A stretch of DNA of 58,897 nt. It comes from a virus. The translations under genes were made by a program, and so were the position numbers. Under the pieces are notes generated by a model. That model ran no database searches and had not been told where the DNA came from. It saw only the letters and a program-made list of their open reading frames with translations. Of the stretch, positions 1-58,897 are shown one piece after another; positions within the stretch are counted from its first letter, which is position 1, and every line of letters begins with the position of its first letter. Location: positions 1-58,897 of IMG/VR virus record IMGVR_UViG_3300014962_000007; one strand, 5' to 3'.

Positions 1-2
1 CA

Positions 3-146
3 CCCACGCCGCATCCTGCCATGACCGAACCGTTGGTTCGCGTCGCCCCCGGCGAGTTTGTGGAAGTCCCGACCATGCCAATCAGCATGTACGAACCCGA
101 GCCCAAGCCTACGCTGTGGGAACGCATCAAGCGGTTCTTCAAGTGA
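3..146 (+). CDS. C-terminal end of a small hypothetical protein (partial)
   Basis: The frame is open from the left edge and ends at TGA 144-146, eight bases before the next gene. An ATG at 21 would give 41 residues, but no Shine-Dalgarno sequence precedes it and the frame stays open upstream, so this is more likely the tail of a gene cut by the window edge. The visible part is proline-rich and ends in a basic stretch (WERIKRFFK), possibly an amphipathic helix. I do not recognise a family. Confidence 0.45.
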   Translation, partial: PTPHPAMTEPLVRVAPGEFVEVPTMPISMYEPEPKPTLWERIKRFFK

Positions 147-153
147 GAGCGGC

Positions 154-444
154 ATGGCGGCAACCCCTGAAGTCAAGGTCAAGCGGTGCGTCGTTGCGCA
201 ACTAAAGGCGCTCGGCGTGTATTTCTTCTACCCGGTAACGGGTGGCTACGGAGCCAGCGGTGTTCCTGACATCGTTGGTTGCTACAAGGGTAAGTTCTTT
301 GCCATCGAGTGCAAGGCTGGCAAGAACAAGCCCACCCCCCTACAACAAAAGAACATCGACTCCATTGCCGCTCAGGGGGGAGCGGTGTGGGTTGTCAACG
401 AAGAAAACATGGAAGGAGTAACAGCATGGCTACTCACACTGTAA
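154..444 (+). CDS. VRR-NUC domain nuclease
   Basis: A 96-residue protein that is essentially one PD-(D/E)XK fold of the VRR-NUC type. The catalytic signature is visible as GVPDIVG (D39) followed by FFAIECKAGKNKPTPLQ (E52, K54). Stand-alone phage VRR-NUC proteins are thought to act on branched DNA, like Holliday-junction resolvases; the substrate here is inferred. The frame is open further upstream, but the start at 154 follows a GAGAG sequence and removes an unrelated serine-rich N-terminus. It opens the nuclease and replication block and fits recombination-linked replication or clearing of DNA before packaging. Confidence 0.8.
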   Translation: MAATPEVKVKRCVVAQLKALGVYFFYPVTGGYGASGVPDIVGCYKGKFFAIECKAGKNKPTPLQQKNIDSIAAQGGAVWVVNEENMEGVTAWLLTL

Positions 445-456
445 TCCTGTACGGGC

Positions 457-930
457 ATGAGAAAGCGCAGTAAGTACCGTCCCAAGGGGATCATCATGAA
501 CCCCATTGCGTACGTGATGGAGAGCATGACCCCCGTGACCAAGCATGCCCAGTTTCTGATCGACCTCAAGATCAAGAATCACGGTGCCATGACTGCACTG
601 ACCACGGGCCAAGCTGCACGCCCTGACATCGACACACTCATAGCTATGGCCAACATTTGCGAGGCGCTGTATCGCATGGGCTTTGGGCGTGAGTACCAAG
701 ATGTTATCAAGCAAGGCTCTGATGCGCTGTATGCCGTTGGTCGGCGTGGCGCTGAGACGGGCCGGTTCATCCTCAAGGCCGAGGAGATGACCGCGCTGAA
801 CACACTGATGGAGTTGCATGACGCCCAGATGGATGTCATCACCATCAAAGACATGGAGAAGGCGTTCAAGATCGTGGACGAAGAATACAGACAACGCAAG
901 ATGCGGCCCATTGTGGAGAAACAGAAATGA
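457..930 (+). CDS. Conserved hypothetical phage protein
   Basis: 157 residues, mostly helical and charged, starting MRKRSKYRPKG with a basic N-terminus. The rest alternates hydrophobic and charged helices (TLIAMANICEALYRMGF, EEMTALNTLMELHDAQMD) with no catalytic motif I can name. Proteins with this opening recur beside replication genes in many phages, from general recall. No good ribosome site precedes the ATG; a 15-codon frame at 426-473 overlaps both this start and the VRR-NUC stop, so translational coupling is plausible. It ends in an ATGA overlap with the next gene. Confidence 0.7.
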   Translation: MRKRSKYRPKGIIMNPIAYVMESMTPVTKHAQFLIDLKIKNHGAMTALTTGQAARPDIDTLIAMANICEALYRMGFGREYQDVIKQGSDALYAVGRRGAETGRFILKAEEMTALNTLMELHDAQMDVITIKDMEKAFKIVDEEYRQRKMRPIVEKQK

Positions 931-1637
931 ATACAAAACAAACTGAGGCGCTTAAGCTGGCGTTGGAAGGCTTGGAAAAATGGCATTTTGACAAAGACCC
1001 AAGAGGCGCCGCCGATTACATCACTGCCATCCGCGAAGCACTGGCCGAGCCAGAACAGCAGCGTGAGGCTACCGATTTTGACATTGCACTTTGTGAGATG
1101 TCAGAGACGGAAGATGATCTTGCATCTACAGAAATATCAGAGGCATTCCGCAGCCAGCTTGAAAGAATTCGCCTAGATGTTGGGGTGTCTCCGTTTGTCA
1201 ACTTGACAGATGACATGATTAAGTGGGTGCTTTTAGCAAACAAACGGTCTCAGCCAGCACTACCACCTGAATGCAAGACAGACGCAGAAAAAACAGCGTT
1301 TGCGTTTGGTTGGTGGAAAGCGTTGGAAGAAAACCGAAAGCAGCCAGCACAGCAGCAAAACTTACAAGAACTTTGGCACAAGGTATGGCCTGATGCAGGC
1401 GCGGTTGTCCGAGCGTCTGCCGATGACCTTACGCAGTTTGCAAAAGCTATCTCTACATCCCCACCAGCAAGCAAGCCTTGGGTGGGGCTGACGGATGAGC
1501 AGGAATTGGGATTGTTCAAAAAATGGTTTCTTGCATCCTATGGAAAAGAGGCGAACATCCATTCGGATTTGAATGCTCTTGGGCGTTGGAACGCTTGGAA
1601 ATATAGAGCCGCCCACGGCATCAAGGGGGACGCATGA
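927..1637 (+). CDS. Hypothetical phage protein
   Basis: 236 residues, starting inside the preceding stop (ATGA). The N-terminus (EALKLALEGLEKW, then TAIREALAEP) is a short helical module seen at the front of many unrelated phage early proteins. The middle is acidic (SETEDDLASTEISEAF) and the C-terminus is aromatic and basic (LGRWNAWKYRAAHGIKG). No enzymatic motif is visible. Base composition looks more AT-rich than the neighbouring replication genes, which may mark a recent insertion or a fast-evolving gene. It overlaps the next small gene by four bases. Confidence 0.65.
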   Translation: MNTKQTEALKLALEGLEKWHFDKDPRGAADYITAIREALAEPEQQREATDFDIALCEMSETEDDLASTEISEAFRSQLERIRLDVGVSPFVNLTDDMIKWVLLANKRSQPALPPECKTDAEKTAFAFGWWKALEENRKQPAQQQNLQELWHKVWPDAGAVVRASADDLTQFAKAISTSPPASKPWVGLTDEQELGLFKKWFLASYGKEANIHSDLNALGRWNAWKYRAAHGIKGDA

Positions 1638-1762
1638 AACAAATTTTTCGGGTGTTGATAATCGCCGCTGTGATTTTCACCGCAGCCTACGTTCAATGGT
1701 GGCGCTGTGGTGAGATGTTTCCTCACGCTCAACTCGCTTGTTTTATCGGGGGTGGAAAATGA
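1634..1762 (+). CDS. Small single-pass membrane protein
   Basis: 42 residues: MKQIF, then a hydrophobic helix at about residues 6-19 (RVLIIAAVIFTAAYVQ), then a short tail with two cysteines. It overlaps both neighbours by ATGA junctions (start in the stop of 927-1637; stop at the start of the glutaredoxin gene at 1759), and this tight packing is the main argument that it is real. Small early membrane proteins in phages often modify the host envelope or exclude other phages, but nothing here shows which. Confidence 0.6.
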   Translation: MKQIFRVLIIAAVIFTAAYVQWWRCGEMFPHAQLACFIGGGK

Positions 1763-1989
1763 ACATCACCATCTACACCAAATCCAACTGCCCCAACTGC
1801 GTCACCGCCAAGCAACTGATCAAGAGCAAGGGGTTGGAGTATGAGGAACAAGAACTGACGCCAGAGCGTATGAAGTATTTCCTCATGGATTACCCCGAAG
1901 CGCGCCAGATGCCGCAGATATTCATCGACGGCCAGCGAGTCGGCGGCTACGCCGGGTTGCAAGCCGCACTCAAACAGATGGGAAAGTGA
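1759..1989 (+). CDS. Glutaredoxin-like thiol oxidoreductase
   Basis: 76 residues, one thioredoxin fold. The dithiol active site is CPNC (C11, C14) just after the first strand (MNITIYTK). QMPQIFIDGQRVGGY carries the cis-proline loop and the GGY turn typical of glutaredoxin/NrdH-type proteins. Its usual role is to reduce ribonucleotide reductase or other disulphides and so supply dNTPs, but no reductase gene is in the window, so the host enzyme would be the partner. An alternative upstream start at 1738 would add seven residues; the ATG at 1759 follows GGGGGTGGAA and overlaps the previous stop, so I prefer it. Confidence 0.88.
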   Translation: MNITIYTKSNCPNCVTAKQLIKSKGLEYEEQELTPERMKYFLMDYPEARQMPQIFIDGQRVGGYAGLQAALKQMGK

Positions 1990-1990
1990 G

Positions 1991-2239
1991 ATGAACGAAC
2001 AAGATCGAGAACTTGACCTGACGGTCGCTGAATTAGAAACTGAAAACAGAATGATGAGAGCACGCAATGAACGACTCGAAAAAGAACTTGCCCAGTCACG
2101 GGCAGACTTGCACCGATTCCAAGCAGAAGTGGAACGCGTCCTTACCGTATCCAAGCTGGCCCTTTGGGACGGTGCCCCCCGCAGAACTCAAGAAGTGGGG
2201 CCGGTTGCACTGCGCCGAGATTGCAAAGACAACGATTGA
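1991..2239 (+). CDS. Coiled-coil hypothetical protein, probable +1 frameshift near its end
   Basis: 82 residues as read. Residues 1-52 form a charged coiled coil (LELDLTVAELETENRMMRA type heptads). After WDGAP the sequence loses any protein-like character. At 2175-2180 there is a run of six C. Removing one C moves into a frame reading ELKKWGRLHCAEIA and then an acidic helix, stopping at TAG 2262-2264 immediately before the next gene's GGAGAA. The restored product would be about 90 residues. Either a sequencing or assembly length error or a real +1 shift at CCC-C would explain it. Function unknown. Confidence 0.6.
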   Translation: MNEQDRELDLTVAELETENRMMRARNERLEKELAQSRADLHRFQAEVERVLTVSKLALWDGAPRRTQEVGPVALRRDCKDND

Positions 2240-2273
2240 CGACGCCGAAGAGGCACTTTTATAGGAGAACGTA

Positions 2274-2516
2274 ATGACAGATGTGACGAAAGCCGATGAC
2301 GTGCAGGTGGGCGGCTCCCACTACAAGGACATGAGCCCCCAGCCGTGGGACGTGATGAAGACACTGCTGACTCCCGAAGAGTGGCGCGGCTACCTGAAAG
2401 GAAACTGCATCAAGTACGCGATGCGCCAAGGCAAGAAGGACAGCCCCGACGCTGGCAAGTATTTCCACTACAAGCAAAAGCTGACCGAGGAAACCGGGGG
2501 TGAGACATGGATTTGA
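2274..2516 (+). CDS. DUF3310 domain protein
   Basis: 80 residues matching the DUF3310 pattern from end to end: VGGSHYKDM near residue 12, QPWDVM, then NCIKYAMRQGKKD and a closing HYKQKL. The family is common in phage nucleotide and replication regions and has been described as nucleotide-kinase-like in some annotations, but its biochemistry is not settled and I claim no activity. Start at 2274 has a clear GGAGAA eight bases upstream. It lies between the coiled-coil gene and an HNH gene inserted with its own promoter-like sequence. Confidence 0.85.
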   Translation: MTDVTKADDVQVGGSHYKDMSPQPWDVMKTLLTPEEWRGYLKGNCIKYAMRQGKKDSPDAGKYFHYKQKLTEETGGETWI

Positions 2517-2543
2517 CACAACGTTATGTAGACTGTGTACAAT
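2513..2543 (+). promoter_or_regulatory. Sigma70-like promoter, possibly giving a leaderless HNH transcript
   Basis: TTGACA at 2513-2518 and TACAAT at 2538-2543, separated by 19 bases. The -35 is perfect and the -10 matches five of six, but the spacer is two longer than ideal. Initiation seven bases after the -10 would fall at or beside the A of the ATG at 2550, and no Shine-Dalgarno sequence precedes that ATG. Confidence 0.4.
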
Positions 2544-2549
2544 AGCCCC

Positions 2550-3053
2550 ATGAGCGCAAAAAACACACCTGAGAATTTCTGGAGCAAGGTGCTCCGCAAG
2601 GAGCCGACCGACTGCTGGGAGTGGCAAGGCTCCACCACTAGTGGTGGGTACGGCAACTTGTCGTGGCATGGGCTCCGGGTGCAAGCGCATCGGGTCGCCT
2701 ACTTCCTGACGTTTGGGGGTATCGGCCTTGAGACCGGCTTTCGGCACGAAGGGAAAGCGAAATCCTACAAGCGGTTCGTCCTGCACAAGTGCGATAACCG
2801 GCTGTGCTGTAACCCGGAGCATCTGTTCCTTGGGTCGATGCGTGCCAACCAACTGGATGCGTACCAAAAAGGCCGCAAGCGACAGCCGCAGAGCAAGCAT
2901 GCAAACGCAAAGCTGACCCCTGCACAAGTGCGGGAAATCCGCAGACGGTACGACGCTGGTGAAGCAAAACAGGTTCCCCTGTCTCAAGAGTTCGGGGTGA
3001 GCCAACGAGTAATCAGCCTCATTGTGAGGCGCGAATCATATAAGGACGTTTGA
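2550..3053 (+). CDS. HNH homing-type endonuclease
   Basis: 167 residues. The N-terminal part reads CWEWQG, GGYGNLSW, AHRVAYF, followed by VLHKCDNRLCCNPEHLFLGS, which holds the H-C-N-H residues of the HNH_3 family. The C-terminal third (LTPAQVREIRRRYDAG, VSQRVISLIVRR) is a predicted DNA-binding helix-turn-helix. Such free-standing enzymes nick DNA and promote their own spread. It has its own promoter-like sequence and no ribosome site, unlike its neighbours, consistent with an inserted mobile gene between DUF3310 and the polymerase. The alternative start at 2535 (GTG) adds five residues. Confidence 0.85.
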   Translation: MSAKNTPENFWSKVLRKEPTDCWEWQGSTTSGGYGNLSWHGLRVQAHRVAYFLTFGGIGLETGFRHEGKAKSYKRFVLHKCDNRLCCNPEHLFLGSMRANQLDAYQKGRKRQPQSKHANAKLTPAQVREIRRRYDAGEAKQVPLSQEFGVSQRVISLIVRRESYKDV

Positions 3054-3054
3054 C

Positions 3055-4881
3055 ATGGATTTAATTACAATTGACATGGAGACCTACTATGATAGGGACT
3101 ATAGTCTTTCTAAACTCACGACCGAAGAATACGTGCGCAGTAACCTCTTTGAGGTTATCGGTGTGGGCGTGAAGGTTAACAACGGAGAAACGGAGTGGGC
3201 AAGTGGAACACATGAAGAACTCAAGCAATGGCTTCAGAAATCATTTAAGTGGTCGGACTCTTTTGTCTTGGCGCACAACACCCTTTTTGACGGGGCTATC
3301 CTGTCTTGGCGTTTCGGTGTTAATCCTCGGGGTTGGCTTGACACTCTGTGCATGGGCCGTGCCATTCACGGTGTGGAAGTTGGTGGTTCGCTCAAAGCTC
3401 TGGCTGAGCGGTATAACCTTGGGCAAAAAGGCACCGAAGTCCTCAACGCTATCGGTAAGCGACGACTGAACTTCAGCGAGGCCGACTTGGCTCGATACGG
3501 CGACTACTGCATCAACGATGTGGAGTTGACGTACAAGTTGTTTCAGCGCATGGCCCGAAAGTTCCCCAAGCAGGAACTGCGTGTGATTGACACGACCCTG
3601 CGCATGTTCATCGAGCCCATCCTCGAACTGGACAAGGACCTGCTGGAGGAACACCTGCGCACGGTGCAACTCAAGAAGGAAGACCTGCTGACCGCATGCG
3701 GTGTGGACAAGGACGACCTCATGAGCAACCTGAAGTTTGCCGAACTGCTCAAGTCGTTTGGGGTTGTGCCCCCTATGAAGATCAGCGCCACCACGGGCAA
3801 GTCCACGTACGCGTTCGCCAAGAACGACGAGGAGTTCAAGGCCTTGCTGGAGCATGACGACTACCGCGTGCAGGCTATCGTTGCCGCACGACTGGGTACG
3901 AAGTCAACGCTTGAGGAAACCCGCACCCAGCGGTTCATTGAGATTGCATCACGGGGCAACCTGCCGGTACCGATTCGCTACTACGCCGCGCACACTGGTC
4001 GGTTCGGTGGCGACGACAAGATCAACCTTCAGAACCTGCCCAGCCGTGGGGCCAACGCGAACCAACTCAAGAAGGCCATTGTCGCACCCAAGGGCTATGT
4101 GATCATCGACGCCGACTCGGCGCAGATCGAAGCTCGTGTGCTGGCGTGGTTGGCTGAGCAGAACGACGTGGTTGAGGCATTCGCTTTGGGCAAGGACGTG
4201 TACAAGAAGATGGCGAGCGCCATCTACGCCATCGCCGAAGAAGACGTCAACAAGGACCAGCGGTTCGTGGGTAAGACCACAATCCTCGGTGCCGGGTACG
4301 GCATGGGCGCAGTGAAGTTCCAAGCCCAACTCAAGACGTTCGGTGTTGAGGTGGACCTCGAAGAAGCCCGACGCATCATCGACATTTACCGTCGCACCAA
4401 TGACCGTATCTCGGCGCTGTGGCGTCAGGCTCAGAACATGCTGGTTAACATGGCACGGGGTGACGCGGCACTGCTCGGTCGTGCGGGCGTGCTTGAGGTG
4501 GTCCCGGAAGAACGCGCCATCCGGTTGCCGTCCGGCCTGCTGATGCGCTACGACGACCTGCGTATCGACCAGACCGACAACGGCATGGAGTTCAGCTACC
4601 AGACCCGCAAGGGCCGCACCCGTATCTACGGGGGCAAGGTCATCGAGAACGTGTGCCAAGCCATCGCACGGTGCATCATCGCCGAGCAGATGCTCAAGAT
4701 CAGCAAGCGGTACAAGGTGGTGCTGACCGTGCATGACGCCATCGCCGTGTGCGTGCGTGAATGTGACGCCGAGGAAGCGCAGAAGTACGTCGAGGAGTGC
4801 ATGCGCTGGGTGCCCGAGTGGGCCAAGGGTCTGCCAGTGAACTGTGAATCTGGAATGGGTAAAAGCTATGGTGACTGCTAA
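3055..4881 (+). CDS. DNA polymerase, family A, with 3'-5' exonuclease domain
   Basis: 608 residues, replicative polymerase of the phage. The proofreading exonuclease occupies about 1-180 (Exo I D7-x-E9 in IDMETYY; later YGDYCINDVELTYKLF). The polymerase domain has YYAAHTGRFGG, NLQNLPSRG, motif A DSAQIEAR (D354), a motif B region around RFVGKTTILGAGYGMG, and motif C VHDAIAV (D561). Motif C is HDA where most family A enzymes have HDE; the metal-binding aspartate is kept. Shorter than E. coli Pol I because the 5' nuclease domain is absent. AAGGAC precedes the start, one base after the HNH stop. Confidence 0.95.
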   Translation: MDLITIDMETYYDRDYSLSKLTTEEYVRSNLFEVIGVGVKVNNGETEWASGTHEELKQWLQKSFKWSDSFVLAHNTLFDGAILSWRFGVNPRGWLDTLCMGRAIHGVEVGGSLKALAERYNLGQKGTEVLNAIGKRRLNFSEADLARYGDYCINDVELTYKLFQRMARKFPKQELRVIDTTLRMFIEPILELDKDLLEEHLRTVQLKKEDLLTACGVDKDDLMSNLKFAELLKSFGVVPPMKISATTGKSTYAFAKNDEEFKALLEHDDYRVQAIVAARLGTKSTLEETRTQRFIEIASRGNLPVPIRYYAAHTGRFGGDDKINLQNLPSRGANANQLKKAIVAPKGYVIIDADSAQIEARVLAWLAEQNDVVEAFALGKDVYKKMASAIYAIAEEDVNKDQRFVGKTTILGAGYGMGAVKFQAQLKTFGVEVDLEEARRIIDIYRRTNDRISALWRQAQNMLVNMARGDAALLGRAGVLEVVPEERAIRLPSGLLMRYDDLRIDQTDNGMEFSYQTRKGRTRIYGGKVIENVCQAIARCIIAEQMLKISKRYKVVLTVHDAIAVCVRECDAEEAQKYVEECMRWVPEWAKGLPVNCESGMGKSYGDC

Positions 4882-5545
4882 GATTCCCGCGTGGTCGTTC
4901 TCGTCCATCAAGACGTTCGACCAATGCCCCAAGAAGTTCTACCACCTCAAGGTCGCCAAGGACTTTCAGGAAGACCAGAACGCCGACCACCTGATCTACG
5001 GCACACGCTTTCACGAAGCCGCCGAGTTCTACATCCGTGACGGCACGCCTCTACCGCCCGAGTTCAACTACGCCAAGGCGTCGCTCGACAAGCTCAAAGC
5101 CATGGAGGGTGAGAAGCTATGCGAGTACGAGATGGGTCTGACCGAGAACCTTGAGCCGTGCGGGTTCAAAGACCCGGCGGTGTGGTGGCGTGGCATCGCC
5201 GACCTGATCATCTTACGGGGTGACACAGCGTTCGTGCTCGACTACAAGACCGGCAAGAGTGCCAAGTACGCAGACAAGGGCCAGCTTGAGTTGATGGCAC
5301 TGGCCGTGTTCAAGCACTTCCCGCAGGTCAAGCGCGTCAAGGCTGGCCTGTTGTTCGTCATTGCCAACGCCTTCCCCAAGGCCGAATACACCATCGACGA
5401 CGAGCCGAACCTCTGGCAGAAGTGGCTGACCGACTACGCCAAGATGAAGATGGCGTATGAGACCGGCGTGTGGAACCCCCGCACCTCGGGTCTTTGTAAG
5501 AAGCATTGTGTTGTGCTGGCGTGCCCACACAACGGGAGAGCGTGA
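4868..5545 (+). CDS. RecB/Cas4-like PD-(D/E)XK nuclease with probable Fe-S cluster
   Basis: 225 residues. It opens with WSFSSIKTFDQCPKKFYH, the usual first motif of RecB-family nucleases, then GTRFHEAAEF (H49), GIADLII (D112) and VLDYKTGK (D125, K127), the metal-binding nuclease core. One cysteine near the N-terminus (C20) and three at the C-terminus (C210, C214, C219) have the spacing style of the 4Fe-4S staple in Cas4 and AddB. No CRISPR array is present, so a recombination or DNA-processing role is likely. An upstream GTG at 4844 is possible; the ATG at 4868 overlaps the polymerase end and starts the conserved part. Confidence 0.85.
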   Translation: MVTAKIPAWSFSSIKTFDQCPKKFYHLKVAKDFQEDQNADHLIYGTRFHEAAEFYIRDGTPLPPEFNYAKASLDKLKAMEGEKLCEYEMGLTENLEPCGFKDPAVWWRGIADLIILRGDTAFVLDYKTGKSAKYADKGQLELMALAVFKHFPQVKRVKAGLLFVIANAFPKAEYTIDDEPNLWQKWLTDYAKMKMAYETGVWNPRTSGLCKKHCVVLACPHNGRA

Positions 5546-5772
5546 TGAAGTTTCGTAAAAAGCCTGTCGTGATTGAAGCGACTCAGTGGTTCAAGGTGGG
5601 CGACCACCCTGCGGTGAGAACGGATTTCCTGTTTGAGGGGAAGCCGTACATCGAAACCCTTGAAGGCGACCATCTTGTCACCCCCGGTGACTGGATCATC
5701 ACTGGCGTGAAGGGTGAACACTATCCCTGCAAGCCTGACATCTTTGAGATGACTTATGAGGTGGCCGAATGA
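5545..5772 (+). CDS. Conserved small phage protein (PGDYG-like)
   Basis: 75 residues starting MKFRKKPVVIEATQW, then YIETLEGDHLV, PGDWIITGV, GEHYPCKPDIFEMTYE. This all-beta pattern is very common in phages and prophages and resembles the PGDYG family; its function is not known. The start shares a base with the previous stop (TGATG) and follows GGGAGAG, so translation is coupled. The frame continues upstream but that part is not conserved in character. Ends in an ATGA overlap with the next gene. Confidence 0.8.
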   Translation: MKFRKKPVVIEATQWFKVGDHPAVRTDFLFEGKPYIETLEGDHLVTPGDWIITGVKGEHYPCKPDIFEMTYEVAE

Positions 5773-6041
5773 CTGAAGAAATCGTACCCGGCCAAGACAC
5801 CGCAACCCTCGCACTGATGATGGAACGGGAGGTGGACAAGCGCGTGATGCTTGCACTGAGCCGTGCCCTGAACCCCAGCAACAACTGGGAGGTGCGGGAG
5901 ATTGAGCGTGCCTACGACACCAACAACGTCGGGGACATCCAACGCATCGTGCGCAACATGTTCATTACCACGGTCATGTCAGACGGTTCGCTTATGAGTC
6001 AGGTAAAGAGTAAACTTGCGGAATCGTTGAACCGATATTGA
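5769..6041 (+). CDS. Hypothetical protein
   Basis: 90 residues, starting within the previous stop. Helical and charged, with EVDKRVMLALSRALNP and a C-terminal KSKLAESLNRY; no cysteine pairs, membrane segments or recognisable motif. The position between a conserved small early protein and an HNH gene suggests an early function, which is only context. It ends nine bases before the next start, leaving room for the AGGAG of that gene. Confidence 0.65.
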   Translation: MTEEIVPGQDTATLALMMEREVDKRVMLALSRALNPSNNWEVREIERAYDTNNVGDIQRIVRNMFITTVMSDGSLMSQVKSKLAESLNRY

Positions 6042-6050
6042 GGAGCCACC

Positions 6051-6536
6051 ATGCCTAAAGGTAAGCCCGAGCACGTTACGCGACGGTGCCCTACGTGCGG
6101 TGCCGAGTTTGTAGTGTTGAACAACTATCATAAGTATTGCTCCCGCGCATGCCGCCAACCTACACATTCTGATACTACTGAATGGCAGTATTCGCGGGTG
6201 AGCGGTAACTGGGTGAGGTATTTCAACCGCCTATGCACTCGTAGCTTCAAGCGCGAAGGGCTTACTCCTACCATGATGCTGGAACTCCTTACTGCTCAGG
6301 ATGGTAAGTGCGCCTTGTCGGGGGTCGAGTTGACCTGCCTCTTACAGAAGGGGGTTGTCAGTAAGACCAACGCCAGCATTGACCGGATTGACCCCAAAGG
6401 GGCATACTCGCTCGATAATGTGCAGTTGGTGTGTGCGGTGCTTAACAAGTTCCGAATCGACACCCCACTGGACGAGTTCATTGATTGGTGTAGAAAGGTG
6501 GCAGACCATGCCGTACAAAAACCCAAAGAAGGATAG
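6051..6536 (+). CDS. HNH endonuclease with N-terminal zinc ribbon
   Basis: 161 residues. A zinc ribbon at the start (C13, C16, C30, C34; CPTCGAEF then YCSRACRQ) is followed by a helical linker and an HNH-like core: DGKCALSGVELTC, then ASIDRIDPKGAYSLDNVQLVC, in which the D-R-I-D segment and N of DNVQL match the nuclease fold of His-Me enzymes that recognise or cleave DNA. Unlike the first HNH gene this one has an ordinary AGGAG ribosome site and sits in the operon. It overlaps the next gene, also HNH-like, by 29 bases. Confidence 0.8.
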   Translation: MPKGKPEHVTRRCPTCGAEFVVLNNYHKYCSRACRQPTHSDTTEWQYSRVSGNWVRYFNRLCTRSFKREGLTPTMMLELLTAQDGKCALSGVELTCLLQKGVVSKTNASIDRIDPKGAYSLDNVQLVCAVLNKFRIDTPLDEFIDWCRKVADHAVQKPKEG

Positions 6537-6810
6537 AAACTACAAGCACGAATACCAGCTTCAAGTGGGGCGAGGTGAACTCGCTGACCGGATGGAGCGC
6601 CAACGTGCACGCCGAGCCATGGACAAAACCGGGGCCGACAAGAACGGCAACGGCAAGGCCGACAAGCGTGAGGGCAAGGACATCGACCACGTGAAGATGC
6701 TGTCCAAGGGCGGGTCAAACAAGACTGGCTTACGGCTCCAGACACCCGCCAAGAACCGTGCACGTAACGGCCACAGCGTGAAAGAACCGGGCGGGAAAAA
6801 ACCCGCTTGA
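6508..6810 (+). CDS. Small HNH-like nuclease
   Basis: 100 residues, strongly basic. The core is KDIDHVKMLSKGGSNKTGLRLQ followed by KNRARNGH, the D-H, G-G and N residues of a compact HNH motif. The first half (YKNPKKDRNYKHEYQ, DKTGADKNGNGKADKREGK) is a charged linker. The start at 6508 follows AAAGGTGG and overlaps the preceding HNH gene; the longer frame from 6355 is noise. Small proteins of this kind may aid packaging or modify DNA ends, or be mobile. A GCGGG/CCCGC hairpin overlaps the final codons, just before the helicase promoter region. Confidence 0.72.
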   Translation: MPYKNPKKDRNYKHEYQLQVGRGELADRMERQRARRAMDKTGADKNGNGKADKREGKDIDHVKMLSKGGSNKTGLRLQTPAKNRARNGHSVKEPGGKKPA

Positions 6811-6835
6811 CTTCAGCCGGGCAACCGGCTACATT
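6807..6835 (+). promoter_or_regulatory. Promoter with inverted repeat in its spacer, upstream of the SNF2 helicase gene
   Basis: TTGACT 6807-6812 and TACATT 6830-6835, spacer 17. The spacer is almost filled by AGCCGG-GCAA-CCGGCT (6815-6830), a perfect six-base inverted repeat around a GCAA loop. As DNA it could be an operator; as RNA, in read-through transcripts, it would be a GNRA-capped hairpin. The hexamers match consensus at five and four positions. Confidence 0.4.
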
Positions 6836-6841
6836 GATTCC

Positions 6842-6965
6842 ACTCCTCGCGGAGAGGGCGGTAGGTGAGCACTCCTAACCTGTTCACCGCCTGACAACCC
6901 GGAAAGACGGGTACTTCTCCGACTGAACGCACACCGCTTTCAGTCGGATGCGTCATGGAGAACTG
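6842..6965 (+). promoter_or_regulatory. Structured 5' leader RNA of the SNF2 helicase gene, riboswitch-like
   Basis: About 124 bases with at least four stem-loops: CTCC/GGAG (6843-6854); GGTGAGC/GTTCACC (6864-6870 with 6882-6888), competing with GGCGGT/ACCGCC (6857-6862 with 6886-6891); ACCCG/CGGGT with loop GAAAGA (6897-6912); and a perfect 10-base stem TCCGACTGAA/TTCAGTCGGA (6918-6927 with 6939-6948). Loop bases ACGCA 6927-6931 can pair with TGCGT 6949-6953, giving a pseudoknot next to the GGAGAA ribosome site (6957-6962). TTCTCC 6915-6920 is a perfect complement of that site. It matches no riboswitch class I know. Confidence 0.5.
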
Positions 6966-8504
6966 ATGGAAATCATCGACAACAAGGCTTTACTGCTGAA
7001 GGTGCGCAACCCTCAGCAGATTACGACCGTCATCCCCAAGAGCAAGGAACTGCCGGGGAACAAGGTCGTTGTGCACTGGGGCTTGGACGAGGCCCAAGTG
7101 TTGCGCAACATGCGCATCAAGAACGTCCCCTCCCCCATCATGGGTCGCTACGACTGGCCCGGCCAGTACGCACCCTTCGACCACCAACGCACCACTGCGG
7201 CGTTCCTGACCATGAACCGGCGTGCGTTCTGCCTCAACGAGCAGGGCACCGGCAAGACCGGCTCAGTGATCTGGGCCGCTGACTACCTGATGAAGGCTGG
7301 CAAGGTCAAGCGCGTGCTGGTGATCTGCCCCCTGTCCATCATGGACTCAGCGTGGCGTGCTGACTTGTTCAAGTTCGCCATGCACCGCAACGTGGATATT
7401 GCCTACGGTGCCAAAGACAAGCGCCGTGCCGTGATCAACGGCCCCGCCGAGTTCGTGATCATCAACTTCGACGGGGTTGAGATTGTGGCTGATGACATCG
7501 CACGGGGTGGCTTTGATCTGATCGTGGTGGACGAGGCCAATGCGTACAAGAACGCCCAGACCAAACGCTGGAAGGTGCTCAACTCCCTGATCAAACACGA
7601 CACGTGGCTCTGGATGATGACCGGCACCCCCGCCGCACAGTCACCGCTCGACGCATACGGGCTGGCCAAGTTGGTCAACCCCAAGGGTGTGCCCTCGTAC
7701 TTCACCTCGTTCAAGGACATGGTGATGTACAAGATTTCCAACTACCGCTGGATTCCCAAAGAGACGGCTACCCAGACGGTGTTCAACGCACTGCAACCGG
7801 CCATCCGGTTCACCAAGGACGAGTGCCTTGACCTGCCCGAGATGACCTACGTCAAGCGCACGGTCGAACTCACCAAGCAACAGCAGAAGTATTACGACCT
7901 GCTCAAAAAGAGCATGATCATGCAAGCCGCAGGGGAAGAAATCACAGCGGTCAACGCCGCCGTGGCCATGTCCAAGCTCCTGCAAATTTCTTGTGGTGCG
8001 GTGTACTCCGACACGGGCGAGACGCTGGAGTTCGACATCAGCAAGCGGTACAGCGTGCTCACCGAGGTCATCGAGGAGTCCAGCCAGAAGGTGCTGATCT
8101 TCGTCCCGTTCAAGCACGTGATCGGCATCCTGTCCCAGAAGCTGACCGAGGACGGGTACACCAACGCCGTGATCAGCGGTGACGTCCCTGCTGGCAAGCG
8201 TGCCGACATCTTCCGGGAGTTCCAGAACAGCCCCGAGCCGAGGGTGCTGGTGATCCAGCCGCAGTCTGCCGCCCACGGTGTGACCCTGACAGCCGCCAAC
8301 ACGGTAGTCTGGTGGGGGCCAACGTCCAGCCTTGAGACCTACGCACAGGCCAACGCACGGGTGCACCGCTCCGGCCAACGCCACCCATCGACAGTCGTCC
8401 AGCTCGTCGGCTCCGGTGTGGAAAGACACGTTTACAACTTACTAGATAACAAAATCGACGTTCACTCAAAAATTGTCGATCTTTACAAAGATTTGCTTGC
8501 GTAA
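6966..8504 (+). CDS. SNF2-family DEAD/DEAH helicase
   Basis: 512 residues, superfamily 2 ATPase translocase. Motif I is NEQGTGKTGS (G94-T98), motif II VVDEAN (D189, E190), motif III MMTGTP, and the second RecA-like domain ends in TLTAANTVVWW, then ETYAQANARVHRSGQ, the SNF2 motif V/VI block. Phages often carry such a gene beside a family A polymerase and it is thought to help remodel DNA or restart forks. GGAGAA lies five bases before the ATG at 6966; the in-frame ATG at 6948 has no ribosome site and lies inside the leader hairpin. A separate promoter and structured leader suggest its translation is specially controlled. Confidence 0.92.
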   Translation: MEIIDNKALLLKVRNPQQITTVIPKSKELPGNKVVVHWGLDEAQVLRNMRIKNVPSPIMGRYDWPGQYAPFDHQRTTAAFLTMNRRAFCLNEQGTGKTGSVIWAADYLMKAGKVKRVLVICPLSIMDSAWRADLFKFAMHRNVDIAYGAKDKRRAVINGPAEFVIINFDGVEIVADDIARGGFDLIVVDEANAYKNAQTKRWKVLNSLIKHDTWLWMMTGTPAAQSPLDAYGLAKLVNPKGVPSYFTSFKDMVMYKISNYRWIPKETATQTVFNALQPAIRFTKDECLDLPEMTYVKRTVELTKQQQKYYDLLKKSMIMQAAGEEITAVNAAVAMSKLLQISCGAVYSDTGETLEFDISKRYSVLTEVIEESSQKVLIFVPFKHVIGILSQKLTEDGYTNAVISGDVPAGKRADIFREFQNSPEPRVLVIQPQSAAHGVTLTAANTVVWWGPTSSLETYAQANARVHRSGQRHPSTVVQLVGSGVERHVYNLLDNKIDVHSKIVDLYKDLLA

Positions 8505-8525
8505 AGGATAAAACTACACTATACT
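8497..8525 (+). promoter_or_regulatory. Probable promoter before the 8554 gene
   Basis: TATACT at 8520-8525 (five of six) with a weak TTGCGT at 8497-8502, spacer 17. The -35 lies at the end of the helicase gene. It would drive the 8554-10189 unit, which ends at a strong terminator. Confidence 0.35.
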
Positions 8526-8553
8526 GAACACCCCAACAACGATGGAGAGCGCG

Positions 8554-8961
8554 ATGACCGAAGAAAGCAAACCCGCCGTACCAGTTGAGAAGCTGGTCAA
8601 GGTGTACCTCAAGATGAACGCCAAGCTGAGTGAGATTCAGGCCGCGTTCAACGCCGAGGAGAAAGCCCTCAAAGAGCAGATGGCCAAGGTGAAGGGTGCC
8701 CTGTTGACATACTGTAAGGAACAGAACGTAGAGTCGGTTCGCACCGAGGAAGGCCTGTTCTACCGTACTGTCAAGGTGAACTACTGGACGAACGATTGGG
8801 AGTCCATGCACAAGTTCATCATCGAGCACAACGCACCGCAACTGCTCCACGAACGCATCCACCAGACCAACCTCAAAGAGTTCATGGATGCACACCCTGA
8901 CTTGCTGCCCCCCGGCCTCAACGTGGACAGCGAATACACCCTTACCGTACGGAGAAAGTAA
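8554..8961 (+). CDS. Conserved phage early protein, coiled-coil N-terminus
   Basis: 135 residues. Residues about 10-60 form a charged helix (KVYLKMNAKLSEIQAAFNAE) and the C-terminal half has the pattern KVNYWTNDWESM, HERIHQTNLKEF, HPDLLPPGLNV, ending in TLTVRRK. This arrangement is recurrent next to phage ssDNA-binding and recombination genes; the overall shape recalls Gam-like nuclease inhibitors, but I cannot assign it. GGAGAG precedes the ATG at 8554; the ATG at 8542 overlaps that ribosome site and is less likely. It shares one base with the next start (TAATG). Confidence 0.75.
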   Translation: MTEESKPAVPVEKLVKVYLKMNAKLSEIQAAFNAEEKALKEQMAKVKGALLTYCKEQNVESVRTEEGLFYRTVKVNYWTNDWESMHKFIIEHNAPQLLHERIHQTNLKEFMDAHPDLLPPGLNVDSEYTLTVRRK

Positions 8962-9242
8962 TGACTGAACCCTTTGTGCCAATCGAAGAACTGGCAAAGC
9001 ATTTCACTGTGTCGGTCTCGACCGTTCGTGCATGGGTGCGACAAGGCATGATTCCCAAGGATACGTACATCAAGGTGGGTAACACCTACCGATTCAGCGT
9101 GTCCAAGGTTGTCAACGCCCTGACTGCCGCACCCAAGGACGAAACGCCGGAACCTGCACCTGTGACCGATACTTCGGCGCTCGAAGCTGAAGAAGCCCCA
9201 GTCCAACTGGAACTTGATTTGAACCCTGACCAAGACATCTAA
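8961..9242 (+). CDS. Excisionase/MerR-like helix-turn-helix protein
   Basis: 93 residues. Residues 5-55 form a winged helix-turn-helix of the excisionase type: PIEELAKHFTVSVSTVRAWV, then GMIPKDTYIKVGNTYRFSVSKV. The rest is an acidic, proline-rich tail (ETPEPAPVTD, LELDLNPDQDI) which may be disordered. No integrase is present, so excision is unlikely; a transcriptional regulator or replication accessory is more probable. It is co-translated with its neighbours (TAATG upstream, AAGGAG eleven bases downstream for the next gene). Its target could be one of the palindromes described in the 54.6-57.7 kb region, which is a guess. Confidence 0.78.
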   Translation: MTEPFVPIEELAKHFTVSVSTVRAWVRQGMIPKDTYIKVGNTYRFSVSKVVNALTAAPKDETPEPAPVTDTSALEAEEAPVQLELDLNPDQDI

Positions 9243-9253
9243 GGAGAAACGCC

Positions 9254-10189
9254 ATGTCTAACGAAATGACCCTCTTTGGCAACCAATCCGGTGCCGCCCT
9301 CGCCCTCCTGCAAGGCCTCGAAGATAACCTGACCGAGAAGATTGCCGGTTCGGGTGGCAACCGCCGCATCAGCATCGAAGGTAACGTGTTCCGCGAATAC
9401 ATCGGTGGCAAGGAAGTGCGCGTATCTGACGACCGCTTCATGCAGGTTGTGCTGATCGACGCCGCCGCTGTGGGCCGTACCTACTACGCTGGCACCTATG
9501 TCAAGGGTCAGAAGATGAAGCCGACCTGCTGGTCTGCCGACACTCAAACCCCTGACGCCGCCGTTCCCGCTGACCAACGTCAAGCCAAGTTCTGCAAGGA
9601 CTGCGCCCAGAACATCAAGGGCTCTGCCGCGCAGGGTGATGGCCGTGCATGCCGCTACTCCCAGCGTGTTGCTGTGGCGCTGGCCGGTGACAACGGTGTT
9701 GATGACAACGTGTACCAGATCAGCCTCCCGGCCACTTCGGTGTTCGGTGATGCTGTTGGCCAGAAGATGCCACTGCAAGCCTATGGTCGCTACCTCAAGG
9801 CCCACAACACACACGCTATCAGCGTGGTGACCGAGATGCGCTTCGACCCCGATGGCCAGATGAAGCTGGTGTTCAAGCCCGTTCGTGCACTCAACGAGAG
9901 CGAACTGCGTCAGGTGCTGGCACTGCGTTCGCACCCCGACACCCAGAAGGCCATCACGTTCACCGTGAGCCAGATGGACCAATCCGAAGGTGAAGCCGCC
10001 GCACCTGCACCTGCCGCCAAGAACGTCCTGAAGTCTGAGCCCAAGCCCGAGCCGAAGCCTGAGCCGAAGGTTGAGAAAGTGGAAGCTGAGGAAGTGGCTG
10101 AGCCGACCAAAGTTGTGAAGAAATCTGCCGCCGCAGAACCTGCCGAGAAGGCCGACCTGTCCGACATCGTTGACGGTTGGGACGACTGA
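9254..10189 (+). CDS. Probable single-stranded DNA-binding protein
   Basis: 311 residues. An N-terminal domain to about 250 contains four cysteines (C92, C114, C117, C133) that could bind zinc, and beta-rich segments (VFREYIGGKEVRVSDDRF, YQISLPATSVFG). Then comes a low-complexity Pro-Glu-Lys linker (EPKPEPKPEPK) and a short acidic end, LSDIVDGWDD. A core domain, flexible linker and acidic tip is the layout of phage and bacterial SSBs, where the tip recruits partners. No direct sequence match is visible, so the assignment rests on architecture and position between HTH and primase genes. Strong AAGGAG ribosome site, last gene before a strong terminator. Confidence 0.6.
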   Translation: MSNEMTLFGNQSGAALALLQGLEDNLTEKIAGSGGNRRISIEGNVFREYIGGKEVRVSDDRFMQVVLIDAAAVGRTYYAGTYVKGQKMKPTCWSADTQTPDAAVPADQRQAKFCKDCAQNIKGSAAQGDGRACRYSQRVAVALAGDNGVDDNVYQISLPATSVFGDAVGQKMPLQAYGRYLKAHNTHAISVVTEMRFDPDGQMKLVFKPVRALNESELRQVLALRSHPDTQKAITFTVSQMDQSEGEAAAPAPAAKNVLKSEPKPEPKPEPKVEKVEAEEVAEPTKVVKKSAAAEPAEKADLSDIVDGWDD

Positions 10190-10200
10190 TCTTGGTTTGG

Positions 10201-10232
10201 GGGGTGGGGTAGCTCCCCACCCCTTCTTTTTT
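10201..10232 (+). terminator. Strong rho-independent terminator
   Basis: GGGGTGGGG (10201-10209), loop TAGCT, CCCCACCCC (10215-10223), then TTCTTTTTT. A nine-base, GC-rich perfect stem with U-tract. It ends the SSB-like unit, yet the primase-helicase gene follows only 34 bases later with no obvious promoter, so it may act as an attenuator. Confidence 0.9.
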
Positions 10233-10266
10233 CAGTTTTCCCTCTCAACACCAACGATCGGCGGCT

Positions 10267-13152
10267 ATGGACACAAAAACATTTCTGGAATCGGTGCTGG
10301 GAGACGAGGGTACGTACTGCGTATGGGCGAATCGGATTTCCGACAAGTCCAAGGTGCAGAAGTTCTACCCTACGATTGACGCACTTATCCATGCGGCTGG
10401 CAGTTTGGATGCCGAGGGCTACGACGCATACTTTGCATTGGGTACGTTTGATGAAGCAGGCTCACGTGAAGCCAGCAACGTAAAACAACTCAGGGCGTTT
10501 TTCCTCGACCTCGACTGCGGCCCGTCAAAAGACTACGCATCGCAGAGTGACGCACTTCGCGCACTCCAGCAGTTCTGCAAGACATTGAGCTTGCCCCGCC
10601 CCACCCTGATCAACTCAGGCCGTGGGATTCACGTGTACTGGAGGCTCATAGCCCCGGCGTCACGCGACACATGGCAACCCGTTGCCGACAAACTCAAGGC
10701 TCTGTGCAAGAAGCACGGGCTGAACGCGGACCCGGTGGTGACAGCCGATGCCGCACGCGTGCTCCGAGTACCGGGCACGCACAACCACAAAGACACGCCC
10801 CCGACTGAGGTGAAGCTGGTCGGTGAGCCCGGCGCACCAGTAGAGTATTCGGTGTTCGCGGACCTGATCAACAGTCACGAAATCGACGAAGGCATCTTTG
10901 CCGCCGCCAGAAAGTACGTGCCCCGCGAAGCCGATGCGCTGATGCAGGCACTGTCGGGTAGCTTTGTCAGCCGCTTCAAGACCATCATGATGCGCACGGC
11001 CAAGGGCACCGGGTGCGCTCAACTCGGCGAGGCCGTGGCCAATCAGGCAGACATGTCTGAACCTTTGTGGCGTGCCACACTGTCTGTTGCGAAGTTCTGT
11101 GTTGATGGTGGCAAGGCCATCCACAAAGTTTCTGACAAGCACCCCGACTACACACACGCGGCCACCGAAGCCAAAGCCGACCTGATCAAAGGCCCATACC
11201 TGTGCGAACGGTTCAACGAGTACAAGGCCGGGGTGTGCACCGAGTGCATGCACTGGGGCAAGATCAAGTCTCCCATCTCGCTGGGCCGCGAGGTTGAGGA
11301 AGCCACCGAAGAAGACAACATCGTTGTCCAGACGCCGATCGGCGTGCCCGAGGCAACCCCCATCACGTACGTCATCCCCAAGTACCCCACACCGTTTTTC
11401 CGTGGCAAGTCAGGGGGCGTGTTCAAGCGTGGCAAGCAGGTGTTCAACAAGGAAGGCGAACTCGACGAAGAAGCGTCCAAGGACAAGCTGGTGTACTTCA
11501 ACGACATGTACGTTGTGCGTCGCCTCAAGGACCCCGAGCTTGGCGAATCGCTGGTCATGCGCCTGCACCTACCCAAGGATGGCGTGCGTGAGTTCACCCT
11601 GCCGCTGACTGCCGTGGGGTCTAAGGACGAGTTCCGCAAGCATGTAGCAATGCACGGCGTAGCGGTGCTCAACGTGAACGATTTAATGGAGTACACAATG
11701 CAATGGGTTAACGAGTTGCAGTTGAAGACCGAAGCCGAAGAAGCCCGACGGCAGTTCGGGTGGTCTGACGATCACGAGTCCTTCGCAGTTGGCGGGGCGC
11801 TGGTGTTCAAGGACCGGGTTGAAATCAACGCGCCGTCCGGCGCAACCATGGGGCTGTTCCCATACTTCCAACCCAAGGGCACCCTTGAAGGGTGGAAAGA
11901 GACCATGAAGTTCTACGAGCGCGAGGGTATGGAGCCGCACCAGTTCATGGTGGGCCTGTCTTTCGGTGCTGTGCTCATGGAATTCCAGCCGATCAACGCC
12001 GCCGCGTTCCACATGTACTCGAAGGAATCTGGCCTTGGCAAGACCACGGGCATGCTGGCCGGTGCGTCTATCTGGGGTGACCCAGACCTGTTGATGATGC
12101 AGGAGCGTGACACGATCAACTCCAAGATGAACCGTGCTGAGGTGTACAAGAACATCGTAGGGTACATGGACGAGTTGACCAACACCAAGCCGCAAGACCT
12201 GTCGGACTGGGCCTACCAACTCCCGAGTGGTCTCCAGCGCAACCGCATGGGGCCGAAGGGTAACGTCGAGCGCGTGCGCGGCAAGCCATGGAAGACACTG
12301 TTTGGCACCACCGGCAATACGTCCATGATTGAACGCATCTCGCTGTACAAGGCACTGCCCAAGGCTGAGGCCCAGCGCATCTTGGAGTACCGGGTTGAGC
12401 GCGTCAAGTTCGCCACCAAGGCCGAGACTGATCAGTTTGCCGCCGCAGTCAAGGAAAACTACGGGCACGCCGGTATCGTGTTCGTGCAGTACCTGATGAA
12501 CAATCTGGAAGCGTCCAAGCAGTTGGCCCTTGCGGTCCAGCAGAAAATCGACGTTGCCTCCGGCCTCACGGCAGAAAACCGCTTTTGGTCTGCGCTGGTA
12601 TCCCGTGACATCGCAGGGCTGATGCTGGCCAAGAAAGCCGGGCTGATCAACTGGAAGATCGAACCGATCGTGAAGTGGGCACTGGGTGCCATGGAGATTG
12701 CACAGGGCAACGTGAAGGAGATGGACTCCGATGTTGAATCCACCCTGACCGACTACTTGGCCGAGCACTACACCGGCATCCTGCGTATCAAGTCAACGGA
12801 TGATGCACGCAAGCCCCCGACGATCGACACGATCATTCAGCCGGTCGAGGCTATGCGTAGCAGTCATCTGGTGGCACGATACGAGTACGACATCAAGCGG
12901 CTGTATCTGCTCACCAAGCCCCTCAAAGAGTGGTGCGGTAAACAGCAGATCAACTACGCCGGGTTCGTCGAAGGGCTGAAGACCAGCCGCACCAAGGCCA
13001 CCAAGGTCAAGATGCGGTTGTCCCGAGGCACGTACATGAACCTGCCACCCGCCGACGTTATTGCCCTCGACTGCACGGAATTCATGAACGATGAAACTGA
13101 GCAAGCAATGGCTACAACCGCCGCGTTGCGCCAGCAACAGGCTGAAGATTGA
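10267..13152 (+). CDS. Primase-polymerase / DUF927-type helicase
   Basis: 961 residues combining priming and unwinding. The N-terminal 270 residues are an archaeo-eukaryotic-type primase: FFLDLDCG (D81, D83), then SGRGIHVYWRL (H122) and VPGTHNHKD. A middle segment has cysteines (C-x-x-C near 323). The C-terminal half is a helicase resembling DUF927: YSKESGLGKTTG (G589-T593, Walker A), a following acidic strand in VGYMDELTN, and FGTTGNTSM as sensor-like. It would supply primers and open the origin for the family A polymerase; no separate DnaB or DnaG is present. The start at 10267 has only weak ribosome-site character. Confidence 0.85.
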   Translation: MDTKTFLESVLGDEGTYCVWANRISDKSKVQKFYPTIDALIHAAGSLDAEGYDAYFALGTFDEAGSREASNVKQLRAFFLDLDCGPSKDYASQSDALRALQQFCKTLSLPRPTLINSGRGIHVYWRLIAPASRDTWQPVADKLKALCKKHGLNADPVVTADAARVLRVPGTHNHKDTPPTEVKLVGEPGAPVEYSVFADLINSHEIDEGIFAAARKYVPREADALMQALSGSFVSRFKTIMMRTAKGTGCAQLGEAVANQADMSEPLWRATLSVAKFCVDGGKAIHKVSDKHPDYTHAATEAKADLIKGPYLCERFNEYKAGVCTECMHWGKIKSPISLGREVEEATEEDNIVVQTPIGVPEATPITYVIPKYPTPFFRGKSGGVFKRGKQVFNKEGELDEEASKDKLVYFNDMYVVRRLKDPELGESLVMRLHLPKDGVREFTLPLTAVGSKDEFRKHVAMHGVAVLNVNDLMEYTMQWVNELQLKTEAEEARRQFGWSDDHESFAVGGALVFKDRVEINAPSGATMGLFPYFQPKGTLEGWKETMKFYEREGMEPHQFMVGLSFGAVLMEFQPINAAAFHMYSKESGLGKTTGMLAGASIWGDPDLLMMQERDTINSKMNRAEVYKNIVGYMDELTNTKPQDLSDWAYQLPSGLQRNRMGPKGNVERVRGKPWKTLFGTTGNTSMIERISLYKALPKAEAQRILEYRVERVKFATKAETDQFAAAVKENYGHAGIVFVQYLMNNLEASKQLALAVQQKIDVASGLTAENRFWSALVSRDIAGLMLAKKAGLINWKIEPIVKWALGAMEIAQGNVKEMDSDVESTLTDYLAEHYTGILRIKSTDDARKPPTIDTIIQPVEAMRSSHLVARYEYDIKRLYLLTKPLKEWCGKQQINYAGFVEGLKTSRTKATKVKMRLSRGTYMNLPPADVIALDCTEFMNDETEQAMATTAALRQQQAED

Positions 13153-13354
13153 CGACCTCGCCCCGGATGGTGTGTGCATCCGGGTGTCGTGGGAAAAGTT
13201 TGTGCCGGGAGCGTCAGTGTTCGTCCCCTGCATCAACACGGTGGAGTGCGTGAGGCAGTTCAACGAAATCGCTCAGCACAATGACTGGGTGTGGGACTCC
13301 CGAATCGGCATCGAAGGAGGCCGTTGGGGGGTTCGCTTTTGGCGAGTGCTGTGA
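13091..13354 (+). CDS. Conserved hypothetical phage protein
   Basis: 87 residues, overlapping the primase gene by 62 bases. The core GVCIRVSWEKFVPGASVFVPCIN, then CVRQFNEIA and GIEGGRWGVRFWRVL, resembles a small family common in phages: a beta-strand pair, FVPC motif, helix, and final GLRVWR-like strand. Function unknown. It is the last plus-strand gene before the convergent junction. The long overlap makes the start uncertain; a downstream start would remove part of the first strand. Confidence 0.68.
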   Translation: MKLSKQWLQPPRCASNRLKIDDLAPDGVCIRVSWEKFVPGASVFVPCINTVECVRQFNEIAQHNDWVWDSRIGIEGGRWGVRFWRVL

Positions 13355-13367
13355 TAGGATTTGCACC

Positions 13368-13383
13368 GTTGGCAGTTGCCAAC
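13368..13383. repeat. Perfect 16-base inverted repeat
   Basis: GTTGGCA-GT-TGCCAAC, a seven-base perfect inverted repeat with a two-base centre, 25 bases before the terminator at the convergent junction. It could be a DNA-binding site or an extra hairpin in the 3' end of the early transcript. Confidence 0.7.
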
Positions 13384-13407
13384 CATCGCGTTCTCCTAGT
13401 GGAATTC

Positions 13408-13436
13408 GCCCCCGGCTCAACACCGGGGGCTTTTTT
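13408..13436 (+). terminator. Terminator at the junction of the early and late blocks
   Basis: GCCCCCGG (13408-13415), loop CTCAACA, CCGGGGGC (13423-13430), then TTTTTT on the plus strand. It abuts the stop of the giant minus-strand gene. In the minus direction the hairpin is not followed by a real U-tract, so it mainly stops the early transcript. Confidence 0.88.
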
Positions 13437-16400
13437 CATTCCCCGTCGTCGTCGAAGATCGACACGTCTCGGTCGAACTCGGCGGCGTTGGCCAGCAGTT
13501 CATTGCGCATGAGCTTGTTGAACGTGACCCCGTGGTACATGGTTGCCGTCGTGCGCATGTGCTGTGCCAGCGAGTTCTTGATCACCGTCGGGGTAACCAG
13601 ACCCGGATGCTTCTGGCCCAGCTTGACAAGTTCTTCCATGTAGTCGCTGGCGGCGTCGCCGTCCCCTGCACGCAGGGCCACGTAGTATTTTCGCAGGAGG
13701 TTGGTACGCTTCTCCAGCGTACGGCGCTCGACGTTCTTCTCGACCGCGTTTTCTTCCAACTGACGCATGTACTCAGCGGGTGCAAACCCGAGTGCCTGCG
13801 CAAGGGAATGGCCGAGGCCAACTTCGCCCACGATGGGGTCACCGCGCATGGTGTTTGTACCTTCCGCGAGGAACCGGCCACCCTTGATCACGTTACCGAA
13901 GCCAGCCGGGGCTACCTGCTCCAGACCACGAAGCGTTTCGCCGTCGAAGATCAGCTTGACGCCACGGATGATGCGGTCGCCCACACCGTACACCGGGCCA
14001 CCGAACAGTTGCAGGAAGCTCAGCACCGCGTTGTCTTGGTCGCGGTATCCGGTGTCGTGCAGCAGCAGGTCAGTCAGGCCGATACGGTTGGCGACCGCGG
14101 TACCCGTCAGGTAGTTCAACGCACCGTTGAACCGACCCTCGCCCATGTACTTACGGGCAGCGGTCTCGAAGTCATCATCGTCGTCACCCTTCAGGAACAG
14201 GTTGTACAGTGCGGACACGAGGCCGAACATCGGGATACCCTGCGCCCCAGCCAGCAGTGCAGTCGAGGCGTAGATACCAGCAATCTGGCGCTTGGCAGCG
14301 GCGCGGACCTGTGGGTCTTCCCCGATCAGCGCGTCATGCGTTGTTTTGAACAGCATGTAGTACATCGACACGCCGTAGCGCTTGTACATGAACACCATCT
14401 TGCCGATCGAGTTCTTCGCCAGCAGGGGCGCACTGTTAGCCGAAGCGCCACCGTTGAGCAGTTCGGCAGAGCGAATCGCTTCTTCAGCAGCGGCGGTGCG
14501 GTCTTGTGCAGTGAGTTCTTTCCCGCCGTTGGCTTTGCGCATGCGCTCAAGTTCGAGCCGGTAGGCTGCAACCATCGAGACCTGCCGGTTCATGCGTTCA
14601 CCGTGGTGGAACACAAACCCGGACCATGCGTTGATCTTGGCCAAGGGGCCGTCGGCTGCACCGGATTCCAGCACGTCGCTGGTCATGGAGCGGCTGAGCA
14701 AGCCGTACTGGCTGGACAACTCGGCCAACTCACGTAGATCGAGAATGGCCTTTTCGTTGTCGGTCAGGTCTTTCTTCTTGGCCAGTGCGTCGAAGTCGTA
14801 GTTGTCGATGGAATATCCAGCCGTCAACTCCACAGGGTCACCACCGCCCACAGTCTTGGCTTTGCGCTTGCGGCCAGAGCCGAAGAACAGTCGTGTGGCT
14901 GCGCCAATGGCCTTGTTCGCGTCACCGTATCCGTACTTACCACCAAGGTAAGGCATGACCACCATGGGCAACTGAGTCGTGTTGACAAGTGCAGACGAGA
15001 CGTTGAAGCCGAGGGTCCAGCCGAACGCCGTGGACGTGGTCAGCTTGGCGAACGGTGAGATGTCCGGGGAGACCATCGACTTGATGTGGCGGTCCATGGT
15101 GTCGAACAGCATACGTGCTTCTTCCGTGCGGTCCTTGGTGTCCACGTACTCCTGCATCTCGTCGCGCAGCTTGTACATCTTGGCCCCGTATTCGAGGTTG
15201 GCCAACTGGTGCGCCATGCTGATGGACTTGGAGTAGAAGACGTCAGCCGCATCGGTCATTGCACCGAGCGTACCCAGACGCGAACGGAACGACTGCGCAA
15301 ACGACGATTCGGGCAGCGTGTCGAGAAACACCCGCATGATTTCGTCGGTCACGGTCGGGTCAACCTTGTTGGCGTCCAGCACCTTGATGATGCTGTTGAC
15401 AAACGACGTGGGCGGGGCATCCCGGTATGTACGCTTGCCGGTCGGCGAAGACTTTTGCACCGACTTCACATCCACGTTCGGGTCGGCCTTGAGTTCCCGG
15501 ATTGCCCGTGCCTGCTCCACCGAGTTTTGGAACGCTACCTTGTAGTATTCCATCTGGCCGTCAGCGTTCTTGGCATTGAATGTTACCCAGTGATCGCCTT
15601 GGCGCATCAGCGGGAAGTACGGCTCAATCTTGCCCTTCACCGCGAGGCGCTGGTAGATTTCCTTGCGCAGCTTCTCGGCTTCCTTGGGGTCCTTCACCGA
15701 CGAGTCGATGCGGCTGAACAGCAGGTTGATCAGTTGTTCGTGGGATTCGGCGTAGGCATCGCGCATCTGTTTGTAGATGGCTTGACCCTCTGGGCCGAGT
15801 GCTTTCCACTTGGCCTGCAAGCTGTCCCAAACTGCCTGCTTGTCCTTGTCGCTCTTGGTGCTCTTGCCCTTGTAGCTGTCGCGTGCCTTGCTCGGGTCAA
15901 CTTCTTCCAGCGTGGACTGCATCACCAGATCGTTGAGTGCGGATTCCTTCTCGGGGTTGCCCTTGGTCCACTTGCTGATGTTGCTGTACGTTGCATCCAC
16001 CGCACGGCGGCGCTCGTCGATCGCACCGCCCCACTGCTTCTCAAGGGTGTCGAGCTTCTTGGCCATGGGGATGACCTTGGCAGCGACGTCCGTGAGTGCG
16101 TTGAGGGGCAGGCTGCGCAAGATTGTGGTCTTCGTGAGGTTGGGGATTTTCTCCCGCAGCACTTCGTAGATACCACCGACGACGCGGTTGTCCATGACCG
16201 GCATGCTCAGGACCTGAGCGTCCATGGCCTTGAACACATCTTTGGATGCGCCCAGCAGGGAGGCCTCGTACATGGACCCCACAGGTGCGTTGTTCGGCGA
16301 CACGATCTGCATGATCGCCACGTCAGCCGAGTCCAGCGCCGAGTCGATACCCTTGGTGGGCATGCCCATGACATTACGCAGGAAGTTGCCCACGGCACGG

Positions 16401-19400
16401 ATGAATCGGCGCAGTGCGCTGATGGGTTCGCCCTTGGGGTTGATTTGTGCCAGCGTTTGCTGGAACTCGGGGTTGCTGAAGACCTCGGACACAAACTCGT
16501 CGAGCGACTTGGCACCGTACGCCGAGCCCAGCGAATCCTTGACCGTGTTGAACAGGTCTGTCAGTTGTTTGGTGGCTGCGTGCCCCTTGTTGCCCAGCAC
16601 CTTCAGGACCGCCGCGTGCGTTGCTTCGTGCAACAGGGCGTGCGGGTTCAGACCGAACTTGGAGTCCAGCTTGATGGTGTTTGTGGTGGCATCGTACGAG
16701 CCAGCCAGCGACCGGCCCGACGGCGACTTGAGGTCATCGACAATCTGCACTTTGACGCCACCGATGGCCTTGGCCAGTGCACGGGCAATCTTGGCGCTAC
16801 GGCTGGTCATGTTCCCGGCGAACTCGTTGAGGGCCGCAGACACATCGCCAGCTTTGAGGGCCGCGACGACGCGGGGATGCAGCGGCAACGACACACGCAC
16901 CATGTCAGCAGTGAGTTCAGCGTCCTCGTCCATCTGGATTCGGGTCTCGCGGTCGAGCACCTGTTTGGCGTTAAACCAGCCCATGCCTCGGCGGGTCATG
17001 GACTCTTCCTTGATGAAGAAGCGTTCAAGTTGCTGGAGTATCTTGGCCTTCTGGGCGTCGTTCAGGGAGTTGTAGTACGCCCGTGCGTACTTACCCCCAG
17101 TGCCGGGGTAGAAGTCACCACTGCCTTCGCGGCCAAACTTGAGGTCAGGCATCTCACCACGTACCAGCGCGGCGGTGATGTCGTTGAGACCCTTGGCCAC
17201 GTCACGTTGTGGGAAAGTCGCCACGAAGATGTCATGGGCCAAGTCCTCAAGCGCACGCTCAGGGTTCTGTTCCTGCATGCTGCTGTATGCACCGAAGTCG
17301 CCTTTGGGCGCGGCCTTCTTGGTCTCGGCCTTGGGCTTTGCGGCCTCATCGGCTTTGCGCTGGGCTTCCTCTGCACGTTGCAGCATCTCCCAAGCCTCGT
17401 TGGTCTTGGTCTTGGTCTTGGGTTCGGATTTGGACTCAATGATGTCTGTTTCAAGGAGGTTGTCCAGCATCTTTTCATCGCTGACAACACCTTGTTTTCC
17501 TAGATTCACATCTGCCAACCGCGCCCCGTCTACCCTAATGCTTACCGCGTCAATCTTCGTAGGGTCTTCAGCCGTGCGGGTAATTGTTACCGTCGCGGGT
17601 TTGCCGTCGTACGTGACACGATATGTGGTCTTGGTCTCCTTCAGTGCACCCGGCTCCACCTTCTCTCGTTTTCCAGCGTCACGTACAGGCTGTCCACGAT
17701 CTCCCAGTCCAGCGGACTCAGGCTTTTCAGTTGGCTTGGCACCAGCAGGTCGCTCAGCGGCTGCTGGTTTTTGTACGACTGGTTCACGATCCGCAGTGCG
17801 AGTTCCAGTTGCTCCACCGTCAGTTCCTGACTTCTCACCACGTCCTCGACTTGGCTCACTTGGCTTCTCCTTCGCAGGCTTCTTGGCACCCTTTGTCTCC
17901 GTCGGGAACAGTTCTTGTTGCTTGGCCATGCCGCCAAACGCCTGCATAGCCATACGTTCGATGGCCTGCTTGGTGGCAGGCTTGACGTTTGCGTTGGTGC
18001 GCACGCGCCCAAACACTTCGCGCATGACGGGCCAGTTGGCCTTGTCGGCCATGTCGAGGTTGAGCAGTTGCTTGTAGAAGCCCGACTGCTTGGGCAACCC
18101 CGTTTTGTCCAGCACTTCGGCAGTCAGCGTGGTGACGAACGGCTCGGTGGACGTGTGTGAGCGTGGGGCTTCGCCGGAGCGCCCGGTGAACGGGGCTTCC
18201 TGTCCAGCCAACTCTTCCTCAGAGAACGCCTCGGGCGCTTTGCCCTTGGGCTTACCCATACCGGGAAAGCCCATCTGTTCGGGCTCGCGCTGCACCTTCT
18301 TCTCAGGTACTTGGGCTTCCAACTCCTCGGTCTGCCCTTTGGGTTGCTCGACAGTGGGCTCCTCAGGTGCCACCGGCTCTTCCATCAAGCGCAGGTCGTA
18401 CGCTCGCTTGATTAGGTTCTGTTCCCGCTCGGTCAGGTTCGGATTGGTGAAGCCCTCGCGCTTGAGGGTTTGCACGAACGCTTTGGGGATGTTCCCCACG
18501 TCCGATTCCACGATAGGAAGTAACAACTCAAGGCGCTTGTCCTGAGTCGTCCTCTCTTCCTTGGCCTTAATCCTTCCGTCGAGTTCGGCAAGATCGGATT
18601 CAAACTTCAGGCGCTCTTTCTCGGCCTTGGCTTTCTCGGCCTTACGCGCATCTTCTGCGTACATCTCGTTGATGAGATCATCTACGGTCATGCCGCCTTG
18701 AAGGTCAAGCCCAAGTTGCTCTTCAACACTCGGTACTTCGTCGGCAGCAAGCTCTTCCGCTGCCGCTTCTTTGGGGGTTACACGCCCACGCCCCGGAACT
18801 TCCACGGTGCCATCTGCACGCTCTACGCCGGGTAGGTCGAGTTGGCCTTTTTCAGGCTCTTGCGCGAAGGTCTCGGCGAGCGCCGCTTCCTTGCCGCGAC
18901 GTGCAAGCGTACGGTCAAACTCGGACAGCCCAGCCAATGGGTCAGAGGTGCGCAGGTCTTCCTTGCGCTGGGCCGCTGCACCTTCCTTGGACTTGATGTA
19001 CTGGTCGTACTCGGCCTTGGACGTGATGACCGACCCATCGGGTAGGGCCACGGGGGTGAACGGTTCGGGGGTGTACCCCAAAAGTTGTTGCTCGGCAGTC
19101 TTGGCCTCGGTGGTAGGTGGAGCTTCAGGTTTCTCGCCCGGCTTCGCTGCACGGGCTTTGCGGCCCAGCGTCAGATCAAGGATCAAGCTGGCCATCGCGC
19201 CAACACCGGCACCATACGCGCCTTCTTCACCCGTACCGGCCAGCACCGGCTGGTTGGGGTCGTATACGCCTTTGGCAATGAGATTCTGTGCCAGCTTCTG
19301 CGCCGCTTCGGTTGCGCCTTCGACACCCCCACGAGCCAATGCCGTAGTGATGATGCTCTTCATCGGCCCGATTTCTGGAGCGAGGATGTCCAGCAGGCCA

Positions 19401-19972
19401 GTAGGTGCACCCAGCAAGGTGGCCATGCGGCGCTCTGCGCCTGTGACCCCTTTGGCTTCAGCGGATTCTCGCGCTTCACCTGCACCGGCAGCAATACCCA
19501 GACCTGCACCTGCGGCACGGCCAGCCAACCCCAAGGGGCCAAGGCCGAAGAACGGTAGGGTTGACCCCAGACCTTCGCCGAGGCGGCGACCCACTGAATC
19601 TTCGTACCCGGCAGCGGCCTCGAACGGCTTCTTGGCTACGCCAGCGATCTCTTTGATCTTTTCCCGTGCGGCCTTTTCGGTATCGTCTGGCAGCATGGCT
19701 GCGATACCAGTTCCTGCGGTTTCGAGCAGGCCAACAGCGCCGGGCACCACGCCCTTGAATGCTTCCTTGACGTTGCCACCGAAGGTGGTCTCAGGCTTTT
19801 CCTTCTGGGCACGTAGCTCATCGAGGCGCTGCTGGATGCGCGTGTCTTCGGCGTCCATCGACGGGGCGGACGTCTGCAAGCGCTTTGCAATCTGTGCCAA
19901 CCTACGCGCCGCGTCTACATCTCCCGCTGCATCTGCGTTACGCAGGGCGGTCAGCACATTTTGCAACTCCAT
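13436..19972 (-). CDS. Giant polyvalent internal virion protein with zincin-like motif
   Basis: 2,178 residues, the last gene of the late operon. The N-terminus has glycine/alanine-rich hydrophobic stretches near residue 140-175. A long, charged, probably disordered region (to about 900) follows. HEATH at H1115-H1119 (HExxH) lies in NPHALLHEATHAAVLKVLG, the zinc-binding helix of a metalloprotease-like domain. The C-terminal third has hydrophobic segments (AFGWTLGFNVSSALVNTTQLP, YASTALLAGAQGIPMFGL) and KGDDDDDFETAARKYMGE, resembling large polyvalent protein LPD38 regions. Such proteins are ejected with phage DNA and may act on the host envelope or cytoplasm. AAAGG precedes the ATG. Confidence 0.82.
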   Translation of the reverse strand: MELQNVLTALRNADAAGDVDAARRLAQIAKRLQTSAPSMDAEDTRIQQRLDELRAQKEKPETTFGGNVKEAFKGVVPGAVGLLETAGTGIAAMLPDDTEKAAREKIKEIAGVAKKPFEAAAGYEDSVGRRLGEGLGSTLPFFGLGPLGLAGRAAGAGLGIAAGAGEARESAEAKGVTGAERRMATLLGAPTGLLDILAPEIGPMKSIITTALARGGVEGATEAAQKLAQNLIAKGVYDPNQPVLAGTGEEGAYGAGVGAMASLILDLTLGRKARAAKPGEKPEAPPTTEAKTAEQQLLGYTPEPFTPVALPDGSVITSKAEYDQYIKSKEGAAAQRKEDLRTSDPLAGLSEFDRTLARRGKEAALAETFAQEPEKGQLDLPGVERADGTVEVPGRGRVTPKEAAAEELAADEVPSVEEQLGLDLQGGMTVDDLINEMYAEDARKAEKAKAEKERLKFESDLAELDGRIKAKEERTTQDKRLELLLPIVESDVGNIPKAFVQTLKREGFTNPNLTEREQNLIKRAYDLRLMEEPVAPEEPTVEQPKGQTEELEAQVPEKKVQREPEQMGFPGMGKPKGKAPEAFSEEELAGQEAPFTGRSGEAPRSHTSTEPFVTTLTAEVLDKTGLPKQSGFYKQLLNLDMADKANWPVMREVFGRVRTNANVKPATKQAIERMAMQAFGGMAKQQELFPTETKGAKKPAKEKPSEPSRGRGEKSGTDGGATGTRTADREPVVQKPAAAERPAGAKPTEKPESAGLGDRGQPVRDAGKREKVEPGALKETKTTYRVTYDGKPATVTITRTAEDPTKIDAVSIRVDGARLADVNLGKQGVVSDEKMLDNLLETDIIESKSEPKTKTKTNEAWEMLQRAEEAQRKADEAAKPKAETKKAAPKGDFGAYSSMQEQNPERALEDLAHDIFVATFPQRDVAKGLNDITAALVRGEMPDLKFGREGSGDFYPGTGGKYARAYYNSLNDAQKAKILQQLERFFIKEESMTRRGMGWFNAKQVLDRETRIQMDEDAELTADMVRVSLPLHPRVVAALKAGDVSAALNEFAGNMTSRSAKIARALAKAIGGVKVQIVDDLKSPSGRSLAGSYDATTNTIKLDSKFGLNPHALLHEATHAAVLKVLGNKGHAATKQLTDLFNTVKDSLGSAYGAKSLDEFVSEVFSNPEFQQTLAQINPKGEPISALRRFIRAVGNFLRNVMGMPTKGIDSALDSADVAIMQIVSPNNAPVGSMYEASLLGASKDVFKAMDAQVLSMPVMDNRVVGGIYEVLREKIPNLTKTTILRSLPLNALTDVAAKVIPMAKKLDTLEKQWGGAIDERRRAVDATYSNISKWTKGNPEKESALNDLVMQSTLEEVDPSKARDSYKGKSTKSDKDKQAVWDSLQAKWKALGPEGQAIYKQMRDAYAESHEQLINLLFSRIDSSVKDPKEAEKLRKEIYQRLAVKGKIEPYFPLMRQGDHWVTFNAKNADGQMEYYKVAFQNSVEQARAIRELKADPNVDVKSVQKSSPTGKRTYRDAPPTSFVNSIIKVLDANKVDPTVTDEIMRVFLDTLPESSFAQSFRSRLGTLGAMTDAADVFYSKSISMAHQLANLEYGAKMYKLRDEMQEYVDTKDRTEEARMLFDTMDRHIKSMVSPDISPFAKLTTSTAFGWTLGFNVSSALVNTTQLPMVVMPYLGGKYGYGDANKAIGAATRLFFGSGRKRKAKTVGGGDPVELTAGYSIDNYDFDALAKKKDLTDNEKAILDLRELAELSSQYGLLSRSMTSDVLESGAADGPLAKINAWSGFVFHHGERMNRQVSMVAAYRLELERMRKANGGKELTAQDRTAAAEEAIRSAELLNGGASANSAPLLAKNSIGKMVFMYKRYGVSMYYMLFKTTHDALIGEDPQVRAAAKRQIAGIYASTALLAGAQGIPMFGLVSALYNLFLKGDDDDDFETAARKYMGEGRFNGALNYLTGTAVANRIGLTDLLLHDTGYRDQDNAVLSFLQLFGGPVYGVGDRIIRGVKLIFDGETLRGLEQVAPAGFGNVIKGGRFLAEGTNTMRGDPIVGEVGLGHSLAQALGFAPAEYMRQLEENAVEKNVERRTLEKRTNLLRKYYVALRAGDGDAASDYMEELVKLGQKHPGLVTPTVIKNSLAQHMRTTATMYHGVTFNKLMRNELLANAAEFDRDVSIFDDDGE

Positions 19973-19973
19973 G

Positions 19974-21782
19974 TCACTTACCTTTCGTGTACTGGTCGAT
20001 CAGCGCCTGTTCTTCCTTTGAGACCGTCGCCGACGTAACACCCAGCTTAGAACGGTTCGATGCAATGACGGGTTCCATCGACTTTTGAATGGCACGCTTG
20101 GCTTGCTCGGCGCGAAGCTGCGCAGTTTCGAGTTCGGTCTTTTCTGCTGGTGACAGTTTATCCGCACCCTTCATCATCAGCATACCGATGCGGGGGTCTT
20201 TTTGCAGGGCTTCGTCGATCTCGCGAATCTGCGTGGCCACCAGACGTTCGGCGTTGGTCAGCGCGGCAGAAGCACGGCTCAGGTCAAGACCTTCACGCTG
20301 GATGCGGTTGGTCTCAGCACTGATCTGCGCCTTCATCATCTCGACACGGCGGTTGAGTTCGTGGTCACGTGCCTGCACGTCTGTACCGTACAGTGCTTGC
20401 GCCGAGCGTTGTGCATCGGAGCGGCCCATGCGGGTTTGCTCCAGTGCCTTGAGGCCACCCTCAATGCTGGGCTTGATGCCTTCACGCTCCAAACCGACCA
20501 GCCCCTCGCGGGATTTCTGCATCGACTCAAAGTCCTTGAGCTTGGCCTGACGCTGTTCTTCGTCGTAACCCATGGCGCTCTTGGCACCCCCAGCAAACTC
20601 ACCGTAGCGACGACCACCTGCACCCAGCAGATATTGTTTGAGACCTTCACGCCGCTGTCTTTCGGGGTCGTAGGTCTCATCAAACATCTTTTGACGCTGG
20701 GCGATACCTTGATCGAACACAGCACGCTGTTCGGGGGTCAGGGCGTAGGCTTGACGAATCTCATCCTGTATACGCTTGCGCTCGACCTCGGAGTCGCGGT
20801 TGTAGTCGGCCTGCAAGGATGCTTCCAAGCCAGCCGGTTTTGCAGCGGCAGGAAGACCCGCGATACCGAGGGCTGGAGTCGCAGGGGCAGCGGAGGCAGC
20901 AGGTGACATACCCGGAGCAGCGGCAGCAGGTGACATACCCGGAGCAGCGGCAGCGGGGGCAGCAACGGTTTCAGCAGGAGGGGTCTGCCCCAACATGCGT
21001 GGATCGTTGGCCATCGTCGGGCGCAGATTTGCGCCTTCTGCACGTACTGCCTGCATGTTGCGGTCACGCTCTTGGTTAAGCGCCGCTGAGCGGTCGGAAC
21101 CTCCAAGGGCGATGTTCATCCGATCAATTATGCTGCCTTGCGGGATTGTTCGGCGTTGCAAAGCCACGCCTGCACGCTGAAGCATAGCGTTTTCATCTGG
21201 AGTACGGTCGTGCGGGTCTTTGGCAAGGATGCGCTGCACTTCTTTGTCGGTAGAGCCCCCCTCGTCGAACGCCACAATACCGCCAGACGCCATAGCTTTC
21301 GGCTGCGCCGCCATAGCTGCGCCGGGAGCACGCGCAATGCCTCCCGCCATGGCCTGTTGCAGATTCTGTTGCTGTTGTTCTGCTTGGTGCTGCGCGGTTT
21401 CGCCGCGCTGCTGAGCCAACTCAGCTTTGGTCAGATCGTGCACTTCCTTCTCGCGTTGTTGCGCGATGGTCTGGGGCTCCATACCCTGAGCGGCCTGCTG
21501 CTGACCCATGGCCAACTGCATCTGGCGTGCAGCGGCTTCCTTCTCAGACTTGATCTTTTGGAGGGCCAGAAGATCGAGCAGGTCTTGCGACATCTGATAC
21601 CGCTGTTGCAAGGGTGCAGGGTTGCCACGGTATGCGGCAACGCGATCTTCGACCGAACCGAGCCCGGCCATAGGACTGGCCTTGTTGGGTGACGGCATCG
21701 GCTGTTGTGGTTGTTGCGGCTGTTGTGGTGCACGGCCTTGGGACATGAGGCCAGCGAGTCCTTGTGCGTTCGGCATTTGCAT
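19974..21782 (-). CDS. Internal virion / ejection protein, glutamine- and alanine-rich
   Basis: 602 residues. The N-terminus is glutamine- and proline-rich (PQQPQQPQQPMPSPN), followed by a coiled coil with many Gln/Glu/Ala (AEQQQQNLQQAMAGG), a central ASGGIVAFDEGG motif like those in other small virion proteins here, and a Pro-Ala-Gly linker with a short repeat (APGMSPAAA twice, around residue 270-300). The C-terminal half is long helical (MFDETYDPERQRREGLKQYL, ETNRIQREGLDLSRASAAL). It ends next to the giant polyvalent protein and most likely enters the host with it, as P22 gp7/16/20 or T7 gp14-16 do. TGAGG precedes the start. Confidence 0.75.
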   Translation of the reverse strand: MQMPNAQGLAGLMSQGRAPQQPQQPQQPMPSPNKASPMAGLGSVEDRVAAYRGNPAPLQQRYQMSQDLLDLLALQKIKSEKEAAARQMQLAMGQQQAAQGMEPQTIAQQREKEVHDLTKAELAQQRGETAQHQAEQQQQNLQQAMAGGIARAPGAAMAAQPKAMASGGIVAFDEGGSTDKEVQRILAKDPHDRTPDENAMLQRAGVALQRRTIPQGSIIDRMNIALGGSDRSAALNQERDRNMQAVRAEGANLRPTMANDPRMLGQTPPAETVAAPAAAAPGMSPAAAAPGMSPAASAAPATPALGIAGLPAAAKPAGLEASLQADYNRDSEVERKRIQDEIRQAYALTPEQRAVFDQGIAQRQKMFDETYDPERQRREGLKQYLLGAGGRRYGEFAGGAKSAMGYDEEQRQAKLKDFESMQKSREGLVGLEREGIKPSIEGGLKALEQTRMGRSDAQRSAQALYGTDVQARDHELNRRVEMMKAQISAETNRIQREGLDLSRASAALTNAERLVATQIREIDEALQKDPRIGMLMMKGADKLSPAEKTELETAQLRAEQAKRAIQKSMEPVIASNRSKLGVTSATVSKEEQALIDQYTKGK

Positions 21783-21790
21783 GGGTTACC

Positions 21791-22774
21791 TCAAGGCGTA
21801 GTGGTAGAAGGCGACCAGATTTTGGTGCCATTGATGTAGTAGTTCCCCTGCGGGTCGATCTGCGTCCCGTTCGAGTAATATTTCCATCCCGGCTGTGCGT
21901 TGGCTTGTTGCGACGTAGTTTCGACAGGTTTTGTAGTGTCCTCAGTAGAGAACAGGCGGTCGTACAAGTCCATGATCCCACCGGATTGACTCAAAATCTG
22001 AGAGAGCGCACTCGGCTGCGAGTACGAGTAGGTCTGCGCGGCCAGCGGCAGACCCTGAAGGAGTGACTGCATGTACTGCACTTGCTTGTACGGGTAGTCA
22101 CGTTCTTCTTTGAATTGGCCAAGATCAGCGGTGATGCCTTCTTGCTCGATGGCACGCTCCTGTGCGCCGAGGTCGGCCTGCTTTTGAAGTGCGGCCAGAC
22201 CAAAGTTTTGTGCAGCGGTTGTAGCCTGTAGCCCCTGATCTTGTTCACGATTGAACTGAGCCATGGCCTGATCGTAAGCCGTTTTGTACCCTTGCCCGGT
22301 GATGTTGGACAGGTTCGTCAGTAGGTTACGCTGATTCTCCGACTCCATCAGGGCACCGCGACCACCACCAAATGCACCGGCCTTGGTCAGTGCAGTGCGA
22401 TTTTGGAGGTTTTGGATTTGCGCCTGACGCTTGGCCTCTTCAATCTGCGGATCGAGGGCTGCGGTCAAGTAGGGGTTCATCAGGCGTTGCGCATCCCCAG
22501 CAGTAAACTGCGTGGGGGTAAACGCCTTCATCTGGTCGGTCGGGATGGTCAGCCCGGCGATGCCTTGAAACGCCGTCTGCTGTGTGCCCGAGGCCCCCGC
22601 CGTGAGGGGACCGGTATATGCTTGGTACGGTTGGTTTGCAAGCGCTTGGCCACGGCCAAGCATCTCGGTTACATACGGCCCCGCCCAGTTGGACAGGGAG
22701 GATTCGGTACCAGTCTGCTGCCCTACGCCGGTAGTTGCAGAGGCTGCGGTGGTGGTTGGAGTCGGATCAGCCAT
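21791..22774 (-). CDS. Internal virion protein, gp14-like position
   Basis: 327 residues. It opens with a threonine/alanine-rich disordered segment, has a conserved central block (MNPYLTAALDPQIEEAKRQA, AGAFGGGRGALMESENQR, YKTAYDQAMAQFNREQ), and closes with Gly/Asn/Tyr-rich beta sequence (GWKYYSNGTQID, YYINGTKIW). The central GGGRGAL-ESE-NQRNLL block is recurrent in small ejected proteins of podoviruses. Placed first of three adjacent ejection-type genes in transcription order after the tip gene at 22783. Function in genome delivery is inferred from synteny. Confidence 0.72.
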   Translation of the reverse strand: MADPTPTTTAASATTGVGQQTGTESSLSNWAGPYVTEMLGRGQALANQPYQAYTGPLTAGASGTQQTAFQGIAGLTIPTDQMKAFTPTQFTAGDAQRLMNPYLTAALDPQIEEAKRQAQIQNLQNRTALTKAGAFGGGRGALMESENQRNLLTNLSNITGQGYKTAYDQAMAQFNREQDQGLQATTAAQNFGLAALQKQADLGAQERAIEQEGITADLGQFKEERDYPYKQVQYMQSLLQGLPLAAQTYSYSQPSALSQILSQSGGIMDLYDRLFSTEDTTKPVETTSQQANAQPGWKYYSNGTQIDPQGNYYINGTKIWSPSTTTP

Positions 22775-22782
22775 GTGCTACC

Positions 22783-23682
22783 TCACGAGGGGAGAAATTT
22801 GTTAGGGTTGACTTGTTTACCCTGCTTGGTCGTACCAGTACGAGCCTTACGAATCCTGTCCATCATCTCGTACAGGCGCTGGGCACCAGCTTCAGAGTTG
22901 CCATTGCCAAGGTGCCCGACGACATCAGCGGGGATGACAAACTCACCGTGACTCAACTTGGCCTCCTGACTACCGTCAATTCGTGCTGGAATTTTATCAG
23001 CCATGCCATCGGTTGCGCCACCCAAATATCGACCTTGCGCCAGTGCAGTGATACCCCCATGTGCGTATTTCGGCACGGGGACTTTTTCAATGACTTTGGA
23101 TGCGGCGGTGCCATCACGTGCGACATCCGATTCGGCCCCCCGCTCGGCAGCGGCTCGGGTAGGGGGGGGGGCTTGGCGTGCGGGGGTGTCTCGGTTCAAC
23201 GTAGCCAGCCCGGCAGCTTGCTCTTTGGCGGCAGCACGCGCCGCAGTAGCCGGTTCACCCGGCGCAGCGTAGGTCATGTCACTGAAATACCGCTGGCCCC
23301 CGCTACCGGGGCGACGGTTGGGGTCGTAGTGGCTACCAGCCACACCTTCTCGCACGGCCTCGTACGTAGGAATCTTGCCTTGGTAGCCGGTCTTGGGTTG
23401 TGCCTGCTGGCTTTGGTATGCGCCATACAACCCACCCGCCGCTGCCGCAACCTTCCTCCAGTCGGTCTGCCCGTTGGTCGTGAACTGCCCTTTGAGGAAA
23501 TTCAACGCCCCAGAGCCTGCCGACTTCAGGAAGTTGGAGATTGTGGAAATCGTGCCGGGGTCTTCGTACCCGATCTGTTGCAGAATGTCGGCGTTCGAGG
23601 GAGAGTCGGCATTGCTCCAGTCCGAGGTCGTCGAGGGGTCGATACCAATCGAGTCCCAGAACCAAGAATCATCTTCACCCAT
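22783..23682 (-). CDS. Virion-associated protein with conserved GGxTDGM / HGEFVIP block
   Basis: 299 residues. The conserved part lies at about 205-299: KYAHGGITALAQGRYLGG, ATDGMADKIPARIDG, KLSHGEFVIPADVVGHLGNG, ending in RKARTGTTKQGKQVNP. This block appears at the C-terminus of many phage virion proteins and probably mediates assembly or processing; no enzymatic residues are evident. The N-terminal 100 residues are acidic and aromatic, the middle Ala/Arg-rich and likely disordered. GAGGGG precedes the ATG at 23682; the upstream TTG at 23688 is less likely. It nearly touches the 1,884-residue gene upstream. Confidence 0.72.
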   Translation of the reverse strand: MGEDDSWFWDSIGIDPSTTSDWSNADSPSNADILQQIGYEDPGTISTISNFLKSAGSGALNFLKGQFTTNGQTDWRKVAAAAGGLYGAYQSQQAQPKTGYQGKIPTYEAVREGVAGSHYDPNRRPGSGGQRYFSDMTYAAPGEPATAARAAAKEQAAGLATLNRDTPARQAPPPTRAAAERGAESDVARDGTAASKVIEKVPVPKYAHGGITALAQGRYLGGATDGMADKIPARIDGSQEAKLSHGEFVIPADVVGHLGNGNSEAGAQRLYEMMDRIRKARTGTTKQGKQVNPNKFLPS

Positions 23683-23684
23683 TT

Positions 23685-26600
23685 TCAACCCCTCAAAATT
23701 TTCAACAGTTCTTCGTTTGCATCGAGGATGTCATCCCCCACTACGCCACCCTTGGCATACGCCCCATACGGAGATGCAAACATCTTTTCCTGCGACGGGT
23801 TAGCAAAAATGCTGTTCCAGTCGTAAATGTACCCAATCTTGGTCGGATCGGCAGCTTTTACCGTCACCTGCTGGCCGCTGACATCCGGTGCCTGTGTCAG
23901 CATCCCCATCATAGAGTTGAGGTTGCCCACACGCTGCGTCTTGAGCGCGGCAGCGGCTTGTGCCTGCCGCGTCTTTTCTGCGTCTGCGGCAGCGGCAGCT
24001 TGTGCGTCAGCAATAGCCTTTTGAGTGGCCGCTTGGTTGGTAGCCATCTGCCCGAACACATCTTTGAACCCAGCAGCAGACTCAGATCGCGCAAGTTGGA
24101 TCGCAGTATTGAGGTCAAACCCCTGCTGCTGCAACTGCGTGGCCAAGTCTTTTTGCCCCTGTGTAAGGGTGTCATACTTGGTTTGCACGTCCTGAGTAAG
24201 CCCAGAAATCTGGGTTTGTGTTTGCTGCTGCGCTTGCTGGATGGCCGTGTTGAGGTCGACGCCCTGCTGTTGCAGTTGTGCGGCCAGTGCTTTTTGTTCG
24301 GCAGTCAGTGCGTCGTACTTGGCCTGCACATCAGCGGAAATACCCGTGATCTGCGCTTTCAGGTTTGCCTCAGTCGTACCGATCTTGGTGAGAAGGTCAG
24401 TTTTGGTCGTGCCGAGGTTGTTGGCGACGGTCGTGACTGCTAAAGACAACGCATCGTCTCGCGCCAACCCAGCCTTCTCGTATGCAGCCATCTGGTCGGC
24501 GATGGCTTTCTGTACGTCGGTGACTTGTTGCTGCACCGCACCGATTTGCGTAGCGAACTGCGCCTTCAGATTTGCCTCAGTCGTGCCCATCTGCGCAAGC
24601 AGATCAGCTTTCGTGGTTCCGAGGTTACCGGCAACTTTGTCGATAGCGGCTTGGAGTGCAGCATCGCCTTGGAGCCCCGCAGCTTGCGCATCGGCGATGG
24701 CTTTCGTCAAGGACGCTTGCACGTTGCTGATCTGAGTCTGCACCCCTGCGATCTGTGTCGCAAACTGCGACTTCAGCGCAGCTTCCGTGGTGCCGATCTT
24801 GGCCAGCAAGTTTGCGGCAGTAGTGCCCTGATCCGCAGCTACTTTGTCGATCGCAGCCTTGAGCGCTGCGTCACCCGCGAGTCCTGAGGCCTTTGCGTCA
24901 GCAATCGCAGCCGTGAGCTTGGTATCCAGCCCAGAGATTTGCGTAGCGAACTGCGCCTTCAGATTTGCCTCAGTCGTGCCAAGGCGGGTAAGCAGTGAGG
25001 CAGTATCTGTCTTTTGGGTAGCTGCGACATCGCTGATCGCCTTTTGCAAGGCGGCGTCCCGAGTCATCCCGGCTTGCTCATTCTGGGCAACCTGTGTAAG
25101 GATGTCCGTCTTGGTCTTATCCAAGCTGGATTGCAGGGTCTTAATTTCTGTACCCAGTGCAGTCTGGACACCAGCAATCTTCGATGTCAGTGTGGCGGTA
25201 TCCGTCTTCTGTGAAGCGGCAACTGTCTCAATCGCTTTTTGCAGGGCGGCATCTCGCGTCATGCCCGACTGCTCGTTCTTGGCAACCTCGGCCAAGATGT
25301 CTTTTTCGGTCTGCGCCAGATCGGTTTGCAGCGTACCTACTTGCCCGGACAACTTTGATACATCACCGCCCAGCGCAGTAATCTGGCTGTTCAGGTCTTT
25401 CTTGATGGTCTCCAGCACGGCAGGGTCTACACCGGACTGTTTGGCCAGCGTATCAAGCTGCTCCATGATGGAGTTGTAGCGTGCGGGGTCGAGGTTGGCT
25501 TTGGCCTTACCCGCAAGTTCTGATTCAGAATACTGCCCAAGCAGTTTTTGCACATCCGCTTGCGTAGGCCTTTTAAGCCCCAGTGCGTCGTACGCCGCCT
25601 TGGCCTCACCCTCGTCTACCATTCGAGGGTCCACATACTCCCTAATTGCCTTGGCCTGTTCAGATTCATTGACCTGCCCGACAAACTGTTTGACTTCGGC
25701 ATCAGTAGACTTATAGCCAAGATCGGTGAGGTACTTGCGTGCCTCAGCCTCAGTGACCTGACGGGGGTTGACGTACTCACCAATCGCTGTAGCTTGGGCG
25801 GCTTCTGCTCTGGCCCCTACAAACTGATTGATTTCGGCATCGGTAGGGACGTACCCACGTTGCGCGAAGAACGACTTCGCCTCTTCAAATGTCGTGGCTG
25901 TAGGATCGAGTTGCGAGGCCAACTTGGCAGACAGCGCAGCTTCATCGCCCTGCTGTACATACTGCTGGGCTTGTGCTTCAGTCAACGTGACGCCTTCTTT
26001 TTTGGCAACCTCAATGACTTCTTTTGCGTCCAGTTTGTTCTGGTCCACAAACTTGTTGATGTTGGTGAACGTCGCGGTCGACGCTGGTTGGCCAACGAAC
26101 CCTTTAACGGTGTTGTCGTTCGGTACGAAGTTACTCGCACGAAAGATTTCGGCGACAGCAGATTCGGTGAGGACGTCCGTTGTGCGTGATACAGTTTGCG
26201 TACCATTCAACAGATCGCCCAATTTGACGTTCATGTCACCCAGATTGACCACAGAACGCAGATCAGCAACCGGCGTCAGCTTGGCCAGATCAGCGTTGGC
26301 GTTCGGATCGGCGAAGTTGGCAATACTGTTCGCAGTGAGGAGTTCTGCCAACGTGACATTCTGTCCAGTAGCATCTTTGGCCACGACCGAGTTGTAGGTC
26401 AGTGGGGTTACGCCGATTGAAGACTCGTCGCGCAACACCATAGACGCGTTGCGCACGTTGTTGAGCAGCGTGGCGGCGCTGGTTGAACCACCCACCGTAA
26501 CCGCGACACTGACAATAGTGTCACCAACGGCCCTTGCGTAATCTGCAAAGGTGGCGTTCTGCGCCAGACCGAACGAGGACACCTTGTCAAAGGTAAGTTG

Positions 26601-29339
26601 CGCAACCGTCGTGGCGATTTCAGTGCTTTGCTCGGTCAGCATACCCGCAGCGTTGCGGCGAATGCCCTCAACGAACGCGTCGGTCCCACCGGTCAACGGG
26701 ACACCCTGCATGATTTTGTTCATGCCCGGAATACCCAACTTCTCAAACGCCACCTCCATGGAAGCCATCGCTGCCGTACGAAGGGCGTTTTCTTGTGTAG
26801 TCAATTTGCGATATGCGAATACCCCGTTCTTCTCTGCTTCTTCGGCGCTGGAATATGAATTACCCTCACTGAACCGGCTCGTGCTGATCACGGCACTGCC
26901 GCCCTCAACCCACGCGTTATTGGCAGCGATAGCACCGTTGGTAAGCAGGGAGGTGACGGGGCCACCCACGTAGAACGAACCGAACGACTCGACGAGCGAC
27001 GCGATACCCGCAGCGACAGGGCGCTCCATGCCGACCAACTTCGACATGTCGGTGTCTTTGCCCTTGGCCAAAATGTCCTGCATTTTGGTCAGCGTGGACG
27101 TGTCGGCACCAAGGGCGTCCCCAACCCATTGCGCGGCACGAACCCCAACCCCTGCGAGGTCAGCCGCCGCCATATTCATGCCGGTCTTGATGGTACCAAA
27201 GATGTTGGTGTAGTCGGACGCCTTGATCTCCCCGGTCGGGACGACTGAGAACGCCATGCTCTTGGTCTTGATGGCCTCGGGAGCTTCTTTGAGGACGTTG
27301 GCGATCACACCGAACGTCATCTGATCTGCGCCCTTGAGCATTTGCTGACGCTGGCTGTCCGTGGCGTTGAGGTACGCACCAATGAACTGGTTGTACTCGG
27401 CCTTTGTAAGATTAGCCGGGTTGAAGTTCTTGTAGTCCGTGACGTTGCTCAGAATCTTATCCGTGACGTAGTTGGTCACGGTATCGTTGACTTTGACAAG
27501 TGAACCTGCATTGGCCGAAGCGGCGGCTTCTTCCTTGGTCTGCGTGGTAAACGAGCTTGTCTTACCAGTGTCAGGGTTTGTCCACTCGAATGTGGCACCA
27601 GACCCCAGCGTCTTGCGGGCCATGGTGAAGGCTTCACCAAACGTCGCTGCATTCTTGATCTTGGTCTTGGACTCAGCATCAGACAGAATCTGATATGTAT
27701 TACCGTCCGGTGCCTTGAAATAGGTCATACCCGTAGCCGCAGCGGCTTTTTGTGCCGCAATGGTAGACGCATACTTGGAGCCGTCAAATACCTTGTCGGC
27801 TGCAACCGCCCCAGTGGACTTGTCAACTGCAGTGCCAGAAGCGTCGCCGTTGGCCAGCGCTTTGGCCGCATCGTTATTGATCGGTAGCCCTTTGAACTGC
27901 CCCACGCTTAGGAAATGCTCATAGGGGTCTTGGTCTGCTTTGAGGCCATTGATCTTGGCGTATTCGTCAGCTTTGAACTCGGGGTTCATCGCCTCAACAA
28001 ACGCACGGTTACTTGTGAAATAGATAGGGTCAAGCGCCTGCGTCAGTTTATCAACCGAAGTTTTGACTTCTTCCGATGCTTTTGTATACCCCAGAGTGAT
28101 TTCATCATGCTTTGTCTGGAGGTTAGTCAGCGCAGTGTTGTACTCTTGTAGCTTGGGGCGGTAGAAATCTGCGTAATCTTTGTTGAGGCTGGTGGTATAC
28201 GCATCAGCGGCGTTCTTTGCTGCGGTTGCAGCATCGAAGTTTGCCCGTGTTTTGTCGTTGTTGTATGTGGCAATCGCCCGTTCAGCTATATCGGCAAGAC
28301 GCTTTTGCTCGTCCAGTCGTATATTAAGTTGCGATGCCATGTTGTTGTAATCGGCAGCGGCGGTTTTTTGGTCGTTCTCGTTGGCTTCAAGGAGCGTGGC
28401 TTTTTCCTTGTAGCGGGCCATGGCGGTGTCAGTAGCGGTCGTTGCGTCTTTGAATGCGCCGGTTACCGTATCGCCCAGCGCCTTCGACCCGGCTTTGAGC
28501 ATAGCCGCACGCACTACGTTTGTCGGATTGCCTCCAGTTAACGCTGCCGATGCAGTGCCCATAAGAATATCTGACAGGATGGCTGTTTGCGTGCTGGACA
28601 ACTTTCCGTTGGGGTCAATCTGTTTGATGATGTCGGTGGTGAGCCCCGTAGCCGCAATTGCCGCGTTGATCACACCAGCCGATACGTTACCTCCAGACAA
28701 CTCGGTAGTGACCGCAGCGGAAATAATACGTTGTGCGGCATTGGGTAATTGCCTGAACCCAGAGACTTGCCCAAGAATTGCAGGTACGGCAGCGCCCGCG
28801 CCACCTGTAAGCGCGGCCTTCAATGGGTCTTGGCCGGTAACGACAGCTACAGCGGCAGAGCCCGCCGCAGCCCCAGCAAGTTCAGCGGCGAGCGCTGAAC
28901 TTGTCGCCATCCCGGCTTCTTGGGCCGCAAGCATTGCAGCTTGGCTTCCTGAAGTGCCATATTCGACCCCCGCAGCCGCTTCACCTGCGTACGCGCCTGC
29001 CGCCTTACCCACGTAGGAGCCAACTTCCTGCACCACATAGGCTTTGGCAGTAGCTTCAAGCACATCGCCAAGGTCGCCCCCTTTGATGGCCACATCGGCC
29101 CCTTCAATGAGGGGGAGCGCCCACTGCATACCCGGCGTAGTGATTGCCGCTATTTGTGCAAGCGTTTTGACCGGATTATCTAACGCGGACTCAATAACCT
29201 GACCTACGGTCGTCATCACCGGGTCAATGACTTCGTCAACAACCCAGCTAACCGCATCTCCGACTGCATCAAAGACATCCCCTACGGCATCTACTACCGC
29301 ACCCACAGCGTTTCCCAGTTCCTCTACGGGATCACACAT
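23685..29339 (-). CDS. Giant virion protein with two tandem-repeat arrays and long coiled coil
   Basis: 1,884 residues. The N-terminal 300 residues contain an Ala/Val/Gly helix-rich region (VGAVVDAVGDVFDAVGD) suited to membrane insertion. Around 320-430 is a charged coiled coil. Hydrophobic Gly/Ala segments recur near 720-930. At about 1060-1285 there are four or more helical repeats of near 45 residues with the signature ARKYLTDLGYKSTDAEVKQF-VG. From 1286 to 1750 a coiled coil is built from a repeated unit of roughly 50-65 residues (AALQAAIDKVA, then GTTEANLKAQFATQI). It is probably an ejected internal virion protein forming part of the DNA channel. The ATG at 29339 follows GGAAGG. Confidence 0.75.
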   Translation of the reverse strand: MCDPVEELGNAVGAVVDAVGDVFDAVGDAVSWVVDEVIDPVMTTVGQVIESALDNPVKTLAQIAAITTPGMQWALPLIEGADVAIKGGDLGDVLEATAKAYVVQEVGSYVGKAAGAYAGEAAAGVEYGTSGSQAAMLAAQEAGMATSSALAAELAGAAAGSAAVAVVTGQDPLKAALTGGAGAAVPAILGQVSGFRQLPNAAQRIISAAVTTELSGGNVSAGVINAAIAATGLTTDIIKQIDPNGKLSSTQTAILSDILMGTASAALTGGNPTNVVRAAMLKAGSKALGDTVTGAFKDATTATDTAMARYKEKATLLEANENDQKTAAADYNNMASQLNIRLDEQKRLADIAERAIATYNNDKTRANFDAATAAKNAADAYTTSLNKDYADFYRPKLQEYNTALTNLQTKHDEITLGYTKASEEVKTSVDKLTQALDPIYFTSNRAFVEAMNPEFKADEYAKINGLKADQDPYEHFLSVGQFKGLPINNDAAKALANGDASGTAVDKSTGAVAADKVFDGSKYASTIAAQKAAAATGMTYFKAPDGNTYQILSDAESKTKIKNAATFGEAFTMARKTLGSGATFEWTNPDTGKTSSFTTQTKEEAAASANAGSLVKVNDTVTNYVTDKILSNVTDYKNFNPANLTKAEYNQFIGAYLNATDSQRQQMLKGADQMTFGVIANVLKEAPEAIKTKSMAFSVVPTGEIKASDYTNIFGTIKTGMNMAAADLAGVGVRAAQWVGDALGADTSTLTKMQDILAKGKDTDMSKLVGMERPVAAGIASLVESFGSFYVGGPVTSLLTNGAIAANNAWVEGGSAVISTSRFSEGNSYSSAEEAEKNGVFAYRKLTTQENALRTAAMASMEVAFEKLGIPGMNKIMQGVPLTGGTDAFVEGIRRNAAGMLTEQSTEIATTVAQLTFDKVSSFGLAQNATFADYARAVGDTIVSVAVTVGGSTSAATLLNNVRNASMVLRDESSIGVTPLTYNSVVAKDATGQNVTLAELLTANSIANFADPNANADLAKLTPVADLRSVVNLGDMNVKLGDLLNGTQTVSRTTDVLTESAVAEIFRASNFVPNDNTVKGFVGQPASTATFTNINKFVDQNKLDAKEVIEVAKKEGVTLTEAQAQQYVQQGDEAALSAKLASQLDPTATTFEEAKSFFAQRGYVPTDAEINQFVGARAEAAQATAIGEYVNPRQVTEAEARKYLTDLGYKSTDAEVKQFVGQVNESEQAKAIREYVDPRMVDEGEAKAAYDALGLKRPTQADVQKLLGQYSESELAGKAKANLDPARYNSIMEQLDTLAKQSGVDPAVLETIKKDLNSQITALGGDVSKLSGQVGTLQTDLAQTEKDILAEVAKNEQSGMTRDAALQKAIETVAASQKTDTATLTSKIAGVQTALGTEIKTLQSSLDKTKTDILTQVAQNEQAGMTRDAALQKAISDVAATQKTDTASLLTRLGTTEANLKAQFATQISGLDTKLTAAIADAKASGLAGDAALKAAIDKVAADQGTTAANLLAKIGTTEAALKSQFATQIAGVQTQISNVQASLTKAIADAQAAGLQGDAALQAAIDKVAGNLGTTKADLLAQMGTTEANLKAQFATQIGAVQQQVTDVQKAIADQMAAYEKAGLARDDALSLAVTTVANNLGTTKTDLLTKIGTTEANLKAQITGISADVQAKYDALTAEQKALAAQLQQQGVDLNTAIQQAQQQTQTQISGLTQDVQTKYDTLTQGQKDLATQLQQQGFDLNTAIQLARSESAAGFKDVFGQMATNQAATQKAIADAQAAAAADAEKTRQAQAAAALKTQRVGNLNSMMGMLTQAPDVSGQQVTVKAADPTKIGYIYDWNSIFANPSQEKMFASPYGAYAKGGVVGDDILDANEELLKILRG

Positions 29340-29835
29340 TGGCACCACCTTCCAATGTCATCTGTAAGACCACGCGCCCCTGTGCGGTCTTGGTTGTCTT
29401 CATCTCGTCTCCATCAGACTTGATTTTTTGGAACGCCTGACGCAGTATCCGAGTAATTGCCGGGCTACGGTAAATGGCAACGATTTCAGTAACTCCGCTG
29501 CTGACCAACCGTGTAAGCCCTTCAGCTACGTTGTCCACCATGTTTTGCATAGTATCGGCGTTCATCGCCCACACCATTGCTTTATTACTGTTTTCTCCCG
29601 AACCACGCTTGTACAAAAAGAAAGTATTCCCAATGATTGCCCCCTCGGCATTCATCTTTGAGATGGCCGCAGCAGTAGCTATCATCCAGATTTTGAAGTC
29701 TTTGGTTGGCCCGTTGCCGGGGTCGTTGGAGTGGTACGTGTGCAGAATCTGCCCGTAGTCCAACTGTTCTTTGCGGCTGTCAACAAGTTTCATGGGCGGT
29801 GCCGGTTTGTGGGGGTTGGTAGAGTTTACCGCCAA
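29332..29835 (-). CDS. Hypothetical virion-assembly protein
   Basis: 167 residues with an alpha/beta pattern: KDFKIWMIATAAAISKMN, GAIIGNTFFLYKRGS, KAMVWAMNADTMQNMVDNV, VTEIVAIYRSP, and a basic C-terminal helix (RILRQAFQKIKSDGDEMKTT). The position (just before ejected proteins, after the nozzle) and the alternation are like the small acetyltransferase-like assembly protein of T7-type phages, but I see no acetyl-CoA loop, so this is only a suggestion. It overlaps the start of the giant gene by eight bases. Confidence 0.6.
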   Translation of the reverse strand: MAVNSTNPHKPAPPMKLVDSRKEQLDYGQILHTYHSNDPGNGPTKDFKIWMIATAAAISKMNAEGAIIGNTFFLYKRGSGENSNKAMVWAMNADTMQNMVDNVAEGLTRLVSSGVTEIVAIYRSPAITRILRQAFQKIKSDGDEMKTTKTAQGRVVLQMTLEGGANV

Positions 29836-29858
29836 GACGCCTCACCGTATACCCCCAG

Positions 29859-30536
29859 TTACACGGCGCTCACGAATGATAGCGTGGCCACCACTGACGG
29901 GATTGAAGGCATGGCGAACGGAGAAGTTCGCGCGGCGTAGGCTTCCATGTAAACGCCGCTGGTCGTGGCGGGCACGTAGGCTTGGGATACCGCAGCCCAC
30001 ATTTCCACAGTGTCTTGTGCAGCGAGTTCGACGTAGAAGTTGGCCGCAGCGATTACATACCCGTCACTGGAGCCGTGCTTCGAGGTAATGTCCCACTTGC
30101 TGCCGGTGCCGGGAACGTCCACACCGTTCCTGCGCAGCCAGACGTATGCCGTGTGAATCTGCGAGTCCGTGTTGGCAAACTGGATGCTGAACTGATAGTT
30201 ATAGATGCCCGGCTGCTGTACCGCGATACCGTCGGTGCCATCGTTGGTGCACACAGACAAGAAGTCGTTTTGGTCGAACGTGATTTGCGTAGCAGTATTG
30301 GCTGTAAACGTCTTATCCGTTGTGCGTTGGATGGCAGCGTACGGGTAGTACAGGTAGCCACCACCGGGCAGGGCGTCACCAAGCGCAGGGCTGATGAGCG
30401 AGTTGTACGACTGCGCGAGGCGGTTGTAGAACAGGCGGTGGACGTTGTTCAGTTGATCTTGATACGGGCGATCGTACGCATCCGTCGCCTGCGGTAGGGC
30501 AGGCGGGGCGACCTTCTGAATGACCGCTGCACTCAT
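29859..30536 (-). CDS. Jelly-roll (TNF/C1q-like) virion protein
   Basis: 225 residues. The C-terminal 150 residues have the beta pattern of a C1q/TNF jelly roll: GIYNYQFSIQFANTDSQIHT, TAYVWLRRNGVDVPGTGSKW, YVIAAANFYVELAAQDTVEM. The N-terminus (PQATDAYDRPYQDQLNNVHR) is helical and probably the attachment part. Such trimeric heads cap phage tail tips or decorate capsids. The start shares an ATGA with the nozzle gene, so the two are co-translated and it probably sits near the tail tip. Confidence 0.7.
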   Translation of the reverse strand: MSAAVIQKVAPPALPQATDAYDRPYQDQLNNVHRLFYNRLAQSYNSLISPALGDALPGGGYLYYPYAAIQRTTDKTFTANTATQITFDQNDFLSVCTNDGTDGIAVQQPGIYNYQFSIQFANTDSQIHTAYVWLRRNGVDVPGTGSKWDITSKHGSSDGYVIAAANFYVELAAQDTVEMWAAVSQAYVPATTSGVYMEAYAARTSPFAMPSIPSVVATLSFVSAV

Positions 30537-32638
30537 CGTTTACCGTCCGCACGCATGTCGATGCGGGGGGAGCCCAACTGCCAATTCACGCCAAGCTCCG
30601 TGGACTCTACCTTCATGGCCATCTGACGACCACGCACCCGAGTGAAAATCTGGCCAGTGAACTGCTCAATCGGCAGCACCGCTGTGCGAGTGACAGAGGC
30701 AAAGCTCTGGTTGGCCACTGAGTGGTTGGCGTTGATCGCTTGGTTGACAGAGTACCCAGACCCCGAGTTCTTCAGGGGCAACAGGTACATGGTCATGTTG
30801 GGGTTCTCAGCCGTTGACCCAGCAAACGTCACGTCGGGCAGCACGCGCCACACAAACATGAACTGATGCCCATCATCAAGGTCAAATTCGGCGGACGTGA
30901 TCGACGCAGTGATCGGCATTGGAGTGCCGGTCATATTGTCATCGACACCTTCCTCGTGGTTCACGAGGTTGTTGGCGTAAGTTGCAGCCAATGGGTAGTT
31001 GCGCAGCCCGGAATCTAGCCATGCCGTACGCGCCATGGTGCCGTAGTACCAGACATTCTCGGCGTAGTTGTAGATGACGTACTTGTCGATGTCGGTGGAA
31101 TTCTCCGAGCAGTAGAACCACCACACCTCGTTGAAGCCCTCGTTGGTACCAGCGAACACTTGGGCGTACTGCTGAATGTTGATGTCCTCGAAGATGAACT
31201 TGCGCAGGTCACAGTTGAGGGTCTGGGTGCGACCATCGTACTTGTAGAACTTGTCCTTACCCATCCAGTAGGACACACCGTTGGCATACGCCACAGCGTT
31301 CTGACCGACGATCGAGATGTTCTCGCCAACAAGTTGACCACCCCAAACAATCGGGGCTCCGACGTACTGAAGGGAATACAGGGCGGCGTCAGTCCACACC
31401 AGAACTTCTTGACGTGCCTGTATGGCGGTGATGATTTCAGAACCACGCGACAAGCGGAGGAACCCCGCTTGGTTAGTCGGGGCGGGGGTCCAGTTGAACG
31501 GGTCTTCCTGATCGCACCAGCGGATCAACATGGGATCAACCGTGGTCGATCCGTAGTCGTTGCAACCGAACGCAAACACGAAACGGCTGATGTCCGACAC
31601 GAGTAGATAGTTTTGCTTGCTCGGGACATCCGTTGCCCCACCAAAGTCAGAGAGCTTGTACGCATTTGGTGCGATTCGGTAGACGCCGGTTCCAGCCATT
31701 GTCACGTTAACCAGCGCACCTGCGGGTGTGCTTGATATGTTGAATGTTATGCCCGACGCATTGCGGACATAGTACAGTTGCCCCGGAACAATCCCCGCAG
31801 GCAGGGTTGCAGAGGCGTCGGGGATGATGCGAATTGGCATACCGTCAGGGTATACGGCGCTGGCCGTGATGACCGTTGGGCTGGCAACCGATGCTGAAAT
31901 CGTGTCGCCGCCAAGCGTCACGCTTGCATCCCAGTAATAAATGCTGTTGCCATGCGGCCCAAAGATCAAGTCTTCGCCAAAGTTTTGCTGACTCCACAGA
32001 CGGATCGCTTCTGTAGAGCTCGTACCGACACCCCAAGTGCCAGAGCCCCACGCGCCTGCGCCCCAGCCCAGAAGTGGAACAACGTACGCTGGGCCGGTGC
32101 TGACTTGATAGACGGCGTACACCGTGCCGCCAAGACCAGAACCGCTAGCATTTGCCGCAGTGCCAGTGTCAATCGTGTACGTGTTAGTTCCAGAAATCGT
32201 CAACTGGTACTGGCCGTAAATGGTTATGCCGTTTACGGTGACCGCCGGATAGAAGGCAACAAAGTCCCCGTCGTTGTAGGCGCTGCCAGCATCCGTCACC
32301 TCAACAATCGGAGACCCACTGGTGGTTTCAAACGGGTTGGTCAGTGTCGAGGCGTCGCGGATTGGCGTGATGTCGTTGTAGACACCGCCCGACTCGATGT
32401 AAAACTTCAGGTTCGTGCCGACACCAACAAGGCTTTCGCCCGCAAGTGTGGCCCAGTTCCATAGGGACCGGCACACACCAAGAAACGTCTTTGTAGAAAT
32501 GCGCGTCCACCCGCCGATCTTTTCTGGCGTTCCTTGACGGAAGCGAATTTTGTCGCTTTCATACCATCCACCTTCGTTGGTATAGCGAGTGTTCTCCCGG
32601 TTGACACCGGGCCTAAGAAGTAGCTTTTTGAGTGGCAT
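30533..32638 (-). CDS. Tail nozzle / P22 gp10-like stabilisation protein
   Basis: 701 residues, beta-rich. It begins RPGVNRENTRYTNEGGWYESDKIRFRQG-type sequence, repeats short Trp/Gly blades (GWGAGAWGSGTWGVG, FIYYWDAS), and ends RQMAMKVESTELGVNWQLGS followed by PRIDMRADGKR, a C-terminus very common in podoviral tail nozzle proteins (P22 gp10, T7 gp12 type). It forms the hexameric lower tail channel on the adaptor ring. An immunoglobulin-like or fibronectin-like insertion seems present around residue 90-160 (VEVTDAGSAYNDGDFV, TISGTNTYTID). The upstream gene is the holin. Confidence 0.82.
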   Translation of the reverse strand: MPLKKLLLRPGVNRENTRYTNEGGWYESDKIRFRQGTPEKIGGWTRISTKTFLGVCRSLWNWATLAGESLVGVGTNLKFYIESGGVYNDITPIRDASTLTNPFETTSGSPIVEVTDAGSAYNDGDFVAFYPAVTVNGITIYGQYQLTISGTNTYTIDTGTAANASGSGLGGTVYAVYQVSTGPAYVVPLLGWGAGAWGSGTWGVGTSSTEAIRLWSQQNFGEDLIFGPHGNSIYYWDASVTLGGDTISASVASPTVITASAVYPDGMPIRIIPDASATLPAGIVPGQLYYVRNASGITFNISSTPAGALVNVTMAGTGVYRIAPNAYKLSDFGGATDVPSKQNYLLVSDISRFVFAFGCNDYGSTTVDPMLIRWCDQEDPFNWTPAPTNQAGFLRLSRGSEIITAIQARQEVLVWTDAALYSLQYVGAPIVWGGQLVGENISIVGQNAVAYANGVSYWMGKDKFYKYDGRTQTLNCDLRKFIFEDINIQQYAQVFAGTNEGFNEVWWFYCSENSTDIDKYVIYNYAENVWYYGTMARTAWLDSGLRNYPLAATYANNLVNHEEGVDDNMTGTPMPITASITSAEFDLDDGHQFMFVWRVLPDVTFAGSTAENPNMTMYLLPLKNSGSGYSVNQAINANHSVANQSFASVTRTAVLPIEQFTGQIFTRVRGRQMAMKVESTELGVNWQLGSPRIDMRADGKR

Positions 32639-32647
32639 AGAGCACCT

Positions 32648-33064
32648 TTACCTGCCGGCAACGCCTTTGGTTTTCTCAAAAGACCGCATCCCAGCGATGC
32701 CCAATATACCCGATAGTATCACCCACAGCTGGTCGGCGTCCAGCGGCTTAGGCGGTCCCATCTCCTTGGGAATCCAGCCCATCCCCTGCAGGTAGGTCCA
32801 TCCCCAAAGCATCAAGGGATACAGCAAGAACTGATAGGCCATGGCCGCAGCGCCGATCCACCCAATCGCTGGCCTCCAGCCTGCGACGAAGATGCTGCTG
32901 TGCTGGGCCTCTGTGCGGTTGACCTCGATCTGAGCAAGATCAATCGACTGATCAAGTTCCTTGGCCCGAAGCTCAAGTTCCAGCCGCTCCTTGTCGGATG
33001 TGTGCAAATCCCCGATGACCTTGCCAACGGAGTCAATGACGGTGCCGATGCCCAGCAGGTTCAT
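32648..33064 (-). CDS. Holin, GTA three-helix type
   Basis: 138 residues. A charged N-terminal helix (SDKERLELELRAKELDQSID) leads into FVAGWRPAIGWIGAAAM, a hallmark of the GTA_holin_3TM family. Membrane segments lie at about 67-90 and 112-126. The protein would sit in the inner membrane and release or activate the endolysin. Its start overlaps the endolysin stop by ATGA, giving an endolysin-then-holin order. I found no Rz/Rz1 spanin pair nearby. Confidence 0.85.
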   Translation of the reverse strand: MNLLGIGTVIDSVGKVIGDLHTSDKERLELELRAKELDQSIDLAQIEVNRTEAQHSSIFVAGWRPAIGWIGAAAMAYQFLLYPLMLWGWTYLQGMGWIPKEMGPPKPLDADQLWVILSGILGIAGMRSFEKTKGVAGR

Positions 33065-33567
33065 GCTTTCAGTCCGTTGAGGGTGCGATTGATCCAGCCT
33101 AGCAGAAACTTCATCTGGGTGCGATCGCGCTGCACGATGTCGCGGTAGCGTGTGATCTTGGCAATCGCATAGGACAGCACGAACTTTTCCGGGTCTGCAG
33201 CATTGAGCGCGGCAACCGTACGGGGACCGATCGCACCATCCGGTGTTGCCCCAACAACCAGCTGGGCCAAAACCTTGGCAGGTCGCCCGGTGTTGACGTA
33301 AAAGTTAAAGATGTCGGAGGCCACGGCCTGATGCGTGATCTCGTCGCCCCGGATGTCATCCCAGAAGTGCCGTTTGTAGAAGTCCCGAACCACTTGAGCA
33401 GACGGAGTGCCACCAGAGTCAATGACGCCCCAACCGGACCAGTTTGGATGCATGTTTCGTGCAATACCCGCGTATGTCTGCCCGCCCCAGTCACCCGAGA
33501 CGGTGTGCAACACATAACCCCCTTCATCACGGATCATGCGCTCAAACGCGGGATTGAAGTCAGCCAT
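33061..33567 (-). CDS. Endolysin, GH108 muramidase with peptidoglycan-binding domain
   Basis: 168 residues. It begins with FNPAFERMIRDEGGYVLH, in which E15 of DEGGY is the catalytic glutamate of glycoside hydrolase family 108 (N-acetylmuramidase). The domain continues with GGQTYAGIARNMHP and VRDFYKRHFWDDIRGD. From about 90, VASDIFNFYVNTGRPAKVLA and GATPDGAIGPRTVAALN match the associated peptidoglycan-binding_3 domain. It cleaves the cell wall glycan at the end of infection. No signal peptide is seen, so export needs the holin. It overlaps the long fibre gene by eight bases. Confidence 0.92.
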   Translation of the reverse strand: MADFNPAFERMIRDEGGYVLHTVSGDWGGQTYAGIARNMHPNWSGWGVIDSGGTPSAQVVRDFYKRHFWDDIRGDEITHQAVASDIFNFYVNTGRPAKVLAQLVVGATPDGAIGPRTVAALNAADPEKFVLSYAIAKITRYRDIVQRDRTQMKFLLGWINRTLNGLKA

Positions 33568-35620
33568 AGAACATCATAAACATATTGCCCGAACCTTGCA
33601 TCGGGTTGGCAGTGAAGATGACGTTTAGGTTGTTTCCGCCATCTGTCGAATTTGCACCGACATAGAACCTGTTTGCCTGATTGACAACAATATCCTGTAC
33701 GCTCATATAGTCAATGGCGGTCGTGGCTTCCGTCAAATTAATAATGCGTTGCGTCCCTGCTGTTTGAGACTTAACAGTGACGACGTTTCCAGAAGTCCCG
33801 GTAACAGTCCATTTTTGTATGGTTCCTTGATCTGCAGAGAACTCAATCGTATGAGCAACAGGCTTTGTAGAAGCAAGCTCTGTAAAACTATTACTTCCAG
33901 CAATACGAAGAGTGGATATCCCGGTAGCGCCAGCAATGGTCAGCTTGTTGTATGAAAGATCGCCACCAGTAAAAGTTCTTGACGAAGTACCAGTGTTAGA
34001 CGCAACAATGTTTGCTGTGTTTTTATTGAACGTAAGGTTTGTTCCTCCAATATTCCAAGTAGTAACAACAGACGCCCCTGTAACTGTCCATGTACCGGAA
34101 CCCATGGTTAAGGTTCTTACATTATCATTGTTTGAGGAAAAATGTGTACACGTTACATTATACCCATTTGCATCAAACGTACCTCCAGTCAAATATAAAC
34201 CAGTAAAAAAGATACCAGACTCTGTTAGCGCATCCAACAATCTAAATGTCCCACCAACCGTATTTACATGGATTAGTACCGGGAATGTTAAACCTGCGCT
34301 GGTTAGAGTTGTTGTTCCGCCACGCGTATAAAAATAAATAATACCTGTGGTCGAAGACAAAGTGAGCGATGAACTCAAAGTCAACGATCCAAACAAATAA
34401 GCAAGATTGTTAATACTTACAGTAAGGCTCGTTGTCCTGCTGGAAAAATCAATCGCTCCGGTGTTATACCCAGCAATATCTAATGATGTTGGGGTCGGGC
34501 TATTGTCAATAACCGCTGTATCTTGCGCCAATGGAAAATTGTTATTGCTACCCCCACCACCTGATGTAAGCGCCCAAGAAGAAGAGCCGCCCCACGTTGT
34601 GTTTGTTCCAACCCTATAAACAGTCTTTGCAGCTGGAAACGTAATCCCAGAGTTGCCGCCAAGATTTCCTGCACGGGTAGGACTTGCGCCTGCTGCTGCG
34701 CCAGCAAGCGTTATGTCTCCAAAGTCACAATCGTTTGCTGAAATGCTTGCCGCAGTTATGGTTCTTGTTGTTCCTAATGTGTCAGATTGCAATGCTCCAC
34801 GCTGAATTGCGGAAGAGCCCGCACAGGTGAGCGCCCCACTTACTGTCTGGTTGCTATCAAACGTAAGGGTGCTTGTGCCTGTTGCGCTTGCAGTCAAGGA
34901 CAGGTTATTAAATGTATTTGCACCAGTAATTGCCCTTGTTCCAGCGGTTGTGCCTGTAAATGAAACATTGTAAAAAGTAACGCCAGCCCCGGCAACAGTG
35001 GGGCTCGCTGAAGTTAAGTTTATTTGTGACGTTCCCGCAGAGAATGTAAGGCTACCGGTGTTGGAAAAATTAACTACAGAAGTATTATTGCCACTCAAAC
35101 TTACAGTGCTTGACCCAAGAGTAATTGACCTTGTGTTACTAGAGTTAGATGTTAAAGTCGCTGCTGTTACGCTGTAGTTTGCTGTGGCAAATGTTCCTTG
35201 CGATACGTTAATACCTCTGGTGCTGGTGTTTATTGCGTCACCGAGAGTGATGGTAATGCCGCTGCCGTCTACAACCACGCCACTAAAAGTTTTTCCAGCA
35301 GTGGTAAGTGTCCCAGTGCCAGTAAAAGTCATCGTTCCAGTGTGCGAGTAGGTCATTCCCGCAACCAAAGTCACGCCTCCCGCAACGGTAATTGCAGCAG
35401 ACCCGGTAAGGGTGCCCGCAAAACCGGTGCAAGTAATGCTCTTAGCCCCAGTGTTGCCAGCAGCAATCGTGCAAGTTCCTGTGGACAGGTTAGTGAAGAA
35501 CACATCATCGGCGGTTGTAGGAACCGATTGGCCCCCAGCCCCACCTGACGTAGCCGCCCACTTGGTTCCGGCTGTGCCATCCCAGCTTGCCGTTCCGCCA
35601 ACCCAATATCGGTTTGCCAT
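33560..35620 (-). CDS. Beta-helical fibre or appendage protein, AT-rich gene
   Basis: 686 residues, mostly Thr/Ser/Gly/Asn beta sequence. It opens MANRYWVGGTASWDGTAGTK, an opening found in many phage appendage proteins, then runs of short strands (ITVAGGVTLVAGMTYS, TFSGVVVDGSGITITLG, GTSTLTFDSNQTVSGAL) that suggest a right-handed parallel beta-helix. A second RVGTNTTWGGSSSWALTSGG near residue 330 repeats the opening motif, so the gene may derive from a duplication. The gene is visibly richer in A and T than its neighbours. Likely a receptor-binding or depolymerase-like fibre; no catalytic residues identified. The upstream TTG at 35626 is an alternative start. Confidence 0.7.
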   Translation of the reverse strand: MANRYWVGGTASWDGTAGTKWAATSGGAGGQSVPTTADDVFFTNLSTGTCTIAAGNTGAKSITCTGFAGTLTGSAAITVAGGVTLVAGMTYSHTGTMTFTGTGTLTTAGKTFSGVVVDGSGITITLGDAINTSTRGINVSQGTFATANYSVTAATLTSNSSNTRSITLGSSTVSLSGNNTSVVNFSNTGSLTFSAGTSQINLTSASPTVAGAGVTFYNVSFTGTTAGTRAITGANTFNNLSLTASATGTSTLTFDSNQTVSGALTCAGSSAIQRGALQSDTLGTTRTITAASISANDCDFGDITLAGAAAGASPTRAGNLGGNSGITFPAAKTVYRVGTNTTWGGSSSWALTSGGGGSNNNFPLAQDTAVIDNSPTPTSLDIAGYNTGAIDFSSRTTSLTVSINNLAYLFGSLTLSSSLTLSSTTGIIYFYTRGGTTTLTSAGLTFPVLIHVNTVGGTFRLLDALTESGIFFTGLYLTGGTFDANGYNVTCTHFSSNNDNVRTLTMGSGTWTVTGASVVTTWNIGGTNLTFNKNTANIVASNTGTSSRTFTGGDLSYNKLTIAGATGISTLRIAGSNSFTELASTKPVAHTIEFSADQGTIQKWTVTGTSGNVVTVKSQTAGTQRIINLTEATTAIDYMSVQDIVVNQANRFYVGANSTDGGNNLNVIFTANPMQGSGNMFMMFYG

Positions 35621-35622
35621 AT

Positions 35623-35865
35623 TCAACCCCCGATCGGTTTAAGCAGTATTTGTCCACCGACCTCAACTTTTTCGTAAGTTATGCCGTCGATTACCACTGT
35701 CATAGTTTCCGGTGTTTGGGGGTTTTCAACTGATTGCAGCCAGCTATTCACCCGCGCCGTTTGCATCTCAACAATCTGCTCTTCGGTGTATGTGTGATCA
35801 TCCGGCAAATAGAGGGCGTCTCGAAAAACGCCGTAAGCAGTGTTGTATTCAAAATCAATTTTCAT
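35623..35865 (-). CDS. Small protein between two fibre genes
   Basis: 80 residues: MKIDFEYNTAYGVFRDALYL, then DDHTYTEEQIVEMQTARVNSW and MTVVIDGITYEKVEVGGQIL. A strand, a helix containing the acidic TEEQI stretch, then a beta hairpin. It is a common small neighbour of phage fibre genes, where such proteins can be assembly chaperones or adaptor pieces; here that is inference from position. AGGTG precedes the start. Confidence 0.65.
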   Translation of the reverse strand: MKIDFEYNTAYGVFRDALYLPDDHTYTEEQIVEMQTARVNSWLQSVENPQTPETMTVVIDGITYEKVEVGGQILLKPIGG

Positions 35866-35874
35866 TTTTTCACC

Positions 35875-37914
35875 TTACAGTTGGATTGCCACTGCAATAA
35901 CATCCCAGCGTGTGTTTGCTGCGTTGTATATACAGCCTACATATGTAATCTTATTCACACTCGTGGATGCTGGTAGGGTAACCCCGACTGGTGTATAGGT
36001 TCCGTTCCAAGTCAAAGTTCGTAACGTCCCGTTGTCCAAAATACGGAACATCAGCTTGTCCCCATCTAAAGGTGTTCCTATGGGTGCGTTGATTACCAAA
36101 TTGGACGCGAGCGCCGTGTACGCATACATATCCGCAGCCGAGATGTCGGGGGTCAGAGAAGATGCTGATGCCGCCGACACCATACGAGGGTCAATTCGTT
36201 TGTTTTGTAGCGTGACTGTGCCCGTACCTGTAACAACACCAGATGCAGTGTTTGCGGTATTGCCAAGGGCAGTAAGAACCCCAGTGCCCGTGGTTACTGT
36301 TGCTGGTGCAGCCCCCGCGCCTCCACCAACAACCAAGGCATTTGCCGCAAGCGCAGCGGAAGATGCCCAAGTAGTATCGCTGGAGAAATACGGTATTCCG
36401 CCAGATGTACCGGCAACTGTGAACGCGGGCGTTGTTGTCCCGTTCGCAACGGAAACAATGCCACCAGTCCAAGAAACCGAAGTGACGGTTCCGGTCCATG
36501 GGACGTTCACGACACCTTGGCCATCGGCATTGACTTGCAATGCGTAGGTGCGTGAGGCGGTGCTTGTGACAGCGTTTGCAGCAGTGGCCTGCACCGTATC
36601 CGAACCCAATTCAATGCCGCCGCGCACTGTGCTTGTCGCGGCAGGAAGGGTATATACGGTATCTGTCCAAGGCACATTCACGACACCCTGACCAGTAGCG
36701 TTGACTTGAAGGCCGTATGTTCTGCTGGCGGTGCTTGTGACAGCGTTTGCAGCAGTGGTCTGCACCGTATCTGAGGTAAGCTCAATCAGACCAAGCGTTG
36801 TAGACGTTGCCAGCGAATATGTAGTGTTGGTGCTTGAAATGGTGAAGTTTGGATACGTCCCCGTCACCGTGGTCGCGCCAGAACCAGTCAGTGCAACAGT
36901 TTGGTCTGGTGCGCTGTTGGCAATCGTAATGCTGCCTGCGCCGTTGGTGATGGAAATTCCAGTGCCTTGCGTCAGCGTTGCTTTGGCAAGCGTGTTGCCC
37001 GTGCTGTTTCCAATCAACAGTTGACCGTTGGTGTAAGTGGTCTGCCCTGTACCGCCATTTGCTACCGGAAGCGTGCCAGTCACCCCAGTTGCAAGCGGCA
37101 AACCCGTGGCGTTCGTCAGGGTGGCAGCAGAGGGCGTCCCAAGGTTGGGTGTGGTTAGCGTCGGGCTGGTAGCAAAGACCAAAGCGCCAGAGCCCGTCTC
37201 ACCTGTCACCGCCGCTGCAAGATTGGCAGAAGACGGAGTGGCAAGGAACGTAGCCACACCAGCGCCAAGTCCGGAGATGCCTGTAGAGACGGGAAGACCA
37301 GTAGCGTTCGTCAGGGTAACAGCAGAGGGTGTGCCTAAGTTTGGCGTTGTCAATGTCGGCGACGTGGCCAAGACGTTGTTGCCAGTCCCGGTGTTTGCCA
37401 CACTCACAATCTCTTTGCTGGCGTTTAAAGCCAGCGCAGTCGAGGCCGTAAGAGCATTTAGCGTTGTGGTGCCAGCTACATCCAAATTGGTGAATGTGCC
37501 CGTGCCATTGATGTTGCTGACCTTAATGAAGTCAGACCCGTTCCATGCCACGATGGCCGCTTCGTTCTTGGCAATCGTTACGCCGGTTGTGGGGCCAACA
37601 GCGCGGAATACAATCGACTGCGTACCAGCTGATTTGTTGATGACCACATAGGCTTTTGACTGCGCCGGGGCAGTAATGTTTCGCGTCGTCGTGCCATTGG
37701 CTGTCCACAGAATAATCGCCTGTCGTGCCTGATTGGCTGCGCCAGTCGTGGTGGATAGCGTTACGTCGGCATCAGTGTTCAGGGTGGTTGTGCCTGCTAC
37801 GGCGGTGTCAAGCAATGACGTGATGGAGTCATTAACAGTGTCTCCCCATGTGCCCGACAACTCGCCCGTCACTGGCAATGCCAGCCCAAGGAGTGATGTG
37901 TATTGCGTTGCCAT
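35875..37914 (-). CDS. Tail fibre protein
   Basis: 679 residues. The N-terminus SLLGLALPVTGELSGTWGDTVN is a widespread phage fibre anchor. The shaft has repeats of the type TNLDVAGTTTLNALTAS, LTTPNLGTPSAVTLTNATGLP (three near-copies at about 195-285), and TVQTTAANAVTSTASRTYGLQVNATGQGVVNVPWT (two copies near 420 and 470). The C-terminus WDVIAVAIQL is a typical fibre tip end. The start at 37914 follows AAGGAA. It would bind the host surface; four beta-rich appendage genes in this operon may form different fibres or a nested array. Confidence 0.78.
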   Translation of the reverse strand: MATQYTSLLGLALPVTGELSGTWGDTVNDSITSLLDTAVAGTTTLNTDADVTLSTTTGAANQARQAIILWTANGTTTRNITAPAQSKAYVVINKSAGTQSIVFRAVGPTTGVTIAKNEAAIVAWNGSDFIKVSNINGTGTFTNLDVAGTTTLNALTASTALALNASKEIVSVANTGTGNNVLATSPTLTTPNLGTPSAVTLTNATGLPVSTGISGLGAGVATFLATPSSANLAAAVTGETGSGALVFATSPTLTTPNLGTPSAATLTNATGLPLATGVTGTLPVANGGTGQTTYTNGQLLIGNSTGNTLAKATLTQGTGISITNGAGSITIANSAPDQTVALTGSGATTVTGTYPNFTISSTNTTYSLATSTTLGLIELTSDTVQTTAANAVTSTASRTYGLQVNATGQGVVNVPWTDTVYTLPAATSTVRGGIELGSDTVQATAANAVTSTASRTYALQVNADGQGVVNVPWTGTVTSVSWTGGIVSVANGTTTPAFTVAGTSGGIPYFSSDTTWASSAALAANALVVGGGAGAAPATVTTGTGVLTALGNTANTASGVVTGTGTVTLQNKRIDPRMVSAASASSLTPDISAADMYAYTALASNLVINAPIGTPLDGDKLMFRILDNGTLRTLTWNGTYTPVGVTLPASTSVNKITYVGCIYNAANTRWDVIAVAIQL

Positions 37915-37922
37915 AATCTTCC

Positions 37923-38732
37923 TTACGCAGCGATCTGCTGCCAATCAGGTGTTTGCGTTGTCCCGACCTGCGCCCAGCCGGGGGATTGAGCGTCATCGAC
38001 ATTTTGCCACCCGCTTGTCTGGATGTCATCTATTGCAGCCCATCCTGCAGACTGAATGGTTCCTATATTTCCCCATTCGGCGTTTTGAATGTCATTGATC
38101 AGACCCCAGACGTTGACTGACCCAACATATCCAACAGCGTACACGCCGGTGACTTGAACTGTTGCCTTTGCGGAAACAGTTGCCGTACCAACCTGCCCCG
38201 TTGCCTGTACGCCAGTGACATAAATGACAATCGACTGGAGGATGGTGACGTTGCCAATCTGCCCGGTGGCCTCGACGCCCGTGACGTCAATAACACCAGT
38301 GCCTGTTACTGTGACGAAACCAATCTGGCCTGTAGCCGCAACAGTAGCAGTGCCGATCGCTCCAGTAGCCGCAACACCAGTAATGGGAACATTGGCATCA
38401 GTAACAACAGAAACCGTACCAATCTGGCCTGCGGCTTGAACTCCAGTGGGAAATACGTTTGCAGCGCCAGTGACGGTAACTGTGCCCGTCTGGCCGGTTG
38501 CAAAAACACCAATAACGACCGCTGTGGCGCTTGCAGCAACGATAACTGTGCCGACAGCACCGGCAGCCCCTACGCCGGTTACAGGAACATTTGCACCTGC
38601 AGAAACAAAAACGGAGCCAATCTGCCCCGTTGCAGAAACTCCATCTACAAATACTTCGGTGAGGTCAAGCCCCCAAGAGCCTCTGCTCCAAGGGCCGGAC
38701 CCCCATCCTACGTATTCAACAGACGATGCCAC
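37923..38732 (-). CDS. Virion protein with TGQIG repeats and Trp repeats
   Basis: 269 residues. From about 30 to 205 there are eight or nine copies of a unit near 17-23 residues, ATGQIGTVTV followed by a second strand ending VTGV, suited to a regular beta solenoid. The tail (about 210-269) changes to short repeats with W and Q (AEWGNIGTIQSAGWAAIDDI), a different solenoid. The start is GTG at 38732 with only a weak ribosome site; translation may be coupled to the upstream gene, which ends ten bases before. Likely a decoration or fibre protein. Confidence 0.68.
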   Translation of the reverse strand: MASSVEYVGWGSGPWSRGSWGLDLTEVFVDGVSATGQIGSVFVSAGANVPVTGVGAAGAVGTVIVAASATAVVIGVFATGQTGTVTVTGAANVFPTGVQAAGQIGTVSVVTDANVPITGVAATGAIGTATVAATGQIGFVTVTGTGVIDVTGVEATGQIGNVTILQSIVIYVTGVQATGQVGTATVSAKATVQVTGVYAVGYVGSVNVWGLINDIQNAEWGNIGTIQSAGWAAIDDIQTSGWQNVDDAQSPGWAQVGTTQTPDWQQIAA

Positions 38733-38741
38733 ATCTCACCA

Positions 38742-39176
38742 TCAGGCAATACGGATGACCGCAGATGATGCGTCATTGATCGGGAACTGCACCGTAAAGT
38801 TACCGGCAGTGGAGGTCTTGTCCCCACCAAAATCCAGCACGCACACGGCGGGGTTCGTCGTTCCGTTGGCCAGATAGATCAGAGCGCCACGGGCTGTGAT
38901 CGTTGCCGTCGCCCATGTGACATCAGAGAAGTCAATGAACGCAGTGGTACCTGAAGATGTAGGCACCTGACTGATCGTCAAACTCTGACCACCGGCGGTG
39001 TACCCGGTACCAACAACTTCGTTGGACGTGGTGTACGCAGTGGTGGCGGCACTCAAAGTGGCCGACGACGTGTACAACGCGATCTTGAATGTTTGGGACG
39101 TGCCCGTACCAAAGTTGAAATTCCCGTTGAGGATTCCAACCTTGAAAGAGGTGCACATCGCTTGAGTGATTGCCAT
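38742..39176 (-). CDS. Conserved virion protein
   Basis: 144 residues, beta-rich: FKIALYTSSATLSAATTAYT, YTAGGQSLTISQVPTSSGTT, AFIDFSDVTWATATITARGA, LDFGGDKTSTAGNFTVQFP. This pattern belongs to a widespread family of phage head or tail decoration proteins. It is placed between the connector and the repeat protein. Strong AGGAG ribosome site. No catalytic residues. The family's role is usually structural, from synteny rather than experiment. Confidence 0.75.
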   Translation of the reverse strand: MAITQAMCTSFKVGILNGNFNFGTGTSQTFKIALYTSSATLSAATTAYTTSNEVVGTGYTAGGQSLTISQVPTSSGTTAFIDFSDVTWATATITARGALIYLANGTTNPAVCVLDFGGDKTSTAGNFTVQFPINDASSAVIRIA

Positions 39177-39187
39177 TTTCTAACTCC

Positions 39188-39823
39188 TTAACTGACAGGG
39201 ATACGGACTTGCCCAGAGCGATACGCATCCTGCCGCAGTTTGCCGTCGCCCAGTTGTTTCAACAGACCAATTGCCTGTACGTACAACTTCTCGTACACAG
39301 CAATCATGTCTTGCTCACCCTTCATGAAGCGGATGGCTTCGACCAATGCGCCATTGAGCAGGGCAGAATCAAACTCATCCCCCAACCACGTGGTACCCGC
39401 CGTCACGATGGACTCAGGGTAGTAGCCATAGTGCAACTCTGCACTATATGCGAGGTCTGGTGTAGGGCCGAGAATAAATGCGGAATCGTCGAAGTTGGCG
39501 TAATGGCGGGGGCGACCACGCGAGGCAAGGTTGTTGATTGGGTACGCCTCACGGATGAAGTTCACATCCTTGTTGAGGAGGAAGTGGTATTCACCGCTCG
39601 TATCAATAACCGCCAGTGAGTAGCAGTACAGGAAGTCCGAAGGGATTTGCAGATACTGATTACCCACAGACATGGTGCCCGTCACGTTTCTACGGAGGGC
39701 TGGAATCTGCACCGTGTTGTAAATCTTCTGCTCAGCCTGTTCCGTAAACATGGCGAGTTCATCCGCCGAGAACTCGTTCTCGCAGATGTCTTGGATGTTG
39801 ATACACAACTCGGTGTAGTTCAT
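39188..39823 (-). CDS. Head-tail adaptor / tail tube A-like protein
   Basis: 211 residues. Helices at both ends with a beta middle: TELCINIQDICENEFSADEL, QAEQKIYNTVQIPALRRNVT, YLQIPSDFLYCYSLAVID, HFLLNKDVNFIREAYP, ELHYGYYPESIVTAGTTW and a final helix (LVEAIRFMKGEQDMIAVYEK). This is a well-known podoviral gatekeeper or adaptor family (P22 gp4/T7 gp11 type). It would sit between portal and nozzle. Start at AGAGGT-spaced ATG. Confidence 0.78.
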   Translation of the reverse strand: MNYTELCINIQDICENEFSADELAMFTEQAEQKIYNTVQIPALRRNVTGTMSVGNQYLQIPSDFLYCYSLAVIDTSGEYHFLLNKDVNFIREAYPINNLASRGRPRHYANFDDSAFILGPTPDLAYSAELHYGYYPESIVTAGTTWLGDEFDSALLNGALVEAIRFMKGEQDMIAVYEKLYVQAIGLLKQLGDGKLRQDAYRSGQVRIPVS

Positions 39824-39832
39824 GTCTACCTC

Positions 39833-40027
39833 TTAGGCCATGGGGCCACGGCACATAACGCCTTTGGTGGCAGCGCCTGCGCCGCGCATCTTGATACCGC
39901 TGGTTTTGGTGGGGGCGTAGTCGTCCACTCGCTTGTTGGCGATGACGGTCTTCGTTTCCTTGGCGTCCTTTTTAGGCGACACCTCACCAGCAGGTTCCAT
40001 CTTGAATGGTTTGATCTTTCCAGACAT
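39833..40027 (-). CDS. Tiny conserved phage protein
   Basis: 64 residues: SGKIKPFKMEPAGEVSPKKD, lysine-rich, ending SGIKMRGAGAATKGVMCRGPMA. The ending, with its Gly-Ala-Ala-Thr-Lys-Gly and Arg-Gly-Pro-Met-Ala, is a short conserved peptide seen in many freshwater and marine phages, usually beside connector genes. Function unknown; the basic character and small size fit a virion or DNA-binding peptide. GGAGG lies five bases before the ATG at 40027; the 40039 start is less likely. Confidence 0.7.
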   Translation of the reverse strand: MSGKIKPFKMEPAGEVSPKKDAKETKTVIANKRVDDYAPTKTSGIKMRGAGAATKGVMCRGPMA

Positions 40028-40028
40028 A

Positions 40029-40166
40029 TCAGCCTCCACGCTTCTGTGCAGCGACCTTGGCGAGATTTCGGCCCATGGTCTTCATGTCTTGGTTCGTCTT
40101 GCCCGGATTACCCTTGCTTGGACCTTTTTGGGTCGGGGCACTACCTTGAGTTTGCTTCGTTGCCAT
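40029..40166 (-). CDS. Very short basic protein
   Basis: 45 residues, MATKQTQGSAPTQKGPSKGN at the start and MKTMGRNLAKVAAQKRGG at the end. The main evidence is a perfect AAGGAG six bases before the ATG at 40166, a start ten bases after the upstream stop, a stop one base before the next gene's start codon, and protein-like composition matching its basic neighbours. It is too short for ordinary gene finding. Likely a small virion peptide of the same class as its neighbours. Confidence 0.68.
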   Translation of the reverse strand: MATKQTQGSAPTQKGPSKGNPGKTNQDMKTMGRNLAKVAAQKRGG

Positions 40167-40176
40167 CTCACACTCC

Positions 40177-40566
40177 TTACGTTGTCACGATTGATACTGT
40201 ACCAATTTGTCCCCGCGCAACCAAGGTATTTGGTGTCAGGGGGTCATCATAGCTGCGTGCACCACCCACCGGGTTCCAACCCCACTGGATATTACGGCTA
40301 CCTTCACCAATAGAACCGTCGGCAAGGGTGCCAGATTGCACGTAGGTGTTATCGGGGCGGGGGTTGCGCAACCCCTGTGGGTCGTCCACAGGGTACATGC
40401 CCAACTGCAACTGTGGCTGGTCGGGTTCCCAGCACTCGGGGCACACCAACATGTTGACCTGCTTGGTCTTGATCACCAACGTGCGCAACTCGCGCAAGCG
40501 GAATCGAAACCCGCATCGGTCACAGATCGCAATGGCAATCTTGTTGGAGGCGAAGCGATTACCCAT
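40177..40566 (-). CDS. Zinc-ribbon virion or assembly protein
   Basis: 129 residues. A rubredoxin-like zinc knuckle is formed by CDRCGFRFRLREL and, about 25 residues on, VCPECWEPDQP, giving four cysteines in two CxxC pairs. The remainder is Gly/Pro/Asn-rich and ends GTVSIVTT. The pair of a zinc ribbon and a beta tail is seen beside connector genes in related phages. The upstream TTG at 40569 could add one residue; ATG 40566 overlaps the previous stop. Role unknown. Confidence 0.72.
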   Translation of the reverse strand: MGNRFASNKIAIAICDRCGFRFRLRELRTLVIKTKQVNMLVCPECWEPDQPQLQLGMYPVDDPQGLRNPRPDNTYVQSGTLADGSIGEGSRNIQWGWNPVGGARSYDDPLTPNTLVARGQIGTVSIVTT

Positions 40567-41276
40567 CAACCGCCCCCGATGTACGAGCGGCGCGGCACAA
40601 ACCGCACAGCAGCTTTTTCCCGATCCTCACCTGCGGCCAGATTGAACTGCTCCTCGTAGGCGTCTTTGAGCATCGGGACGCGCTGCGCCAACTCCGGCAC
40701 CTTCATAGCGATGTGGTACGCCAGCCCGGCAGTCAGTGCAGGCAGGAAGCGGAAGTTCATGTCGGGTGTCTGGACACCTGCGCCAGCGTCTTCAATGCGG
40801 CGCATGCGCCAGTATTTGAAGACGTAGTACGGGTTCTCTTCGGTACCCTGATCGGGAACCGGCCAGACAACGATCTTGGGATTGTCGCGAAGGCGGCGAA
40901 CCCAGACTTGAATCGGGCGAGCTTGCTGGAGCTTGTTGGGGATCGTCGCGTAAGTAGAGACACTGATGCGAGTGATTGTCAGGTCCGCTTGTGTGGACAC
41001 ATTGCCTGCGCCCGTACGAACGACGTGCTCCATGAGGTCGATGGTGTCAGCAGGGAGGTCATATTCGGCCTGCCCTTGAACGAGGTTCACAGTGCCCTCG
41101 TCAATCGTCCACATGTTGATGCCACGGTTCTGCCACTCGATGGTCATCAGGTTCATGGAACGACGCGCAGTGCGCAAGTCGTAGCCAGAACGCATCTCAC
41201 GACCGGCACGCTCCCACGCCTCCTCCGCCACGTCGGTGAATTCGAGGTTGAAGTCAGAGGTGCCTGAAGTGGTCAT
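40566..41276 (-). CDS. Tail adaptor / head completion protein
   Basis: 236 residues, mainly helical with a central beta part: FTDVAEEAWERAGREMRSGY, DLRTARRSMNLMTIEWQNRG, GQAEYDLPADTIDLMEHVV, LTAGLAYHIAMKVPELAQRV, EEQFNLAAGEDREKAAVRFVP. This closely follows the pattern of podoviral tail tube A or P22 gp4-type proteins that dock on the portal. It shares an ATGA-type junction with the tiny gene upstream. It and 39188-39823 are probably the two connector layers of the neck. Confidence 0.78.
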   Translation of the reverse strand: MTTSGTSDFNLEFTDVAEEAWERAGREMRSGYDLRTARRSMNLMTIEWQNRGINMWTIDEGTVNLVQGQAEYDLPADTIDLMEHVVRTGAGNVSTQADLTITRISVSTYATIPNKLQQARPIQVWVRRLRDNPKIVVWPVPDQGTEENPYYVFKYWRMRRIEDAGAGVQTPDMNFRFLPALTAGLAYHIAMKVPELAQRVPMLKDAYEEQFNLAAGEDREKAAVRFVPRRSYIGGG

Positions 41277-41443
41277 TTCTTGCCTTTCGCGGTGCCGCCC
41301 TGCGCAAAGAGAGTGAACTTGTCGCCGTCCTTGCGGCGCTTGGTCACGCCGTTGTCGTCGAACTTGTCACCATCTTTGCGGCGCATGGTTTTTCCACCCG
41401 GCATCTTGCTCGGGTTGATTGCTCCCATGCCTCGGCTGGCCAT
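41273..41443 (-). CDS. Very short basic protein with duplicated RRKDGDKF motif
   Basis: 56 residues: MASRGMGAINPSKMPGGKTM, then RRKDGDKFDDNGVTKRRKDG and DKFTLFAQGGTAKGKK. The motif RRKDGDKF occurs twice, 15 residues apart. The gene overlaps both neighbours exactly (its start in TGATG with the gene upstream, its stop in ATGA with the connector gene), which is strong evidence it is translated. Too short for ordinary gene finders. Basic like the rest of this cluster; function unknown. Confidence 0.72.
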   Translation of the reverse strand: MASRGMGAINPSKMPGGKTMRRKDGDKFDDNGVTKRRKDGDKFTLFAQGGTAKGKK

Positions 41444-41736
41444 CACAGCATACGCCCCTTGGTCTTGCCCTGACGTGCAATACCGTCAGCACGGCGCGAA
41501 GCGGAGCCCACAGAGCCACCCTTTTTGAATGCAGGGGTAACGCCCTTACCTTCGAGGCTACCCGGCAGGGCTGCACCGCCGCCAGCATCAGGTTCAGAAC
41601 GCACAGGGCGCTTGACTGGGGCGGGCTTCTTCATAGCGGGCTTTTTGGGGCCGGGTGTCACAGACGCGCCGTCCACATCTTGAGGTACGGGCATGCCTGC
41701 ACGAAACATACCGCCGTCGGCGTACTTCTTTTTCAT
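41443..41736 (-). CDS. Basic KKGGSV protein
   Basis: 97 residues, mostly Pro/Lys/Gly: MKKKYADGGMFRAGMPVPQD, then a Pro-Lys linker, then KKGGSVGSASRRADGIARQG and KTKGRML. The last part repeats the theme KKGGSV...ADGxAxxGKTKG found in the neighbouring 120-residue protein. Common in phages with small basic proteins between connector and fibre genes. A GTG at 41742 could add two residues; the ATG at 41736 overlaps the previous stop. Function unknown. Confidence 0.7.
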   Translation of the reverse strand: MKKKYADGGMFRAGMPVPQDVDGASVTPGPKKPAMKKPAPVKRPVRSEPDAGGGAALPGSLEGKGVTPAFKKGGSVGSASRRADGIARQGKTKGRML

Positions 41737-42095
41737 TTGCACATCCCGCCTTTCTTCATGACGATCTGAGTACCCTTGGTCTTGCCCTTCTTGGCAACAC
41801 CGTCAGCAGCCTTGCGGAACACGCTGCCGCCCTTCTTGTACTCCATCGCCTCTTTGCGTTCTTCGGCCACCATCTTCTTGGGAAGACCGGCCTTTTCCAT
41901 CGCCTTGGCGTGGCGCATTTCCATTGCTTTCTTGCTCGTAGCCATAGTGTCACCACCTTTCGCAAATTTGCGGCCTTTGTCGGCCTGTGTGAAATCTTTT
42001 CCCACAGACTGTGGGACTCCTGCCTTCTTGGCAAACGCGGGGTTGTGCGCCACCGCTGCCATGAAGTTGTGTTGAGCTTTACTCTTGCTCGGCAT
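41733..42095 (-). CDS. Basic KKGGSV protein, MPSKSKAQ family
   Basis: 120 residues. It starts MPSKSKAQHNFMAAVAHNPA, then AGVPQSVGKDFTQADKGRKF, a recurrent phage protein start, and ends KKGGSVFRKAADGVAKKGKT and a short tail with two cysteine-free Gly-rich turns and a final C. It shares KKGGSV-x-x-A-x-R/K-x-ADG-x-A-x-x-GKTKG with its neighbour, suggesting an ancient duplication. Overlaps the holin-like gene upstream by 17 bases. Probably DNA- or capsid-associated, from charge only. Confidence 0.7.
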   Translation of the reverse strand: MPSKSKAQHNFMAAVAHNPAFAKKAGVPQSVGKDFTQADKGRKFAKGGDTMATSKKAMEMRHAKAMEKAGLPKKMVAEERKEAMEYKKGGSVFRKAADGVAKKGKTKGTQIVMKKGGMCK

Positions 42096-42279
42096 TGTTG
42101 GCTCCTCTACGACCTGTCAGGCTGCGCACAGTATCGGTCTCCCAAATACGGATGCCGGTCCAGACAATCGTGAAAACTGCGGCGATTGAAGGTAGCATGT
42201 CGATCAGGGTGCCCAGCACCGTGGCAACGGAAAGCACATCGACGACGTGCTTTGCGGTTTCAGAAAGTTCGTTCTTCAT
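42079..42279 (-). CDS. Small two-segment membrane protein, possible second holin
   Basis: 66 residues with two hydrophobic stretches: HVVDVLSVATVLGTLIDMLP (about 11-30) and SIAAVFTIVWTGIRIWE (about 31-47), then a charged, basic tail. The layout is that of class II-like holins and antiholins. The main holin/endolysin pair lies nearly 9 kb away in the same operon. It could be an accessory holin, an antiholin, or a structural membrane peptide; no further evidence is in the sequence. Confidence 0.65.
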   Translation of the reverse strand: MKNELSETAKHVVDVLSVATVLGTLIDMLPSIAAVFTIVWTGIRIWETDTVRSLTGRRGANNAEQE

Positions 42280-42280
42280 C

Positions 42281-42535
42281 TCAACAATTCCATGCCCGCA
42301 GGCTCTTGTTGATGCGACTGTTGGGGTCTTTGGCCGTCTTCTCGCTGGTCAGCTTCTTTTTCATGCCGGTCATTCTGGCACAGAAGGAGTCGCGGCGGGG
42401 GCCGCCCTCTGGTTGAGGAGCTTTCAACCCCGGCTTGCCGGGATTCGCCTTGTTGTAGGAAGCCCGCCCCTTGGCGTTCAAGCCGCCTTTCTCGGACTTC
42501 CCCTCTTTTCGCTGCCATGCTGGTGACTTAGCCAT
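42281..42535 (-). CDS. DUF6321-type basic protein
   Basis: 84 residues, end-to-end match to the pattern SPAWQRKEGKSEKGGLNAKG, RASYNKANPGKPGLKAP, RRDSFCARMTGMKKKLTSEK, DPNSRINKSLRAWNC. It is very basic and probably binds nucleic acid or the capsid interior. The family is widespread in aquatic phages and has no settled function. AGGAG lies five bases before the ATG at 42535; a start at 42553 is less likely. Confidence 0.85.
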   Translation of the reverse strand: MAKSPAWQRKEGKSEKGGLNAKGRASYNKANPGKPGLKAPQPEGGPRRDSFCARMTGMKKKLTSEKTAKDPNSRINKSLRAWNC

Positions 42536-42543
42536 GTTTGCTC

Positions 42544-42831
42544 CTACGCCCACACCCGGGCGGGTGTAGCGACTTCAACTGAAAATGATACCAGCTCAGG
42601 CAGCAGCTGGCCACGCACATTCACATGCCAGCCGGGGATGGCTTCGGCGGCTTGACCACCCTCCTCGTCAAACTCGCCAACAGGCTTCCAGATCACACCG
42701 ATCACGTCGATGGAGCCGGGATAGCCTTCCAACACTTGGTTGGCTTCTTCCTCGCTGGCGAACTTGAGGTAGAGGTCGCCCCAAGCAGGCTGCTCTACCG
42801 GCTCTTGCAGGATCAGTTCTTGTTCTTCCAT
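42544..42831 (-). CDS. Small acidic protein next to the long fibre gene
   Basis: 95 residues, acidic: MEEQELILQEPVEQPAWGDL, YLKFASEEEANQVLEGYPGS, VIGVIWKPVGEFDEEGG, GWHVNVRGQLLPELVSFSV. It reads as a small alpha/beta domain with a possible helix in SEEEANQVLEG. The fibre gene is directly upstream in the operon, so it may be a fibre chaperone or adaptor; that is context only. The ATG at 42831 has AGGAG eight bases before it. Confidence 0.66.
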   Translation of the reverse strand: MEEQELILQEPVEQPAWGDLYLKFASEEEANQVLEGYPGSIDVIGVIWKPVGEFDEEGGQAAEAIPGWHVNVRGQLLPELVSFSVEVATPARVWA

Positions 42832-42845
42832 GTTGTTTTCTCCTA

Positions 42846-45239
42846 TCAAGCAGTGATGGCCTGAAGCTCGCTATTGGCAAGGCGGTGGGGGTAGTAGGCG
42901 ATCTTGCGGATGTGGCCGTTAATTCTTGATGAGGAAAAATAAGGCGCATATCCAATGTTTAATTGGTTTACCACGGGTAGGGTCACCGTATTGTCTGTTG
43001 CAAGATTGCCACCGTTTACTGCGGTTGCACAATCGTCCGTTTTTACACCAATAGACCTCGCCAAAATTTGGTTGGCAGTGTAGCTAATAGAGCCTGTGTT
43101 CATTTGGCTCACATTATTTGTATTGATCAAAACCCTATCCGCCGAGCCGTTTACACCGTCAGTAATGGCAATGATGTTTGCGCCCGTTCCATCAGAAGCC
43201 ATCAACGGGATTTGATTTCCAGCTGCGTTCGCGCTTAACCTAGAGTATTGAGCATAAAAACTACCCTCATCAGCTCGATACCAGTTCGAGAAGTTCGCCC
43301 CCGTCATCACAGCCACATCAGCGGCTCGGGTGGCTGCTGCGGTGGTGGTGGGGATCACCGATGTTGCAAAGGCTCCCTGCTCCAGTTGGGGCAGGCCGAT
43401 GCGGAGGGTGATGTCGATGGCTGCGCCAACAGAGAACCCTGCAACCACTTGAGAACGGGCGAAGGCTGTCGTGGCATCCGCAAAAGTTAAGGCCCGAGAG
43501 GCACGGGTTGATCTAAGGCTTGCTTCACTTAGAAACGGCAAGAGAGACGTGTTGCCCGTGTCAGTCGTGCCTGCCCCACCGGAAGTAAGACCTGCGATGT
43601 TGAGGTTGACCGTTGAGATATTCGCGGTGCTGCCACCAACCATCCGGCAATAAGTAGACACTGTCCAAGTCTGCCCAGAGGACACGGCAACACTTGTTGC
43701 CGACTCAAACCGAACGCCGCACGAAGTGGACGTTGTAGTGCCAAACAGCCTGATGTCAATGTAGTTGATGCCGTTTTCAACACCAATGCCAACAACTTCT
43801 TGCGAAAGCGCGCCAACACCGCCGAGCGACCAGTTCGTTGGCAACGTCCCCGGCGTCCCTGCCACAGCTCCAACCATCATGTTGTTTCGGATGCTGTTTG
43901 TCCGCTGCTCCTCAATCAGCAGGCCCTTCGGAGCCAGCGTCACAGGGTCGTAGTCGAACCGAGGGCCGTAGTAGGCCGCTGCTGTGGGTGCTGCGCCGGG
44001 GTTGTACACGTACTGGTCAAGGCTTGCGCTGTCGCTCAGCTGTGCGCCCCAGATCAGGATGCCAGAGGTGCCGTCGCCGAGGTAACTGATTGCCGCCAAA
44101 CTTGCAGCCGAGCTGTTTGCCAACGCAAGCGTGATTGGTGCCGTTGCCGTGATTGTTGCCCGCAATGAAAATGAACAGCGATACCATCCACCTCCTACGG
44201 CCTGAATTGAAGATGCCGAAGGTGTGCCAGATGAGTTGACAGAGGTACCGTTGACAACATTAAAAGTTGCGCGGAAATTAGTTCCAAACGCAGCGGATGG
44301 AAGAACAATTTGTAAGAATCTACCAGCTTCTGCCTGTTTAACATACAAGGATGCTGTGTAAACAGCGCCCGCAGTAAACCCGGCACTTTGGTTCATTGAA
44401 TGAATTGTGTTCGCCGTGTTCTCCACCAACTTCTGCCCGGTCAGGCTTCCGTCTGGGGCCGTCACCTTTGTCGCGCTGATGCTGCTGTTGCTCTTAGTCC
44501 AAGCAGCGTTGTCGAACTCCTGCGTAAAACCCAGCAGGTTCTTCACCGTGGTGGTGTAGTACGGCTGCAATGCGCCTACGTTGAGTTGAGCGCCCCAGAC
44601 GTAGACCGAAACAGCCGAAGACTGATAATTAATTGCACCACGAACACCTGTGCTTGTGACTGTAAAGGTGCAAGAAACAGAAAACCGTTGCCAAGTCGTT
44701 CCAACATTTACGGTTTGCTGACCGCCATCTCCATCGGCAGCGTTGGCGCAGCGAATGGTTGTGGTTGTTGGAGCGTCTGCGCGAAGCCAGACGGAAAACG
44801 TGTAGGTGCTTCCGTTAGGGTCTGAAGTGGTTTGCAGATTGCGGATTGTGTTAGCACCAGCAGTTGTTCCGCTACTGACAACAAAATCGGCGGTGCTTGT
44901 CCCGTCAGGTGCAGTCGCAGCATTTGCAGTAACAACACAACTTGCTCCTTTGACCCACTGAGCATTATCAAACTGCTCCGAGTACGTCAGCATGTTGTGA
45001 GGTGCATAGCCAATCGTGCCATCAGAGTTCGTCACCGTGGCATTACTGGCTCGTGTGAAGGTGATGCGGGGGTCGAGCACCGGACCTCCGGTGGGTCCGG
45101 TCAAAAAGTTTAAGCCCAAAGAAGGGCCTTGCACAGTTTCTGAACTGCTCCCAACACCAGTCACGCCCATCGTACGCACGGCAGTAGCCGTGGTAGTCAT
45201 AGCGTAATCGGTTACCCCCGCAAAACCTATGTTGCTCAT
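42846..45239 (-). CDS. Long fibre protein with duplicated beta-sandwich modules
   Basis: 797 residues. Two similar modules occur: NMLTYSEQFDNAQWVKGASC at about 83, with TAPDGTSTADFVV, and LGFTQEFDNAAWTKSNSSIS at about 235, with TAPDGSLTGQKLV; the pair looks like duplicated carbohydrate-binding-type beta-sandwiches. Next FRATFNVVNGTSVNSSGTP, later GLLIEEQRTNSIRNNMMVG, a common phage sequence before the cleavage-like or adaptor part, and a C-terminal lectin-like region ending GHIRKIAYYPHRLANSELQA. This is a probable receptor-binding fibre or capsid fibre, since its neighbours are the capsid-associated small proteins. Confidence 0.75.
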   Translation of the reverse strand: MSNIGFAGVTDYAMTTTATAVRTMGVTGVGSSSETVQGPSLGLNFLTGPTGGPVLDPRITFTRASNATVTNSDGTIGYAPHNMLTYSEQFDNAQWVKGASCVVTANAATAPDGTSTADFVVSSGTTAGANTIRNLQTTSDPNGSTYTFSVWLRADAPTTTTIRCANAADGDGGQQTVNVGTTWQRFSVSCTFTVTSTGVRGAINYQSSAVSVYVWGAQLNVGALQPYYTTTVKNLLGFTQEFDNAAWTKSNSSISATKVTAPDGSLTGQKLVENTANTIHSMNQSAGFTAGAVYTASLYVKQAEAGRFLQIVLPSAAFGTNFRATFNVVNGTSVNSSGTPSASSIQAVGGGWYRCSFSLRATITATAPITLALANSSAASLAAISYLGDGTSGILIWGAQLSDSASLDQYVYNPGAAPTAAAYYGPRFDYDPVTLAPKGLLIEEQRTNSIRNNMMVGAVAGTPGTLPTNWSLGGVGALSQEVVGIGVENGINYIDIRLFGTTTSTSCGVRFESATSVAVSSGQTWTVSTYCRMVGGSTANISTVNLNIAGLTSGGAGTTDTGNTSLLPFLSEASLRSTRASRALTFADATTAFARSQVVAGFSVGAAIDITLRIGLPQLEQGAFATSVIPTTTAAATRAADVAVMTGANFSNWYRADEGSFYAQYSRLSANAAGNQIPLMASDGTGANIIAITDGVNGSADRVLINTNNVSQMNTGSISYTANQILARSIGVKTDDCATAVNGGNLATDNTVTLPVVNQLNIGYAPYFSSSRINGHIRKIAYYPHRLANSELQAITA

Positions 45240-45556
45240 CGTCCGGGCATCCCTGCTTGAATGACAGTGGCCGTTGCCGTGCCAGTGCCAGAGTTCACAA
45301 ACACACGAATTGCGCGAACTGGAAACGCGTAGTTACCATCCGCCGCAGCTGTCTGCGAAGCCAAGGTAGGGTGGTTAAACCACGTGGGCGTAACCGACGC
45401 TGCCAAGATGTTATCAAACGTGTGCTGAATGGTGTAGTTCACCGTACCAGACACAACGACGCCAATCCCGGCATTAAACGGCGTCTGGTAGTGATCCATG
45501 ACGGCCATGCCGGAAGAAGCGCCCGTGCCTGTTTGTGTCAGGACAATTGGACGCAT
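45236..45556 (-). CDS. Conserved structural protein
   Basis: 106 residues with an immunoglobulin-like beta pattern: GMAVMDHYQTPFNAGIGVVV, TVNYTIQHTFDNILAASVTP, FPVRAIRVFVNSGTGTATAT, VIQAGMPGR. A Gly/Thr-rich tail ends in a loop. It starts right after the 55-residue protein and before the long fibre gene. Typical of small decoration or fibre adaptor proteins; function unknown. The start has GAGGAG upstream. Confidence 0.68.
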   Translation of the reverse strand: MRPIVLTQTGTGASSGMAVMDHYQTPFNAGIGVVVSGTVNYTIQHTFDNILAASVTPTWFNHPTLASQTAAADGNYAFPVRAIRVFVNSGTGTATATVIQAGMPGR

Positions 45557-45558
45557 GT

Positions 45559-45726
45559 TTACTCCTCTGTGGCAGCAGGAACGTCGTCAGCGGTTGGTGC
45601 GGGGGCTTCGACAGCCTCAGTCACTTTGGCTTTTTTCGGTGCTGCTTTTTTGATCGGATTGCCGTCGGCATCAAGGCCTCGGGCAGCAAGCTCTTCAACT
45701 GAAGGCGGGACAAAGCGATTGCTCAT
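45559..45726 (-). CDS. Small Ala/Pro-rich protein
   Basis: 55 residues: SNRFVPPSVEELAARGLDAD, GNPIKKAAPKKAKVTEAV, EAPAPTADDVPAATEE. The first half has a predicted helix and a GLDADGNPI turn; the second is a Lys-Ala-Pro and acidic tail, probably disordered. TAGGAG precedes the ATG at 45726, a far better start than the longer frame. In this place other phages carry small head-associated or fibre-linker proteins. Function unknown. Confidence 0.62.
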   Translation of the reverse strand: MSNRFVPPSVEELAARGLDADGNPIKKAAPKKAKVTEAVEAPAPTADDVPAATEE

Positions 45727-45737
45727 AACGGCTCCTA

Positions 45738-45962
45738 TCAAGAAGCTGCGATGGTGCCGCCCGTATCAGAACGCTTCCAGTTGGTTCCGTCTGAGAAGGC
45801 CAGAATTGCCGAGCCAGCTGCGCCATTGGACACGTAGATCAGCGTACCTGCGCCAGCGGTAGACGCGGAAGGGGCAGAAGCCACGGTGTAAGTAGGGACA
45901 GTGGCGGCGCCGATGAAACCGTTGGGCGAGGTGACCGGGCCGGAGAAAGTGGTAGAAGCCAT
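45738..45962 (-). CDS. Small head-fibre-like protein
   Basis: 74 residues: FSGPVTSPNGFIGAATVPTY, TVASAPSASTAGAGTLIYV, NGAAGSAILAFSDGTNWKRS. The pattern SPNGF then a Ser-Ala loop and LAFSDGTNWKR is typical of phage head fibre or adhesin-tip proteins. TGAGGAA precedes the start. It is the first gene after the capsid terminator, so it depends on read-through or a weak unseen promoter. Function likely capsid decoration. Confidence 0.7.
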   Translation of the reverse strand: MASTTFSGPVTSPNGFIGAATVPTYTVASAPSASTAGAGTLIYVSNGAAGSAILAFSDGTNWKRSDTGGTIAAS

Positions 45963-46060
45963 GATGATTCCTCACATGCGAGTTGGGGCGTTCTGTCTGC
46001 ATGTCGTCAGCCGGGACTGTCAGAACGCCGGATAACCCCGGAGTGAAGGCAATATACCCC

Positions 46061-46089
46061 AAAAGAAAAGGGGGCACAAGGCCCCCTTT
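46061..46089 (-). terminator. Terminator after the major capsid gene
   Basis: On the minus strand the stem AAAGGGGGC / GCCCCCTTT has a CTTGT loop and is followed by TTTTCTTTT-type sequence. It sits 20 bases after the capsid stop and would set a high capsid-to-tail transcript ratio by partial termination. On the plus strand the same hairpin is followed by CCGTTTTT. Confidence 0.85.
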
Positions 46090-46109
46090 CCGTTTTTCCA
46101 CCGTGGTGA

Positions 46110-47018
46110 TCAGGCGCCGGGGGAGCCGTACACACCCAGAGGATCAGACACGCCGAAGCTGTAACGCTCACGGGCCTTGTAGCGGCTGTTGCCGGTGTCA
46201 AAGTCAGCGTCCATGCCGGTTTGCATTGGCGTACGGACGAAGTGCTTCAGACCGTTGGGCACGTCGGTGGTCAGGAACCAAGCGTTGGTGTCCGTCAGGT
46301 AGTGGTTGACGGCATAACCTTCGGGGATGGAACCCATCGACTTCAGTGCGTTGATGTCGTTGTCGGCGGTAGCCACACGCAGTTCGGTCTTCAGCAGGCG
46401 CTCTGCAACGAATTGCAGGCTCGGCGGAACGATCAGCTTGCGGGGCTTGGCGGCGATCAGCAGACCACGTTCATCCGTCCATGCAGCGATCTGAATGACG
46501 GCGGCTTCCAGAGAAGTCTCGTTCAGGTCGGCAGCGACGGTGGGGCGGTTGCTGTTCACGCCACCGGACACCAGCGGGTGAGCGGTAGAGAACAGAGTCT
46601 GGCCGTCACCGTAGGTGGGGCCACCAGCGAAGCCTTGGTTCAGGATGTTGGCGGCTTTGACCTGCTTGGTGTAGGCCATAGCACGGGCAAGCGCCTTGGT
46701 GTAGCGGCTGGACAGCGAGTCGTACAGGTTGTCTTCGATGGCCTCTTCGGTCAGCGAGAAACCCATAGCGATGGTCTCGTGCACGTAACGTGCAGTCCAT
46801 GCTTCCTGAGCGTTGTCGTATGCCAGCGCGGAACCTTCGTTCTTCACCGGGGCGGCGCTGAAGCCAGAGAGCTTGGTCTCTTCTTCAAACGAACGCTCGG
46901 AGGTTTCGGTCTCGAAAATCTCCTTGTGCTCTTCGCCGTACTTCTTGTACTCCAGACCAAACAGTGCGTTCAGGCCGGGGAGCAGTTCTTTCAGCAGTTG
47001 TGCGCGACTAATAGCCAT
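46110..47018 (-). CDS. Major capsid protein
   Basis: 302 residues. Helix-rich N-terminus (QLLKELLPGLNALFGLEYKK) with a long acidic-basic spine (ETETSERSFEEETKLSGFSA), then KQVKAANILNQGFAGGPTYG, LIAAKPRKLIVPPSLQFVAE, LYDSLSSRYTKALARAMAY, and a final YKARERYSFGVSDPLGVYGS. This is the pattern of HK97-fold Mu gpT-like capsid subunits. It lies downstream of scaffold and decoration genes and ends at a terminator. AAGGAG precedes the start. I saw no evidence of a capsid protease fused here. Confidence 0.88.
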   Translation of the reverse strand: MAISRAQLLKELLPGLNALFGLEYKKYGEEHKEIFETETSERSFEEETKLSGFSAAPVKNEGSALAYDNAQEAWTARYVHETIAMGFSLTEEAIEDNLYDSLSSRYTKALARAMAYTKQVKAANILNQGFAGGPTYGDGQTLFSTAHPLVSGGVNSNRPTVAADLNETSLEAAVIQIAAWTDERGLLIAAKPRKLIVPPSLQFVAERLLKTELRVATADNDINALKSMGSIPEGYAVNHYLTDTNAWFLTTDVPNGLKHFVRTPMQTGMDADFDTGNSRYKARERYSFGVSDPLGVYGSPGA

Positions 47019-47028
47019 GATCTACTCC

Positions 47029-47622
47029 TTAGACGCCAGTGGTCGAGTTGTACTGGTGAGTGTTGAGCTTCACCAGAATTTCAGGGTAACCCGTGGTGGT
47101 CTTCGTGGCAGGAACCACGTCAATCACACGGATCGGCAGGGTGGCAGTCGTAGCTTCAGAGCCAGCCAGCACGGACTGACCGGAGTCGCCAGTGTTGGTG
47201 TTGCCGGTGCCTTGGATCACAGACATGTTTGCGCCACGAGCAGCGATGGTGGTGGTATCCACGACTTCGCTGGACGAGTTGGTCACAGCCACTTGGAACT
47301 GAGCCATCGGGTCATCAACCACGTAAGCCACGGCGTCAGAGGCAACGGTGCCGCTGGGCCAGTATTGGGCTTGCACGGGCTGCTTGGTGGTGGGGTTGGT
47401 GTAAGAACAGCCAACGAACACGCCAACCATAGCGCCAGAGGTGGTGCCGGTGAATTTTTGAATGGTGCCGCCCGTAACGAGTTCAACCAAGTCACCGTAG
47501 AAGATGTTTGCAGCGTAGCCGGAGGCGATCGTCAGTTGACGAGTTTGACCAGCGTACGGCATGCCATCAACACGGTTGACAGGCTTGAAGCCGTAGGGAG
47601 CAGAAACGGTGGGGTATGCCAT
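47029..47622 (-). CDS. Capsid decoration or head-stabilising protein
   Basis: 197 residues. YPTVSAPYGFKPVNRVDGMP at the start and beta strands (YGDLVELVTGGTIQKFTGTT, GAMVGVFVGCSYTNPTTKQP, QAQYWPSGTVASDAVAYVVD) with a Ser/Thr/Gly-rich end are typical of a family of trimeric head decoration proteins that lie just upstream of the capsid gene. It would bind the expanded shell and stabilise it. Strong ribosome site (TTGGAG) and tight spacing. No enzyme motif. Confidence 0.75.
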   Translation of the reverse strand: MAYPTVSAPYGFKPVNRVDGMPYAGQTRQLTIASGYAANIFYGDLVELVTGGTIQKFTGTTSGAMVGVFVGCSYTNPTTKQPVQAQYWPSGTVASDAVAYVVDDPMAQFQVAVTNSSSEVVDTTTIAARGANMSVIQGTGNTNTGDSGQSVLAGSEATTATLPIRVIDVVPATKTTTGYPEILVKLNTHQYNSTTGV

Positions 47623-47640
47623 TTTCAGAACTCCAAAAAA

Positions 47641-48090
47641 TTAAGTGCCTTTACCGAAAGTGACCTTCGTTTTGCGCTCGTTGAAGAGCGGCATACGAGG
47701 ATCATTCTCGCGCATGAGATTGTTGTCAACGGAACGCATTTGGTTCGTCGATTCTCCAAGGAAGAATTCGTTACGATCCTCAACGAGTTCCTTCGGGGCT
47801 TTGCACAGCAGCAGGCCACCAATCAGGATGTTGTCTTTGAAGCGTTCGTTCTCGACGCCAGCCACAAAGATTTCCGGGTGATCCGATGCTTTGACAGGTT
47901 CCCAGCCTTCACGGAGTTTGAGGGACACGTTCATGGGGTCAACTTCACCACGAGTGCTCACGCGGACCCAGTGGAATTCATAGCCGTCCTCGGGCGTGGG
48001 GTTGGGCAGGGTGTCTGCGCGTACCCAAGCACGTTTACGGGCCGTTTTTTCACGGGTTTCATGCTCACGATTCAGTCTGTTCTCAGCCAT
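47641..48090 (-). CDS. Conserved head-region protein
   Basis: 149 residues: RLNREHETREKTARKRAWVR, then YEFHWVRVSTRGEVDPMNVS, LKLREGWEPVKASDHPEIFV, GGLLLCKAPKELVEDRNEFF, DPRMPLFNERKTKVTFGKGT. The basic start and the short C-terminal signature MPLFNERKTKV are widespread in phages between scaffold and capsid genes. Not a recognised enzyme; a head-assembly accessory is likely. It overlaps the scaffold gene by eight bases. Confidence 0.72.
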   Translation of the reverse strand: MAENRLNREHETREKTARKRAWVRADTLPNPTPEDGYEFHWVRVSTRGEVDPMNVSLKLREGWEPVKASDHPEIFVAGVENERFKDNILIGGLLLCKAPKELVEDRNEFFLGESTNQMRSVDNNLMRENDPRMPLFNERKTKVTFGKGT

Positions 48091-49126
48091 TTTGTTTCCT
48101 CATTTCCATTGCAACCTGTTTGGCGTATTCTTCCAGCGGCACACCAAGCCGTTTGGCCAATGCCACCTGCGTTTGCGTCAGCACGATTTTCTTGGGTGCA
48201 GTGCTGCGAGTAGCTGGTGCCACGACGTTCGTCTTGCGACGGGGCTTTGTTTCCTCTGGTTCGTCATCCTCGTCACCAAAGGCGTCGGGGAAGACTTGGC
48301 GCATACGAGAGTTAATCTTCTCGTAGTATTCGTCCGAGCGTGGATTCACGCCCTGTTTGACCAACTTCTGATGCAACCCCAGCGCAAAGCTGGTCATCTC
48401 ATCATCTTGACCGAACCACGCATTGTCTTTTTGCCACTGCACGGCCCGGTCATCAACGACTGCTGGGGCGGTTGTTTGAGTTTGTACCTCAGTTTCATCC
48501 TCTTGTAAAGAGGGCAGTTTGAGATTGTTTACTCGGTCTGCTTTCAGTTTTGCAGCAGTCATTTCCTCCTGTGCAGCAACTACAGCATCCGATTCGCCTG
48601 CATCGTATGCGGCTTTGAACTTGGCCTTGGCCTCCTCAAGCTCACGCTCGGCCATCTTCTTGGCCTGCTCCAGCATGGCTTGCTGGTTCTGGCCGACAGT
48701 ACCCTTGAGCTTCTTGTTCTCCTCAAGGAGACGGGCCGTCATGGCTTCCAATTCAGCCTTCTCGCGTGCTGCCTGTTCGGCGGCGCGGCGCTGGTCGTGG
48801 TAGCCCTTGCTGAAGTGCTGGAGGCGCTTCTTGACCTTCTCCGAGTAGTTTTCCAACTCCTCGTCAGTCAGGTCTTCAGGGGGAGTAGACGGCTTCTTGC
48901 CGCGATCTTTCTTGGGGGTGTCGTCCACCACCTCAATGTCGATGTCGTCTTCCTCAGCCTTTTGCTTCTTGGCTGCGGGCTTGTCGTCCTTGTCAGGCAC
49001 GTTCTCGAAGGGGTCACGACGACCGTCGATGACAATCTCCGCAGAGCCGTCATCCTTCATCTTGATGTCTTTGCTCGCGTCCCGATCAGGATCAGGAAAC
49101 GAGAACTCAACTTTTTCCATAGGCAT
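48083..49126 (-). CDS. Scaffolding protein
   Basis: 347 residues, acidic and coiled-coil. The N-terminal 90 residues are highly charged (DDTPKKDRGKKPSTPPEDLT); about 95-200 is a long helix (KRLQHFSKGYHDQRRAAEQA, REKAELEAMTARLLEENKKL, MAERELEEAKAKFKAAYDAG). A helical C-terminus follows, ending LAKRLGVPLEEYAKQVAMEM, which could bind the capsid. The gene position (portal, GroES-like, scaffold, decoration, capsid) is the typical order. AAGGAGG lies six bases before the start. Confidence 0.8.
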   Translation of the reverse strand: MPMEKVEFSFPDPDRDASKDIKMKDDGSAEIVIDGRRDPFENVPDKDDKPAAKKQKAEEDDIDIEVVDDTPKKDRGKKPSTPPEDLTDEELENYSEKVKKRLQHFSKGYHDQRRAAEQAAREKAELEAMTARLLEENKKLKGTVGQNQQAMLEQAKKMAERELEEAKAKFKAAYDAGESDAVVAAQEEMTAAKLKADRVNNLKLPSLQEDETEVQTQTTAPAVVDDRAVQWQKDNAWFGQDDEMTSFALGLHQKLVKQGVNPRSDEYYEKINSRMRQVFPDAFGDEDDEPEETKPRRKTNVVAPATRSTAPKKIVLTQTQVALAKRLGVPLEEYAKQVAMEMRKQNG

Positions 49127-49137
49127 GGTATGCCTCC

Positions 49138-49512
49138 TTACGCACGCGTGATGCCACGCGGATCAGCCACGACTGCTTCGATGGAGTCGTCGTTCATCAG
49201 GCGGTATTCCACGCCGTTGACCCGGATGCGCGTGCCAGAGTTGGCGCGGAACACCACGAAGTCACCTACCTTGCACCAAGGGCCGTTGGGGAAACGATCC
49301 TTGTCAGCATAGGCTTGCTCGCCCATATCGAGCACCACACCAGTCACAGTCATCAACTGCTCCTCGTACATGGTTCGCTCGGACTTCACAATGCCCAACG
49401 TATTGAAGGTCTCTTCAATCTGCGGCAAAGCAATCAGCAACCGATACCCGACAGGCTTGGGCATCTGAGCCTCAATCTCCTCTTCGGTCACGGCGGTTTG
49501 GTTTTCACTCAT
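49138..49512 (-). CDS. GroES-like co-chaperonin
   Basis: 124 residues. The GroES beta-barrel pattern is visible: PVGYRLLIALPQIEETFNTL near 20-40, then VTGVVLDMGEQAYADKDRFP, VGDFVVFRANSGTRIRVNG, EYRLMNDDSIEAVVADPRG. A mobile-loop-like segment lies around TLGIVKSERTMYEEQ. It probably cooperates with host GroEL to fold the capsid protein, as phage T4 gp31 does. The frame is open upstream to 49563, but GGAAG spaced six from the ATG at 49512 marks the start; an ATG at 49515 is an alternative. Confidence 0.82.
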   Translation of the reverse strand: MSENQTAVTEEEIEAQMPKPVGYRLLIALPQIEETFNTLGIVKSERTMYEEQLMTVTGVVLDMGEQAYADKDRFPNGPWCKVGDFVVFRANSGTRIRVNGVEYRLMNDDSIEAVVADPRGITRA

Positions 49513-49702
49513 CATCTTCTTCCATTTGAGAACGCGAAAGGTCTTTGGTGGTTTGAATGGCAAGCTGGAGACCTCGAATCCTGCCTACCACTTCCTTGTA
49601 GTCGTCGAAGCTCTTTGCTCCGCCTCCTACCAAGAACTGTGTTGAGGAGGCCACGTCCTCCTCGTATTTCTGAATCAGCACGTCAAAGACGGTTTTGGCC
49701 AT
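49505..49702 (-). CDS. Small acidic helical protein
   Basis: 65 residues: MAKTVFDVLIQKYEEDVASS, TQFLVGGGAKSFDDYKEVV, GRIRGLQLAIQTTKDLSRSQ, then an acidic end. Two helices around a GGGAKSFDDY turn. It is a common neighbour of portal genes in aquatic phages; the function is not known. Good AAGGAG site; its 3' end overlaps the GroES-like start. Confidence 0.75.
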   Translation of the reverse strand: MAKTVFDVLIQKYEEDVASSTQFLVGGGAKSFDDYKEVVGRIRGLQLAIQTTKDLSRSQMEEDDE

Positions 49703-49705
49703 GGA

Positions 49706-52192
49706 TTACTCCTTCTTGCCGCTGGCTGGCGGCTTGGGCTGGTTCTTCGGCGTAGCCAGCACCTTCAGCGCATCGAGCTTCAGACGCTGTGCGTTCTGCT
49801 TTTCCTGCGACTGGATGCGCTTGCCCTCTTTCATGGCCTCGATCTGCACGCGCTCACGCTCCAGCATGAGCTTTTGCGCAGCGATCTGCATGTCGGCCTG
49901 CTGTTTTGCCTGAGCCAATGCGGCGTCGGCAGCGAGCTTCTGCGCCTTGGCCTGCACCTCGGTCTGCTTGACTTGCACCTTGGCCTGCTCCAACTGGAAC
50001 AGTGGGTCGGCGGCTTGTTGCTGAGCTTGCTGCTGGGCAGCTTGCTGCTGGTGCGCCTGAGCAACCTGCTTGCCAGCGTCGGCCACGAGCTTGGCCAACT
50101 GAACCTCGATGTCCTCGGGCAACTCCTCGTCGGGCGGGGGCAACTGAACACCCAGACGCTCCTCGATCTGCTTGCGGTAGCTGAAGCCCAAGTGCTCGGC
50201 GATGTGCGCTTGCAGCGCAGCCATGATCTGCTGGGCCATGGGGTTCTGGCCAATGCTGGCTGCGATCATCGGGTCTTGCATGAACGCCGTGTGTGCGGCG
50301 ATGTGGGCATCGTGATCTTGGTAGATGAACGCCTTCATGGGCTTGCCCACGAGTGCTGCCATGTTCTCGGACACAGGGTCTTTCGGCTTGGCGTCGTCGC
50401 TGGTTGGCACGATCTTGTCGGCGTTCTTGATGCCCAGCGTCTCGATCATCTGGCGGTGCAGATACGGCAGGTCATAAATCTGCGGCGCACTCTGGGCCAT
50501 CTGGAACACAGCCTGATACTGCACCACGCGCTGTGCCATCGTGCTGCTGTTCGGGTCGCTCACCGGGATGACATCGACCATCGAGTAGTCGCTCTTGCGG
50601 GCCATGACGTGGCCAGTCTCAGGCTCGTAGCTGTAGTCCTCGGGAGCGTAGTCAGCGATGATGGCCTTGAGGAGCTTGAACTCCTGCTTCATCGCGTAGT
50701 GCACACGGCTCTGAACAGCGGCCATGGGCTTGAGCGTACGCTCAAGGATTGCCAGCGTGGTGCCCACAGGTGCGTTTGCGCTCATGTCCGACACGTTCAT
50801 GTCAGAGATAGCGCCCAGACGCCGACCTTCTTCCGTGATTCGCTGGAGCAGCGCCAACAGAGTCTGGCTCGGCTCTTTGTACGGCAGCGGTACGAAGTTG
50901 TCCTTGATAGAGCCGCTGGGCACGTCCACGTCGCGCCACTCACCCGGAGCGATCGGCGTGTCGTCACCCTTGATGCGCATGCCTCGGGACTTCACACCAC
51001 CCGGCAGGTTGCTCAGGGTGCCAGCGTCGATCAACTGACGGATGATTGAGGTACCAGCGCGGGCGTAGCCACCAATGATGTGGATCAGGCCCAGACCGTA
51101 GAAGCCAAAGCCCGGCACGTACACGTAGTGTACGAAGTGGTTGCGCTTGAGCATCAGGGGGTCATCTTCCTCCCAGTTGCGGCGCACAGCCAGCACCTTG
51201 CCGGTGCCTTTGTCGATAGTCACCACGTACGGCTTGGCGAGGTCATTCTCCTCGTCGTCCACGCCCTCGATGCACAGGTTTGCGTGAATCTCCAGCAGCG
51301 CGTAGCGGTCGTCATCTTGCAGGGTGTAGCCACCCTCTTCGGCCTTTTTCTTCTCGATGTCCGTGTGGAACTGGACAGGCTCGCCCAACTCGCAGTCAAC
51401 GTAGAAGCCTGCGGCCATCAGACGCTCAACCTCGTTCTTGGTCTTGCGCATGACGTGCGTGACACGCTCGGCTTGCTCAATGTGGCTGGTGCCGTAAGGC
51501 ACGATGACATCTTCTGCGGGGAGGTAGATGCTGACCTGACGGCCAATGTTGGGGTCGAAGTAGACCTTCTTGAACGCAGAGCCTGCGAGGCCCAGCGAGT
51601 AGAGCATGCGCTCGTGCTCCGAGCGGTACTCCACCATCTTCTCGGTGATCTGGAAGTTCATGTCCTCGCGCACGCGCTCGGCAGCTTCTTCCTTCTCCTT
51701 GGTGAACTTGCCCAGAATCTTTGTCTTGACAGGCCCGGCAGCGGGGAATGTCTCGCTCATGGTCTCGGCTTGGAAGCGAATTGCCGCCTCGGCCAGCACC
51801 GTGGAGAACACACCTGATGCGCCGTCCCAAGGATCAGTGCGCTCCTCGTACTTGAAGCCCAGCACTTCGAGCCCCTTGACGAAGGTGTCGGCCCACTCCT
51901 TGCGTGATGTGATGTCAGCATCCACAAGTTCTGTGAGTTCCCCGGCGAGCTTTTGCAGCACGCCCTCGTCCATGAACTCGGCAAGGTTGTCGCCAAACTC
52001 ACCCTCAGCCTCGTCGTCGGCGCTCGGTTCAAGGTTGACCTCCACCGTACCATCGGGGAGTTCAACGATCTCAATCTCGCCCTCGCCCAGCGGGCCTTCG
52101 GCAATCTCTACCTCAAGATCAGTCGATTGATCTTCTTCGTCCAGCCCCTTGGGGGCTTGGTACAGACCGGGGCTCATGCTGTTCGATGCCAT
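49706..52192 (-). CDS. Portal protein, long podoviral type
   Basis: 828 residues. Acidic N-terminus, then DAFVKGLEVLGFKYEERTDP-type sequence, the core with FKKVYFDPNIGRQVSIYLPA, YVYVPGFGFYGLGLIHIIGG, and a C-terminal 180-residue coiled coil very rich in Q, A and K (AHQQQAAQQQAQQQAADPLF, AAQKLMLERERVQIEAMKEG). This layout is a ring-forming portal with a long barrel tail, as in P22. The portal is the motor docking site and the DNA entry/exit. The start is ATG 52192 with AAAGGA six bases before it; the TTG at 52198 is less likely. Confidence 0.87.
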   Translation of the reverse strand: MASNSMSPGLYQAPKGLDEEDQSTDLEVEIAEGPLGEGEIEIVELPDGTVEVNLEPSADDEAEGEFGDNLAEFMDEGVLQKLAGELTELVDADITSRKEWADTFVKGLEVLGFKYEERTDPWDGASGVFSTVLAEAAIRFQAETMSETFPAAGPVKTKILGKFTKEKEEAAERVREDMNFQITEKMVEYRSEHERMLYSLGLAGSAFKKVYFDPNIGRQVSIYLPAEDVIVPYGTSHIEQAERVTHVMRKTKNEVERLMAAGFYVDCELGEPVQFHTDIEKKKAEEGGYTLQDDDRYALLEIHANLCIEGVDDEENDLAKPYVVTIDKGTGKVLAVRRNWEEDDPLMLKRNHFVHYVYVPGFGFYGLGLIHIIGGYARAGTSIIRQLIDAGTLSNLPGGVKSRGMRIKGDDTPIAPGEWRDVDVPSGSIKDNFVPLPYKEPSQTLLALLQRITEEGRRLGAISDMNVSDMSANAPVGTTLAILERTLKPMAAVQSRVHYAMKQEFKLLKAIIADYAPEDYSYEPETGHVMARKSDYSMVDVIPVSDPNSSTMAQRVVQYQAVFQMAQSAPQIYDLPYLHRQMIETLGIKNADKIVPTSDDAKPKDPVSENMAALVGKPMKAFIYQDHDAHIAAHTAFMQDPMIAASIGQNPMAQQIMAALQAHIAEHLGFSYRKQIEERLGVQLPPPDEELPEDIEVQLAKLVADAGKQVAQAHQQQAAQQQAQQQAADPLFQLEQAKVQVKQTEVQAKAQKLAADAALAQAKQQADMQIAAQKLMLERERVQIEAMKEGKRIQSQEKQNAQRLKLDALKVLATPKNQPKPPASGKKE

Positions 52193-52206
52193 GCTCAATC
52201 CTTTGC

Positions 52207-53799
52207 TCAGTAGTAGCGGTTCTTGCTACGCGACTTGAAGTACCTGACCTCATCAGGCTCGTCGCTTGGGAGCCTGATGAACCCGCCCTGACGGAACCGC
52301 ATGAGCGCCATCACGGTGGTATCCACCAAGTCATCGTGCGCCATGAACGGAAAGCCAGCAATCTCCTCGACCACTTCCTCGGCCCAGCGGGTTTGCGGAA
52401 CCCAGCAAATTCCTGACCTCACGATGTCAGACACAGAGTTTAACCGTGCTAACTTGTCACCGCTACCTCTGTGTGGTGTGTATTCACCCACAGGTATCCC
52501 GGTGCGGCGCAATTCTTGGTAAAGCGCGGTGCCTGATGACTTCTTTTCCACGATGAAGCTGTCGGGCTCCCACTCGCGGTACTCCTCGGTGGCCAACTCC
52601 TTGAGTTCGTGGAACTCCATGCGCTTTTTGATCGCGTTCAGGAGGATGATGTTGTAGGTATTTGCACCCGGCCCCTCGCGCTCCTCGTTGAAGAACACGC
52701 CCCACGTGGTCAGTGCTGTGAAGTCGGCACGGTTGTGGGTCTCGGCTGCGGCGTCCAGCGTCATGATGATGTACTCACAGTCCGGCGGGTCTTCCTTTGT
52801 CCACTCGTTCCACCACTCCCGCTTGACGACGGACGCCTCCTCGGAGGTGGGGTTTTGCTGGTACTGGGCGTTCCACTGGAACACCGGCATGGACGCTTTT
52901 GTTCTGTGCAGCGCTGCGAGGTCAAAAAACTCTGGCCACAGGGGCTTCTCGGTGATGACCTTGGGGTCGTCCTTTGACGGCACCTCCACGATCGCTGGGA
53001 ACTCCACCACCTCGTACTGGTCGGCCTTCTCATTCTGGCCCATGTCGCGGGTCACGCGCCCGGTCAGGTCGTCCTGATGCCAACGCGTTTGCACGATAGC
53101 CACCCGGCCACCGGGCATCAGACGGGTACGGGCACCGTAGGTGAACCACTCGTACGCCTTCTCGAAAATCTCGAAGTTGCCGTTGATGATGTCCTGTTCG
53201 TTGTGCGGGTCATCGACCAGCAGCAGGTCAGCGCCGCGCCCAGCAAGGGCGGAGCCCACACCACAGGCAAAGTATTCGCCGCCGTAGTTGGTGTTCCAGC
53301 GCCCGGCAGACTTGGAATCTGCGGCAAGCGTGGTGTTCGGGAAAACTTCCTTGTACGCATCGCTGTCGATGATGTTTCGCACCTTGCGACCAAAGTCCAC
53401 GGCGAGGTCCGTGGTGTGGGACACCATCAGAACCTTCTTGTTGGGGTAACGTCCTAAGAACCACGCCGGGAAGTAAATACTAACCAACTGCGATTTGCCG
53501 TGGCGTGGTGGCATGTTCACGCAAACACGGTCCTTTTCCCCCTTGGCGATCGCCATCAGCATCGCCGCCAGCTTGCGGTGGTGCCGCCCGACTTTGTAGT
53601 CAGGCTGCATGTGCTTGCAGAACTCGATCAGGTCGTCATGGCACGACTGTGCCAGCTTGCGGGCATGCAGGATGTCCGCGATTTTCTCGATTTCCGCCTG
53701 TTCCTCAGGGGTGTACGAGTCCAAATTGTCCAGCATAAGCTGGACTTCTTCCTCTGTGAAGTCGATATTGAGGTCCACCGAGGTGTCGGACGCGCTCAT
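52207..53799 (-). CDS. terL: Terminase large subunit
   Basis: 530 residues, the packaging motor. ATPase: NMPPRHGKSQ (Walker A, G101-K102-S103), LMVSHTTDLAVDF, LLLVDDPHN (Walker B D196, D197), IVQTRWHQDDLTG as the coupling motif. Nuclease: CEYIIMTLDAAAETHNRADF (D349), then a conserved SFIVEKKSSG, and HDDLVDTTVMALMRF near the end, giving the RNase H-like metal-binding acids. It cuts and translocates phage DNA. It overlaps the small subunit by four bases (ATGA) and is followed by the portal. Confidence 0.95.
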   Translation of the reverse strand: MSASDTSVDLNIDFTEEEVQLMLDNLDSYTPEEQAEIEKIADILHARKLAQSCHDDLIEFCKHMQPDYKVGRHHRKLAAMLMAIAKGEKDRVCVNMPPRHGKSQLVSIYFPAWFLGRYPNKKVLMVSHTTDLAVDFGRKVRNIIDSDAYKEVFPNTTLAADSKSAGRWNTNYGGEYFACGVGSALAGRGADLLLVDDPHNEQDIINGNFEIFEKAYEWFTYGARTRLMPGGRVAIVQTRWHQDDLTGRVTRDMGQNEKADQYEVVEFPAIVEVPSKDDPKVITEKPLWPEFFDLAALHRTKASMPVFQWNAQYQQNPTSEEASVVKREWWNEWTKEDPPDCEYIIMTLDAAAETHNRADFTALTTWGVFFNEEREGPGANTYNIILLNAIKKRMEFHELKELATEEYREWEPDSFIVEKKSSGTALYQELRRTGIPVGEYTPHRGSGDKLARLNSVSDIVRSGICWVPQTRWAEEVVEEIAGFPFMAHDDLVDTTVMALMRFRQGGFIRLPSDEPDEVRYFKSRSKNRYY

Positions 53800-54482
53800 T
53801 CTTGTTCTGGCTCAAAAATATCGACCGTTTTTGCAGGATTTGTGCAAATTTCCGGGGAATTTTCGGTTTCAGACGTGTTTTCTTTGGGTTCTTTCGGGGA
53901 AAGGCCCAGTTCAGCGTCAATGTCTATGATCTCACCACCCACTTCTATGGCGTCCTGCACGATTTCTTGCTTTCGCATGAGTTTTTGCAGCTTTCCGCGC
54001 AGGCGTTCCTTCAATTCGTCGGTCGTCTGGTGCGTGATCGTGACTTCCTGCTTCTCTGAGAACAGCCCGACGTCACTGTGCTTGCCCAAAAGCTCCAACG
54101 CACGGATTCTGATGCGGGGATCAGGGTTGCGGGACTCTTCGAGCAGTCGGTTTGTCACCAGATGACGCACTTCCACCGCGTGTGTGACCACGGCACGCCC
54201 GTATTCACCGAGGTAGTCGCGGATATTGATCAGGGAAGCGGGGGTCAGGGAGGCCGCACGCACGTTGCTTGTGAGCTTGGAGGTGCGCTCCGGGTCTTCA
54301 GCGTACGCCGTCGTCAACTTGGCCGCGACTTCTTGATCCTCGGCGGTGGGCTCAAGGTCAAGACCGTGCTTTTCCAGCAAAAGCGCCGAACGGCATGCTG
54401 CCTCGGCCCGCTCTCGCAGGTCGATGTATGAGATGTCGGGCGTGATTTCCACGCCCAATTCAGGCATCAGTTCGATTGTCAT
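53796..54482 (-). CDS. terS: Terminase small subunit (probable)
   Basis: 228 residues. Mostly helical: MTIELMPELGVEITPDISYI, ERAEAACRSALLLEKHGLDL, IRDYLGEYGRAVVTHAVEV, PDPRIRIRALELLGKHSDVG, SEKQEVTITHQTTDELKERL, followed by an acidic tail. The RIRALELLGK and a DELKERL helix recall the oligomerisation part of small subunits, and its position directly before terL is the classic one. DNA recognition would start packaging. The frame is open to 54605, but AAGGA precedes the ATG at 54482, so I chose that start. Confidence 0.72.
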   Translation of the reverse strand: MTIELMPELGVEITPDISYIDLRERAEAACRSALLLEKHGLDLEPTAEDQEVAAKLTTAYAEDPERTSKLTSNVRAASLTPASLINIRDYLGEYGRAVVTHAVEVRHLVTNRLLEESRNPDPRIRIRALELLGKHSDVGLFSEKQEVTITHQTTDELKERLRGKLQKLMRKQEIVQDAIEVGGEIIDIDAELGLSPKEPKENTSETENSPEICTNPAKTVDIFEPEQE

Positions 54483-54585
54483 TCGCAAGTCCTTGGACCG
54501 GGTGTTGGTGGCCTTATGTGCAGGTGCCGCGCTGCCTGTAACTTTGATAAAACCAAGCAACGGGCCATGGGCCACCAACGCGCAC

Positions 54586-54615
54586 AGTGTAGTTTGTTTT
54601 CCCAAAGGATGTCAA
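54586..54615 (-). promoter_or_regulatory. Late promoter for the structural operon
   Basis: On the minus strand TTGACA (plus-strand TGTCAA, 54610-54615) and TACACT (plus-strand AGTGTA, 54586-54591), with an 18-base spacer. Transcription would start near 54578, about 95 bases before the terS ATG. This is the only strong minus-strand promoter I found, so it probably drives most of the late genes. Confidence 0.6.
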
Positions 54616-54620
54616 ACTTC

Positions 54621-54642
54621 CCTATGGTGGGTGTCCCATAGG
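54621..54642. promoter_or_regulatory. Inverted repeat just upstream of the late promoter
   Basis: CCTATGG (54621-54627) and CCATAGG (54636-54642) around an eight-base centre, directly behind the -35 of the late promoter. That is where an activator usually binds, so late expression may need a phage regulator. Confidence 0.45.
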
Positions 54643-54934
54643 TGTCGCAGGGACAGGCGGCGAACGGCTAATGGTAAGAAGTTATGGGGTGGGGGGTCAC
54701 AAAAGTATGTTGCGACAGATGTAGCGATAACCCGAATTTCGTCAACTACTGTAAAAAATTACAGTGGTATGGGGTCCCAACTCAAGGACGTGGGGGGTGT
54801 TTGAGCGTAATAGTAGACCTTCGCAGCCAACGGGACTCCAAACCATGCGCGGGGGGATGGGTACGGGTGGGTCACCGCGCCCCCCTATGTTAGGGATTCC
54901 CTATCGCCGCCAGCCTATCGGATTGTGCCAATCC
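54643..54934. other. Non-coding regulatory stretch between the divergent promoters
   Basis: No convincing gene. It contains a seven-base inverted repeat ACTGTAA-AAAA-TTACAGT (54748-54765), G-rich tracts, and the first GTTAGGGA palindrome (54889-54903). Two overlapping short frames on the plus strand lack ribosome sites. Confidence 0.6.
54889..54903. repeat. GTTAGGGA palindrome, copy 1 (imperfect)
   Basis: GTTAGGGATTCCCTA, followed by T where the other copies have AC. It lies about 30 bases upstream of the early promoter's -35. Confidence 0.6.
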
Positions 54935-54963
54935 TTGACAAACCATAACATGTTATGCATAAT
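54935..54963 (+). promoter_or_regulatory. Strong early promoter with overlapping operators
   Basis: TTGACA 54935-54940, 17-base spacer, CATAAT 54958-54963. The spacer holds the perfect palindrome ATAACATGTTAT (54945-54956), and TTATGCATAA (54953-54962) covers the -10. A repressor bound here would block RNA polymerase directly. Start point near 54970; leader of about 55 bases to the gene at 55024. Confidence 0.7.
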
Positions 54964-55023
54964 ACATCCCATCGACGACGCATCTAGTCGATACCAACTC
55001 AACCCGATGCACAAGGAACTGAA

Positions 55024-55554
55024 ATGAAAGCAACTAACGTGAAACTGTCCAACGCGACCATCTCTGCCATCGGTGCATGGTCGGGCTCTACCCTGAAAGC
55101 TGACAAGTCCAAGGTCAAGGCGGTGGACGCCTTGCACGCCGATGGTGTGACGGCTGACATGCTTAAGGCACCGGGCAAAGATGAACCCCGCACTCTGTAC
55201 GAATCGGTGTGCACCGGCATCGTGACCGGCTTCGCGGCCAATGTTCAGGCCCTGCTCAAGAAGGACACCAAAAGCCTGAGCGAAGCACAGAAAAAAGACA
55301 AGCGCTACTGGCAGCAGCAAATCGGCTCCAAGCTCAAGGATTTGCGCAATGCATTGTCACGGCGTGAGCGTGATGCGTCCGGTGAGTCTGACGGTGCAGA
55401 AGCTGACAAGTCAACGTGGGAAGCCACCAAGCGCAAGGTGCTCAGCGAGATCATCACTCAGGCACAAAAGAAGGAAAGCACTACGATCAAGGACATGGCC
55501 GCGTTCATCAAGGACTTGCAATCGGCACTGGCCCGAATCCCGGCTAACGCCTAA
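55024..55554 (+). CDS. Conserved early protein, first gene after the strong promoter
   Basis: 176 residues, very rich in lysine and alanine. MKATNVKLSNATISAIGAWS at the start, then VDALHADGVTADMLKAPGKD, TGFAANVQALLKKDTKSLSE, DKRYWQQQIGSKLKDLRNAL and a helical end. The RYWQQQIGSKLKDLRNALSR segment appears in many phage early proteins. No catalytic or classic HTH motif; the basic surface suggests nucleic acid or host-protein binding. It is transcribed alone between a strong promoter and a strong terminator, so it should be made at high level very early. AAGGAA lies five bases before the ATG. Confidence 0.75.
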   Translation: MKATNVKLSNATISAIGAWSGSTLKADKSKVKAVDALHADGVTADMLKAPGKDEPRTLYESVCTGIVTGFAANVQALLKKDTKSLSEAQKKDKRYWQQQIGSKLKDLRNALSRRERDASGESDGAEADKSTWEATKRKVLSEIITQAQKKESTTIKDMAAFIKDLQSALARIPANA

Positions 55555-55561
55555 CCCACAG

Positions 55562-55589
55562 AGCCCCGCTTCGGCGGGGCTTTTTTTTT
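55562..55589 (+). terminator. Strong terminator after the early gene
   Basis: AGCCCCGC-TTCG-GCGGGGCT (eight-base stem, TTCG loop) then TTTTTTTT. It isolates the 55024 gene from the repeat region. Confidence 0.95.
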
Positions 55590-55609
55590 GCCCATTCGAT
55601 TTGTGATGC

Positions 55610-55632
55610 CATGTTAGGGATTCCCTAACATG
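55610..55632. repeat. GTTAGGGA palindrome, copy 2 (23-base perfect)
   Basis: The longest copy: symmetric over 23 bases with a central T, CATGTTAGGG at the left end and CCCTAACATG at the right. It is followed four bases later by a 24-base element (55637-55660). Confidence 0.85.
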
Positions 55633-55636
55633 GCTT

Positions 55637-55660
55637 TGATACCAGTTCCAAGAGCGGCGT
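55637..55660 (+). repeat. Direct repeat, copy A (24 bases)
   Basis: Begins TGATACCAGTTCC and ends AGAGCGGCGT. Identical 24 bases recur at 55735-55758, each just after a GTTAGGGA palindrome. Confidence 0.85.
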
Positions 55661-55711
55661 AGTGCCCGGACTTCGCACCCAACCAGCCCTCGACAGCCAC
55701 GCGCCCTGCGT

Positions 55712-55730
55712 TGTTAGGGATTCCCTAACA
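55712..55730. repeat. GTTAGGGA palindrome, copy 3
   Basis: TGTTAGGGATTCCCTAACA, perfectly symmetric over 19 bases; the matching direct repeat follows four bases later. Confidence 0.85.
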
Positions 55731-55734
55731 CCCC

Positions 55735-55758
55735 TGATACCAGTTCCAAGAGCGGCGT
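55735..55758 (+). repeat. Direct repeat, copy B (24 bases)
   Basis: Identical over 24 bases to 55637-55660; the pair starts 98 bases apart. Together with the palindromes they form a composite repeat near 48 bases long. Confidence 0.85.
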
Positions 55759-55801
55759 GGAGCCCCAACGATGCCAACCCCGAAGGGGCGGGGAGCGCGA
55801 C

Positions 55802-56349
55802 TGTTCCACGTTTAGGCTGTTCTAATGTTCCACGTTTAGACTGTTCCAATGTTCTGTGTGGACAATGTTCCAATGTTCGTTAGGGACTCCCTAACACTGT
55901 TCCAAATCAACACACAATCTCGCTGTTATGGTGTGTTGCGTTGCTTAAATTTTGTGCAATGTTCCGGCAAATGTTCCAAAAAAGGGTGAAATGTTCCGTT
56001 GCTGTGGAACATTTTAGTTTTGTGCATATACGCACAGGCAATGGCACAGGGTTGTAGCTGGTGCTGTTTTATAACTATCAAATCTTATCTAATCTTATCT
56101 TTTTATATACTGTTCTAATGTTCCACTTTTTTAGAGAATATACCCACTACCCCAAACACACTTCCACAACACGTGGTAATTAATTAGGACAAGAAAAAAA
56201 GTGTGGAAGTGATCGCGGGGGGGGGTGTATGTCTTTTTTCCCCCAAAAAAGCGAACATTGTGGAACATCAAGGACTTACGTGACTACACTGTAAGAACAT
56301 CAAGCACAAATCACATCCACAACCCGCTTGACACTTCCACACTGGAACA
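55802..56349. repeat. TGTTCCA / TGGAACA cluster (iteron-like)
   Basis: Exact TGTTCCA or TGGAACA at 55802, 55826, 55842, 55866, 55898, 55972, 56005, 56119, 56261 and 56343, plus near copies (TGTTCTA 55818 and 56111; TGTTCC 55960, 55992). ATGTTCCACGTTTAG-like units sit 24 bases apart at 55802 and 55826. The final copy lies inside the promoter spacer at 56328. They could be initiator iterons or repressor sites. Confidence 0.75.
55879..55895. repeat. GTTAGGGA palindrome, copy 4
   Basis: GTTAGGGACTCCCTAAC, centre C, embedded among TGTTCCA copies. Confidence 0.85.
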
Positions 56350-56356
56350 CTACACT
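56328..56356 (+). promoter_or_regulatory. Promoter with a TGGAACA box in the spacer
   Basis: TTGACA 56328-56333, 17-base spacer, TACACT 56351-56356. A TGGAACA box occupies 56343-56349, so the protein that binds the cluster could also control this promoter. Transcription would start about 23 bases before the gene at 56386. Confidence 0.55.
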
Positions 56357-56385
56357 TCCACACACTCAACCCACTGGAGCACCCC

Positions 56386-56811
56386 ATGAAAGTCCGAACA
56401 TTTGACATTCGCACCCGCTACACCTACGACGAGGGTCTGACCACCACCCACAACACGCCACTCTACGACAACAAGACCGCCCGACCCATCCCACCGACCG
56501 CCACCGTCCGAGTCAACGGGCAATACCTGACCCCCAAGCAGATCGTGTACATCCTGCACCACGCACCTGCACCGACCACATCGGACACCGACCCACCGCT
56601 GGCGCTCCCCCCATACATCCTCAACGTGGATGGCAACCCCCACAACATACGCATCGACAACCTCCGTGCATCGCTCACGTCACGGCGCTGGGGCGACAGG
56701 TGCAAAGATGTTGAGGTGAACAACATCATCATCCCCCGAGACTTGCTGGCACTGATGACCGAGGACGACCTCGCACGCTTCGGCATAACCCGGAATGACC
56801 TTCAAGAGTAA
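56386..56811 (+). CDS. Hypothetical protein, possible HNH-derived DNA-binding domain
   Basis: 141 residues. Central segment TVRVNGQYLTPKQIVYILHH, then PYILNVDGNPHNIRIDNLRA-SL, whose D-G-N and N-L pattern resembles the second half of HNH_3/homing nucleases (Asn-x-x-Asn-Leu), but the catalytic HH/His cluster is not clear, so the nuclease may be dead and kept for binding. Charged C-terminus DLARFGITRNDLQE. ACTGGAGC precedes the ATG. It follows the origin-like region, so an origin-binding or regulatory role is imaginable; only weak evidence. Confidence 0.6.
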   Translation: MKVRTFDIRTRYTYDEGLTTTHNTPLYDNKTARPIPPTATVRVNGQYLTPKQIVYILHHAPAPTTSDTDPPLALPPYILNVDGNPHNIRIDNLRASLTSRRWGDRCKDVEVNNIIIPRDLLALMTEDDLARFGITRNDLQE

Positions 56812-56842
56812 CTATCAGAACATAGCATAGGGTGTGAAAACA

Positions 56843-56871
56843 TTGACAAACGTAACATCCTATGTTATACT
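56843..56871 (+). promoter_or_regulatory. Strong promoter with palindromic operator in the spacer
   Basis: TTGACA 56843-56848, 17-base spacer, TATACT 56866-56871. TAACAT-CCT-ATGTTA (56853-56867) fills the spacer and resembles the TAACATGTTA half-sites at 54945-54956, so one repressor may serve both. It drives the small-gene cluster from 56972. Confidence 0.7.
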
Positions 56872-56908
56872 GTAGTCTGTTCAGTCGAGCTATGCCTCAA
56901 CGGAACAG

Positions 56909-56927
56909 TGTTAGGGACTCCCTAACA
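56909..56927. repeat. GTTAGGGA palindrome, copy 5
   Basis: TGTTAGGGACTCCCTAACA, 19 bases symmetric, in the leader of the 56972 gene cluster, about 38 bases after the promoter. Confidence 0.85.
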
Positions 56928-56971
56928 GAACATTTGAATCAACCAAGAATGGAACAAACCAAGGAAACACC

Positions 56972-57139
56972 ATGAACGCACCACTCACCCGCCACGTCCC
57001 GTTCGCCGCCCTATCCATCGGGCAGATGTTCATCATGCACGGCACCGTGCACGTGAAGAAGTCGCTGACCACCGCACTCAACTGCCTCAACATGGGCCGT
57101 GTGCGCATCACCGAACAGACCACCGTGGAGATTGCATAA
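56972..57139 (+). CDS. Small hypothetical early protein
   Basis: 55 residues: MNAPLTRHVPFAALSIGQMF, IMHGTVHVKKSLTTALNCLN, MGRVRITEQTTVEIA. Predicted strand-helix pattern; no cysteine pair or named motif. AAGGA lies six bases before the ATG. It is first in a run of small, tightly packed genes served by the promoter at 56843 and is one base from the next start. Function unknown, perhaps host takeover. Confidence 0.68.
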   Translation: MNAPLTRHVPFAALSIGQMFIMHGTVHVKKSLTTALNCLNMGRVRITEQTTVEIA

Positions 57140-57140
57140 C

Positions 57141-57368
57141 ATGAACACCATGTCCGCGACTCGCACCTACACCTCGCGCCAACTCATGCGCGTGACAATC
57201 CCTGCCGGGTTCCTTGCGGTCAACGTTGCGCGACTGGGCGCAAAGCCCCGCTGGCAAATGAAACATGACCCGACCCGCGCCGTAACCTGCGCCACTTGTG
57301 GCGAATCGAATACCGCACCGACTGGCCCGTGCTGGCTTTGCGGCATCCCCCTTGGAGGTGACAAATGA
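57141..57368 (+). CDS. Small zinc-ribbon protein
   Basis: 75 residues. Two CxxC pairs (CATCGESN and CWLCGIPL) form a zinc ribbon in the second half; the first half reads RTYTSRQLMRVTIPAGFLAV. Start at 57141 is one base after the previous stop; the longer frame from 57099 is not needed. It overlaps the next gene by four bases. Probably nucleic acid or host-protein binding. Confidence 0.7.
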   Translation: MNTMSATRTYTSRQLMRVTIPAGFLAVNVARLGAKPRWQMKHDPTRAVTCATCGESNTAPTGPCWLCGIPLGGDK

Positions 57369-57580
57369 CCAAGCGCCTCAAACCCATGTGCGCCATCTGT
57401 GGCGACACGTTCAGCCCCAAGCGTGCCAACGCAGGCTACAACAGTTGCATGCCTTGCGGCGATGCACTTGCCCGTGCAACTATCCGCACCATTGCCCCCA
57501 TGCACAAGTCCAACTACATGCTGTTCACCAACATGGACGACCTCAAGGGCATCAACAACAAGGGCGGCTTGCACCGCTAA
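57365..57580 (+). CDS. Conserved small protein with treble-clef-like cysteines
   Basis: 71 residues. CAICGDTFSPKRANAGYNSC followed by MPCG gives four cysteines, then MHKSNYMLFTNMDDLKGINN, a C-terminal signature common to many phage proteins. ATGA overlap with the previous gene. Proteins with this pattern are usually small DNA- or RNA-interacting factors. Function unknown. Confidence 0.75.
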   Translation: MTKRLKPMCAICGDTFSPKRANAGYNSCMPCGDALARATIRTIAPMHKSNYMLFTNMDDLKGINNKGGLHR

Positions 57581-57611
57581 CACCAACCAACCAACCAACC
57601 AAGGAGCAATC

Positions 57612-57872
57612 ATGAAACAACCCGACGACCTGTTCACACAAGAACTGCCCGGCTACGCCGCCCCTGCACAACACCCGTTAGGGAATCCCCTAACAACTCA
57701 CCACGTGCCAACACCGCTCAAGACCTATTACCGCTTCTACGTCGAGGCCCACGACGGCCTGACCACCGAATGGTGCGGCCTGACCAAGAAGCAAGCCCGA
57801 GACATGTACGCATACACCAGTGCACATCAACCCAGCAACGTCATCGCCTTCGGGTGGGAGGAGCAGACATGA
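57612..57872 (+). CDS. Small hypothetical early protein
   Basis: 86 residues: KQPDDLFTQELPGYAAPAQH, KTYYRFYVEAHDGLTTEWCG, KKQARDMYAYTSAHQPSNVI, ending FGWEEQT. An alpha/beta pattern with a YYRFYVE strand and a KKQARDMY helix. AAGGAG precedes the ATG at 57612, after a CCAA-repeat leader (57585-57603). A GTTAGGGA palindrome (57677-57694) lies within the coding sequence, an unusual place for an operator. ATGA overlap with the next gene. Confidence 0.68.
   Translation: MKQPDDLFTQELPGYAAPAQHPLGNPLTTHHVPTPLKTYYRFYVEAHDGLTTEWCGLTKKQARDMYAYTSAHQPSNVIAFGWEEQT
57677..57694. repeat. GTTAGGGA palindrome, copy 6 (inside a gene)
   Basis: GTTAGGG-AATC-CCCTAAC, with a four-base centre instead of three. Located within the 57612-57872 gene. 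Confidence 0.7.
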
Positions 57873-58024
57873 AAGTCGTCGTGATGTGCGGGAACCCCGC
57901 CGCAGGTTTCCACCTGACTGGGCCGTTCGATACGGTCGATGAAGCAAACGAGTGGGCCGATGACAACGTGGCCCGTGAATATGACTGGTGGGTGATGCCA
58001 CTGGCCGAACCCAAGGAGGACTGA
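57869..58024 (+). CDS. Small hypothetical early protein
   Basis: 51 residues: MKVVVMCGNPAAGFHLTGPF, DTVDEANEWADDNVAREYDW, WVMPLAEPKED. The pattern VVV-x-C-G-NPAAGF with a phase-change loop and DEANEWAD helix is a small alpha/beta unit. Start overlaps the previous stop (ATGA). Function unknown. Confidence 0.65.
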   Translation: MKVVVMCGNPAAGFHLTGPFDTVDEANEWADDNVAREYDWWVMPLAEPKED

Positions 58025-58025
58025 C

Positions 58026-58373
58026 ATGAGGGCCGAACGCATAGCCAACAAGTCAGCACGGGCCATGGTGCAACTGCGCCGCCCGTTCGAGGGCAGTCAC
58101 TTGTTTGCACGGGAACGCACGCCTCAGCACGGAATGTCAACGCTGTACGTTGTTTACTCATACGGCGAACACTGGCCGCTGTACGTGGCCGAGACCGACG
58201 AGGGCAACAACACCACGTGGTACGAGATGGACGACAAGTACAGCCAGTCCACAACTCGCCATCAGTCCCAGTGCAACCCGCTCACGGGCACAATCAAGCT
58301 CACGGCTGGTGCGATGCGGCGGTGCGCCGTCGAGGGTATCGCTGGCGTGGCCGCGATGGGAGAGATGCGGTGA
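58026..58373 (+). CDS. Conserved small phage protein
   Basis: 115 residues: RERTPQHGMSTLYVVYSYGE, HWPLYVAETDEGNNTTWYEM, DDKYSQSTTRHQSQCNPLTG. The core VYSYGEHWPLYV with RHQSQ repeats a small beta family common to many phages. The C-terminus is Ala/Gly/Arg-rich. One base follows the previous stop; overlaps the next gene by four bases. Function unknown. Confidence 0.74.
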   Translation: MRAERIANKSARAMVQLRRPFEGSHLFARERTPQHGMSTLYVVYSYGEHWPLYVAETDEGNNTTWYEMDDKYSQSTTRHQSQCNPLTGTIKLTAGAMRRCAVEGIAGVAAMGEMR

Positions 58374-58588
58374 GATACCCTGACTACGTGGTGTACCGCG
58401 ACCACGATGGGTGGTACCGTGTCTGCCATGACTGGTGGTGGGACGACCCGACATACAAGCTCGAAGGCCAACGAGTTGACACCCGCGAGGAAGTGGCGCG
58501 GTTCAAAGACATGCACGAGGCAACCGAGCTACGTGCGACCTATAACATGATGGTGCATGGCAAGCCTGCACTAGGAGCAACGACATGA
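58370..58588 (+). CDS. Small Trp/Tyr-rich protein with GTG start
   Basis: 72 residues from GTG 58370: RYPDYVVYRDHDGWYRVCHD, WWWDDPTYKLEGQRVDTREE, VARFKDMHEATELRATYNMM. The frame is open far upstream, but GGAGAG before the GTG and the GTGA overlap with the preceding stop set the start. Many Trp and Tyr residues suggest a compact beta domain. Function unknown. Confidence 0.66.
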   Translation: MRYPDYVVYRDHDGWYRVCHDWWWDDPTYKLEGQRVDTREEVARFKDMHEATELRATYNMMVHGKPALGATT

Positions 58589-58824
58589 CACAAGATAAAT
58601 TCATCAAGGCGCGCAAGCAACTGCATACGCTGTCACTGGCCGTGCACCACCGAGAGGGGTACATGCGCCATGCCCTTGCGCACTACAGCGCACGCCAATA
58701 CGAGTGGGCTATGTTCTACCATTTCCTGTTCCTGCAATGGCAGGACGAGGTGGAGCGGCTGCGCGAGGCCGCACTCAACACCGACGCGCACCGCCTGTGG
58801 TATCTGATCGGGGGCCAACCATGA
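58585..58824 (+). CDS. Small helical hypothetical protein
   Basis: 79 residues: TQDKFIKARKQLHTLSLAVH, YMRHALAHYSARQYEWAMFY, FLFLQWQDEVERLREAALN. Mostly helical with many His and aromatic residues. ATGA overlap both with the preceding gene and the following one. Function unknown. Confidence 0.66.
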   Translation: MTQDKFIKARKQLHTLSLAVHHREGYMRHALAHYSARQYEWAMFYHFLFLQWQDEVERLREAALNTDAHRLWYLIGGQP

Positions 58825-58897
58825 AAACATCTGAACTGACAGGCGCTGCCCTTGATTGGGCGGTGGCGCAAGCCGAAGGCTTTGATTGGTACATAGA
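58821..58897 (+). CDS. DUF2591 (NinX-like) protein, 5' part
   Basis: 25 complete codons remain before the window edge: MKTSELTGAALDWAVAQAEG, then FDWYI. The start matches the DUF2591/NinX-like N-terminus. It is cut at the right edge and does not continue sensibly into the left edge of the window, so sequence is missing between them. Confidence 0.75.
   Translation, partial: MKTSELTGAALDWAVAQAEGFDWYI

Follow-up and report, generated by a model that had tools for sequence, protein, structure and literature searches.

Lambda-type nut sites of early phage leaders carry boxB, a 5-bp stem capped by a purine-rich loop of the GAAA type, and phage T4 gp32 represses its own translation through a leader pseudoknot upstream of the ribosome-binding site (RBS). 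The HK022 put antitermination RNA, about 70 nt in length, folds into two long, irregular stem-loops, which bind the zinc-binding domain of the RNAP β′ subunit (PMC9378689). Covariation also revealed manA and wcaG, phage-linked families of cis-acting RNA that form structured leaders in sequences from phages and marine metagenomes (PMC2864571).

Here, we analysed the leader of a helicase gene in a 58,897-base IMG/VR virus record (IMGVR_UViG_3300014962_000007; hereafter, the window), whose minus strand carries terminase, portal and head genes and whose plus strand carries replication genes. The most informative part of this leader is the hairpin at 6897–6912 (P4), which also occurs in unrelated phages, in tRNA arrays and in other leaders, and which the initial annotation of this DNA had counted only as one of four stems.

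Results

A structured leader upstream of a phage helicase gene

The leader is placed between a small HNH-like gene and the helicase gene, with the following features (window coordinates).

About 6508–6810: small gene 5′ of the leader, HNH-like by motif, without a match in the Pfam search
6807–6835, plus strand: sigma-70-type promoter from a consensus scan (−35 TTGACT, 6807–6812; 17-bp spacer; −10 TACATT, 6830–6835)
6842–6965, plus strand: predicted untranslated leader RNA of ~124 nt
6843–6854, plus strand: stem-loop 1 (SL1), CTCC-TCGC-GGAG, read from the sequence; no conservation seen
6857–6891, plus strand: stem-loop 2 (SL2), with two near-isoenergetic folds by suboptimal folding (−12.8 and −12.7 kcal/mol)
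6892–6914, plus strand: P4 hairpin, UGACA-[ACCCG-GAAAGA-CGGGU]-AC (stem 6897–6901/6908–6912; loop GAAAGA, 6902–6907)
6918–6948, plus strand: hairpin H (10-bp lower stem, C·U mismatch, 2-bp upper stem, ACACC loop)
6957–6962, plus strand: Shine-Dalgarno (SD) region GGAGAA, read from the sequence
6966–8504, plus strand: gene for an SNF2-related DNA helicase of 512 aa (Pfam SNF2-rel_dom, 2.2e-21; Helicase_C, 1.1e-14; phrog_62 DNA helicase, 3.9e-109)

The folding energy of positions 6807–6968 was −65.1 kcal/mol, compared to −48.3 kcal/mol (standard deviation 4.7) in dinucleotide shuffles (z = −3.6). Rfam 15 matched no family anywhere in the window at the gathering threshold, and at a relaxed threshold the leader stretch gave just two chance snoRNA-like matches, both on the opposite strand. 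No Rfam family was matched in the leaders of relatives, and the Rfam models of self-cleaving ribozymes (hammerhead, HDV, twister, pistol and hatchet) found no match in the window, in the relatives' leaders or in the P4 stretches searched. A candidate hammerhead seen by eye in the leader of relative L169 (CUGAUGA...GAAA) was not supported by the covariance model. A blastn comparison of the leader with cultured phages gave no match, and no paper describing a leader like that of the window was found in the literature search. The nearest cultured helicases share at most about 41% identity with that of the window; in Pseudomonas phage Rollin the helicase gene directly follows the upstream gene, and Xp15 and RHph_TM3_14A, as annotated, have a gap of 41 nt or an overlap before it. 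The leader is real and under selection, a structured, apparently cis-acting RNA that fits no Rfam class, and the fold and the Rfam result bear out the earlier description of a structured leader without a known class.

The 6807–6835 promoter probably drives this leader, with a transcript start that, judged from the position of the −10 element, would lie at about 6842. A TTGAC-N16–18-TANNWT pattern was also found 5′ of the leader in relatives (21 nonredundant spacers). The promoter spacer of the window contains a dyad, AGCCGG (6815–6820)/CCGGCT (6825–6830), that reads AGCCGG-GCAA-CCGGCT; 8 of the 21 nonredundant spacers hold dyads with arms of at least 5 nt, compared to 0.71 expected, and relatives keep the dyad with a different sequence (TAGCGC-GACA-GCGCTA in L010, ACCGCT-GAT-AGCGGT in L361, CCGCCC-CGCT-GGGCGG in L109). 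This inverted repeat is possibly an operator for phage-specific repressors. Strong intrinsic terminators lie within the replication operon of the window (10199–10225) and at its end (13408–13430), and the inner one also occurs ~3.2 kb past the helicase start in several relatives.

Pairings proposed to form an on/off switch are not conserved

The initial annotation had described the leader as a riboswitch-like on/off element. All of the pairings that it listed exist in the sequence, including the four stem-loops and a perfect 10-bp stem (6918–6927/6939–6948), and two stems within 6857–6891 that it held to be mutually exclusive correspond to the near-equal folds of SL2, which occupies the place where relatives have module A (described below) or other structures. 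As a two-state riboswitch or thermometer, the leader would use TTCTCC (6915–6920) to hide or free the SD region at 6957–6962, and the loop sequence ACGCA (6927–6931) would form a pseudoknot with TGCGT (6949–6953). The SD-pairing fold is 1.3 kcal/mol less stable than the MFE structure, with a pair probability of about 0.08, and is thus physically possible in the window; the alternative folds of SL2 would likewise suit a switch. The SD pairing is, however, no conserved trait of the leader family. Across 38 leaders, the longest SD-complementary run averaged 4.24 nt compared to 4.14 nt in shuffles, and the SD was unpaired at 0.49 compared to 0.46, i.e., hidden no more than by chance. Among shuffled leaders, 1.9% contained an exact TTCTCC and 11% some 6-nt complement to the SD region, and the complementarity in the window is not clearly beyond chance. 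No equivalent of the ACGCA/TGCGT pseudoknot was seen by eye in the leaders of relatives. We therefore consider a two-state switch improbable. What survives of the earlier regulatory proposal is a structured, conserved leader without a known class, and its on/off mechanism falls with the key pairings, which are not conserved; no conserved SD-hiding alternative was found, and no test result points to ligand sensing.

P4 is a paired element found in sense before and within untranslated RNAs

P4 occurs in many helicase leaders, usually 68–97 nt before the start codon and with differing stems (CCCCG/CGGGG, CUCCG/CGGAG, GCCUG/CAGGC and GUCGG/CCGAC). The window matches the pattern GRCA-N5-GRAAGA-N5-AC 74 nt upstream of the helicase start by the measure of the scan, as relatives do, and scores 37.8 bits against the P4 covariance model R2, of whose 53 seed rows it is itself one. 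R2 found no match in H-only, module-A-only or short leaders. Without the flanks required, 12 GRAAGA hairpins of the P4 kind were found in 899 kb of downstream sequence.

An initial scan with one form of P4 recovered at least 66 contigs, most of which were not helicase leaders. A second scan of IMG/VR used TGACA-N4-GGAAAGAC-N4-N-AC, which does not require the arms to pair, and recovered at least 120 stretches. Among the matches listed (106 read), 98 had all four arm pairs complementary, compared to 2% expected, and at least 27 arm combinations were present in at least 76 distinct contexts. This stem-blind scan shows without bias that the arms of P4 pair. An alignment of 53 rows, biased because they were picked for paired arms, had 99.6% of cells paired and 80 double changes, compared to 19 in shuffled and 18 or fewer in slid controls. 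The P4 stretches searched matched no Rfam family besides the tRNA and tmRNA genes themselves, and a text search of the literature on six P4 sequences found no paper naming the element.

In a set of at least 136 P4 contexts, collected with slightly relaxed patterns and including a few coding false positives, tRNA or tmRNA neighbours within 600 nt were in sense in 79 cases and antisense in none. In at least 15 contexts the tRNA starts 3–6 nt past the P4 stem, with isotypes that include Met, Val, Pro, Arg, Leu, Trp, Asp, Glu, His, Tyr and Gln. P4 also lies inside one phage tmRNA gene family (L447; Rfam tmRNA, 70.5 bits), and L423 and L428 look alike; a second tmRNA overlap, in L518, was discounted because its hairpin is non-standard. 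Among cultured phages, one of Microcystis and one of Bacteroides carry P4 before tRNA genes, and Xanthomonas phage FoX2 carries it in a noncoding stretch. In E. coli prophages and Stenotrophomonas phage BUCT708, a noncoding leader of ~0.7–0.9 kb beside a repressor-like gene holds several copies, with a spacing that is often about 50 nt. Pairs of P4 49–51 nt apart were also noted in noncoding stretches of eight phage or prophage sequences (L470, L502, L508, L511, L533, L551, L575 and L580), most with a further copy 114–505 nt on.

P4 most likely affects its own transcript, through elongation, processing or stability, because it is always in sense and lies ahead of or within untranslated RNAs; for the same reason, a translational switch cannot explain it. 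Large phage records hold one or two copies, mostly a single one even at 140–257 kb, which would suit hairpins that work as single-stranded DNA in transposition, replication or packaging. The complete sense bias (79 to 0) with a fixed distance to tRNA 5′ ends and the G-U pairs that occur in P4 stems argue against this explanation, which we regard as very improbable.

Helicase leaders are modular

Relatives were collected by three helicase-protein and two DNA-pattern searches, which gave 383 sequences, mostly metagenomic contigs, with a locatable helicase start. Their leaders are modular and range from almost nothing to >300 nt. Hairpin H recurs near the RBS with the same architecture, namely a lower stem, a Y·U mismatch or bulged U, a short upper stem and an A-rich loop, and mostly ends 16–29 nt before the helicase start. 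Judged by a structure parse against shuffles rather than by a curated alignment, 44 of 83 nonredundant leaders scored above the 95th percentile of shuffled leaders for H and 35 above the 99th; the H of the window scored 13.3, compared to a shuffled 99th percentile of 10.3, and was the sole high-scoring hairpin seen directly 5′ of the RBS of a gene in a scan of the whole window.

Many relatives carry a second element 5′ of H, module A, a 134-position pseudoknotted RNA in which the hairpin loop GUAAGGURYGRGU pairs with CRYACC further downstream; a stem interrupted by an asymmetric internal loop comes next. Across 39 nonredundant rows, 93.9% of cells were paired, with 184 double changes compared to 59 in shuffled and at most 45 in slid controls. 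Module A is a new structured RNA for which Rfam has no model. Its covariance model R1 found it before the helicases of L161 (58% identical to the nearest query), L401, L268, L366 and others; in the window R1 was negative even with filters off, so module A was rejected as the 5′ part of this leader. The nearest relatives of the window have leaders with H only. Covariation in homologous phages, which the initial annotation had named as a check, was thus found, in that parts of the leader are kept by compensatory change.

On the helicase tree, leader types, labelled partly by eye, need 43 changes in all, with at least 9 for 'short' leaders, and the 5′ parts are therefore often gained, lost or replaced, as expected of an optional regulatory RNA. 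Other leader forms were also noted. A compact leader about 40–100 nt before the helicase start in L040, L042, L060, L062, L068, L369 and L065 contains an apparent H-type pseudoknot, CAGA-CCUAGCCCCA-UCUG-GUGGACGAAGC-GGGGCU, both helices of which change together, by eye, in L059 and L065; Rfam matched none of those searched. Inserts in the helicase leaders of L024, L139, L175 and L186 resemble tRNA in their acceptor-like ends and a T-arm-like GGTTTGAATCC; ARAGORN found no tRNA in them. L024 and L235, whose leaders otherwise differ, share a structured insert, GGGATTGCGGCT-AGGGCTAGACC...GAAGCCCTAGACC...CAGTCCC, and Rfam gave no match to L024.

In nearly all cases seen, H and module A accompany the helicase gene. 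This constancy, the short distance between H and the start codon, and the placement of pseudoknotted leaders before a gene for a nucleic-acid-binding protein would fit an autogenous operator, at which an early phage protein, either the helicase or another one, would bind the leader to repress its own translation. We judge this unlikely, as the leader is lost in many close relatives that retain the helicase, and P4, at least, must have another role given its occurrence before tRNAs and inside tmRNA. H itself most likely acts on translation initiation or on the stability of the start region, as suggested by its tie to one gene and its RBS.

Discussion

Our analysis established the existence and pairing of these elements, their covariation, strand-specific placement, and modular loss or replacement. 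We tentatively favour, with somewhat less than even confidence, a model in which the leader of this phage replication operon is a promoter-proximal, cis-acting RNA assembled from exchangeable modules. P4 would be a docking site on the nascent RNA for a widely conserved host factor, whose identity and action we infer, and the factor would keep untranslated phage RNA elongating, in the manner of nut- or put-like antitermination, or would steer its processing or stability. H, fixed just 5′ of the SD in this helicase family only, would set translation initiation or protect the start region.

A role in elongation fits the promoter-proximal place of P4 and its early-leader contexts. The terminator inside the operon is present with the H-only leaders L003, L005, L007 and L008 and absent with the module A leaders L010, L012 and L014; overall, helicase-operon terminators did not correlate with leader type, which weakens the antitermination reading. 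Processing fits at least as well, because P4 is found within a tmRNA and immediately ahead of the 5′ ends of tRNAs. P4 and/or H could mark a cut, by a host RNase or by the RNA itself, that leaves the helicase mRNA with a protected hairpin at its 5′ end and trims noncoding RNA and tRNA precursors. The end of the P4 stem lies 3–6 nt before mature tRNA 5′ ends in those at least 15 contexts, copies recur on a single strand around noncoding stretches at intervals of 37–877 nt, and H has the stem/internal loop/stem shape of some RNase III sites. In the window, however, H is specific to one gene, unlike generic processing signals, and the Rfam ribozyme families gave no match. On balance we hold processing or 5′-end stabilisation to be somewhat unlikely as the main function; a docked host factor is preferred, with processing close behind.

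More broadly, we give about even weight, for and against, to the proposal that P4 (UGACA-N5-GAAAGA-N5′-AAC) is an undescribed RNA element of unrelated temperate and lytic phages from several bacterial phyla, which heads untranslated RNAs (tRNA arrays, early leaders and tmRNA), is read by a conserved host factor and controls elongation or maturation of the noncoding transcripts of these phages, with the helicase leader as one instance. If this is true, transcripts of phages as different as E. coli prophages and the phages of Bacteroides and Microcystis are marked by one 16-nt hairpin flanked by GACA and AC. P4, which can be searched for with a single pattern, would then reveal the host machinery on which phages depend for the production or protection of tRNA arrays and other untranslated RNA. 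Module A and H also supply definite examples of leader RNAs that covary and precede a phage replication helicase gene.

Compared to described systems, the helicase leader differs from manA and wcaG, which precede exopolysaccharide or metabolic genes, and it matches no Rfam family. Like the gene 32 leader of T4, the pseudoknotted leader of the relatives with module A precedes a gene for a nucleic-acid-binding protein of DNA metabolism, but the window lacks module A. P4 resembles lambda-type boxB in its 5-bp stem, GAAA-type purine-rich loop and early phage leaders; unlike boxB, it has a fixed hexaloop (GRAAGA) and GACA and AC flanks common to unrelated phages, it also lies before tRNAs and inside tmRNA, and no boxA was noted with it. 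In a reverse test, neither the P4 pattern nor R2 matched the HK022 genome, which weighs against P4 being put itself. P4, at 16 nt with a 5-bp stem, is also smaller than the two stem-loops of put; the likeness to put lies in a phage-encoded nascent RNA with stem-loops near an early promoter, for which a dedicated phage protein is expected to be unnecessary.

Follow-up and report, generated by a model that had tools for sequence, protein, structure and literature searches.

Palindromic sites around the early control region

The window, that is, the whole stretch of DNA that was analysed, comprises 58,897 nucleotides of a virus record from IMG/VR. Its first early gene, gene A (55024-55554, plus strand), encodes a 176-aa all-alpha protein, which is the candidate palindrome-binding protein proposed below. 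Promoter P1 (54935-54963, plus strand; TTGACA-17-CATAAT, 11/12) is predicted, by consensus match only, to drive gene A, and an intrinsic-terminator-like stem (55560-55583, plus strand) lies directly 3' of the gene. Promoter P2 (56843-56871, plus strand; TTGACA-17-TATACT, 11/12) has TG before its second hexamer. Both are strong sigma-70-like promoters near consensus, and they support the initial annotation's description of this part as an early control region. The operon section bearing genes C, MoxR, and VWA does not lie in the window.

A motif scan of the 58,897-base record found six GTTAGGG-N3/N4-CCCTAAC sites, one of them mismatched, within 54.9-57.7 kb, and no further copy within two mismatches anywhere in the record; the clustering in the early region that had been reported at first was thus confirmed. 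Site 1 (54889-54905; GTTAGGGATTCCCTATC) carries the mismatch and lies upstream of P1, with its centre at about -74 relative to the predicted transcription start of gene A, a position common to relatives of different palindrome types. The sequence GTTAGGGANTCCCTAAC is found exactly at 55613-55629, 55713-55729, 55879-55895, and 56910-56926, which are site 2 (GTTAGGGATTCCCTAAC), site 3 (GTTAGGGATTCCCTAAC), site 4 (GTTAGGGACTCCCTAAC, within the TGTTCCA repeat region), and site 5 (GTTAGGGACTCCCTAAC, in the leader behind P2, centre at about +40). Site 6 (57677-57694; GTTAGGG-AATC-CCCTAAC) has a 4-base spacer and lies inside the gene at 57612-57872, in agreement with the earlier statement that one copy is intragenic; the relatives L072, L074, and G018 apparently have a 4-spacer copy at the same place.

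The initial annotation had assigned arms of at least seven bases to all copies, which holds for five of them; the right arm of the copy at 54889 is not a perfect seven. Its starts at 55610, 55712, and 56909 refer to real sites but include extra symmetric flanking bases, and the 23 bases of symmetry that it gave for one copy must be extended, since site 2, the most symmetric copy, is a perfect palindrome across 27 bases (55608-55634). Five exact arm pairs separated by 3-5 bases were observed, against an expectation of 0.00019 when the window was modelled as a first-order Markov chain, and no 7-base arm was seen more than once in 60 simulated windows.

Palindromes in related viruses and in other genomes

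Conservation in related phages, the lack of which would by the initial annotation's own criterion have told against its reading, was found: relatives in IMG/VR carry multiple copies. The GTTAGGG palindrome occurs there in about 240 copies on 103 stretches, many contigs having 4-9, counts that are to be read with the contigs of relatives being mutually related and partly redundant or overlapping. Relatives have 4-14 such palindromes, restricted to the early operon. The sequence of the palindrome is lineage-specific, with at least 14 arm sequences among the relatives; nearly all of the 79 loci around early gene C carry a multi-copy palindrome, the copies being concordant within a genome, and on the tree of gene C the palindrome type switches no fewer than 17 times.

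The placement of the sites is kept as well. The sites are palindromic, 16-20 bp long, and mostly located in short intergenic gaps. One precedes the first early gene by about 110-140 nt, and others precede the start codons of later early genes by 15-40 nt; in the relatives, sites stand just ahead of the ribosome-binding site of most early genes. A palindrome was present upstream of gene A in 103 of 108 contigs and upstream of MoxR in 103 of 116. Spacers of 3, 4, and 5 bases were counted at 260, 43, and 9 sites, respectively, and spacers of 0-2 bases were never seen; this variety is unusual for a rigid dimer and counts against a dimeric reading.

No such palindrome was found in KPP25. Queries with the DNA of the early region and with two gene A proteins gave no match in INPHARED, nor did one gene A protein in PLSDB. 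Across 85,000 bacterial and archaeal genomes (257 Gb), there were 10 single motif matches in unrelated taxa, which is about the chance level. Since host-type genomes contain the motif about as often as chance predicts, a host factor, which had been suggested as a possible binder, is unlikely to be one.

Joint change of gene A and the palindromes

Gene A is present in 138 contigs, some of them overlapping; where palindromes occur without it, the contig is truncated or the gene has diverged past detection. L255 has a gene A-like ORF. The gene A protein of the window has no relative in Pfam, PHROG, or PDB, its profile gave no match to PDB sequences at E<=1, and it was assigned to no HTH family in Pfam or PHROGs, although 2 of 53 gene A relatives showed a weak match (E 0.0008) to a PHROG HTH family. 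Nothing above noise was obtained in the structural search, in which the best Z was 4.8 for the whole protein and 5.4 for residues 40-120, the latter to sigma factor region 4 and within noise. A DNA-binding fold was therefore not independently recognised, no solved relative having been found.

The link between gene A and the palindromes comes from their joint change. Some phages match at about 97% identity over about 20 kb, yet their gene A proteins are 16-19% identical and each homologous site carries a different palindrome. L226 (GTTAGGGAATTCCCTAAC) and L227 (GGTAGTCCGYGGACTACC), for instance, are about 97% identical over about 20 kb with an identical gene C, whereas their gene A proteins are 19% identical and their palindromes have been exchanged in place; two indel-like segments aside, gene A is the only gene replaced. 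In L283 and L287, which have different palindromes, the N-terminal part of gene A is 30% identical and the C-terminal part 95%. Conversely, G018 and G012 share the palindrome, and their N-terminal and C-terminal parts are 85% and 25% identical, respectively. By sequence comparison, palindrome specificity is shown to track the N-terminal domain of gene A and not the C-terminal one.

Single residues also vary with the arm sequence. Among gene A proteins of less than 90% identity, residue 102 is Ser in 27 of 27 of the GTTAGGG type and Ala in 23 of 23 of the GTTAGTG type. In 10 of the 11 types with G or C at arm base 7, residue 106 is Asp with G and Lys or Arg with C; this association was chosen post hoc out of about 560 pairs of residue and base (uncorrected p = 0.0005 over 12 types). 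On unseen contigs, which were gathered through gene C, residue 106 predicted the innermost arm base (base 7) rightly in 15 of 16 calls. Exceptions to the residue code are the TGTATAC type (Ala106), L399 (Arg106, GTTAGTA), and L409 (Ser102, GTTAGTG). Both residues sit in the long helix 87-119.

The initial annotation had proposed a phage protein as binder and had named the HTH protein at 8961-9242. A phage-encoded binder is strongly supported, but the named protein is not the partner: this HTH_17/MerR-like protein (8961-9242, plus strand) was rejected because its recognition region is constant despite different palindromes, being identical in G018 (GTTAGGG) and G040 (GTTATAC). To judge from the covariation, the partner of the palindromes is almost certainly gene A and not the HTH protein.

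Proposed action, alternatives, and known systems

Considering this evidence, we propose that the palindromes are probably operators of gene A, a dimeric DNA-binding early regulator with a roadblock or silencing action. The parts of the proposal differ in strength. Gene A product very probably binds the palindromes directly, and its target is quite probably DNA rather than RNA; we infer that it acts as a dimer. That it represses rather than activates is only somewhat favoured, and an action on co-infecting phages is put forward tentatively. Gene A would be made at once from the predicted promoter P1, its N-terminal helical domain would read the half-site GTTAGGG through the long helix, and two copies would bind the palindrome as double-stranded DNA. 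Bound gene A may then limit early transcription as a roadblock to elongation, which is assumed because most internal sites have no nearby promoter, and possibly by bridging of sites. In this way the early operon would switch itself off, and a same-type phage infecting the same cell would likewise have its early genes turned off. The initial suggestion that a palindrome binder silences or loops this region is plausible.

Several other readings were weighed. Gene A product could bind the palindromes as RNA hairpins in 5' leaders (7-bp stem, 3-5 base loop) and so control the translation of each early gene; spacers of 3-5 and never 0-2 bases are what a loop would require, and many sites precede start codons by a nearly constant 15-40 nt (22-23 nt in phage MinM2). 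However, the broken arm pairs on the mRNA strand comprise 9 G.U and 9 A.C, and this lack of a wobble bias argues for DNA recognition. Moreover, the kept copy upstream of gene A precedes the promoter and hence is outside the gene A transcript, all copies in a genome share the stem sequence, which a purely structural hairpin does not need, and fully self-complementary types without a free loop occur (TGTATACATATGTATACA). We consider this reading unlikely, and an equally low rank is given to gene A as an activator or anti-silencing factor that would act, from a site at roughly -70 to -92, on its own promoter, the internal sites marking further weak promoters. Relative to the predicted start, site centres do group near -70, -80/-82, and -92, and class I activators use such helical spacings, but the phasing is not significant with types as units, P1 and P2 are already near consensus, and internal sites lie so close to start codons (15-40 nt) that a downstream promoter at that spacing would not fit. 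Activators and repressors alike use positions such as that of the site preceding gene A (about -70 to -92).

Slightly less probable still is a partition, replication, or packaging mark (parS-like or origin-like) with gene A as nucleoprotein organiser. Several sites lie in a repeat-rich non-coding stretch at 55.6-56.4 kb that looks like a possible origin, and sites are evenly spread over 5-14 kb. An initiator or centromere role, the alternative raised by the initial annotation, is nevertheless less likely because the sites hold their places before individual early genes, as they do in all types; in addition, no integrase or resolvase (PF00589 or PF00239) was matched in 14 records, which may be incomplete, and no ParB family is found among the window's proteins. 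Very improbable are hairpin promoters for an N4-like virion RNA polymerase: 7-base arms with a 3-base loop upstream of each early gene, large virion proteins, and an early MoxR/VWA pair recall such a system, yet a motif scan of the predicted proteins of 11 records found a single-subunit RNA polymerase motif in no large protein, the 2178-aa protein is DarB-like, and strong sigma-70-like promoters are present. A functionless mobile palindromic repeat, for which loops that are alike within a phage (L021, L034, L019) would speak, is just as improbable and already contradicted, as the sites are swapped in place, not inserted, and follow gene A.

Collectively, the sequence comparisons point to an undescribed, fast-diversifying switch over phage early genes. 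If gene A is the binder of the palindromes, it would represent a DNA-binding family without known relatives, whose recognition code can be read in part (residues 102 and 106). An orphan early protein, present in no fewer than 138 contigs of environmental viruses, would then be linked to its DNA sites, for which at least 14 specificities exist in nature. Pairs of nearly identical phages in which gene A and its sites differ, with single residues tracking single bases, offer a natural laboratory, and they bear on the long-standing immunity-specificity question of how a regulator and scattered sites change together. As a speculative extension, gene A and the palindromes might form an incompatibility system in phages that apparently have no integrase, silencing the early genes of co-infecting relatives of the same type and driving fast specificity switching while the rest of the genome stays near-identical. 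Should gene A act on co-infecting phages, superinfection specificity would reach phages without a sign of lysogeny.

The operators of lambdoid CI/Cro are 17-bp dyads, which in lambda form two clusters of three overlapping promoters. The system proposed here resembles them in its operator, a dyad of about 17 bp, in lineage-specific half-sites, and in a co-evolving recognition helix; it differs in single copies spread over 5-14 kb and in an unrelated protein. Multi-copy palindromes in a related early module are also found in RHph_TM27A (GTTACC-N6-GGTAAC), where the sites are genome-wide and also inside genes, and in MinM2 (GGTTCAGNCTGAACC), where they mostly lie 22-23 nt before start codons. Gene A was undetectable in both phages, and a profile comparison of the MinM2 first early protein with gene A gave no relation. 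The SAS of cluster K mycobacteriophages is asymmetric (GGGATAGGAGCCC) and the ESAS is a pair of 17-bp imperfect repeats, whose binding protein is not identified in that study (PMC3203893); like the sites described here, they are repeated elements directly upstream of many start codons. Stoperators of cluster A phages (L5, TipsytheTRex) are 13-bp asymmetric sites, oriented with transcription and present in more than 20 copies genome-wide, and in these temperate phages the protein that binds them is a monomer whose HTH is N-terminal (PMC6550527, PMC9283540). The window's sites, in contrast, are palindromic and restricted to the early region, and gene A, which comes first among the early genes, lacks a recognised HTH and is unrelated in sequence to the L5/TipsytheTRex repressor. 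In both systems, nonetheless, a single site recurs in many scattered copies, close to promoters and in short gaps between genes, and each phage has one regulator, with regulator and site diverging together.

Palindromes and predicted control elements in the early region

In the window, GTTAGGGANTCCCTAAC is present as four perfect copies, one mismatched copy and one copy with a 4-base spacer, all within 54,889-57,694. A scan of the whole 58,897-base record found no further copies, and the number overwhelmingly exceeds chance expectation. Site 1 (54889) is located upstream of P1, a predicted near-consensus sigma-70-like promoter (54935-54963). The first early gene, gene A (55024-55554, 176 aa), is directly followed by an intrinsic-terminator-like stem, and sites 2-4 (55613, 55713 and 55879) occupy the non-coding stretch beyond it. 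Site 5 (56910) lies in the leader behind P2, likewise a predicted near-consensus sigma-70-like promoter (56843-56871), and site 6 (57677) within the gene at 57612-57872. Since the early-operon part with gene C (295 aa in the related contig G011) and the MoxR and VWA genes, present in G011, is missing from the window, the six sites may be an incomplete set; this section was probably lost at the assembly ends (58897 / 1).

Other elements were observed in the window. GATACCAGTTCCAAGAGCGGCG is repeated at 55638-55659 and 55736-55757, 6-8 bases after palindromes 2 and 3, and in many relatives the palindromes of the non-coding stretch are followed by degenerate copies of it (ACCAGTT...). TGTTCCA/TGTTCYA repeats (about 55803-56016) and a 13-pair stem (55987-56016) share the 0.8-kb non-coding stretch; this repeat region might be a replication origin or an additional control region. 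The promoter spacers contain their own palindromes, CATAACATGTTATG in P1 and AACATCCTATGTT in P2, which are unlike each other, have similar counterparts in relatives and are possibly sites of another regulator. A 2178-aa protein (13436-19972, minus strand), which carries an LPD39 domain and resembles DarB in its C-terminal half, is conserved across the group.

Exact scanning of IMG/VR for the GTTAGGG-type site returned 103 stretches with about 240 copies, and 85,000 genomes of bacteria and archaea yielded 10 matches, all single and spread over unrelated taxa. The arms were near-invariant in the matching contigs (240 exact, 20 with one and 3 with two mismatches). The spacer between GTTAGGG and CCCTAAC was 3 (n = 260), 4 (n = 43) or 5 bases (n = 9); in the contigs holding sites, spacers of 0-2 were never seen, nor were those of 6-17. 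In longer contigs of this type, the sites were limited to one stretch (for example, 7.2 kb in G011, which is 60.8 kb long, and 12.1 kb in G018, which is 65.9 kb long) and fell mostly in gaps separating tandem early genes.

Replacement of the palindrome in relatives

When 80 loci around gene C were searched for repeated palindromes with no sequence assumed, nearly all contained one, but its sequence varied. GTTAGTG-N3/4-CACTAAC was the commonest type; further arms were GTTAGGC, GTTAGTC, TGTAGTG, GGTAGTC, GGTACGG, GTTATAA, TGTATAC and TCCTGAC, and whole contigs added GTTATAC, GTTAGYC, TCCTTAC and TCTAGTC. Copies within one genome were concordant. Whatever the palindrome sequence, a site was found at most 150 nt upstream of gene A in 103/108 contigs (typically 105-140 nt; 23-34 nt in a few types) and 10-80 nt upstream of the MoxR-like gene in 103/116, counting only contigs with a recognised main palindrome, which are partly redundant. 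Many contigs overlap or are closely related, and genes in unannotated ones are simple predictions made in this analysis. The gene C tree (86 rows) indicated at least 17 changes of palindrome type.

Contigs L226 and L227 capture such a change. Over most of some 20 kb, their DNA blocks match at about 97-98% identity (91-92% nearest gene A), and gene C is identical; within this stretch, counterparts are lacking for the gene A locus, a small ORF and one other gene. The two versions of gene A have 19% identity, and homologous gaps hold GTTAGGGAATTCCCTAAC in one contig and GGTAGTCCGYGGACTACC in the other, exchanged in place, with flanks matching again within some 10-30 bases. Our simplest guess for the coordinated change of all sites is that two matched sets are maintained and that recombination evens out the backbone. 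A further contig, L275, holds two types, TGTAGTG around a matching gene A (7603-9201) and GTTAGTC downstream (10363-13477); it is a recombinant or an assembly chimera, as metagenome assembly could produce mixed contigs.

Gene A as the putative partner of the palindromes

The initial annotation had proposed the HTH_17/MerR-like protein at 8961-9242 as the binder. This conserved protein of the group shows no difference in its recognition region between G018 (GTTAGGG) and G040 (GTTATAC), and it therefore cannot set the specificity. Gene A, detected in 138 contigs, changes with the palindrome: where gene C is 90-100% identical, mean gene A identity was 81% for same-type pairs versus 31% for different-type pairs. 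L283 and L287 (DNA 86-93% identical), with different palindromes, are 30% identical in the N-terminal and 95% identical in the C-terminal part of gene A; for G018 and G012, with a common palindrome, the identities are 85% and 25%, respectively. Specificity therefore goes with residues 8-117. Taken from sequence comparison, binding of the palindromes by gene A is strongly inferred. In two GTTAGTC phages, the protein in the place of gene A (L255, 7886-8506; L252, 3714-4331) is too diverged for profile comparison to recognise it as a relative.

The central helix of gene A varies with the palindrome. Among proteins of <90% identity, residue 102 is Ser in 27/27 of the GTTAGGG type and Ala in 23/23 of the GTTAGTG type. 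Residue 106 is Asp in 4/4 types whose innermost arm base is G and Lys or Arg in 6/7 types where it is C (permutation p = 0.0005, 12 types, uncorrected for ~560 residue-base pairs). AlphaFold2 with 53 natural relatives gave an all-alpha model (mean pLDDT 89; 95 for residues 40-120 modelled alone), which places both residues within a single long helix (87-119). For the window protein, PDB sequences contained no relative and neither Pfam nor PHROGs a matching family, and Foldseek and VIA-align gave no match above noise; no relative was thus found, and a new fold is not claimed.

A further scan via gene C supplied 29 previously unused contigs. Residue 106 called base 7, the innermost arm base, correctly in 15/16 contigs with a call and a visible palindrome, counting as correct L412, which automated scoring had taken for a miss solely because its arm, TTAGGGA-N3, is the GTTAGGG type shifted one base. 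The new arms TGTAGTC (L383) and CTTAGGG (L388) were called right and GTTAGTA (L399) wrong. No rule covered the residues of three contigs, among them L409, whose Ser102 with GTTAGTG goes against the residue 102 rule. The test is supportive, though not independent throughout, because several of these 15 contigs are closely related to types known from the earlier set.

Mode of action and known systems

The palindromes might instead act as RNA hairpins, for which the main argument is the series of 3-, 4- and 5-base spacers. Broken arm pairs in an RNA stem would be expected to be G.U by preference, but on the early mRNA strand G.U (9) equalled A.C (9; other, 49). In most types, moreover, the conserved copy in front of gene A is located at about -70 to -92, so that it precedes the predicted promoter and would be outside that transcript. 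Hybrid sites joining one GTTAGTG half and one GTTAGGG half occur in many GTTAGTG phages and fit, as expected, a DNA operator with two half-sites.

If gene A binds DNA, the site near position -80 of P1 would suggest autoregulation of either sign. Sites shortly before ribosome-binding sites, mostly with no nearby promoter, and the site at about +40 behind P2 could act as roadblocks to elongation or hold the region silent by bridging. This effect on early genes is less certain than the binding. By analogy with immunity repressors, frequent specificity switching on a near-identical backbone would be expected if same-type phages interfere mutually. Neither an integrase nor a serine recombinase turned up in the 14 records searched, and ordinary lysogenic immunity is therefore not supported.

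Among cultured phages, MinM2/Pag-Yong1/Pra-JY27 has 17 GGTTCA-N3/4-TGAACC sites in the sequence examined (18 if other spacings are allowed), 12/17 of which precede an early start codon by 18-82 nt, many of these by 22-23 nt. In the MinM2 record (L352; OQ594354, Synechococcus phage MinM2) these 17-18 copies are given as GGTTCAGNCTGAACC; one 65,014-base length is deposited under three host names (MinM2, Pag-Yong1, Pra-JY27), so the stated hosts are doubtful. Rhizobium phage RHph_TM27A (L139) carries about 50 near-exact copies of GTTACC-N5/6-GGTAAC, between and inside genes, over the 46 kb examined, in which no gene A homologue was detected. Cluster K start-associated sequences have only the placement before start codons in common with the present sites (PMC3203893). 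Nearest in working are the stoperators of Cluster A mycobacteriophages, in which dispersed sites and repressor diverge together (PMC6550527, PMC9283540). The gene A system is not of the same family, because stoperators are asymmetric and oriented, number over twenty per genome and are recognised by an HTH-containing monomer (PMC6550527, PMC9283540).
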